NCBI GenBank assembly: GCA_017463565.1
Contig: JAFTOZ010000001.1
Span: forward strand, 1 to 36,161
Length of the DNA: 36,161 bases
Origin: Clostridia bacterium
Lineage (GTDB): Bacteria; Bacillota; Clostridia; Christensenellales; CAG-1252
Direction of reading: 5' to 3'
Part shown: positions 1 through 36,161 of the stretch, one piece after another
Layout: the number at the start of each line of letters is the position of its first letter
Numbering within the stretch: the first letter of the stretch is position 1
Position numbers and translations under genes: made by a program
Notes under the pieces: model-generated
What the model saw: the letters and a program-made list of their open reading frames with translations, nothing else
Databases searched by the model: none
Told to the model about the DNA's origin: nothing

Positions 1-1
1 T

Positions 2-76
2 GACCATACCCAAACCGCAAAATTTACTGTTTACGATTACTGCATTTTGTACGAGAAGAACATAGAAACAGAGTAA
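2..76 (+). CDS. 3' end of a lipoprotein-family paralogue (partial, cut by window edge)
   Basis: Only the last 24 codons are present, ending in TAA at 74-76. The reading frame starting at base 2 gives a C-terminus beginning DHTQTAKF and ending ILYEKNIETE. The next gene ends DHAETAKF...ILYEKNIETE, so this is the end of a tandem paralogue of that gene. The stop codon is followed directly by the AAGGAGG ribosome binding site of the next gene, so the two are co-transcribed. The function is unknown. By analogy with its neighbour it is probably also a lipoprotein, but its N-terminus lies outside the window. Confidence 0.75.
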   Translation, partial: DHTQTAKFTVYDYCILYEKNIETE

Positions 77-91
77 AAGGAGGTAGCGAGA

Positions 92-1186
92 ATGAAGAAA
101 ATATTAGCAGTATTGCTTATGATTCTAACCATGATTACGCTGTCCTCCTGTTTTCTGTTCGGTTGCGTTACCACCCATCCCGACATGGTGGAATACACCG
201 AGAAAGAAATCTTAGAGGTTGCAAAAGTAAAATACGGTGTTGCCGAGTGGATATTTACCGGCACGGAGATTAGAGGAGAAGTGTGGTACGATGCTGAGGG
301 TGCGTTCAATCTGGAGTTTTACAATGACGGTCAGTTTAGTACGGAATTTGTGAACGGTGATAACATCGAGGCAGCTATGCAAGCCTTTGCAGGCAAGAAC
401 GGCAATCACGACATACAAGGCATGTACTCTCGTTTCCTCTGTTGTATTGCACTCGGTAAGTGTGCCGACGGTTCTCTGAAATTCGTCTATTACAACACCA
501 ACATACATAAGGACTCGGAAATTGCCGATACGATTGGCGCATCAGATTATACCTTTGAGGTGTTACCTACCGAGATTACAAACGATCTTTTTATAGTTGA
601 TACAAGATGGACGGCTATGCAATTATTTTTGAATGAGGTTAAAGACGGACATCCCCGTGGCTTTGTCTATTCGGGTGAGCGTTTAATAATACGTCGTGTA
701 CAAACAACCTACAGCTATGTTGAATTTGAGTTTTATAAGGAAAAAGGCGAGGTCGTTTATGACGTTTATTATACGAAGGATGAAGAAAAGCCTGAAGAAA
801 GGCGACTGGTCTATTCTACATCTGATCGTTACGGTGTAATATACAATTATTACGGACTTGACAAATCGGAGTATTTTAATATTACAACGACTGTAACGCA
901 AAGCACCGAGCAGGAAAGCTGTATGTCATTGAAAGCTCACGTCGAAGCGAAGGAGATCGACGGAAAAGTGCTATATTCAAGGTTTTTATACTCTGCTGAA
1001 TATTACGTTCTACGGGACGGGAAGACAATTTTACACGGCACAACAAATGAAACGGTAACTGATAAGTTGGAGTTTAACTGTGGCTGGATGCTTGATAAAA
1101 TTGACGGTATAGATCACGCAGAAACAGCAAAATTCTACCTTTCGCGCTTCTATATCTTATATGAGAAGAACATAGAAACCGAGTAA
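92..1186 (+). CDS. Lipoprotein of unknown function, 364 aa, tandem paralogue
   Basis: I do not recognise the family. The N-terminus is a lipoprotein signal peptide: MKK, a hydrophobic stretch, then lipobox LSSC with Cys20 as the lipidation site. The mature protein should therefore sit on the outer face of the membrane. The rest is a soluble, aromatic- and charge-rich sequence that looks mostly beta, with no catalytic motif I can name. The start is set by AAGGAGG at 77-83, eight bases before ATG. The gene lies 15 nt after the partial paralogue and 15 nt before the next lipoprotein, which points to one operon. The last 24 residues closely match those of the partial gene upstream, which marks a tandem duplication. 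Confidence 0.85.
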   Translation: MKKILAVLLMILTMITLSSCFLFGCVTTHPDMVEYTEKEILEVAKVKYGVAEWIFTGTEIRGEVWYDAEGAFNLEFYNDGQFSTEFVNGDNIEAAMQAFAGKNGNHDIQGMYSRFLCCIALGKCADGSLKFVYYNTNIHKDSEIADTIGASDYTFEVLPTEITNDLFIVDTRWTAMQLFLNEVKDGHPRGFVYSGERLIIRRVQTTYSYVEFEFYKEKGEVVYDVYYTKDEEKPEERRLVYSTSDRYGVIYNYYGLDKSEYFNITTTVTQSTEQESCMSLKAHVEAKEIDGKVLYSRFLYSAEYYVLRDGKTILHGTTNETVTDKLEFNCGWMLDKIDGIDHAETAKFYLSRFYILYEKNIETE

Positions 1187-1201
1187 AAGGAGGTAACGAA
1201 A

Positions 1202-1582
1202 ATGAAGAAAATTATAGTGTTACTGTTGTGTATGCTCACTTTGTTTGCGTTCTCTGCTTGCTCCACTCCTATCTATCCCGGATTGCCCGATATAAGCGAA
1301 AAACCGATGAAAGGTATCGAGATTTACTGTTGGCAGGACGGCGGCGAATGGAAATGCGGTGGCACAGTTGGCACAAATAGAATGAAAACCGACTGGGAAA
1401 TACGCGCCTTGCAGGTCGTTACAATTCCCGAGATGAAAAGAATCCTTGAACAAAAAGGACTTACCGATTGCTTTTCCGTAAGACTCGTTGACCTTTCGGG
1501 CGACGAGGTTGTATATCTCGACGTCGCGGAAAACCTAACGCAAATTGCAACACTTGAAATGCAGCTGGGCAGTATTGATTAA
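1202..1582 (+). CDS. Small lipoprotein of unknown function, 126 aa
   Basis: A lipoprotein signal peptide (MKKIIVLLLCML...) ends in lipobox FSAC at Cys20. The mature part is about 107 residues and contains two further cysteines in the segment CWQDGGEWKC, which could form a local disulfide or metal pair. It has an aliphatic C-terminal strand-helix pattern. No family is recognised, and the mature part does not resemble the 364-aa neighbour. AAAGGAGG at 1187-1194 supports the ATG. The 15-nt spacer from the previous stop is almost the same as the spacer upstream of the preceding gene. This is the last gene of the operon, followed by the terminator at 1673-1703. Confidence 0.8.
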   Translation: MKKIIVLLLCMLTLFAFSACSTPIYPGLPDISEKPMKGIEIYCWQDGGEWKCGGTVGTNRMKTDWEIRALQVVTIPEMKRILEQKGLTDCFSVRLVDLSGDEVVYLDVAENLTQIATLEMQLGSID

Positions 1583-1672
1583 CAAAAATTTGGGTTAAGT
1601 AGGAGAGTATATTCACTATAAAAAATAGAATCTTGCGACACACCTACAGAGAGAAGGTTGCTTTTCCCACAA

Positions 1673-1703
1673 AAAAATCCGAGTCCAAAGGGGCTCGGAT
1701 TTT
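1673..1703. terminator. Bidirectional intrinsic terminator
   Basis: The left arm AAATCCGAGTCC and the right arm GGGCTCGGATTT form a 12-bp stem with one G-T wobble and loop AAAG. It is flanked by an A-run on the left and a T-run on the right. It lies between two convergent genes (the 126-aa lipoprotein on + and the TerB-like gene on -) and can stop both. Confidence 0.85.
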
Positions 1704-1726
1704 TGTGTTTGATGAGAGTTCGAAAA

Positions 1727-2155
1727 TTAAGCCATGAGCTTTGCGATGAATGCGTTTTCTTCGCGAGAGATTTTTTCGTCTACTGCAACAAAGGTAAGGC
1801 AGAAGGTCAGCAACGCGGTCTTGATGTTTTCGGGGCAGCTGTCAGCCAAATGATCGATAGCATTGACCCACTCGTTGGTGTAGTAGTTTTGAATGATATT
1901 CTTGAACTCGTCGTAAGAATAGTTGACGCCGGTGACGTCCTTGATGAAGCGATACTCCAGCTCGGTGAAATGACCGTCTACTGCGATTGCGGTGCAGATG
2001 AAGGGCAGGACGACAGAAGCGCCGTTGCCGTCTTTTGCAATGTCATTAAAAACAGGCATAATTTGAGAGAGCGCATCGTTAGCAGTGGCAAGAAGTACGG
2101 AGTAAGGTGCGTTTACGTAGTTCTGCATCAATTGGTCATAAGAATAATTTGCCAT
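1727..2155 (-). CDS. TerB-like (tellurite-resistance TerB fold) helical protein, 142 aa
   Basis: The protein is small, acidic and helical. It carries two copies of a TerB-type signature: AIAVDGHFTELEYRFI near the middle and FVAVDEKISREENAFI near the C-terminus. In TerB-family proteins each such Asp/Glu set lies on a helix-turn and is thought to bind metal. There is no signal peptide, so it should be cytoplasmic. I place the start at 2155 (MANYSYDQ). AAGGAGA lies at the correct distance upstream, and the longer frame opening at 2191 would start inside the promoter -10 box. The gene is monocistronic and faces the lipoprotein operon across a shared terminator. The fold assignment is moderately sure; the role, perhaps stress or envelope related, is not. 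Confidence 0.75.
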   Translation of the reverse strand: MANYSYDQLMQNYVNAPYSVLLATANDALSQIMPVFNDIAKDGNGASVVLPFICTAIAVDGHFTELEYRFIKDVTGVNYSYDEFKNIIQNYYTNEWVNAIDHLADSCPENIKTALLTFCLTFVAVDEKISREENAFIAKLMA

Positions 2156-2187
2156 TTTAAAAATCTCCTTGGATAGTTGTTGCACTA

Positions 2188-2216
2188 ACAATACTATACA
2201 TTGGTCCTTTTGTCAA
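2188..2216 (-). promoter_or_regulatory. Sigma-A type promoter for the TerB-like gene
   Basis: Read on the minus strand, TTGACA (2216-2211) is separated by 17 bases from TATTGT (2193-2188). Transcription would begin near 2181, giving a leader of about 25 nt before the ATG at 2155. This rules out the upstream ATG at 2191. Confidence 0.65.
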
Positions 2217-2390
2217 GCATGATCGAACCTTGGGGTATATCTCTCGTGGAGTTGCCTGCATTCGAAGAAATGGAAAACAGAAATTGCGACAAGATTTCCT
2301 CTACGCACCGACAAAACAAAAGCAAATATGACTGCCGCCAGTCGCTCGTCGGACTTGTTGTGTTGTTTTTTGACTATCTGGCATAGAGCG

Positions 2391-2419
2391 TTGTCAAAGT
2401 GGTGAAATTATGCTATAAC
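2391..2419 (+). promoter_or_regulatory. Sigma-A type promoter for the seven-helix membrane protein
   Basis: TTGTCA at 2391-2396 and TATAAC at 2414-2419 are separated by 17 bases, about 60 nt upstream of the ATG at 2481. The stretch 2217-2390 holds no ORF or structure that I can support. Confidence 0.65.
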
Positions 2420-2480
2420 ATAGATAGGCACAATGCAACCAAAACTGCGAGTGCATATAGAACAAAAGGAATAAGGCAAA

Positions 2481-3356
2481 ATGGAAAGAACAGGGGAGAG
2501 GGATACCGAGAAAAAGCAAAAGCAACAAAGAATAGGCAAGATGATTCTATTCGCCATTTTTGTGTTGGGGCTGATGGTATATTTGCTGCTCCCGTCGCTA
2601 CGTGATTTTCGCAACTCCATCTACGGCTCTATCGTTTTGATTGCGCTGATAGGTGCCGCCATCCTATACGTGACGTTATCCAAAAAGATTGCTATGCATC
2701 TGCTTGGTAAAATCACGCTGTGGGCATATTTGGTCGTGTTGATTGTGCAAGCCGCTATCAATTTGGGTAAAATCGAGGCCATTTTCTCCTTTGTATATGC
2801 TGTTGGCAACGTCGTTGTTGCAACCATCATGTACAAAACGAAAAAGAAGGGCTACAAAGAGGTTTATCCATTTGGTTTGTTTGCATATCTGACTACTGCG
2901 GCAATCAGTATTCGTACACACTTTCCCAATGACGATTGGTGGCTCACACTTATTATTCCTGCGATTCCCGTTGGCGTGGTGGTGGCAGTGCTGTGTTTGC
3001 TATTTCAAATCAAAAAATACAAAAACGGCGGAAAACGGGAGAATCTCATCAGCATTCCGCTGTGCGGATTGTTGATAGGATTTATTTTTACGTATATGAC
3101 GCTTGCGTCCATGAACGTGTACCTCGATACGTCCGCGCCCACGTATGAGGAATTCGTCATCACCGACAAGGACGTTCACTCGGGAGCAAAACGCGCCCCC
3201 CGGTATAACCTCGAGGTGCAAAGGGGAGACGTCACCTTTACCATAAACGTTTCGGACGAGGCATACTTCGACTATGAGGTCGGAGATACCATCACGCTGT
3301 CCATCTACGGCGGAGCCTTCAACGAGCCCTACTATATATACGAGGACCGCGGCTAG
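2481..3356 (+). CDS. Seven-helix membrane protein with C-terminal extracytoplasmic domain, 291 aa
   Basis: I do not recognise a named family. A basic, Lys/Gln-rich N-terminus of about 20 residues precedes about seven hydrophobic segments, roughly at residues 21-40, 46-66, 76-95, 100-117, 130-147, 154-180 and 192-215. After these comes a soluble tail of about 75 residues (beginning SAPTYEEF, containing YDYEVGD-like and YGGAF segments) that looks beta-rich. With seven helices and a positive N-terminus inside, the tail would face outward. The ATG is preceded by an AAAGGAATAAGG purine tract. The gene has its own promoter (2391-2419) and terminator (3389-3426), so it is probably a single-gene unit. 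Confidence 0.75.
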   Translation: MERTGERDTEKKQKQQRIGKMILFAIFVLGLMVYLLLPSLRDFRNSIYGSIVLIALIGAAILYVTLSKKIAMHLLGKITLWAYLVVLIVQAAINLGKIEAIFSFVYAVGNVVVATIMYKTKKKGYKEVYPFGLFAYLTTAAISIRTHFPNDDWWLTLIIPAIPVGVVVAVLCLLFQIKKYKNGGKRENLISIPLCGLLIGFIFTYMTLASMNVYLDTSAPTYEEFVITDKDVHSGAKRAPRYNLEVQRGDVTFTINVSDEAYFDYEVGDTITLSIYGGAFNEPYYIYEDRG

Positions 3357-3388
3357 TAGAGAATTGAACGCCTGAACTATCGAAAAGC

Positions 3389-3426
3389 AACCTGACCCAA
3401 GTTTTCGCTTGGGTCAGGTTTTTTTG
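3389..3426 (+). terminator. Strong intrinsic terminator
   Basis: A perfect 13-bp stem, AACCTGACCCAAG (3389-3401) with CTTGGGTCAGGTT (3408-3420), has loop TTTTCG and is followed by a T-run. It ends the membrane-protein transcript 33 nt after its stop codon. Confidence 0.92.
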
Positions 3427-3512
3427 TGGAGCGGAAAAATAGTAAAAATATTCGTGCAATCCTTGTTTTTTAGGAAATTTCTCTATTTGAAAGCCCTGCT
3501 TCCCTTGCGTGC

Positions 3513-3537
3513 AGGAGAGACAAAAGTCTCTCCTTTT
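3513..3537 (+). terminator. Second, orphan terminator-like hairpin
   Basis: A perfect 9-bp stem, AGGAGAGAC with GTCTCTCCT, has loop AAAA and is followed by TTT. It lies 87 nt after the strong terminator and just before the next promoter, with no ORF between. It may back up the first terminator or end a short unannotated transcript. Confidence 0.5.
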
Positions 3538-3548
3538 CGTGATTTTTA

Positions 3549-3576
3549 TTGACTTTGGCAGACTTCATGGTATAAT
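3549..3576 (+). promoter_or_regulatory. Near-consensus sigma-A promoter for the giant nuclease gene
   Basis: TTGACT (3549-3554), a 16-bp spacer, and a perfect TATAAT (3571-3576). The start site would be near 3583, leaving a short leader with a GAGGGGTGG ribosome binding site just before the ATG at 3607. Confidence 0.8.
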
Positions 3577-3606
3577 AAAAACGAAAAAACTTCGAGGGGT
3601 GGCTTT

Positions 3607-6600
3607 ATGTTTACCAGAAAAGCAAACAAAACTTCATTCGTTGCGATTATCCTTGCGGTGATCCTCATTTGCGGACTTGTAGCAAGCCTATTGGGGCTGT
3701 CTTTGGGCAATACGCCCAGCACGGTGTATGCGGCAGAGGGGAATTACTATGATTCCATCGACACCGACCTACGAGGCGATGCGCTGCGTGCACAGATTGC
3801 ATCCTTGATCACCAGTACGCACCACACAAATCCTTCCTATTCGGCAGGACTCGCAGCGCTGTTTGAAGTGTCGGACATCAACCCCAATACGGGCAAGGTG
3901 ATTCAGTTCTACACGGGTACCGAAACCAACGGCTTCACAGGTAACCGTGAGCACGTGTGGCCCAAAAACGGTGGCAAGGCATTCCCTGCTGAGAGCGAGG
4001 CCGGCTCGGACGGACACCATTTGCGCCCCTGTGACAACAACTTGAACAGCGCCAGAAGTAGCCTGAGTTTTGGCGAGGTGGATCAAACGAGCGGAAACCT
4101 TGTGCAGGAAAACGGTTCGAGCAGTTACAAGAGTTTGTGCTATAAAACCTCGGAATATTTCTATCCCGGCGAGGGCTTCCGCGGACAAACGGCACGTATT
4201 TTGATGTACGTGCAGACCCGTTGGGGTGATGATTATAACTTGTCCTTTGTGTTGGGCGCAGGCTCCAACAAGACTATCGGCGATATCGAAACGTTGATGA
4301 AGTGGCACATTCAAGAGCCCCCAACCGAGCAGGAAATGTACCGCAACGAGAAGGTTGCTGAATATCAGGGCAACCGCAACCCTTTTATCGACCATCCCGA
4401 GTATGCAGAAATGATTTACTGCCACGACGGCGAGAGCTACAACGACGAGTTGCAAGCCGTGGTGGAAACCTACGGCAGTTATCTTGCCGATCCCACTCCT
4501 ATCGAAAGTCTTTATGTTTCTCCTTCTACCGTCACCCTCACCGTGGGTGCCCAGGCAGTATTGGAAGTTACTCCCTATCCCACCAATGCTAGTAGCAAGG
4601 TGACCTGGACCACAAGCAATAGTGCTGTGGCTACCGTGAGCAACGGTTACGTGAACGCTGTCGGCAACGGCGTTGCGACCATCACCGCCACCAGTGTGGA
4701 AAATCCCAGTATTACTGCCACCACCACCATCACCGTCAAAACGCTTACCGCGCTTTCTATCAGCGGCAGCGCAACAAAAACGACCTACTACGAGGGAGAT
4801 CCCTTTGACCCCACGGGACTGACCGTCGTTGGCACGTATAGCGACGGCACGACGGAAACCATAGACAACAGCCTATGTCAATGGTTGGATAGCACCACAA
4901 ACGAGGCGCTCCTTTCCAAGGGCTCTACCTCTGTCATTTGCAAGATGGCAGACGTAGGCGCAACCTATTCGGGGATTACCGTTAAGGCCTCTCTGGGCGG
5001 AACACTTGTCATTAGCCGTTCTTGCTTTAAGGATGAGAGCGCCTATGCATGGCACGCCTGGACGTCCGGCACCATTACGGGAAGTGCCTTCATATATGCG
5101 GACACCAAGAGCGCAATGCAGTTTAACCCCAGTAAGGACGCTTGTCATATCTACAACGATTTGCCCTTGCTTGGCGGTATCAAGACCGTTACCGTCAATA
5201 TGCTTGCGGATAAGACGGAAAGGGTTTGGGAATTGTATACCTCGAGCGAGCCTTTCTCTCAAAGTGAGGACTTTAGCTCTGGAACCTCTCACGGACAGCA
5301 GACCGTCACTACGTCGGGCGTGACGTGGACGGTGAATACCACCGATAAGTATTTTGCGCTGGTGGGCGTGGGTTCCTCGGGCGCCAGTTATCTGGAAACC
5401 ATTACCATTCAGTACGGCAGTAGCGAGCCCGATTGTGAGCACCAACTGGGCAGTTGGATTGCAGAAATTCCTGCTACCTGCACCCAAGAAGGTACGAAAG
5501 GGCACTACACCTGTTCTTTGTGCGCAAGCACCTTTGATAGCAACGAGGTTCTGATGGATGACCTTGTGATTGCCAAGTTGCCCCATACCGAGGTGGTAGA
5601 TGCGGCCGTTTCTGCAACTTGCACCGTAACCGGTTTGACCGAGGGCAAGCATTGTTCTGTATGTGACGAGATCCTGGTCGCACAAGTGACGGTTCCTCTC
5701 GCTGCCCACAAGGACGACAACGTAGATCAGAAGTGTGACGTTTGCGGTACGGATGTCATCATTTGTGCCCACGAAACAAACAAAGAAGTCGGCATGAACC
5801 TTACGCCTGCCGTTGATTCTACCTGCACCGAGGCAGGAAAACTTGCCTACTATACCTGCGCCAATTGCGCGGATAGATATGCCTATATCAACACGGTGTG
5901 GACCAAGATTACCGCAGACAGCCAATTGGTAGTCGCAGCCAAGGGTCACTCTTTTGCAGACGGCACCTGCTCTGTTTGTGGCGCGGCTGAGCCTGCTATC
6001 AGCGAAATCGAGTTTACCTTTGGCGACAACGGAGCGGCAGGACACAAGGACGGCAGCGCTATGAGCGCAAATACCTCCTATACCTCGGGCGGTTACACGT
6101 TGGAAATTGTCCCCGGGGAAAAGATTTATAGCGGCGCATTTGACGCGCTTGGAAACAGCGCTCTGAAGTTGGGCACCAGTTCTGCAGTTGGCTCCTTTAG
6201 CTTTACCGTGCCGAACGACGTCGTTCAGGTTATCATCTACGTGGCGCAGTACAAAGCAAACACGACGAAGATTAGTGTCAATTCCGGCGCTACGCAAACT
6301 ATCACCACCGCATCGGATAGCGGTGCGTATACTGCCGTTGAGGTAGATACTTCTTCAAACAAGACGGTTAACTTTACCACCGTATCCGGTGGTGCGCGTG
6401 CTATGATCGACAAGATCGTGTACGTGTTGGGTGCGCCCCACGAGCACGCGTGGGACGAGGGTGAGATAACGACCACCGCCACCTGCACCGTGCCTGGCGT
6501 GAAGACCTATACTTGCTCTTGCGGCGAGACCAAGACCGAGGCAATCGCTGCCTTGGGTCATACCGTAGAGGCTATTCTCGGGACTCCTGCTACCTGCACC

Positions 6601-9600
6601 GAGGCAGGCAAAACGGACGGAGAGAAGTGCTCGGTGTGCGGTGAGATCTTGACCGCACAAACGGAAATTCCTGCCACCGGCCATAAGGACGGCAATGCAG
6701 ACAACGAGTGTGACGGTTGCGGCACCGCTATGGTGGTATGCGACCACGCAAACAAAAAGGAAGAGGGTATGAACCTCACACCTGCCGTTGACTCTACCTG
6801 CACCGAGGCAGGTAAACTGGCATACTACACCTGCGACTTCTGCAGTGAAAAGTATGCCTATATCAACACGGTCTGGACGAAGATTGAGTCGGAAAGCCAA
6901 TTGGTAGATCCTGCACTTGGTCACGCCGAGCAAGCTCTCCCCGGCAAGGCTGCCACCTGTACCGAGAGCGGTTTGACTGCCGGCGTGAAGTGCTCGGTAT
7001 GCGACGAGATTTTGACCGCACAAACGGTAATCCCCGCTAACGGTCACACCTACGTAGACGGCACTTGTTCCGTTTGCGGCGAGGCTAAGCCCGCCGTTCA
7101 AAACGTCACCTACGATATGGTGACAAACTTCGGCACCTACGGTAGTACGTGGAACAATAGTTACGTTTCTCGAACGATCCAGTCTACCGACCTGGGTAGC
7201 GGTCTACCTGCGGCGACTATCGTATTGAGCAATGCTAACAAACAAACGCAAACCATCACTGACCGTCCCGTTATTTGTTCCAAGGGTACCGTGCAATACG
7301 TAACCCTGACCTTGACAGAAGAAGGCAAGAGTATTTCTGCCGTGACTTTCCATCTGCAACAATGGACCAGCAAGGTGATGAAGGATATCCATATTGAATA
7401 TCAAAATTCCGAGGGAACTTGGGTGAGCTGTAGTGACGTGATTACCACGCCTGCGGATTTGTCCGGTAATATTGCAGTTGCAGGAGTAACTGCCGTGCGC
7501 CTGTCTTATACGTCCAGCACCAGTAGCAATACTCAAATCGGCTTGACGGGTATCAGTATTGCGTTTGCCTCTGCCGGCGGAGAAGGCTCGCACGAGCACG
7601 CTTGGGGCGAGGGCGAAGTTACTACCCAGCCCACTTGTACCGCAGAGGGTGAGCGCACCTATACCTGCTCCTGTGGAGAGACCAAGACCGAGCCTGTCGA
7701 GGCAAAGGGTCACACCCAAGTCACCTTGCCTGCAGTAGAGGCAACCTGTACCTCTACCGGTTTGACCGCAGGTAGCAAATGTTCCGTTTGTAACACCGTT
7801 TTGAGCGCACAAGCAGTTGTGCCTATGACGGCGCACACCGAGGGAGATTGGATCGTTGACGATGAAGCCACCTGTACCCAAGACGGTATCAAGCATACCG
7901 AGTGCACGGTGTGCGGTGCGGAGATGAATGTAGAGCTGATTGCGCCTCTGGGCCACACCGAGGGTGAGTGGATTATTGATGCCGAGCCTACCTGTACGGT
8001 GACCGGTTTGAAGCACACCGTGTGTACGGTGTGCGGTGAGGACGTGAGACTGGAGGAAATCCCCGTGGTTGCGCATAGCGAGAGCGAATGGAAGATTCTT
8101 GTGGATGCAACCTGTACTGAGGCGGGCTTGCGATACAAAGATTGCACCGTGTGTGGAGCAGACGTAGCCGAAGAGGACATTGCACCCAAAGGCCACACCG
8201 AAGTGGTAGACGCTGCCGTTGCACCTACCTGTACGGCTCCCGGTGTAAGCGCAGGCAAACATTGTTCTGTTTGTAACGAAATCCTGGTAGCACAAGAGGC
8301 AGTTCCTGCCCTTGGCCATGCCGAGCAGATCATTCCCGGCACCGCCGCTACTTGCACCTCTACCGGTTTGACTGCCGGTGTGAAGTGCTCCGTTTGTGAT
8401 ACGGTTCTCACCGCCCAGACGATTATCCCCATTGCAGAACACACCGTGGTTGTGGACGAGGCAGTTGCACCTACCTGTACCGCAACCGGTTTGACAGAGG
8501 GCAAGCATTGCTCCGTTTGTAACGAAGTCCTCTTGGCGCAAGAAGTTGTTCCAGCGCTTGGCCATACCGAGGCAATCGACAAGGCAGTTGCCGCAACTTG
8601 TACTGCAACCGGTTTAACCGAGGGAAAACATTGTTCTGTTTGTGGCGTGGTGTTGAAGGCACAAGAAACCGTAGCCGCCCTCGGCCATAGCGAAGTGGTA
8701 GACGAGGCAGTTCCGGCCACTTGTACCGCAACCGGTTTGACGGAAGGCAAGCATTGCTCCGTTTGTAGCGTAGTACTTGTGGCGCAAGCGCCCGTTGCCG
8801 CCCTCGGTCATACTGAAGTGATTGACGTTGCCGTTCCTGCAACTTGTACCACTCCCGGCGTGACCGCAGGTAAACATTGTTCCGTTTGCAACACGGTACT
8901 GGTGGAGCAGGAGAGTGTGCCTGCCCTTGGCCATACCGAGGTTGCCATTCCCGGCACTGCCGCTACTTGCACCGCTACCGGTTTGACCGCAGGTGTGAAG
9001 TGTTCTGTTTGCGATATTGTTCTCACCGCACAAACGGTGATACCTGCGCTCGGTCATACCGAGGAAACTATTCCTGCCGTTCCTGCGACTTGTACCGCTA
9101 CCGGTCTTACCGCAGGCACAAAATGCTCCGTTTGCGGCGTTGTTTTGAGTGCACAAGAGGTTGTGCCTATGATGGCGCACACCGAGAGTGATTGGATTAT
9201 TGATAAGGAGTCCAGTTGTACTTTGGAAGGCAGTAAGCACAAAGAGTGTACCGTATGCCATACCAAACTGGCAGAAGAAGTCATTGAAAAACTGCCCCAC
9301 ACCGAGGGTGGTTGGATTGTGGATAAGGCCGCAACTTGCACCAAAGATGGCGCTAAACATACCGAATGTACCGTCTGCGGTACAACCATCAATAGCGCAA
9401 CTATCGATAAACTCGGCCACACCGAAGTGGTGGATGTTGCCGTTGCTCCCACCTGTACTGCAACAGGTAAGACGGCAGGCAAGCATTGCTCCGTTTGTAG
9501 CGTAGTACTTGTGGCGCAAGAAACGGTAGCAGCACTCGGTCATACCGAGGTGGTAGACGAAGCGGTTGCGCCTACTTGTACCGCAACAGGCTTGATGCAA

Positions 9601-12600
9601 GGCAAGCATTGCTCCGTATGCGACACCGTTTTGGTGGCACAACAGGTATTGCCTGCACTTGGCCACACCGAAGTTATCATTCCCGGCACCGCTGCAAGTT
9701 GCACCGCAACCGGTTTGACGGAGGGCGTGAAGTGTTCCGTTTGTAACGTTGTGATTACCGCCCAGACGGTTATTCCTGCTCTCGATCATACTGAAGCGGT
9801 TGACGTTGCCGTTGCGCCTACTTGTACCGCAACCGGCTTGACCGCAGGCAAACATTGCTCTGTTTGTGGCGAGATTTTGGTTGCACAAACGGTGGTACCT
9901 GCTCTTGGCCATACCGAGGTAATCGACGTGGCCGTCGCACCTACCTGCACTGCAACCGGTTTGACGGAAGGCAAGCATTGTTCCGTATGTAACGCCGTAT
10001 TGGTGGCACAGGAAGTTGTTTCTTCGCTTGGCCACACCGTCGTTGCCGATGCCGCCGTTCCTGCCACTTGTACCGCAACCGGTCTGACCGCAGGTATCCA
10101 TTGCTCTGTTTGCGAGGAAGTGTTGGTCGCCCAAGAAGTGGTTCCTGCCAAGGGTCACGACAAGGTGCAACACGAAGCCCTTGCCGCCACCTGCACGACC
10201 GCAGGCCACAATGCATACGAAACCTGCTCGCGTTGCGACTATAGCACTTACGAAGAAATTTCCGCTCTGGGTCACAGCTACAACGAGGTTGGCCTTTGCC
10301 CTGCTTGCGGCCTGAAAGATCCCAGTCTGTGCACCCACCCCGTCATCACTCACGTGCCTGCGGTAGAGGCTACCTGTACGGCAAACGGTCATCTGGAATA
10401 TTGGGTCTGCGAGGGTTGCCAAGTGATTTATAAAGACGAAGCGCACACGCAAGAGACCACCTTGGCGGAGTTGAACGTACCCGCCACGGGTCACACCGAA
10501 GTGGTAGACGTAGCCGTTGCGCCCACCTGTACTGCCACGGGTCTGACCGAGGGCAAGCATTGCTCCGTATGTAACGCTATTTTGGTGGAGCAGGAGACCG
10601 TGTCTGCTTTGGGTCATCGCCACACCGCTACCGTGACGCAACCCACCTGTACTGCCGTTGGCTACACCACCTACACCTGCCATTGCGGTGATACCTATAC
10701 CGACAACGAGGTTGACGCACTTGGCCACACCGAGGTTGTGGACGCTGCCGTTGCCCCCACCTGTACCGCAACCGGTTTGACAGAAGGCAAACATTGTTCC
10801 GTCTGCGGCGAAGTATTGGTCGCACAAGACGTTATTGACGAACTGGGCCATACCGAGGTTATTGATATTGCCGTTGCCGCAACTTGTACCGCTACCGGTT
10901 TGACCGAAGGTAAGCATTGCTCCGTTTGCGACGAGGTTTTGGTGGCGCAAGCAGAAGTGCCTGCACTTGGACATACGGTTGTATTGGACGAGGCAGTTGC
11001 CCCCACTTGTACCGCCACCGGCCTGACTGCAGGTCGCCATTGCTCCGTCTGTGGCGAGGTGCTGAAAGCCCAAGAAGAAGTGCCTGCACTTGGCCATACC
11101 GAGGTGGTCGATGGGGCCGTTGAATCTACCTGCACCGCAACCGGTCTGACGGAGGGCAAGCATTGTTCTGTTTGTAACGCCGTATTGGTGGCGCAAGAGG
11201 TTGTGCCCACCAAGGCACACACCGAGAGTGAGTGGATTATCGACGAAGATTCCACCTGCACCGTGGCTGGTAGCAAGCACAAAGAATGTACCGTCTGCCA
11301 TACCCAATTGGCAGAGGAAGAGATCGCACCCAAGGGTCATATCGAGGGAGAGTGGATTGTTGATGAAAACGCTACCTGCTCCGATGTCGGCAGCAAGCAC
11401 ACCGCTTGTACCGTTTGTGGCGTAACCCTCAACACCGCCGAGATTGAAAAATTGCCTCATACCGAAGTATTGGACGAGGCAGTTGCACCCACTTGTACCG
11501 AAACCGGTTTGACGGAGGGCAAGCATTGCTCCGTTTGTGGCGAAGTTTTGGTGGCACAAGAAGAGGTTGCCGCTACCGGTCATACCGAAGAAATCATTCC
11601 TGCAGTAGAGGCTACCTGCACTGCAACCGGCTTGAGTGAAGGCAAGAAGTGTTCCGTTTGCGACACCGTATTGGTGGAACAAGAGGTTGTACCCACCAAG
11701 GCGCACACCGAGGGCGAGTGGATTATCGACGAAGATTCCACCTGCACCGTGGCTGGTAGCAAGCACAAAGAATGTACCGTCTGCCATACCCAATTGGCAG
11801 AGGAAGATATCGCACCCAAGGGTCATACCGAGGGAGAGTGGATTGTTGATGAAAACGCTACCTGTTCCAATGTCGGCAGCAAGCACATCGCTTGTACCGT
11901 TTGTGGCGTAACCCTCAACACCGCCGAGATTGAGAAGCTGCCTCATACCGAAGTGGTGGACGAGGCAGTTGCGCCTACTTGTACCGAAACCGGTCTGACC
12001 GAGGGCAAGCATTGCTCCGTCTGTGGGGAGGTGCTGGAAGCGCAAGAAACCGTAGCGGCACTTGGGCATACCGAAGTTGTAGACGAGGCAGTTGCGCCCA
12101 CTTGTACCGTAACCGGTTTGACGGAGGGCAAGCATTGCTCCGTTTGCGACACCGTATTGGTGGCACAAGAAGAGGTTGCCGCTACCGGCCATACCGAAGA
12201 AATCATTCCTGCAGTAGAAGCCACCTGCACCGCCACCGGCTTGACCGCAGGTAAGAAGTGTTCCGTTTGCGACACCGTATTGGTGGCACAAGAGGTTGTA
12301 CCCACCAAGGCGCACACCGAGAGCGAGTGGATTATCGATGAAGATTCCACCTGTACCGAGGCTGGTAGCAAGCACAAAGAATGTACCGTTTGCCATACCA
12401 AACTGGCAGAAGAAGAGATCGCACCCAAGGGTCATACCGAGAGTGAGTGGATTGTTGACGAAGATTCCACCTGTACCGAGGTTGGTAGCAAGCACAAAGA
12501 ATGTACCGTCTGCCATACCCAATTGGCAGAAGAAGAGATTGCACCCAAGGGGCATACCGAAAGCGATTGGATTGTAGTGGCCGATCCTACCTGTACGGTA

Positions 12601-14070
12601 ACGGGTCTGAAGTACACCGAATGCACCGTCTGCGGCGAGGAAATGGATTTGGCTGAAATTCCCACCGTTCCCCATGTAGAGAGTGATTGGATCATCGACG
12701 AGGACGCCACCTGCACCGAGGACGGTATCAAGCATACCGAATGTACTGCTTGTGGCTACGAGTTCAAGATCGAATTAATTGCACCCACAGGCCACGTGGA
12801 GGGCGAGTGGATTATTGATGCAGAGCCTACCTGCGACGTGACGGGTATCAAGCACACCGAATGTAGCGTTTGCGGTGGGGACGTATCCATTGAGGAAATT
12901 CCTGCTCTCGGCCACGTAGAAAGTGGTTGGATTGTAGACACAGCCGCTACCTGCACCGAAGAAGGTCTGAAGCACACCGAATGCACCGTGTGCCACGAGC
13001 AACTGAATGTGGAAGTGTTGGATGCGCTTGGCCATACCGAAGTGGTAGATCCTGCCGTTGCCGCTACCTGCACCACAACGGGTCTTACCGAGGGCAAGCA
13101 TTGCTCTGTTTGCGAAGAGGTTTTGGTTGCTCAAACTGTGGTTGCCGCACTTGGTCACACCGAAGTGATAGACAAGGCAGTACCTGCTACTTGTACCGCA
13201 ACAGGACTTACCGAGGGCAAGCATTGCTCTGTATGTGAAGAAGTTTTGGTAGCGCAGACCGTGGTCTCCGCACTTGGCCATACCGAGGAAGAGATTCCTG
13301 CCGTTGCTGCTACTTGTACCGAGTCCGGTTTGACGGCAGGTAGCAAGTGTTCGGTATGTCAGGAGGTTTTGGAGGCACAAACGGTGGTATCTGCTACCGG
13401 CCATACCGAAGTGGTAGATCCTGCCGTTGCCGCTACCTGCACCGCAACGGGTCTTTCTGAGGGCAAACATTGTTCCGTTTGCGAAGAGGTCTTGGTTGCT
13501 CAAACCGTGGTTGCTGCACTTGGCCACACCGAGGTGGTAGACAAAGCAGTATCTGCTACTTGCACCGCAACGGGTCTTACCGAAGGTAAGCATTGCTCCG
13601 TCTGTGAGGAAATTTTGGTTGCCCAAATTCCCACCGAAAAGGTTCCCCATACGTTTGGCGATTGGATCGTCAGCACGCAACCCACCACCACCGCCAAAGG
13701 CGAAGAACGCCGCACCTGCTCCGTATGTGGCGAGGTGGAAACGAGAGAAACACAACTCTCTGCTGGCGCTGTCGAATTTGCCTCTACTGCAAACTCTATT
13801 CTTTTGGGAGAGGGCAAGAAGGCAGAATTGGCAGAGATGATTGATTGTATGGAATTGTACGGTAGTCTGTCTGCAGAGGAAAAGCTGGTGTTTGCCGAGG
13901 AGTATCAATCTTTGGTGGATAAGGTTGCCGCCTACAACGCCGAATTGCAAGCCACGGCTAAGAACCAGAATGTTGTCAAGGGTGCCTTGATTGGTGTTGC
14001 CGCAGCCGTCGCTCTTGCGGGTATCGGTATCTTGATCTGGCGCCTCAAGGTAAAGCGTAAGAAGAGCTAA
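3607..14070 (+). CDS. Giant cell-surface Endonuclease I-type nuclease with ~62-module Cys/His stalk, 3487 aa
   Basis: A signal peptide (cleavage near VYA-AEG, residues 41-45) precedes an Endonuclease I domain at about 50-295. Its motifs are REHVWP (114-119, His-Me finger histidine), DGHHLRP (135-141), Asn145/Asn147, the helix RGQTARILMY, and RNPFIDHPE (257-265). Next are a Big_2 Ig-like domain (about 300-375) and a Big_3-like domain (about 380-465). Three beta-sandwich inserts follow at about 467-605, 797-948 and 1163-1327. Around and after them run about 62 Cys/His modules, continuous from about residue 1328 to 3390. The C-terminus is a coiled, charged segment, one membrane helix (about 3455-3478) and the basic tail KVKRKKS. 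There is no LPXTG. The expected role is metal-dependent DNA or RNA cleavage at the cell surface; the stalk role is unknown. It has its own promoter and terminator. The reading frame is intact throughout despite the repeats. Confidence 0.92.
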   Translation: MFTRKANKTSFVAIILAVILICGLVASLLGLSLGNTPSTVYAAEGNYYDSIDTDLRGDALRAQIASLITSTHHTNPSYSAGLAALFEVSDINPNTGKVIQFYTGTETNGFTGNREHVWPKNGGKAFPAESEAGSDGHHLRPCDNNLNSARSSLSFGEVDQTSGNLVQENGSSSYKSLCYKTSEYFYPGEGFRGQTARILMYVQTRWGDDYNLSFVLGAGSNKTIGDIETLMKWHIQEPPTEQEMYRNEKVAEYQGNRNPFIDHPEYAEMIYCHDGESYNDELQAVVETYGSYLADPTPIESLYVSPSTVTLTVGAQAVLEVTPYPTNASSKVTWTTSNSAVATVSNGYVNAVGNGVATITATSVENPSITATTTITVKTLTALSISGSATKTTYYEGDPFDPTGLTVVGTYSDGTTETIDNSLCQWLDSTTNEALLSKGSTSVICKMADVGATYSGITVKASLGGTLVISRSCFKDESAYAWHAWTSGTITGSAFIYADTKSAMQFNPSKDACHIYNDLPLLGGIKTVTVNMLADKTERVWELYTSSEPFSQSEDFSSGTSHGQQTVTTSGVTWTVNTTDKYFALVGVGSSGASYLETITIQYGSSEPDCEHQLGSWIAEIPATCTQEGTKGHYTCSLCASTFDSNEVLMDDLVIAKLPHTEVVDAAVSATCTVTGLTEGKHCSVCDEILVAQVTVPLAAHKDDNVDQKCDVCGTDVIICAHETNKEVGMNLTPAVDSTCTEAGKLAYYTCANCADRYAYINTVWTKITADSQLVVAAKGHSFADGTCSVCGAAEPAISEIEFTFGDNGAAGHKDGSAMSANTSYTSGGYTLEIVPGEKIYSGAFDALGNSALKLGTSSAVGSFSFTVPNDVVQVIIYVAQYKANTTKISVNSGATQTITTASDSGAYTAVEVDTSSNKTVNFTTVSGGARAMIDKIVYVLGAPHEHAWDEGEITTTATCTVPGVKTYTCSCGETKTEAIAALGHTVEAILGTPATCTEAGKTDGEKCSVCGEILTAQTEIPATGHKDGNADNECDGCGTAMVVCDHANKKEEGMNLTPAVDSTCTEAGKLAYYTCDFCSEKYAYINTVWTKIESESQLVDPALGHAEQALPGKAATCTESGLTAGVKCSVCDEILTAQTVIPANGHTYVDGTCSVCGEAKPAVQNVTYDMVTNFGTYGSTWNNSYVSRTIQSTDLGSGLPAATIVLSNANKQTQTITDRPVICSKGTVQYVTLTLTEEGKSISAVTFHLQQWTSKVMKDIHIEYQNSEGTWVSCSDVITTPADLSGNIAVAGVTAVRLSYTSSTSSNTQIGLTGISIAFASAGGEGSHEHAWGEGEVTTQPTCTAEGERTYTCSCGETKTEPVEAKGHTQVTLPAVEATCTSTGLTAGSKCSVCNTVLSAQAVVPMTAHTEGDWIVDDEATCTQDGIKHTECTVCGAEMNVELIAPLGHTEGEWIIDAEPTCTVTGLKHTVCTVCGEDVRLEEIPVVAHSESEWKILVDATCTEAGLRYKDCTVCGADVAEEDIAPKGHTEVVDAAVAPTCTAPGVSAGKHCSVCNEILVAQEAVPALGHAEQIIPGTAATCTSTGLTAGVKCSVCDTVLTAQTIIPIAEHTVVVDEAVAPTCTATGLTEGKHCSVCNEVLLAQEVVPALGHTEAIDKAVAATCTATGLTEGKHCSVCGVVLKAQETVAALGHSEVVDEAVPATCTATGLTEGKHCSVCSVVLVAQAPVAALGHTEVIDVAVPATCTTPGVTAGKHCSVCNTVLVEQESVPALGHTEVAIPGTAATCTATGLTAGVKCSVCDIVLTAQTVIPALGHTEETIPAVPATCTATGLTAGTKCSVCGVVLSAQEVVPMMAHTESDWIIDKESSCTLEGSKHKECTVCHTKLAEEVIEKLPHTEGGWIVDKAATCTKDGAKHTECTVCGTTINSATIDKLGHTEVVDVAVAPTCTATGKTAGKHCSVCSVVLVAQETVAALGHTEVVDEAVAPTCTATGLMQGKHCSVCDTVLVAQQVLPALGHTEVIIPGTAASCTATGLTEGVKCSVCNVVITAQTVIPALDHTEAVDVAVAPTCTATGLTAGKHCSVCGEILVAQTVVPALGHTEVIDVAVAPTCTATGLTEGKHCSVCNAVLVAQEVVSSLGHTVVADAAVPATCTATGLTAGIHCSVCEEVLVAQEVVPAKGHDKVQHEALAATCTTAGHNAYETCSRCDYSTYEEISALGHSYNEVGLCPACGLKDPSLCTHPVITHVPAVEATCTANGHLEYWVCEGCQVIYKDEAHTQETTLAELNVPATGHTEVVDVAVAPTCTATGLTEGKHCSVCNAILVEQETVSALGHRHTATVTQPTCTAVGYTTYTCHCGDTYTDNEVDALGHTEVVDAAVAPTCTATGLTEGKHCSVCGEVLVAQDVIDELGHTEVIDIAVAATCTATGLTEGKHCSVCDEVLVAQAEVPALGHTVVLDEAVAPTCTATGLTAGRHCSVCGEVLKAQEEVPALGHTEVVDGAVESTCTATGLTEGKHCSVCNAVLVAQEVVPTKAHTESEWIIDEDSTCTVAGSKHKECTVCHTQLAEEEIAPKGHIEGEWIVDENATCSDVGSKHTACTVCGVTLNTAEIEKLPHTEVLDEAVAPTCTETGLTEGKHCSVCGEVLVAQEEVAATGHTEEIIPAVEATCTATGLSEGKKCSVCDTVLVEQEVVPTKAHTEGEWIIDEDSTCTVAGSKHKECTVCHTQLAEEDIAPKGHTEGEWIVDENATCSNVGSKHIACTVCGVTLNTAEIEKLPHTEVVDEAVAPTCTETGLTEGKHCSVCGEVLEAQETVAALGHTEVVDEAVAPTCTVTGLTEGKHCSVCDTVLVAQEEVAATGHTEEIIPAVEATCTATGLTAGKKCSVCDTVLVAQEVVPTKAHTESEWIIDEDSTCTEAGSKHKECTVCHTKLAEEEIAPKGHTESEWIVDEDSTCTEVGSKHKECTVCHTQLAEEEIAPKGHTESDWIVVADPTCTVTGLKYTECTVCGEEMDLAEIPTVPHVESDWIIDEDATCTEDGIKHTECTACGYEFKIELIAPTGHVEGEWIIDAEPTCDVTGIKHTECSVCGGDVSIEEIPALGHVESGWIVDTAATCTEEGLKHTECTVCHEQLNVEVLDALGHTEVVDPAVAATCTTTGLTEGKHCSVCEEVLVAQTVVAALGHTEVIDKAVPATCTATGLTEGKHCSVCEEVLVAQTVVSALGHTEEEIPAVAATCTESGLTAGSKCSVCQEVLEAQTVVSATGHTEVVDPAVAATCTATGLSEGKHCSVCEEVLVAQTVVAALGHTEVVDKAVSATCTATGLTEGKHCSVCEEILVAQIPTEKVPHTFGDWIVSTQPTTTAKGEERRTCSVCGEVETRETQLSAGAVEFASTANSILLGEGKKAELAEMIDCMELYGSLSAEEKLVFAEEYQSLVDKVAAYNAELQATAKNQNVVKGALIGVAAAVALAGIGILIWRLKVKRKKS
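5434..13776 (+). repeat. Array of ~62 Cys/His protein modules (mostly 120 or 123 bp units)
   Basis: There are two main module types. The 41-residue type starts HTEVVD, contains PTCTATGLTEGKHCSVC, and has His1, Cys13, Cys24 and Cys27. The 40-residue type starts HTEGEWIVD, contains GSKH-x-x-CTVC, and has His1, Cys14, Cys24 and Cys27. Minor types include a short HKDxNxDxxCDxCG unit and a longer unit beginning CAHETNKE or CDHANKKE. The count of about 62 is by eye from the translation. From about 7590 to 13760 the modules run without interruption. Codon choices vary between copies, so most copies are old; some blocks are nearly identical at DNA level. Confidence 0.9.
11218..12312 (+). repeat. Recent segmental duplication inside the Cys/His array
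   Basis: Block A (11218-11703, four modules, 486 bp) is followed directly by block B (11704-12312, five modules, 609 bp). The first 280 bp or so of the two are almost identical base for base, and the last modules match again (HTEEIIPAVEATC types). Block B has one additional HTEVVD-type module. A third partial copy of the block start follows at 12313. All steps are whole modules, so the frame is kept. Confidence 0.85.
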
Positions 14071-14098
14071 TTCCCCAAGGAAAGCCGTTTTGCAAAAC

Positions 14099-14128
14099 AA
14101 AAAGCCGTATCGCAAGGTACGGCTTTTT
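14099..14128. terminator. Bidirectional intrinsic terminator
   Basis: AAAAAGCCGTA (14099-14109) pairs with TACGGCTTTTT (14118-14128) around an 8-nt loop. It lies between the convergent giant nuclease gene and the alpha/beta hydrolase gene. The A-run and T-run allow it to work in both directions. Confidence 0.88.
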
Positions 14129-14150
14129 CTGTGCAAAATCAGTTTTTCTT

Positions 14151-15041
14151 CTATGTTTCTATGGCTTTTTGGACAAACTCACGGATAGCACTCTGGAAAA
14201 GTTCGGTCTGTTTATACATACCGTTGCCGTGGTTGCACCCGGGCAGAATCACCACCTCGGTTGGCTGAGGATTTTGCGCCTTCAACTCCTCGAAAAACCC
14301 CTCATAATGCTCATTGCTACCTGCGGCAAGCAATAGGGGATATTTGGCATTTGCCACCGCAGCACCCACCGAAACCGTTTGTGGGTCTATGCCAAACGTG
14401 CGTTTGTATTTTTTGATACAAGCCGCCAAAAGTTTTTGCGGATGGGGGAGACCTTGCTCCCGAATCACGTTCTCAAAAAAGCGGCACATGCCGTCGCTTG
14501 GCGCATCTGCAATCACGCACGCCACACCGGGCAGTTCCTTTTCCAACGTAAGCAGGGCAATACCGCCGCCCATGCTCAACCCATGCACGATCACCTTTCC
14601 ATCGGGGTGAGTGCGGTTGATTTCTTCAATCCACACCGCCGTATCCTTTGCTTCCATAGGGCCAAAGGAAATATACTTGCCCTGGCTTTTGCCGTGCGCT
14701 CTTTGGTAGGGGATCAGCACGTTATACCCCAAGGAATGGTAGAACAACCCAGGGAATGCCCACTCTCTTTCGGCATGGCTCGTGTAGCCGTGTATGCATA
14801 CCACCGTCACGTTGCTATCCGCACCGCCGGGATAGTACACCCCACGTAGGGTCAGGCCGTCATTTGAGTGCACCTGCCATTCCTCGTGCGGCAGGGTCTG
14901 GATTTCTGCAAGAGAATCGTGCACCTTTTGGATGGTATCGTACCAGGAATCCGTCTTTGGCACCATCTTATATGCCTGCGAAATGTCGGGTCTTCCCAGC
15001 AGTTTTTGAAAAATCACGTTGGCTATTATGCTCTCAAACAT
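14151..15041 (-). CDS. Alpha/beta hydrolase (serine esterase/lipase-like), 297 aa
   Basis: The alpha/beta hydrolase fold shows an oxyanion segment CIHGYTSH, then the nucleophile elbow GLSMGGG with its Ser. Toward the C-terminus is a likely Asp region, and a histidine in the motif PGCNHGNG. The substrate is not predictable; many relatives act as esterases or peptidases on small substrates. A weakly hydrophobic N-terminus (MFESIIANVIF) could be a peripheral membrane helix, but there is no clear signal peptide. I choose the ATG at 15041 because GAGGGAG lies eight bases upstream; ATG 15047 sits too close to it, and the longest frame (15080) starts upstream of the -10 box. It appears to be a single-gene unit, convergent with the giant nuclease gene. 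Confidence 0.82.
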   Translation of the reverse strand: MFESIIANVIFQKLLGRPDISQAYKMVPKTDSWYDTIQKVHDSLAEIQTLPHEEWQVHSNDGLTLRGVYYPGGADSNVTVVCIHGYTSHAEREWAFPGLFYHSLGYNVLIPYQRAHGKSQGKYISFGPMEAKDTAVWIEEINRTHPDGKVIVHGLSMGGGIALLTLEKELPGVACVIADAPSDGMCRFFENVIREQGLPHPQKLLAACIKKYKRTFGIDPQTVSVGAAVANAKYPLLLAAGSNEHYEGFFEELKAQNPQPTEVVILPGCNHGNGMYKQTELFQSAIREFVQKAIET

Positions 15042-15070
15042 ACGCATTTCTCCCTCGATTGGATATCCCC

Positions 15071-15100
15071 AGTATAGCACGTCTGCCCATTTTTGCGCAA
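15071..15100 (-). promoter_or_regulatory. Probable promoter for the alpha/beta hydrolase
   Basis: On the minus strand, TTGCGC (15100-15095), an 18-bp spacer, and TATACT (15076-15071). It gives a start site near 15064 and agrees with translation from 15041. The -35 is weak. Confidence 0.5.
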
Positions 15101-15164
15101 CCGTCGCACCTCAAAATCCTCTCGCACGCGCCCTCTTGCGCGCGCATTTTTTTTGTGCTATGTC

Positions 15165-15194
15165 TTGACAACGCCGCTTTTAGATGCCTATAAT
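15165..15194 (+). promoter_or_regulatory. Consensus sigma-A promoter for the LRR/InlB-repeat lipoprotein
   Basis: Perfect TTGACA (15165-15170), 18-bp spacer, perfect TATAAT (15189-15194). It lies about 80 nt upstream of the ATG at 15273, which shows that the open frame from 15093 to 15272 is not translated. It diverges from the hydrolase promoter, with about 65 bp between the -35 boxes. Confidence 0.85.
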
Positions 15195-15272
15195 AAGATG
15201 TACCATTATATTCTTTGGTACAGACAGCATAGACTCACTTCACGAGATGATTACGAAAAAGGAGTAACGCGT

Positions 15273-18200
15273 ATGAATCGGTATTTGAAAGTTTTATTGT
15301 TTGCCATAATCGTTCTGTCTCTGAGCGTTTGCTTGGTGGCTTGCGATGGCGTCACTCTTCCCCCCGATGACGGTGGCGAAGGCACACCTGCCACGTTCAC
15401 CGTTCGCTACGATGCCAACGGTGGCTCGGGCTTTATGTCCAATTCCGTCTGTACGGAGGGGGATTCCCTTTTGGTCAAGAACTGCACCTTCAGCAAGGCA
15501 GGCATGGTTTTCCAATCTTGGAACACCAAGGCCGACGGCTCGGGTGAGGCCTATCAACCCGCTGACCAATTGACTCCCACCGCCAATATGACCTTGTATG
15601 CCATTTGGGGTAGCGGATCAGCAGATCCCGATATTTGGACGGTGCACTACGACGCCAACGGTGGTTCGGGCACCATGAAGGATTCCACCTGCGACAAGGG
15701 TGATTCCATCACGGTGAAGCGTTGCACCTTTACCGCAGACAGCGACTTTGTAGAGTGGAATACCAAGGCCGACGGCTCGGGCGAGTCCTACCAACCTGCC
15801 GACGAGCTGACCCCTGGCGGCAACATGACTCTCTACGCTATTTGGGAGAGCCCTGTGGTAGATCCCGATATTTGGACGGTGCGCTACGACGCCAACGGCG
15901 GCTCGGGCACCATGAAAGATTCTACCTGCGACAAGGGAGACTCTATCACCGTCAGACGTTGCACCTTTACCGCAGACAGCGATTTTGTAGAGTGGAACAC
16001 CAAGGCCGATGGCTCCGGCGAGTCCTACCAACCTGCCGACGAGCTGACCCCTGATGGCAACATGACTCTCTACGCTATTTGGGAAAGCCCTGTGGTAGAA
16101 CCCGATATTTGGACAATTCGATATAACGCCAACGGCGGCACCGGCTCTATGCAGGAGAATGAGTACGAGGACGGCACGCAAATACATATTGCCGCTAACG
16201 GTTTCTCCTATACCGGCAAGGTGTTCGTCAGTTGGAACACCGCCGCAGACGGTAGCGGCGTTACCTATAATCCCGGTCAACTGTTGGTAGTGACCGAAAA
16301 TCTGGATTTGTATGCAATTTGGGCAGACGAGGCCGTCACCCTCTATACCGTGACCTACCACGCAAACGGTGGTAGTGGTTCTATGCCCAGCACGTCCTAT
16401 CCCCAAGGCACCCTGATCAACGTCCTGGAGAATGCGTTTACCCACACCCTCAACTTCTTGGAGTGGAACACCGCGGCGGACGGCACCGGCACTTCTTACG
16501 CGCCTGCGCAACAGGTTGCGTTGGAGGCGGACCTCGACTTGTACGCTATCTGGGAAGTGGAGTATTGCACCGTTACCTTTGACTATTGCGGATTTGGTGC
16601 CAATACCAGCGTATCCGTTCCCAAAAACACCTTGGTAGAGGAGCCCACAGCCCCCATCGCAGGTGGCTATACCTTTGAGGGTTGGTACACCCAAAAAGAA
16701 GGCGGCGTAAGGTGGATTTTCAATACCAACGCCGTCAGCGAAACCATGACTCTGTATGCGCATATGTTGCAGGTAGGCGTGGGCATCGTATCCGTCAATA
16801 ACGGCTACGTCACGGGCAACTCTATCTATATCACCGTACCCGAGGGCACGGCAGCCTATTCCCTGAATGGGCAATTGGAGACCACCAAGAACTCCGCTTG
16901 GAAACTCTACGCCGCCACCCTTACCGGTGTGGCAGAGGTTCCCACCCGTATGCTCACGGGCATCGGCATCGGCGAAAACTTTGGTGACGGCTCGTATACG
17001 CTGACCGTTTGGGACGTCAATGACGAAAACGTGCGCGAATCCTACATCATCACCGTATTCCGTCAATTCACTGCTACGATCAACTACTACGGCTACAACT
17101 ACACGCCCTCGACCGGCGAGATTGATCCTCTGACCGGTTACAAGAAGTACGACGATACCTTTGAGTTGGGTTGTCTGGAGCCGACCGAAACCCCCATCAA
17201 GACCGAAAAGATCAAGGTAGAGCAAGCAGGTACCACCCTTTCTATTGACCACGTGCCTGCTATGTCGATCCCGGGTCACACCCTGACAGGGTACGACTTT
17301 GAGTTTGGCGTGGAGGAATTGGAAGATGAAGTCATCGATATCTATCCTCTGTTTGAGACCGACGTCTATACCGTCACCCTCTATACCGGTACCGAAACCA
17401 AACAAATTGAAATTCTCTACGACTACTGTATTTTCTACGAGCCGAATCCCTCGGTTGAAGAGGGCACTTTCGTTGGCTATTACACCGAGGCTGGGGTGAA
17501 GTTCCTGTCTGCCTCTATGATTTATTGCGATTGCTTGTACCTGATGCCTCTGGGTGGTATTGACGCGCTGTATGCGAAATACATTATGAATCAATATCCC
17601 TTGAACGTATACGGCGAAAACGGCACCGTGACGGTAGAGGGCGCAGGGGACTATACGTTCGGCAAGGAAGTTGATTTCGCCAGCCGCGTTACGCTGGAGG
17701 CAACTCCCGATACGGGCTATCGCTTCGTGGGTTGGACGATGGAAGGCGTTAGCGGTTATCTGTCCACCGACCCCACCTACGACTATCGTATCGGCAAGGT
17801 AAACGAAATCACCGCCGAGTTTGAGGCACTTCGCTTCACCATCACGTTGGACGCAAGTACCTATCCCGTAGAGCAAACCGAGTATGAGATTGCTTATGGC
17901 GAGAGTATCACGCTGCCTATTCCGGAGGGTGAAGGCTACTTTATGGGTTGGACTCTGGAGGACGGCACCAAGATCACCGGCGAGCAGGGCGAACTGCTTG
18001 CTCCCTACGCTTACCTCGAGAATATCACCGTCTATCCCAACTTCGTCATGCTGTCGATTGAAAATGGCGAATTGACGGCAGTGTTGGAAGTTCCTGCAAA
18101 CGGCATTTTGGAGTTGCCCACAAGCGTGACTTCCATTGCCGCGAATGCAATTCCTGCAGGCGTCAAGTATTTGGTGATTACGTCCGAGGGCGGCCTGCAG

Positions 18201-21200
18201 TTGTATCGGGGGTCCTTTGATCGAGCAACCGATCTGATAGCGGTATCCTTCCCCGACAGTGAATCCACCGCAGAGATTGACTTCGGTAACCTTTCTTCGG
18301 ACGCGCTGTTCCTGTTTGGGTTCGATTCCTCTCATTCCGATCGAATCTCCAGAGATTTCTGTGATAATAAATTATTTAACTGTACCCTTGACGACTACGT
18401 GGTTGTGAACGGCGGTACCTACTATAAGCATGACGACGGTGCGGCGCTTGTGGACTATAATGGCACCGCAGAAGTCTTCTACATGGAAGATAGCGTGACC
18501 ATTCACGGTGTAGAGTGCCCTGTGACGTTCATTGCGCAACCTGCCGTGCTCGACAAGAGTTTCCATGCCATCATGGTGTCCGACAACGTCACCGATATTA
18601 ACAATTTCGGCGGCTCGCCTCTGCACATTGCCCGTAGCGGACAGGAGGGGGCATCATGGCAAAAAATCGACGGCGTCAAGTACGCAAGACTCCCCTACAA
18701 GAGCATGGAAGAGGGCGTAGAATACGTCTTTATGGGAGACTACTACCTTCGTATCGACACCGTCGCCAAAGAGGCGGTGATCTATGCCATTTTCCACGAA
18801 GAGGACGAGGAAGTGTTCAATCTGAACTTCCCCGCATTCGTCCGTGGATCAGACGGCACCGAGTATCCTATCACCAGGGTAGAAGAGCGCTCCCATAATA
18901 CCGTTTTTGGTACGGTAGGCAAATACAATCTGCACATCTCCGAGACTTTGACTCTCATCGACGCAGGTTTCTTGTACAACCTATCCATCGGCACCATCAA
19001 CGTTACCAACCTGACCAACTGGTGCACCATCTTTGAGATTAGCGGTAACTCCATGTACAACCTGGCATATCAAGCAGAGGCCATCCTTTTCAAGGGTGAA
19101 CCCATCGTGGACTTGGTCATTCCGGAAGGTGTCGAGAGCATTCAGGAGTACGCCTTCTATCAATGCACGAGTATCAAATCGGTATTTATTCCTGATAGTA
19201 TAAAGACGGTAGGACAAAAGGCCTTCCTTGGTTGTACCGGCATAGAAAGTTTGAATGTGCCCTTCGTGGGAGAAACTGCAACCGCCAATCAAAATGTGAG
19301 TTGGATGTTTGGCGAGGCTGCTAAGTCTTCGCTGAAAGAGGTCACCGTCCGTGGCAAGGTTGCCATTGGAGATAATGCCTTTGATTCGCACCTTGCTTTG
19401 GAAAAGGTCACTCTGTCTGCGGCAACGTCCATTGGCTATCGCGCATTCTATGGCTGCATTTCCTTGCGTGGAATAGACATTCCGGACTCCTGCACGAGCA
19501 TCGCAAACGATGCGTTCTACAACTGTTCTCTCTTGGCGGACGTGGCATTCTCCAATACCTTGCTGTCGATTGGCAATAATGCTTTCTACGATTGCACCTC
19601 GCTGAAAAAACTGGTATTCCCCGACTCTCTGGAGAGTATCGGTACTAATGCCTTCTGGAGCAATGAAAATCTCTATTCTGTCACGCTGGGCAAGAACCTC
19701 ACGTCTATTGGAAACCGTGCGTTTTATTTATGCACCAAATTGGCCGAGGTCATCAACCTGTCGTCTTTGCCTATCACCGCCGGTTCTGACGACTATGGTT
19801 ACGTAGCCTATTATGCAGAATTGGTAGTGACCGACGAAGAGGATCGCGCCTACCGTGAGGAAGGCAATTTCCTGGTTGGCGAAACGGATACGGAAAAGGT
19901 GCTCAAGAGCTATATCGGCTCGGACGAGTACGTGGTGATTCCCGACGGATTCACCTCTATTGCCCCCTCTGCATTTGCCGCAACCAAGGTTCGCAGGGTA
20001 GAGATCCCCGATAGCGTAACGAGCATTGGCGAAAAGGCTTTCTATTCCTGCGCCTATCTGACTGAGGTTGTTTTGAGCGAAACCAGCGGACTGCGTTCCA
20101 TTGGAAACCGTGCGTTTGAGGGCACTCAAATCAGTTCGTTGCTCCTCGGTCCCGACTTTGAGGAAATGGCAACTTCTGCTCTCGACTACTCTCGCGTGGT
20201 TGAGATTTACAACCTGTCCTCCTTCGTCCTCACGCCCGATTCGAATGGGAAATATTATGGCGCAGACACCGTCCTCAACGTCTATACGCCGAATGACGGT
20301 GAGAGTATCATTTCCGTCGAGGAGGGCGCGGTTGTCTATGCCTATGACGGCGAAGTATATCTGCACTCCTACTTGGGTACGCCCCACGAGATTGCAATTC
20401 CCGAGGGTGTTACGCTCTTCTCTTGCGAGAGCGTCCTCGACTCCCTTGCCAGGGCTTTGGTGAGCGTGCACTTCCCCTCCACGTTCAAGGAGATTCCTGC
20501 CTTTGCCTTCTGCGGTCCCACAAAGTTGGACTATGCAAAGTTGACGCACGTTACTTTTGCAGAGAACAGCGTACTGACGTCCATTGGCGAACAAGCCTTC
20601 ATCTTCTGCGCTCAACTGGCAGAAATCACCATCCCCAACAGCGTGACGTATATCGGTAGCAGCGCTTTCGCCGGTTGTACTTCGTTGGAGAAGATCAGTA
20701 TGCCTTTCGTGGGCGAAACCGCCACTACCAACAATACCTTTACTTGGATGGGTATTACTGCAAGCGTTCCCCTCAAAGAAGTCGTCATTCTCAGCGGCAC
20801 CAGCATTGGCGAAAGATTGTTCAACAGGTTCACTCTGTTGGAGCGTGTGACTTTGCCCTCCAATTTGGAAACCATCGGCGGCTATGCATTCCATGGTTGC
20901 AATCAGCTTATTGAAATCACCATTCCCGACTCCTGTACGAGTATTGGCGACTATGCTTTTGCATACTGCACGGCGCTTGAGCGTGTGACTTTGCCTTCTT
21001 CCCTCAAGTCCATTGGCAACTACGCCTTTAACGGTTGTACCGCGCTTAGCGAAATCACCATTCCCAACTCTTGTACGAGTATCGGCAACTATGCGTTTAG
21101 CGGTGGCACTGCGCTTAGCGAAATCACCCTTTCCTCTTCCTTGGAGACCATCGGTGAGTATGCGTTGGCCGGCGCTGCATTCCAGACGATTTCTCTGCCC

Positions 21201-21698
21201 AGCAGTTTGAAAACCATTGGCACGGGCGCCTTCAAGCAATGTGCTGCGTTGACACAGATCCAGATTCCGGGCTCCTGCACAAGTATTGGCGAGAGTGCTT
21301 TCGTCTATTGTAGTTCACTAACGAGTGTGATTTTCTCCAGCTCATCGGGCGTGAAAACCATACCGACCCGTGCTTTCGAATATTGCTCTGCCTTGACGCA
21401 AATCAGTATGCCCGATTCTTGCACGAGCATTGGAGAGTCTGCCTTCTCTGATTGCTCCAGTTTGACAAGCATAACCATTCCTGACAGCGTAACGAGTATC
21501 GGTAAGTATGCTTTCTATGACTGCAGAGCACTGTCTTCTATCACTTTGGGCAGGAAGTTGAGCAGTATTGGCAACAGTGCATTTGCCTTCTGCACCAATC
21601 TTCACACCATTTACAATAGGTCCTCCCTGCCTCTTACGAAAGGCAGCAGCGATTACGGTCACGTTGCATACTATGCTACCAATATTGTGAATAGGTAG
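15273..21698 (+). CDS. Giant lipoprotein adhesin: InlB/Listeria-Bacteroides repeats plus BspA-type LRRs, 2141 aa
   Basis: The true start is ATG 15273, with AAAGGAG at 15258-15264. The signal peptide ends in lipobox LVAC (Cys24), so the protein is lipid-anchored at its N-terminus, followed by a short acidic, Pro/Gly linker. Residues about 41-505 hold six Listeria-Bacteroides (Flg_new) repeats of the form YDANGGSG...WNTKADGSG...LYAIW. Residues about 505-930 hold further beta modules, including an InlB-like YRFVGW segment. From about 930, and densely from about 1275 to the end, are BspA-type LRR_5 repeats of about 23 residues (IPDSVTSIGEKAFYSC pattern). Capping-type inserts SSLPITAGSDDYGYVAYYA and a final SSLPLTKGSSDYGHVAYYA also occur. 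There is no C-terminal anchor. Such proteins generally bind host or bacterial surfaces; the ligand is unknown. It is a single-gene unit, ending at the terminator at 21754. Confidence 0.9.
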   Translation: MNRYLKVLLFAIIVLSLSVCLVACDGVTLPPDDGGEGTPATFTVRYDANGGSGFMSNSVCTEGDSLLVKNCTFSKAGMVFQSWNTKADGSGEAYQPADQLTPTANMTLYAIWGSGSADPDIWTVHYDANGGSGTMKDSTCDKGDSITVKRCTFTADSDFVEWNTKADGSGESYQPADELTPGGNMTLYAIWESPVVDPDIWTVRYDANGGSGTMKDSTCDKGDSITVRRCTFTADSDFVEWNTKADGSGESYQPADELTPDGNMTLYAIWESPVVEPDIWTIRYNANGGTGSMQENEYEDGTQIHIAANGFSYTGKVFVSWNTAADGSGVTYNPGQLLVVTENLDLYAIWADEAVTLYTVTYHANGGSGSMPSTSYPQGTLINVLENAFTHTLNFLEWNTAADGTGTSYAPAQQVALEADLDLYAIWEVEYCTVTFDYCGFGANTSVSVPKNTLVEEPTAPIAGGYTFEGWYTQKEGGVRWIFNTNAVSETMTLYAHMLQVGVGIVSVNNGYVTGNSIYITVPEGTAAYSLNGQLETTKNSAWKLYAATLTGVAEVPTRMLTGIGIGENFGDGSYTLTVWDVNDENVRESYIITVFRQFTATINYYGYNYTPSTGEIDPLTGYKKYDDTFELGCLEPTETPIKTEKIKVEQAGTTLSIDHVPAMSIPGHTLTGYDFEFGVEELEDEVIDIYPLFETDVYTVTLYTGTETKQIEILYDYCIFYEPNPSVEEGTFVGYYTEAGVKFLSASMIYCDCLYLMPLGGIDALYAKYIMNQYPLNVYGENGTVTVEGAGDYTFGKEVDFASRVTLEATPDTGYRFVGWTMEGVSGYLSTDPTYDYRIGKVNEITAEFEALRFTITLDASTYPVEQTEYEIAYGESITLPIPEGEGYFMGWTLEDGTKITGEQGELLAPYAYLENITVYPNFVMLSIENGELTAVLEVPANGILELPTSVTSIAANAIPAGVKYLVITSEGGLQLYRGSFDRATDLIAVSFPDSESTAEIDFGNLSSDALFLFGFDSSHSDRISRDFCDNKLFNCTLDDYVVVNGGTYYKHDDGAALVDYNGTAEVFYMEDSVTIHGVECPVTFIAQPAVLDKSFHAIMVSDNVTDINNFGGSPLHIARSGQEGASWQKIDGVKYARLPYKSMEEGVEYVFMGDYYLRIDTVAKEAVIYAIFHEEDEEVFNLNFPAFVRGSDGTEYPITRVEERSHNTVFGTVGKYNLHISETLTLIDAGFLYNLSIGTINVTNLTNWCTIFEISGNSMYNLAYQAEAILFKGEPIVDLVIPEGVESIQEYAFYQCTSIKSVFIPDSIKTVGQKAFLGCTGIESLNVPFVGETATANQNVSWMFGEAAKSSLKEVTVRGKVAIGDNAFDSHLALEKVTLSAATSIGYRAFYGCISLRGIDIPDSCTSIANDAFYNCSLLADVAFSNTLLSIGNNAFYDCTSLKKLVFPDSLESIGTNAFWSNENLYSVTLGKNLTSIGNRAFYLCTKLAEVINLSSLPITAGSDDYGYVAYYAELVVTDEEDRAYREEGNFLVGETDTEKVLKSYIGSDEYVVIPDGFTSIAPSAFAATKVRRVEIPDSVTSIGEKAFYSCAYLTEVVLSETSGLRSIGNRAFEGTQISSLLLGPDFEEMATSALDYSRVVEIYNLSSFVLTPDSNGKYYGADTVLNVYTPNDGESIISVEEGAVVYAYDGEVYLHSYLGTPHEIAIPEGVTLFSCESVLDSLARALVSVHFPSTFKEIPAFAFCGPTKLDYAKLTHVTFAENSVLTSIGEQAFIFCAQLAEITIPNSVTYIGSSAFAGCTSLEKISMPFVGETATTNNTFTWMGITASVPLKEVVILSGTSIGERLFNRFTLLERVTLPSNLETIGGYAFHGCNQLIEITIPDSCTSIGDYAFAYCTALERVTLPSSLKSIGNYAFNGCTALSEITIPNSCTSIGNYAFSGGTALSEITLSSSLETIGEYALAGAAFQTISLPSSLKTIGTGAFKQCAALTQIQIPGSCTSIGESAFVYCSSLTSVIFSSSSGVKTIPTRAFEYCSALTQISMPDSCTSIGESAFSDCSSLTSITIPDSVTSIGKYAFYDCRALSSITLGRKLSSIGNSAFAFCTNLHTIYNRSSLPLTKGSSDYGHVAYYATNIVNR
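15624..16097 (+). repeat. Two tandem near-identical 237-bp units in the InlB-type repeat region
   Basis: The units at 15624-15860 and 15861-16097 encode 79-residue modules starting DPDIWTV and ending ESPVV. They differ at only a small number of bases, most of them silent. A third, more diverged module starts at 16098 (EPDIWTI). Confidence 0.85.
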
Positions 21699-21753
21699 AG
21701 GAATTCCTTCTCACTAATCCGTGTGGGACGCAAACCGTGCCCCTCGGCAAACA

Positions 21754-21781
21754 AAAAAGGCACTCAACCGAGTGCCTTTTT
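21754..21781. terminator. Bidirectional intrinsic terminator
   Basis: AAAAAGGCACTC (21754-21765) pairs with GAGTGCCTTTTT (21770-21781), a perfect 12-bp stem with loop AACC. It separates the convergent LRR lipoprotein gene and the sulfatase cassette. Confidence 0.92.
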
Positions 21782-21784
21782 CTA

Positions 21785-22864
21785 TTAACTCATTCGCTCC
21801 AAATACTGCACCGCCAAGGGGAAGAACTGTCGGTATGCGGCGCATACGTCCAACGAAACCCTTTCGCGCTTGCAGCCGCCACGGCAAAGGTGCAGATAGC
21901 GGCAAGTCCTGCATTTGTCATCTATCGCCAAACTCTCCGTGATAAAGTTGACGGCAACAGGGTGTTGTTCTAACCTCACAAAGTCGGTGTCTGCAATGTT
22001 TCCCAAGGAGTAGCGGTCGGTACAGAAAAAGTCGCAGGGATACACCTCGCCGTCTGCCTCTATCACGTACTGATGGGTGCAATGGCCGTTCATACCGCAT
22101 TGCTCTGCTCGCCGACCGTGCGCCAGCAACACCAGATTGTCAAATAGCCGTATCGAGGTATAGTTGCCCTCAATATAGTCCTTGAGGTACAGTCGAAAAC
22201 ATTTCTTCAAAAATTCTGCATACTCCTCGGCGTTGATATAAAAATCGCTATGCAAAGCAGGGTCTTCCTCGAGTGGGCGCAGACAGGGGATAAATTGCAG
22301 ATGTTTGAAGTTGTTGCGTTTGTAAAAGGTATAGATGGTTTCGATATTGGCGACTACGGGCTTTGTGACCACCGTCAGGATATTGAAAGCAACGCCCTTT
22401 GTGGACAGCAACCTTACTGCACGCATCACGCTCTCGTGCGTATTCTCTCCCTCGGCGTCAGTGCGCGGTGCGTGGGTGGCACGAATGCCGTCCAACGACA
22501 CGCCCACCAAATATCGCCCCGACCGAAACAGCGCACACCATTCCTCGTCTATCAAGGTGCCGTTGGTTTGCACCCCCACGTGCACAGGGCTACCGTAGAC
22601 GTTGAGTTGTGGCAACAAATCGGCGAATGCACGGAAAAACGCCTTGCCGGCAAGCAGCGGCTCGCCCCCTTGGAAAGAAATCATCACAGGACTACCCTTG
22701 GCAAAGGCAAACGCTTTTTGCAGTACGTCTCGCAGGGTGTCTATCTGCATAATGCCGTGTGAGGGCATCTCACGGCAGGCGGCAAGTGCGTGGTAGAAAC
22801 AGTAGTGGCATCGCAGGTTGCAGTTGGAGGATGCCGGTTTAATCATCAAAGAGATGGGGGGCAT
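21785..22864 (-). CDS. Anaerobic sulfatase-maturating enzyme (radical SAM/SPASM), 359 aa
   Basis: It converts the active-site cysteine of a Cys-type sulfatase to formylglycine in the cytoplasm, using S-adenosylmethionine. The radical SAM motif CNLRCHYCFY (CxxxCxxC, Cys15/19/22) lies at the N-terminus, and FQGGEP follows at about residue 65. The C-terminal third carries the SPASM cysteines: CGMNGHC, YPCDFFC, CRTCRYLHLCRGGC and a last DVC. These fit two auxiliary iron-sulfur clusters. Length and motifs match the anSME family. The first possible start is GTG at 22870, but ATG 22864 has GAGG five bases upstream and is preferred. That ATG lies 7 nt after the sulfatase stop, so translation is probably coupled. 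It is the last gene of the cassette. Confidence 0.9.
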   Translation of the reverse strand: MPPISLMIKPASSNCNLRCHYCFYHALAACREMPSHGIMQIDTLRDVLQKAFAFAKGSPVMISFQGGEPLLAGKAFFRAFADLLPQLNVYGSPVHVGVQTNGTLIDEEWCALFRSGRYLVGVSLDGIRATHAPRTDAEGENTHESVMRAVRLLSTKGVAFNILTVVTKPVVANIETIYTFYKRNNFKHLQFIPCLRPLEEDPALHSDFYINAEEYAEFLKKCFRLYLKDYIEGNYTSIRLFDNLVLLAHGRRAEQCGMNGHCTHQYVIEADGEVYPCDFFCTDRYSLGNIADTDFVRLEQHPVAVNFITESLAIDDKCRTCRYLHLCRGGCKRERVSLDVCAAYRQFFPLAVQYLERMS

Positions 22865-22871
22865 AGGCACC

Positions 22872-24872
22872 TCACGGCTTATCGAGGATTCCCCGACGGT
22901 TTTCGCGCATTTCTGTTCGGGCCTCGGCCAGACGTGCTTTCATTTGCGCCAGCACCTCTGCGTTGGCTTTTGCCACGTTATATCCCTCGGCAGGGTCCTT
23001 GTCCAAATTGAACAGATAGTCCTTGTAGAATTGGTCGATAAAGGCAGAATTCTCCGAATGGACGTTATCGTAGAACTTATAGTCGTAGATACCGTCTGGG
23101 GTGGAGACGGGCATTTGCAATCCCTGAATTTTTCCGCCTTTCATATAGTAGAGTTCGCCGTGCACTCTCATATCTGCCGCCACTTGCCCCGACAAAAGGG
23201 TTTTCAAGGAAACGCCGTCTATGATACGGTCGGTGGGCAGCAAATAATCCTCTCCCATCACGTAGTGCAAAATGGTGGGGAACAGATCCTGTAGCATGGC
23301 GCTGGACGTGATCTTTTTGGTGGAACCATACCGTAGCAGGTTGCCGTTCTCGTCGTAGATGGGCAGGGGACTATCCGCCACCGCCGATCCTTGTCCCACG
23401 CCACCGTTGGGGTAGCTGATGAGCGCAGGCACCTTCATACCGCCCTCAAAGGTGGTATTTTTTCTGCCACGCAGACTGCCTGCCACTCCCTCTCGCCCGG
23501 GGCCGTTGTCCGAGGTAAACACAATCAGGGTGTCCTCATATACGCCACGGTCCTTGAGGTTTTGCAGTATTTCTCCCAACCCCCTATCAAACTCCTCTAT
23601 GCAGTCGATATAGGTATCGTCGGTGGTATCTCCTTGTCCGCCACCGCCGTTATCCGAAAAGATGGGGTAGTGGGGCCACGGTGTGGCGTAGTACATAAAG
23701 AACTTTTCCCCTCCGTCCAGGGCCCGATTGATTTGTTCGTTGATCTTTTGGGTAAAGATGCGTGTGGAGTCGCTTTGATCCAAATTATCCTCGTGCGAGC
23801 GCACGCGTGTCGCCTGTCCGTCCACTTCTTCCACCCAATCGTAAGGGGTCATATCGTTGACGTAATAACTGCCGTAGAAATAATCAAAGCCCTGGTTGGT
23901 TGGCAGATATTCGCCGTAGTCGCCCAAATTCCATTTGCCCACGCAGGCGGTACTGTAGCCAAGTGCCTGCAAAGCCTCGGCAACGGTGATTTCGTCGCCC
24001 AATATGCCGTCTACGTTATGCAAAAATTGATATGGATTCAAAAAGTGAGTGGGGGAGAAGGTATCGCCGTCCACCACGGTGGGAAATACCACGTTGTCCA
24101 AATATCCGCGCGAGGCATATCTGCCGGTGAGCGCAGTAAAACGCGAGGGGGAGCAAACAGGGGCGGATGCATAGAAATTCTCCATATATATGCCGTTTTC
24201 GGCAATGGAATCAATATTTGGGGTATTGATGGTGGCTTTGCCTTCTTGCATATAACTGTATGCCGAAATATCCGCATACGCCAAATCGTCCATCAGAATG
24301 AATAGCACGTTGGGGGAGTCTTCTTCGGGTTTGCTCTTTGCCAATGCGTCCAAATAGTCGTCGTGGCCCTTCCACAACCGCTCTACGGTAGGAATGGCGC
24401 GCAGGCTCATAAACAGGAGATACACCAGGGCCGTCCCCGACATAAGCACCACGCAAAGTGCGCTTGCCAACTTTTTGCCTTTGCTTTCTATCTTGATAAA
24501 GCGCACCAAAACTGCCAACCCCACGGGCACCGCAGTCAGTACCGCATTCCACCACAGACGTTTGCCCACGCCGTCTGCGCCAAAGGCAAAATGGAAAAGG
24601 AGGGTGGAAAGAATAAGGACCAAATACGCGCCCCACAGTAGGCCCGGCATACGGTTGCGCCGTAGCACCGCCACCAAAATTAGCACCGCCGGGGGTATCG
24701 CCAGTACGACCGCCACCGGCAAAAAGGCGTTCCAACGGGTAGCCAACATCACCAGCGACAGGGCGCAGGCAAAAAACAAATAACACCAACAAAACACGTC
24801 AAACCGCTGTGGTTTGACCCTTTGCGTTGAAGCTGTATTCTCTTGTGGGATATGCGTATTTCTCTCTTCCAT
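22872..24872 (-). CDS. Membrane-tethered Cys-type sulfatase, 666 aa
   Basis: The N-terminal half-domain has five hydrophobic helices (about 27-44, 48-70, 76-96, 107-125, 135-157). An extracytoplasmic type I sulfatase domain follows from about residue 186. The motifs are metal-binding ILMDDL (Asp195/196), CSPSR (240-244, with Cys240 as formylglycine precursor), GKWNLG (312-317), TPWPH (His401), SDNGPG (Asp455/Asn456) and RGRKNTTFEGG (Lys471). The usual GKWHLG histidine is replaced by Asn315. The substrate cannot be told; host or algal sulfated glycans are typical. Five helices plus an outer sulfatase-fold domain recall lipoteichoic acid synthases, but those use Thr, not Cys. The start ATG 24872 has only a weak ribosome binding site and lies 18 nt after the stop of the upstream gene. 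Confidence 0.9.
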   Translation of the reverse strand: MEERNTHIPQENTASTQRVKPQRFDVFCWCYLFFACALSLVMLATRWNAFLPVAVVLAIPPAVLILVAVLRRNRMPGLLWGAYLVLILSTLLFHFAFGADGVGKRLWWNAVLTAVPVGLAVLVRFIKIESKGKKLASALCVVLMSGTALVYLLFMSLRAIPTVERLWKGHDDYLDALAKSKPEEDSPNVLFILMDDLAYADISAYSYMQEGKATINTPNIDSIAENGIYMENFYASAPVCSPSRFTALTGRYASRGYLDNVVFPTVVDGDTFSPTHFLNPYQFLHNVDGILGDEITVAEALQALGYSTACVGKWNLGDYGEYLPTNQGFDYFYGSYYVNDMTPYDWVEEVDGQATRVRSHEDNLDQSDSTRIFTQKINEQINRALDGGEKFFMYYATPWPHYPIFSDNGGGGQGDTTDDTYIDCIEEFDRGLGEILQNLKDRGVYEDTLIVFTSDNGPGREGVAGSLRGRKNTTFEGGMKVPALISYPNGGVGQGSAVADSPLPIYDENGNLLRYGSTKKITSSAMLQDLFPTILHYVMGEDYLLPTDRIIDGVSLKTLLSGQVAADMRVHGELYYMKGGKIQGLQMPVSTPDGIYDYKFYDNVHSENSAFIDQFYKDYLFNLDKDPAEGYNVAKANAEVLAQMKARLAEARTEMRENRRGILDKP

Positions 24873-24890
24873 ATTTTCACTACACTGCCA

Positions 24891-25643
24891 TCAAGGCAAA
24901 TCTACGTATGGATTGACGTATTGTCCGTGATGTTTTGTTTTGTTTTTGTATTGAATGGAAAACGTAGGACATTTGTGCAAGCAACCCAGGCACATATCAC
25001 AATTTTCTTTCACAAAGACAGGCTTTCCGTCTTTCATTCGAATGGCTTTTGAGGGGCAGTTTTTCTCGCATAGCCCACAGCCCACGCAGGTGTTTTCTAC
25101 CGAAAGATGCGCTGTCTTGCTGAGTCCGTTGTAGACCGCCAAAAAGGTTTTGCCAACAAAGCCAAGCGTTTTATCTACCAAGAAATCGCCCTGTTTTTTC
25201 TGCAGTATTCTTTCGATATTGCCATCGATCATGAGCTCTGCGTTCTTCAAGATAGCCAGAACCTCCTCGCGGTTCGACAGGTCAAACATAGGAGTCCAGG
25301 TATCCGTCATTTTTGCGCAAAACAATGCGTCGAATTTCCTGCCGATATTCTTTTGCAGATAGGTGTTGGCAATATCTCCCACTCTGCCGGATACGTTTCC
25401 ATAGGTGGCAAACAGATAGCAATATCCCTCGCACTTGATCTTGGCCGTTTCCAAAAATGCCAAAACGCTATACGGCAGGCCTCCGCAATATACGGGGGCA
25501 AAGATACCCAACCTTTCCTCTTTGGATACTACGAGTTCTTCTCCGCTATAATCCAAGAGGTTCAAAACCCGCTCCTTCGTTTTTGCAGCGAGTTTATTGG
25601 CGACGTATTTCGTATTGCCGGTTTGAGAATAATAGACAATCAT
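24891..25643 (-). CDS. Flavodoxin-ferredoxin fusion protein (EFR1-like), 250 aa
   Basis: The N-terminus is a flavodoxin-like domain with the FMN phosphate loop YYSQTGNTKYVA. Near the middle are the motifs FAPVYCGGLP and ATYGN, typical of flavodoxins. The C-terminus has two 4Fe-4S ferredoxin motifs, CVGCGLCEKNCP and CDMCLGCLHKCP. The protein is a cytoplasmic electron carrier. It is the first gene of the cassette with the sulfatase and its radical SAM maturase, so it may supply the reducing electron; this is inferred from position only. The start is MIVYYSQ at 25643, with ATAGGTG about six bases upstream; the longer frame (25670) adds nine residues before the flavodoxin strand. No convincing promoter was found; a short palindrome CGGATAATCCG at 25670-25680 lies just upstream. 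Confidence 0.87.
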   Translation of the reverse strand: MIVYYSQTGNTKYVANKLAAKTKERVLNLLDYSGEELVVSKEERLGIFAPVYCGGLPYSVLAFLETAKIKCEGYCYLFATYGNVSGRVGDIANTYLQKNIGRKFDALFCAKMTDTWTPMFDLSNREEVLAILKNAELMIDGNIERILQKKQGDFLVDKTLGFVGKTFLAVYNGLSKTAHLSVENTCVGCGLCEKNCPSKAIRMKDGKPVFVKENCDMCLGCLHKCPTFSIQYKNKTKHHGQYVNPYVDLP

Positions 25644-25680
25644 ATTGACACCTATAGTGTGAGATCGCACGGATAATCCG

Positions 25681-26020
25681 TGGTGATACTTTTCTGTTCC
25701 TCATGACTCTTTGTTCTTGCGCAAAAGGAATTTATCTGCTCTATTATTAAGCATACCATATATCATGCCAGAAATCCATACGTAATTCGTTTTTCCGTCT
25801 TCAGATTTTTTCGTTGCAATCTGCCAAGATCATTCTTCCATCTTCTGCAAAAAAACGGATACTTTAGTCGCAAGAAATGGAAATACGTAGGCGTATGGGA
25901 AAGTGGCGCAGATACAAACAGGCTACATTTTCGCGCTATAATGTTTATACCTGAAATGGTCGGCGCTGTGCTCTATTTCCTTTTTTCTGTTTTCGTTTTA
26001 CTTTTTTCAAATTAAACATA
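25681..26020. other. Intergenic region without a supported gene
   Basis: About 340 bases separate the end of the giant 2646-aa gene from the flavodoxin-ferredoxin gene, both on the minus strand. The stretch is AT-rich in places and must hold the promoter of the sulfatase cassette, but I cannot pick out a convincing -35/-10 pair on the minus strand. A TATAAT at 25937-25942 on the plus strand lacks a matching -35. I see no ORF or RNA family here. Confidence 0.5.
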
Positions 26021-26050
26021 ACAAGCGGTGAGCCGAAGCCCACCGCCTTT
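26021..26050 (-). terminator. Probable terminator of the giant 2646-aa gene
   Basis: GCGGTG (26025-26030) pairs with CACCGC (26041-26046), with an inner GC/GC pair and a CGAA (TTCG on the other strand) tetraloop. On the minus strand it is followed by a T-rich stretch TTGTTATGTTTAATTT. It lies about 55 nt after the stop codon. Confidence 0.6.
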
Positions 26051-26101
26051 CTTTGTTAGTTTAAAGCGTCTACGTTAATTTGTATGCTCTTTTATTGTGT
26101 T

Positions 26102-29100
26102 TTATCTTCTTTTCTTTCTGATAACAAACCAGAAGAGAACAAATCCACCGCCGCCTACGACTGCAACAGAGCCGATTGCGATGCCGACAATTGCACCCGT
26201 TCCAAGACCGTCGTTATCGTCCTTAGGAGGATTATCGACAGGAGGAGTGTCGGGATCGTGTGCAGGCATTGTGTAATCACAGGTATCACACTTGTTGTCA
26301 CCGTTGTTGTCAACGTGTGCTGCCTTGTTTGCCTTGTCACCGCATTCGCACTCGTTCCAATGCTCGTTCGCATCGGTTACCCAAGTCGAGCTGTGGCTAT
26401 GAGTATGCGGAGGAGGCGTTACGCTCATAGCGTATCCGCAAGTGTCGCAAGAGCCGTCGTTATTGCCGTCGTTGTGAGCAGACTTATCAAGCTCCTGATC
26501 GTCACAGCCTGTGCATTCGTGCCAGTGATGAGTTTCGTTCTTCTGCCACTCTGCTTCGGGAGTATGCGTGGTATGTCCGAGAGCCGGTGCGATCTGCCAT
26601 CCGCAGATGCTACATACCTCGGGATCGGTTTCGGTAGCCGCGCCTGCAGATTCGTGATTCTGCTTGGTGTCGGTTACGGAGCATCCGTTCTTTGCACATA
26701 CATGCCAATATCCACTTGCATCCTTTTCCCATTCGCCGGTGAAGTCGTGAGAAACCTCTCTTACTGCGTTACAAACCTCGCAAGTGGTGTCACAAGAATT
26801 GTTCGGATCGTAGCTGTGAGGAGCTTCTTCGAGATGCTCGTCGCATCCTCCGCAAGCCTTCCAGTGATGCGTTGCGTTAGACGTCCATTCAGTTGCAGGG
26901 CTATGAGTGTGGTTAAGCTGTGCCGCCATCTGATACTGACAAGCCGTGCAATACTGTGCGGATTCTTCGGTTGCAGCAGGGATGTTCGGCGTGTGAGCCA
27001 TAATCTCATCGTGTTCGTTACAGCCCTTCACGGTACATACGTGAGCGTGTCCCGTAGCATCCTTGTATTCCCAAGTGTTGCCGAAGCTATGTTCTGCGTA
27101 TTTGCCGTACGCCTTCTGACAGGTCGAGCAGATCGCAAGAGCGATACAAGTATTCTCGCCGCCTGCGCAATCGCCTTCGTCCTCTCTGTAATCACAGCCG
27201 TCTACCGTACAAGCGTGGTAGTGCCAGCCTGCATTCGTTTCTTCCGCATACTCGGTAGTCCAAGTAGCAGACATCTTGTGTGCGCCTACCGCCACTCCTT
27301 CAAAGAACGTATCGGTATCATCCTTCGAGCTTGCATCGCAATGCTCGCAAGCGTAATAGTAGGTGTGATGCGACTGACAATCCTCGCCCTCTGCCTTGAG
27401 GTATACAGGGCTTTCGATCTGCTTCGTATAGCTGTGTCCGTGAGCATCTGCCATCTTATGACCGCAAGCGTCGCAGAGTCTATCCTCGGTACAGGTTGCC
27501 TCGTCTGCCGAGTAGTGATCGGTAGCATCGGTATAAGCGTCGCAAAGCATACACTCATGCGCGTGGTGTTCGTTGTCTATGCTCACCCATTTCGTCGTAT
27601 CGTATACGTGATCGCCAAAGTCGCCGTAGGTCTGTCCGCAGGTAGCGCATTCTGCCTTATGCTGACAGTCGCTCGTACTGCCGCTGTGAGCTACTCGGCT
27701 GTTTGCCTTTTCGCTTCCGCATACGCTACATACGTACCAGTGGTGAGTCTCATTGAACTTAAGCTCGGTGTAATTGTGCTCAATCGTTCTCTGATAGCCA
27801 CAGATACAATCAACGTCGCAAGCGTTGTCGAATTGATGCGCGGTTTGGTCTATCTTATAGGTGTTGCAACCGGTACATTTGAACCAGTGGCTATTTTCGT
27901 CATAGCCGTATTCTCCGCTAGAAACGTGGTTTACGTGTCCCGTTGCGGGAGTGATTACGTATCCGCATTCGATACATAGTTGAGGATCGTCTTCGGTTGC
28001 GGGCGCGCCTTCGACGTGGTCTTCTAGCGTGCTTATTTCGTTACAACCAGGCGTTAGGCACTTGTGTGCGTGTCCGTCTTCGTCTTCATAATCCCACGTT
28101 GCACTCCAATCGTGGTCGGCTAAATCTAACTTGCTATCTTCTACGCTAGTTACTATAGTGCAATTTTCGTCTGCGTATACTTTATTACAAATAGAGCAAG
28201 TCCAGTATGCGTTGTTACCTTGAACTTGGCAAGTCGATTCTTTTGCGTCGGTTTTGGTCAGGATATATACGGCGCTTTGGTCGTTCGCGTACAACGTAGC
28301 GTTATTAGCGCAGTGACTGATAGCATACACCTTGTCACCGTCAAATACGGGTGTTAAATCGGTGCCTATGGTTTGTCCCCACGCACTTCCGTCTATGGTG
28401 AATTCTTCGTCAATAACTATTTGCTTGCAAAGTGCATAAGCAACTTCACCGCTAGCGAATTGTTCTGCCGTTCTTCCGCCGTGTTCGTTAGCGGTAGCAT
28501 TTAAATAATAATTATTCTCAACAAGTGACGACGTATCATTGTCATCCAATACAATTACTCCACCGTAAATCAGCGTCGATTGATACTCGGCAGGAATGAT
28601 AATCTCTCCAGCGTTATAACAATTGCCTACTAATGAAGTCTCAATATTAGCAATACCGCTTGTTGCCATTATGTCCGCATTGTTCTCATCAAAATTCTCA
28701 TCGAAGGTAACTTCTATATTTCCTACGTTGTAGGAATTAACTATTGTTGTAGTCATTGTCCATCCTGCGATACCGGCAACAGAGTATCCGAAAGAACCAG
28801 CATTAATTTCGATATCACCGGCGTTATAGCATCTTTCTATTGTTACGCTTGAGCTTGACACTCCAATAATACCGCCGACAGCTTCATCATAATTTGCATC
28901 AACCGTAATATTACCCGTATTGGTGCAATCGCTTATTCGGTTGTAAACTCCAAATCCGACAACACCGCCGACAGCCGGTGTTATACTTTGAACGATAATA
29001 TTGCCTTTGTTATGACAATTAGTTATTTCAACTGTGCCCTCGTAATCATTGCCACCTATGATACCGCCGACAATTATATATTCCGAGCTATTTGCGGTTG

Positions 29101-32100
29101 ATGTAATGGTACCGTAGTTAACACAGTTTTTAATAATAACTTCACCTTCATTTTTAGCAACGATACCACCGAGGAAAATCTCAATTGTTTCATCATCCAA
29201 ACCGTTTTCCACGTAAAGGTTACTACTGTTGGTACAGTCTTTGATAGTGCCGTTGCCGTAGTTGATACCAACAACACCACCGCCACCGTATTTTGATACG
29301 AGCGTATTGTTTACGCTATGGCAATTCTCTACAATACCGCCGTTATAATAAACGATACTGCTAAACTCGTACCCTTCTAAATAGGAATTTTTAACGGTAA
29401 GATTCTTAATGATACCGTGATTTTCGCCTAATAGGCCCCCTACTCCAAATCCACTGACATCATAATCAATTAAGTAAAGTCCACTAATAAACTTACCGTT
29501 ACCGTCGAAGACGTAATCTTCACCTAAACCGAAAAGTAATTTCCAAATGCGGAAACTTTCTACTGCGCTTGCGTTAAGCGAGCCGTCTTCAAGAAGAACG
29601 TTCTCGTTGACAACGATATCGTTCATAAGGAATACGTTGCCGTCGATATATTCACCGAAATCAGAGGGGAACCAATATAGATGTCCTACTTTACTTACTT
29701 CGTACGCGCCGTCGGGCGTGCCATCGCCGTTGATATCGCGGTTTTCGTTATAGTAAGGTGCTTCAACACCGTCACAAAGCGTGCAGAAGCCGTCCCCGTC
29801 AAAGCTGTGCGCTCCTTGTGCACCGGCAGTAAAGTAGAGCGTGTCGGAAATCTCGTCACAGTACGCGCAATCATACCAATAGGTTGCTCCGGAAACACAG
29901 CTCGACGCCTCTTCCTTGAGGTGCGCCGTGTCTGCAATTTCCTCGGTGAAGCTGTGGTCTCCGCTTGGTTCCATCACGTATCCGCAGGAATCACAGGTCT
30001 TGGGGGTCGTACAGGTCGCTTCGTCCTCGGAGTAATGAGGAATGATCTCGTCGTAAACGTCACATCTTGAGCACTGATGGGCGTGTCCACTCTCGCCGAG
30101 ATCAGTCCAAGCACTGCTTGAGAAGTCGTGGCCAAGCGCTTCTGCCAAAACTGTGTTGCATCTGGTACATATCTGCGGCGTGGTACAAGTCGCCTCGTCG
30201 CCTTCTGCGTGTTCCTCTACGTAAACGGTAAACTCTTCGACATAAGTATCGTAATTCACCGTATCCGAAGGAGTGAATGTCGCTGTAACGGCAAGAACTC
30301 CCGACTGCACCATCTTTATTGTGTTCATGTACCATCCGTCGGGAACCGCGATCACTTCGTACAAATCACCGCTTTCCGCGCAAATAGTCTGCTCAGAGGG
30401 CGCCACGTAATCCGGAGCAAGGTTGCCTGCCGCCTTAGCGTAGGTCACCGAGAACTCCTGTGTCTTTGCTTCGTAGAGGTCGGTTGCAGCCGCCGTTACG
30501 GAGTAGCGTACCTGACCTGCGCCGTTTGCGGTAATCACGCCGTTCGTATCCACGCTTGCGCTACCGCTTGTGATCGCATAGGAGAGTGCGCCCTTATTAC
30601 CGCTTACGCTCACTGTAAAGGCTTCCTTCCAATTCGGTGCGCTCGGTGTTCCCGATACGGACAGAGTTTGCGCACCCTTGTTCAAGGTCACCGTAAAGGT
30701 TTCGGTCGCCGCATTGCAGTTATCGCTTGCCGCCTTATTCACCGTCAAGGTAAAGGTGCCGCCTGCCTTTGTGATATTCGACACAACGCCGTTTGCAAAG
30801 TCGAAGGTTACGCCGTTTTGTGCGGATACCGCATAGGAGATCGCTCCGTCGCCTGCGCCGCTTACGTAGTCAGCGAAGTCAATCGTCAATCCCTCCGAGT
30901 AGGTAAATTCATTCTCGGAAAGAGTGATGGTTTGGTCGCCCTTTTCAATGTTCACATAAAGCGTGTATACGTATTTGGATGTATTTTCGCCGTGTGCAGC
31001 GATAACTTCAATATAGTAATACAAGCCTCTTTCTTTGTATAAGTCATCATAACATTGTGAAACGTTCACAAACGCATAAGTTTGACCTTCAAAAATTACA
31101 TCTCCTAATGACCATACTTGTTCTGCTCCGGGAGGAAGTATCGGATTGCAGTTACCTTTATACCAATTATAAGTATAAGTTACTTGGTTACCCAATTCAT
31201 GCTCTGCCGTAATCGTTACGTCACGAGCGATGCCGTCGTAAACGAATTCAAGCGTGTCACCCACGTTACTCGTCAGCGTCGGAGCGTTGAGCTTCCATAC
31301 GGCATCAAGAACGGTATCGCCCGATTGAAGCGTATACGCTTCACCCGCCGCGTATGTACCGCCGTTTGTGTTGTCAGACCAACCGTAAAACGTATAACCC
31401 ATGCGCTCAAAGGCATCGTCGTCCATGAGAGTGATAGTCTGTCCTTCGTAATAATCTAATACATCGGACTCATAATAACCTTCGTCAAGCTTCACATAAT
31501 ATTCTATTTGAGAAATATTTCGTACATAGTAGGTAAAGTCCGCGGAAAAGGTTTTGTAATTAACGGTTGCCGTACAATATTCATCCAAGGGGGTTAACAC
31601 GCTAAGATCAAATCCCGTAAGCATATTTTCGGTAACCGTTATCGGTTCGGTGCTATTATCCGCATAGCGTATAAACGCTTCGAACTCTCTGAATTTTTCG
31701 GTACTCAGCTTTGAATACCACTGTACCAGCTTATCCTCGGGAATCTCAATGCCCACTACGACGCGCTCCTGCCAGGACGCGAAAAGCTCTACGCCGTTAA
31801 GACTCATCGTCCGTTCGTCGTCCTCCGTAATAAGAATACCGTCCAGCGTCCAACCGAGGAACTTGTAAGAGAGTCTGTCTCTTTCGGGAATCTCTACGCC
31901 CTGTACCGCATCCCAAAACGGCGTGCCGTATTTCACTTGAATTTGAACGGATTCGCCGTTCTCAAAGGCGCCGCCGTTGGGATAGAGCGTGACGTTGGCA
32001 ACCTCTCTGTCATAATAGAGCTTGAGGACCGTCGATCCGTCGGGCTCAATGGGGATAGGTTCGTAGCTTTGTTGTACAAAGCCGAACGGAGTATTAAACA

Positions 32101-34042
32101 TCTGGTCGGTATAGCCGAGCGACTGCTTGCGAGCGGTCATCGACTCGTCAATAACGTATTCGCCGTTCAAATCCTCGAAATAAAACTCTGCCGTGTAGTA
32201 GCTGTATATCGACAATGTATTCTGAATATAGCCGTCGCCGATCATAACCAGTGCGTTATGTGCGCCAAGACCGCTCGGCGGCTGACCGTCCTCGGTTCCA
32301 TACGCAATGGTAAGCGAGGAGGTATCAAATTCTCCGTTGAGCACCTTCAGCTCCGCCACCATCGGCTCTCCGTCGTATTCCTTGGAATTGCCTAACAGCA
32401 GAACGCGCGTTTCGCAGTGCTGACATTGTACCTCGTGAGCGTAGTTTTGTACCCAAGTATGAGCGCAGTTCGCGTAATCGTAACCTACCGTGTAGGTGAA
32501 GGTATCTGTGCAGCCCTGCTTCGTGACCGTAGCGGTCACGGGCTCCTTTTGTATCGTAGCGGTGGAGAAGCCCGTCACGTCGGATTCGTACACTATAAGG
32601 CGTATATATTCACCGTTATCATAATAAAGAATTCCGCTGAACACGTCAAAGGGATCGTTCAGGAAATATTCCTGTTCCTTTTCAATAGAAGCTATCTCGA
32701 AGCGAACGGGACTTCTTTCCTTCCAGATGGCTGTAAAGGTCAAGTCTTCGGTAAACTCAAACGGCGCCTCCTGACCTATCATTTCATCGTCCATAATAAC
32801 GGTATATCCGTCCATCGCGTAGGTATATTCCCATTGAACAAACGTATATCCTGATTTCGTCGGAACGGTGTCGGGAAGAAGGACGTAGCTCTCCCCGTAG
32901 GTTGCCGTAAAGTTAACGCATTCCTCGTGAGTACCACCGTCAAGGTCGTAGGTCACGGAGTAGGTATTCGGTATCCATTTCGCATATAAAACGCTGCTTC
33001 CTGCCACGTTATAGGTTGCGCTTGGTTCCAGATCTTGCGAATAGTACATAGTACCCGTTCCGTCTTGATTGCCAAAATAGCCGGCAAAGGTATAGCCTGC
33101 TCTAAACGGATAGTGATTGTCCAATTCCGGAACCTCCGCGTCGTAGGTCATCGTCAACGCGACGAAGTCACCCTCACCACCGTTGGGATCCAACTCAACG
33201 TTATATACCCTCGGGGACCACTGAGCTGTGAAATGAAGGCCACCTTCTTTCATAGTGATATTATTGCGCACCATCATAAGCAGATACCCATCGCCGTACT
33301 GATCCACGTACTTCGTGAGGTTATATCCCGTCTTTGAAGCGGTGTTGCTCAGAGAACTGACCGAAAACGTTTCGCCCGCAGCAATAGGCACGGTAGTAAC
33401 AACACCCGTACCCGTTCCACCGTTAAGATCGCACGTTGCATCGTACACGTAAGTGATGGACGTAGCACCGTTGCTTTGCGCAAACGTTTCGGCGATTGAA
33501 CCCGAGTAACAATAATAAGCTCCTTGATTTGGGATAATCGAACCGGAAGCAAAGGTTATATTCTTCGCATAAATTCGAATCTCTTGCAAGTTAGTGCAAT
33601 TTGCAAATGCGTTTGCATTGATAGAAGTCACAGAGGCGGGAATTTCCACCTTCGTAATTCCCGTACAGCCGTTGAACGCATTCGCGCCAATGGTCGTAAG
33701 CGTATTCGGAAGCTCGATTGCGGTAACATAGGTATTGCCGTAAAATGCGTTTGCTCCGATTGCGGTTACGGTATACGTAACGCTTCCGTTCGTCACGCTG
33801 CTCGGTATCGTTACGGCACCCTGCTCCGATACCGTAGATCCCGAAACCGTGACCGTGCCTTCTTCTCCGCTCTCGGAAAGCACCATATACGTGACGTTAT
33901 CCATCGTAAAGGTGCTGCCAACCGCCGCCTCGGCTTCGATAGGAGCGATGAAAAATATACCCGTCAGCACAAGGCAGAAGGTAAGGAGTGCCATAAGACA
34001 CGTCGTTATCCATTTTCTATGTTGCATTGATTCTGTTTTCAT
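26102..34042 (-). CDS. Giant cell-surface protein with LRR, InlB, Ig-like, GLUG and Cys/His modules, 2646 aa
   Basis: A signal peptide (cleavage near AEA-AVG, about residue 40) is followed by a short BspA-type LRR block (about 90-165). Listeria-Bacteroides repeats lie at about 198-460, 684-760 and 846-917, and Ig-like or YDG-like beta domains at about 925-1270. A first Cys/His block spans about 1274-1430. A GLUG region at about 1530-1850 has motifs such as GGIVGVSSS, GGLLGENHG and YNAGDIE. A second, long Cys/His block covers about 1910-2590, with ETHHWHECTGC-type motifs. The end is a Pro/Asp-rich linker, a Gly/Val-rich membrane helix (about 2617-2640) and tail RKKRR. There is no LPXTG. The protein is probably an adhesin; no enzyme motif was seen. 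AAGGAGG at 34051-34057, eight bases upstream, fixes the start. The leader carries a hairpin (34071-34102). Confidence 0.9.
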   Translation of the reverse strand: MKTESMQHRKWITTCLMALLTFCLVLTGIFFIAPIEAEAAVGSTFTMDNVTYMVLSESGEEGTVTVSGSTVSEQGAVTIPSSVTNGSVTYTVTAIGANAFYGNTYVTAIELPNTLTTIGANAFNGCTGITKVEIPASVTSINANAFANCTNLQEIRIYAKNITFASGSIIPNQGAYYCYSGSIAETFAQSNGATSITYVYDATCDLNGGTGTGVVTTVPIAAGETFSVSSLSNTASKTGYNLTKYVDQYGDGYLLMMVRNNITMKEGGLHFTAQWSPRVYNVELDPNGGEGDFVALTMTYDAEVPELDNHYPFRAGYTFAGYFGNQDGTGTMYYSQDLEPSATYNVAGSSVLYAKWIPNTYSVTYDLDGGTHEECVNFTATYGESYVLLPDTVPTKSGYTFVQWEYTYAMDGYTVIMDDEMIGQEAPFEFTEDLTFTAIWKERSPVRFEIASIEKEQEYFLNDPFDVFSGILYYDNGEYIRLIVYESDVTGFSTATIQKEPVTATVTKQGCTDTFTYTVGYDYANCAHTWVQNYAHEVQCQHCETRVLLLGNSKEYDGEPMVAELKVLNGEFDTSSLTIAYGTEDGQPPSGLGAHNALVMIGDGYIQNTLSIYSYYTAEFYFEDLNGEYVIDESMTARKQSLGYTDQMFNTPFGFVQQSYEPIPIEPDGSTVLKLYYDREVANVTLYPNGGAFENGESVQIQVKYGTPFWDAVQGVEIPERDRLSYKFLGWTLDGILITEDDERTMSLNGVELFASWQERVVVGIEIPEDKLVQWYSKLSTEKFREFEAFIRYADNSTEPITVTENMLTGFDLSVLTPLDEYCTATVNYKTFSADFTYYVRNISQIEYYVKLDEGYYESDVLDYYEGQTITLMDDDAFERMGYTFYGWSDNTNGGTYAAGEAYTLQSGDTVLDAVWKLNAPTLTSNVGDTLEFVYDGIARDVTITAEHELGNQVTYTYNWYKGNCNPILPPGAEQVWSLGDVIFEGQTYAFVNVSQCYDDLYKERGLYYYIEVIAAHGENTSKYVYTLYVNIEKGDQTITLSENEFTYSEGLTIDFADYVSGAGDGAISYAVSAQNGVTFDFANGVVSNITKAGGTFTLTVNKAASDNCNAATETFTVTLNKGAQTLSVSGTPSAPNWKEAFTVSVSGNKGALSYAITSGSASVDTNGVITANGAGQVRYSVTAAATDLYEAKTQEFSVTYAKAAGNLAPDYVAPSEQTICAESGDLYEVIAVPDGWYMNTIKMVQSGVLAVTATFTPSDTVNYDTYVEEFTVYVEEHAEGDEATCTTPQICTRCNTVLAEALGHDFSSSAWTDLGESGHAHQCSRCDVYDEIIPHYSEDEATCTTPKTCDSCGYVMEPSGDHSFTEEIADTAHLKEEASSCVSGATYWYDCAYCDEISDTLYFTAGAQGAHSFDGDGFCTLCDGVEAPYYNENRDINGDGTPDGAYEVSKVGHLYWFPSDFGEYIDGNVFLMNDIVVNENVLLEDGSLNASAVESFRIWKLLFGLGEDYVFDGNGKFISGLYLIDYDVSGFGVGGLLGENHGIIKNLTVKNSYLEGYEFSSIVYYNGGIVENCHSVNNTLVSKYGGGGVVGINYGNGTIKDCTNSSNLYVENGLDDETIEIFLGGIVAKNEGEVIIKNCVNYGTITSTANSSEYIIVGGIIGGNDYEGTVEITNCHNKGNIIVQSITPAVGGVVGFGVYNRISDCTNTGNITVDANYDEAVGGIIGVSSSSVTIERCYNAGDIEINAGSFGYSVAGIAGWTMTTTIVNSYNVGNIEVTFDENFDENNADIMATSGIANIETSLVGNCYNAGEIIIPAEYQSTLIYGGVIVLDDNDTSSLVENNYYLNATANEHGGRTAEQFASGEVAYALCKQIVIDEEFTIDGSAWGQTIGTDLTPVFDGDKVYAISHCANNATLYANDQSAVYILTKTDAKESTCQVQGNNAYWTCSICNKVYADENCTIVTSVEDSKLDLADHDWSATWDYEDEDGHAHKCLTPGCNEISTLEDHVEGAPATEDDPQLCIECGYVITPATGHVNHVSSGEYGYDENSHWFKCTGCNTYKIDQTAHQFDNACDVDCICGYQRTIEHNYTELKFNETHHWYVCSVCGSEKANSRVAHSGSTSDCQHKAECATCGQTYGDFGDHVYDTTKWVSIDNEHHAHECMLCDAYTDATDHYSADEATCTEDRLCDACGHKMADAHGHSYTKQIESPVYLKAEGEDCQSHHTYYYACEHCDASSKDDTDTFFEGVAVGAHKMSATWTTEYAEETNAGWHYHACTVDGCDYREDEGDCAGGENTCIALAICSTCQKAYGKYAEHSFGNTWEYKDATGHAHVCTVKGCNEHDEIMAHTPNIPAATEESAQYCTACQYQMAAQLNHTHSPATEWTSNATHHWKACGGCDEHLEEAPHSYDPNNSCDTTCEVCNAVREVSHDFTGEWEKDASGYWHVCAKNGCSVTDTKQNHESAGAATETDPEVCSICGWQIAPALGHTTHTPEAEWQKNETHHWHECTGCDDQELDKSAHNDGNNDGSCDTCGYAMSVTPPPHTHSHSSTWVTDANEHWNECECGDKANKAAHVDNNGDNKCDTCDYTMPAHDPDTPPVDNPPKDDNDGLGTGAIVGIAIGSVAVVGGGGFVLFWFVIRKKRR
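26290..28330 (-). repeat. Second class of Cys/His modules in the giant 2646-aa protein
   Basis: Degenerate units of about 30-50 residues carry patterns like THHWHECTGC, GHAHVCTVKGCNEHD and DEATCTEDRLCDACG. They are richer in His, Asp and Glu and far more diverged than the modules of the giant nuclease. They share the CxxC core and the nearby histidines. A smaller block of similar units lies at about 29760-30220. Confidence 0.7.
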
Positions 34043-34070
34043 TAAAAATTCCTCCTTGCTAAGGATTTCT

Positions 34071-34102
34071 GCGCCGTGAGTGGTTATCCGATTTCACGGC
34101 GC
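34071..34102 (-). promoter_or_regulatory. Perfect 9-bp hairpin in the leader of the giant 2646-aa gene
   Basis: GCGCCGTGA (34071-34079) and TCACGGCGC (34094-34102) are perfect inverted repeats with a 14-nt loop. The hairpin ends about 13 nt before the AAGGAGG ribosome binding site. No T-run follows on the minus strand, so it is more likely a regulatory or stabilising leader structure than a terminator. Confidence 0.5.
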
Positions 34103-34129
34103 ACTCTTTTCTCCGTCTGTTAGAGCTTG

Positions 34130-34170
34130 TTTGGTATGATAGTAAGCACGAAGTGCGCTACCATACCAAA
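34130..34170. repeat. 41-nt imperfect palindrome between giant gene and zinc-ribbon gene
   Basis: Outer arms TTTGGTATG (34130-34138) and CATACCAAA (34162-34170) are perfect. Inside, GCAC/GTGC pair around a GAA (TTC) loop, with a partly paired middle. A short stem AAGGGG-ATA-CCCCTT follows at about 34169-34183. On the minus strand these lie just after the stop of the zinc-ribbon gene, so together they may act as its 3' processing or termination signal, although no clear T-run follows on that strand. Confidence 0.55.
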
Positions 34171-34202
34171 GGGGATACCCCTTGCTTTTTTCGTTTTTTA
34201 TA

Positions 34203-35030
34203 TCAAGCATCGGTTGCCGCCGCCTCTGCCTCGGCACTTGCTTCGGCTTCTGTAGGCTCTGCTACGGGCGGCTTTTCCTTCACCTTGACCTCCCCTCCGC
34301 ATGCGGAGCAGAATTTTTCCTTTGCGGTTGCACGCTTTCCGCATTTTTCACAGGCGTATTCCTCTTTTACGACGACCTTTTTTTCGATCTCGCCACCGCA
34401 AGCGTTGCAGAATTTATCCTTTGCTTTCGCTTTCTTGCCACATTTACCGCAAACGTAGGTTACGGTTTCGCCGCTATCGGACGCCGGGAGCTTCTTTTCG
34501 AGAATTTTAAGAGCCACCGCCACGCCGACGGTAATCACGAGGCTGATAAAGATGCCTGCGGAAAGCCTGATGCCTGCCGAGCCGGAGTAGCCGTATTCCG
34601 AATAGCTCTCGCTGTTGGTTGCCGAGAGGATGATGAGGAACACGAGGAGCAGCACGTTCAGCCCTGCAAGCCCGAAGATGCCGAACTCGGCGATCTTCTT
34701 CGATTCGATTTTGCCGAGCCTGTCGGGGAATTTATTGAAGATGCCGAAGGCTTTGAGGAGTCCGAGGACACCCCATGCAAGAAGGGCGATACCGCCGATC
34801 AGTACGAAGATCTGAATGAGCGAGCTCATCACGCCGGAGAAGCCGCCCTCCCACAGATCCATGACCTTGTAGCCCGAAATGCCGACCGAGCTTGACTGCT
34901 TGCCGCCCCACTCTCCGAGGTCGTAGGAGTAGTAGGACGAGATATAAGGAATGGCCAACAAAATGAAGTTAAGCAGTCCTAATACCGCGCATCCAACGTA
35001 AGCGAGATTGCTTTTAATTTTTTCCATCAT
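34203..35030 (-). CDS. Four-helix membrane protein with two C-terminal zinc ribbons, 275 aa
   Basis: The family is not named with certainty. Four hydrophobic segments (about 9-31, 66-92, 113-136, 152-176) are followed by a cytoplasmic tail. The tail carries two zinc ribbons of CxxC-x10-CxxC type: Cys194/197/208/211 and Cys227/230/241/244 (CGKCGKKAKAKDKFCNACGG form). An Ala/Glu/Pro-rich acidic end follows. Such ribbons are common on bacterial membrane proteins and probably mediate protein contact rather than catalysis. AGGAGG lies nine bases before the ATG at 35030. It starts 18 nt after the stop of the upstream lipoprotein gene, so the two form an operon. Transcription might continue into the giant gene, since only hairpins without a clear T-run intervene. 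Confidence 0.82.
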   Translation of the reverse strand: MMEKIKSNLAYVGCAVLGLLNFILLAIPYISSYYSYDLGEWGGKQSSSVGISGYKVMDLWEGGFSGVMSSLIQIFVLIGGIALLAWGVLGLLKAFGIFNKFPDRLGKIESKKIAEFGIFGLAGLNVLLLVFLIILSATNSESYSEYGYSGSAGIRLSAGIFISLVITVGVAVALKILEKKLPASDSGETVTYVCGKCGKKAKAKDKFCNACGGEIEKKVVVKEEYACEKCGKRATAKEKFCSACGGEVKVKEKPPVAEPTEAEASAEAEAAATDA

Positions 35031-35048
35031 AGTCCTTCACCTCCTAAA

Positions 35049-36089
35049 TTAGCCCCAATTTCCAAGCTGCACGTAAATCGTTGCGCTCTTGTAGGCTTCG
35101 TCATAGCGAACGGTCACGTTTATTTCGCCCTTATTGAAGTACCAATATCCGTTACTGCTGGACTGAAGCGTAAGCCCTGCGTTCACAAGCTGTGTTGCAT
35201 AAGACTCTACGTCAGACAGCTTTACTCCGCGATAGACAATTTCATCGGTAGTCCAATTTTCCTTCAATGAACCGCTTGGCGTCCCTGTCTGATAATCGTA
35301 ATCAAGGTAGGTATAGTCGTCGTCACCGTCGCTGTATCCTGTAACGTGGGTTACGGCATCCGTCAAGTAACCAACCTGCAAAAGCGGAACGCCTTCCACG
35401 ACCTTGGGCAACTGATGATGAACGGGTATTGCGTAAAGGGTAAACGAGAAGTTTTCGGTCACTACGCGCTCGTCGCTGCTCCAATCAAGATCCTGACTGT
35501 ACTTAAGGAAGAGATACCATTCCGTGCTATATGCGTGAAGCTCGCCCGAGATTCTGTCATCTCCCCAGCTATCCTCACGGTCATCTCTGCATTCAAAGTT
35601 TTCCGCAAGGTCTGCGATAAGGGTATTTAAGGTAGCTTCCGTTCCTTCAAACATAACGAAGAAGTAAGTCCACGGTCTTTCGTCGGTATCATAGTCAACC
35701 TCCACGTAAAGCTCGCCGGGTGGGTTATACGCGATTTTTTCATCTAAAAGCCCTACAAATTCCGTTCTGTCAATTGCGGTCACGCTATCGGGCTTTGCCG
35801 GGAACACACTCGGCAGCACCGAGCTATCCCAAACACCGCTGACGTCCGCACCGTATCTGCTCGTATCCCATTGATCCTTATAGGGGCTGTTTGCGAACAC
35901 ACTTCTGTAAAAGTACTGCTCGGGATCGTCGGGATCGTAGTCATCTCCGGGCGTTACGATGGGATTTCCTCCACCGCCGCCGGAGCCGCCACCTCCACCG
36001 CCTGAATTATCGGGAGCTTCCGTATTATTACAGGCAACGAGAGCAAATACCATCATTAAACTAAGAAGTAATGCTAATATTTTTTTCAT
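35049..36089 (-). CDS. Lipoprotein with poly-Gly linker, unknown function, 346 aa
   Basis: The lipoprotein signal peptide MKKILALLLSLMMVFALVAC has lipobox LVAC with Cys20. Directly after the anchor is a flexible linker, GGGGGGSGGGGG, then an acidic stretch, then a soluble domain of about 280 residues rich in Tyr, Asp and Trp with predicted beta character. I recognise no family. AAGGAG, nine bases upstream, supports the ATG at 36089. It is the first gene of a pair with the zinc-ribbon membrane protein. The promoter may be within 36090-36161 or beyond the window; I see no clear one. Confidence 0.82.
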   Translation of the reverse strand: MKKILALLLSLMMVFALVACNNTEAPDNSGGGGGGSGGGGGNPIVTPGDDYDPDDPEQYFYRSVFANSPYKDQWDTSRYGADVSGVWDSSVLPSVFPAKPDSVTAIDRTEFVGLLDEKIAYNPPGELYVEVDYDTDERPWTYFFVMFEGTEATLNTLIADLAENFECRDDREDSWGDDRISGELHAYSTEWYLFLKYSQDLDWSSDERVVTENFSFTLYAIPVHHQLPKVVEGVPLLQVGYLTDAVTHVTGYSDGDDDYTYLDYDYQTGTPSGSLKENWTTDEIVYRGVKLSDVESYATQLVNAGLTLQSSSNGYWYFNKGEINVTVRYDEAYKSATIYVQLGNWG

Positions 36090-36161
36090 TGTCGTAATCT
36101 CCTTATATTTTTTCTTCTGTTCGTCTACTGCGGTAGCTCCACATCACCGAACGAGGTAACA

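Follow-up and report, generated by a model that had tools for sequence, protein, structure and literature searches.

Positions 3607–14070 of the window (the whole 36,161-nucleotide stretch of DNA that was analysed) hold, exactly as the sequence-only reading had proposed, a single uninterrupted ORF for a 3487-residue protein. Its domain order is signal peptide, Endonuclease I, Big_2, Big_3, a long Cys/His array, a helical segment, a C-terminal membrane helix and a basic tail, and the gene has a control region of its own. The features are as follows:

3389–3420, + strand: terminator-like hairpin 5′ of the gene (14 pairs, then a T run)
3549–3576, + strand: sigma-70-like promoter, TTGACT-16-TATAAT (11/12 matches)
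3594–3599, + strand: probable ribosome-binding site GAGGGG ahead of the ATG, read directly from the sequence
3607–14070, + strand: stalked Endonuclease I protein, 3487 aa (ATG start, no internal stop)
3607–3735, + strand: signal peptide (hydropathy 3.11 at residue 11; cleavage-like VYA-AEG near residue 42–43)
3865–4401, + strand: Endonuclease_1 domain core, residues 87–265 (Pfam; E115, H116, N147 and R150 present)
4507–4716, + strand: Big_2 Ig-like domain, residues 301–370 (Pfam 41 bits, over cut-off; predicted fold)
4771–4869, + strand: Big_3 Ig-like domain, partial match, residues 389–421 (Pfam 25.7 bits, over cut-off)
4984–5430, + strand: unnamed beta-rich-looking domain, ~residues 460–608, conserved in homologues
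5440–13746, + strand: stalk, residues 612 to 3380, of 59 CxxC units, mostly with a period of 40/41 aa (putatively one zinc per unit)
5989–6471, + strand: unnamed domain inserted in the stalk, ~residues 795–955, with a close likeness in locus L044
7114–7656, + strand: second inserted non-repeat domain, ~residues 1170–1350
13804–13980, + strand: helical-looking pre-anchor segment, ~residues 3400–3458, also in the paralogue and homologues
13981–14067, + strand: C-terminal membrane helix (hydropathy 2.47 at residue 3459) and basic tail RLKVKRKKS

Considering the convergent hydrolase gene 3′ of the ORF, together with the upstream terminator-like hairpin and promoter-like site, the stalked-nuclease gene is probably transcribed alone. 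Large antisense ORFs over the gene (one of 1373 aa, among others) are by-products of the repeats. Elsewhere in the window, positions 15093–21698 (+) encode a BspA-type leucine-rich-repeat protein of ~2141–2201 aa with Listeria-Bacteroides repeats, a probable lipoprotein, and at 21785–24872 (−) a sulfatase adjoins a radical SAM/SPASM protein, and the pair probably represents an anaerobic sulfatase with its maturase. The 2646-aa surface protein at 26102–34042 (−) has InlB-like repeats and, from its translation, divergent Cys/His units, and ends in a C-terminal membrane helix with a basic tail.

The nuclease motifs do lie at the N-terminus, with REHVWP at residues 114–119 (including His116), DGHHLRP from residue 135 and RNPFIDHPE from residue 257. 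The Pfam search on which the nuclease assignment depended gave a strong match to Endonuclease_1 (PF04231; 106.3 bits, E = 2.7e-30, against a cut-off of 25), and Vibrio endonuclease I (2g7e, 2vnd) and Vvn (1oup, 1ouo) were matched by phmmer against the PDB with E-values of 1e-4 to 4e-4. In the alignment, D135, H137, L139, P141, N147 and R150 fall opposite identical residues of 2g7e. E115, H116, N147 and R150 (the EH of the EHVWP motif, and the Asn and Arg of N..R) are invariant in an 11-row alignment, and among their counterparts in Vvn are the Glu and Asn that bind metal and the His that acts as general base. A predicted model of residues 43–397 (pLDDT 77) matched 1oup with a Z of 11.3 (rmsd 2.8, 149 residues, 23% identity) and 1ouo with a Z of 11.2 over 157 residues, and Foldseek matched it to 2g7e (E = 1.6e-3). 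The modelled nuclease fold is Vvn-like, and the enzyme looks intact as judged by its catalytic residues and fold. The protein has these catalytic motifs and this fold in common with the Endonuclease I family (PF04231; Vvn 1ouo/1oup, V. cholerae 2g7e). However, those enzymes are periplasmic or secreted, single-domain proteins of ~210 residues, whereas the 3487-residue protein is multidomain, apparently membrane-anchored and ~16 times longer.

Between nuclease and anchor, none of the unnamed domains had a Pfam match over cut-off; for that at ~460–608, the PDB also gave no significant match. Another surface protein of the genome (L044 488–3754 (−), an open-ended frame of 1089 aa that contains 14 CxxC units, on a contig of 3754 bases) has a domain closely similar to that encoded at window positions 5989–6471, so domains seem to be shuffled between surface proteins.

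Within the stalk, 44 units are regular (29 of 41 residues, 15 of 40), and His1, Cys13/14, Cys24 and Cys27 are present in 44/44 of them. Across 238 units from the fetched loci, a set that includes part of the 3487-residue protein, Cys occupies 97, 100 and 99% of its three columns, and every one of the 150 unit hits that reach the His position has a His there. With three Cys and one His in each unit, the pattern fits a tetrahedral zinc site and not disulfides, and suits one putative CCCH (Cys3His) metal site per unit. EGF/laminin-type modules were rejected, as these have a disulfide pattern of 8 Cys per module versus only 3 Cys per 40 residues in the stalk. Pfam hits to the stalk (EGF_LMN_ATRN, zf-Vps39_C and others) were considered composition matches because the Cys are spaced differently and most of the hits cover no separate stretch. 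Profile searches gave no convincing Pfam or NCBIfam model for the repeat unit, and AlphaFold2 on four stalk units (pLDDT 39, too low to use) did not confirm the repeat fold. The 41-residue units have a mean amino-acid identity of 68%, and identical residues between units share a codon at 51% versus the 44% expected by chance. As codon agreement is near chance despite the identical residues, the copies are old, with the protein sequence under purifying selection. Given this low codon agreement, and with no exact repeat of at least 101 bases found inside the gene, an assembly artefact is unlikely.

The array matched the IgA protease (IgAse) chain of Thomasclavelia ramosa (PDB 9qa6; phmmer E = 6.7e-14), and a profile of the 41-residue unit type matched the IgAse ZBD repeats (E = 8.7e-4). 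The matching parts of IgAse are named ZBD1 and ZBD2 ('zinc-binding domains'; PMC12237041) and are of the same repeat type, with ~60% identity over a 36-residue stretch (HTAGEWIVDTPATATTAGTKHKECTVCH...) of one unit type. On this likeness, the stalk is newly identified as putative zinc-binding ZBD repeats in an array of extreme length. The zinc sites of the IgAse ZBDs, placed at the interfaces of three-stranded subdomains, are themselves predicted (2His2Cys or 3Cys1His), and the domains, which are without a close Dali homologue and may be a novel metal-binding fold, have been suggested to serve as a spacer placing the enzyme away from the wall (PMC12237041). Both proteins follow the same layout of enzyme, then spacer, then C-terminal helix. 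However, IgAse has five such subdomains, another enzyme and a predicted sortase motif (SPQTG), whereas the stalked nuclease has 59 units, with no sortase motif or sortase found. The extreme stalk of the sequence-only reading is supported, and what that reading missed is its material, putative zinc-binding repeats that also occur in many surface proteins of the order. ZBD-like repeats matched in 125 of the 297 genomes sampled from the order, many in large open frames (this and the other genome-wide counts rest on searches). In one probable solute-binding lipoprotein (L045 3039–5804), ZBD-like units lie between the lipid-anchor end and the binding domain.

Two other functions of the array were weighed. 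First, its main task might be to store or buffer metal on the cell surface (~59 zinc ions for each molecule), the nuclease being a passenger. The metal ligands are the most conserved positions of the units, and many surface proteins of the order that are not nucleases also have ZBD-like units, both in keeping with such a role, but Cys3His sites are usually tight and structural. The units are also few in relatives, and a solute-binding protein has them close to its N-terminus; both fit a structural spacer, and we consider metal buffering quite unlikely. Second, the units might be binding sites for DNA, glycan or host protein, making the array a multivalent adhesin that supplies the nuclease with substrate. 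Adhesins are common among repeat-rich surface proteins, and protein binding by the ZBDs is allowed as a possibility (PMC12237041). Nevertheless, the stalk is strongly acidic (net charge ~ −247), which speaks against DNA binding, and no match to a known binding domain was found, leaving an adhesin unlikely. For a stalk that acts as a spacer, the reach can be estimated from ZBD1, whose predicted model is ~110 Å long for 129 residues (PMC12237041). At ~0.85 Å per residue and roughly 2400 repeat residues, these published dimensions suggest that the stalk could reach ~0.2 µm if straight, although the two non-repeat domains that interrupt it are a point against a rod.

The C-terminal membrane helix and basic tail, also part of the sequence-only reading, are borne out by the hydropathy peak at residue 3459 and the terminal residues listed above. 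No LPXTG-like motif was found in the C-terminal 117 residues, and no sortase was matched in the genome, which is 93.5% complete, so that a sortase could be missing from the assembly. With neither found, the protein does not fit the sortase-anchored wall proteins; the membrane helix is the likelier anchor, and the sequence suggests that the protein is probably held by it. Streptococcal SpnA is a cell-wall-anchored nuclease with a different nuclease fold and sortase anchoring; SpnA-type nucleases have the idea of a surface-tethered nuclease in common with the 3487-residue protein, but SpnA is not known to have a 59-unit metal-binding stalk.

A search of genome contigs found 18 loci, 13 of which (L046–L058) are close homologues (57–67% identity), many from herbivore gut MAGs. 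Across these and a paralogue in the same genome (C19), the nuclease is 57–84% identical, and the Ig-like domain and helical segment are also common. The helical pre-anchor segment and terminal membrane helix are conserved in 11/13 close homologues and in the paralogue. The remaining two (L053 and L058, 493 aa) keep the helical segment, lack the membrane helix and are perhaps released forms. The close homologues carry 0–6 ZBD units versus 59 in the 3487-residue protein, and L049 has divergent Cys/His units that were not hit by the repeat model. The paralogue, whose nuclease is 82% identical, has the same helical segment and helix with ~4 CxxC units, and the two group with full support in the nuclease tree, so stalk length differs more than tenfold between close paralogues. 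The tether is thus a trait of the family and nothing peculiar to the 3487-residue protein, whose stalk length is the outlier.

The helix-less homologues also bear on whether proteolysis frees the nuclease from the membrane to work in solution, with the anchor only transient. Together with the T. ramosa IgAse, which has related repeats and whose activity is mostly in the supernatant (PMC12237041), they make such release possible. However, the anchor is kept in most homologues and in the paralogue, and a 59-unit stalk would be hard to explain on a soluble enzyme, so we doubt that this is how the protein works. A role in natural DNA uptake (competence) appears highly improbable. The genome does have a ComEC-like gene, but ComEC matches in 10/14 control genomes make this weak evidence for uptake, and a nuclease far from the membrane would fit uptake at a membrane channel poorly. 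The nuclease clade is also patchy among relatives. Nucleases in same-genus genomes are only 34–36% identical, and looking for relatives on plasmids yielded only matches below 60% identity.

Overall, we favor a membrane-anchored extracellular nuclease on a ZBD-like zinc-repeat stalk, with a probability of about 0.7. The Endonuclease I domain would be exported until the C-terminal helix stops in the membrane, with the N-terminus outside and the C-terminus inside, and the ~59 ZBD-like units in tandem, with one Cys3His metal site to clamp each, would form a stiff or semi-flexible rod. Such a rod would take the nuclease across the wall and capsule, perhaps as far as ~0.2 µm from the membrane; considering the length of the stalk, the enzyme probably sits well away from the cell. 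Its substrate there would be DNA, and perhaps RNA as well, of the gut contents or a biofilm, and the simplest use would be scavenging of the cleavage products near the cell. A surface-tethered nuclease that scavenges or clears DNA near the cell is most likely from sequence, with which nutrition, biofilm turnover and escape from host DNA traps agree alike.

More broadly, and with somewhat less than even odds in our estimate, the ~59 zinc-clamped modules and their ~0.2 µm rod may belong to an uncatalogued class of bacterial surface stalk that is widespread in gut Clostridia and is here drawn out to extreme length to display a nuclease. If the rod is zinc-clamped, anaerobic gut bacteria would have in it a common means of keeping enzymes at a distance from the cell without disulfides, and the 3487-residue protein would be an extreme, testable example of a ZBD-type stalk.
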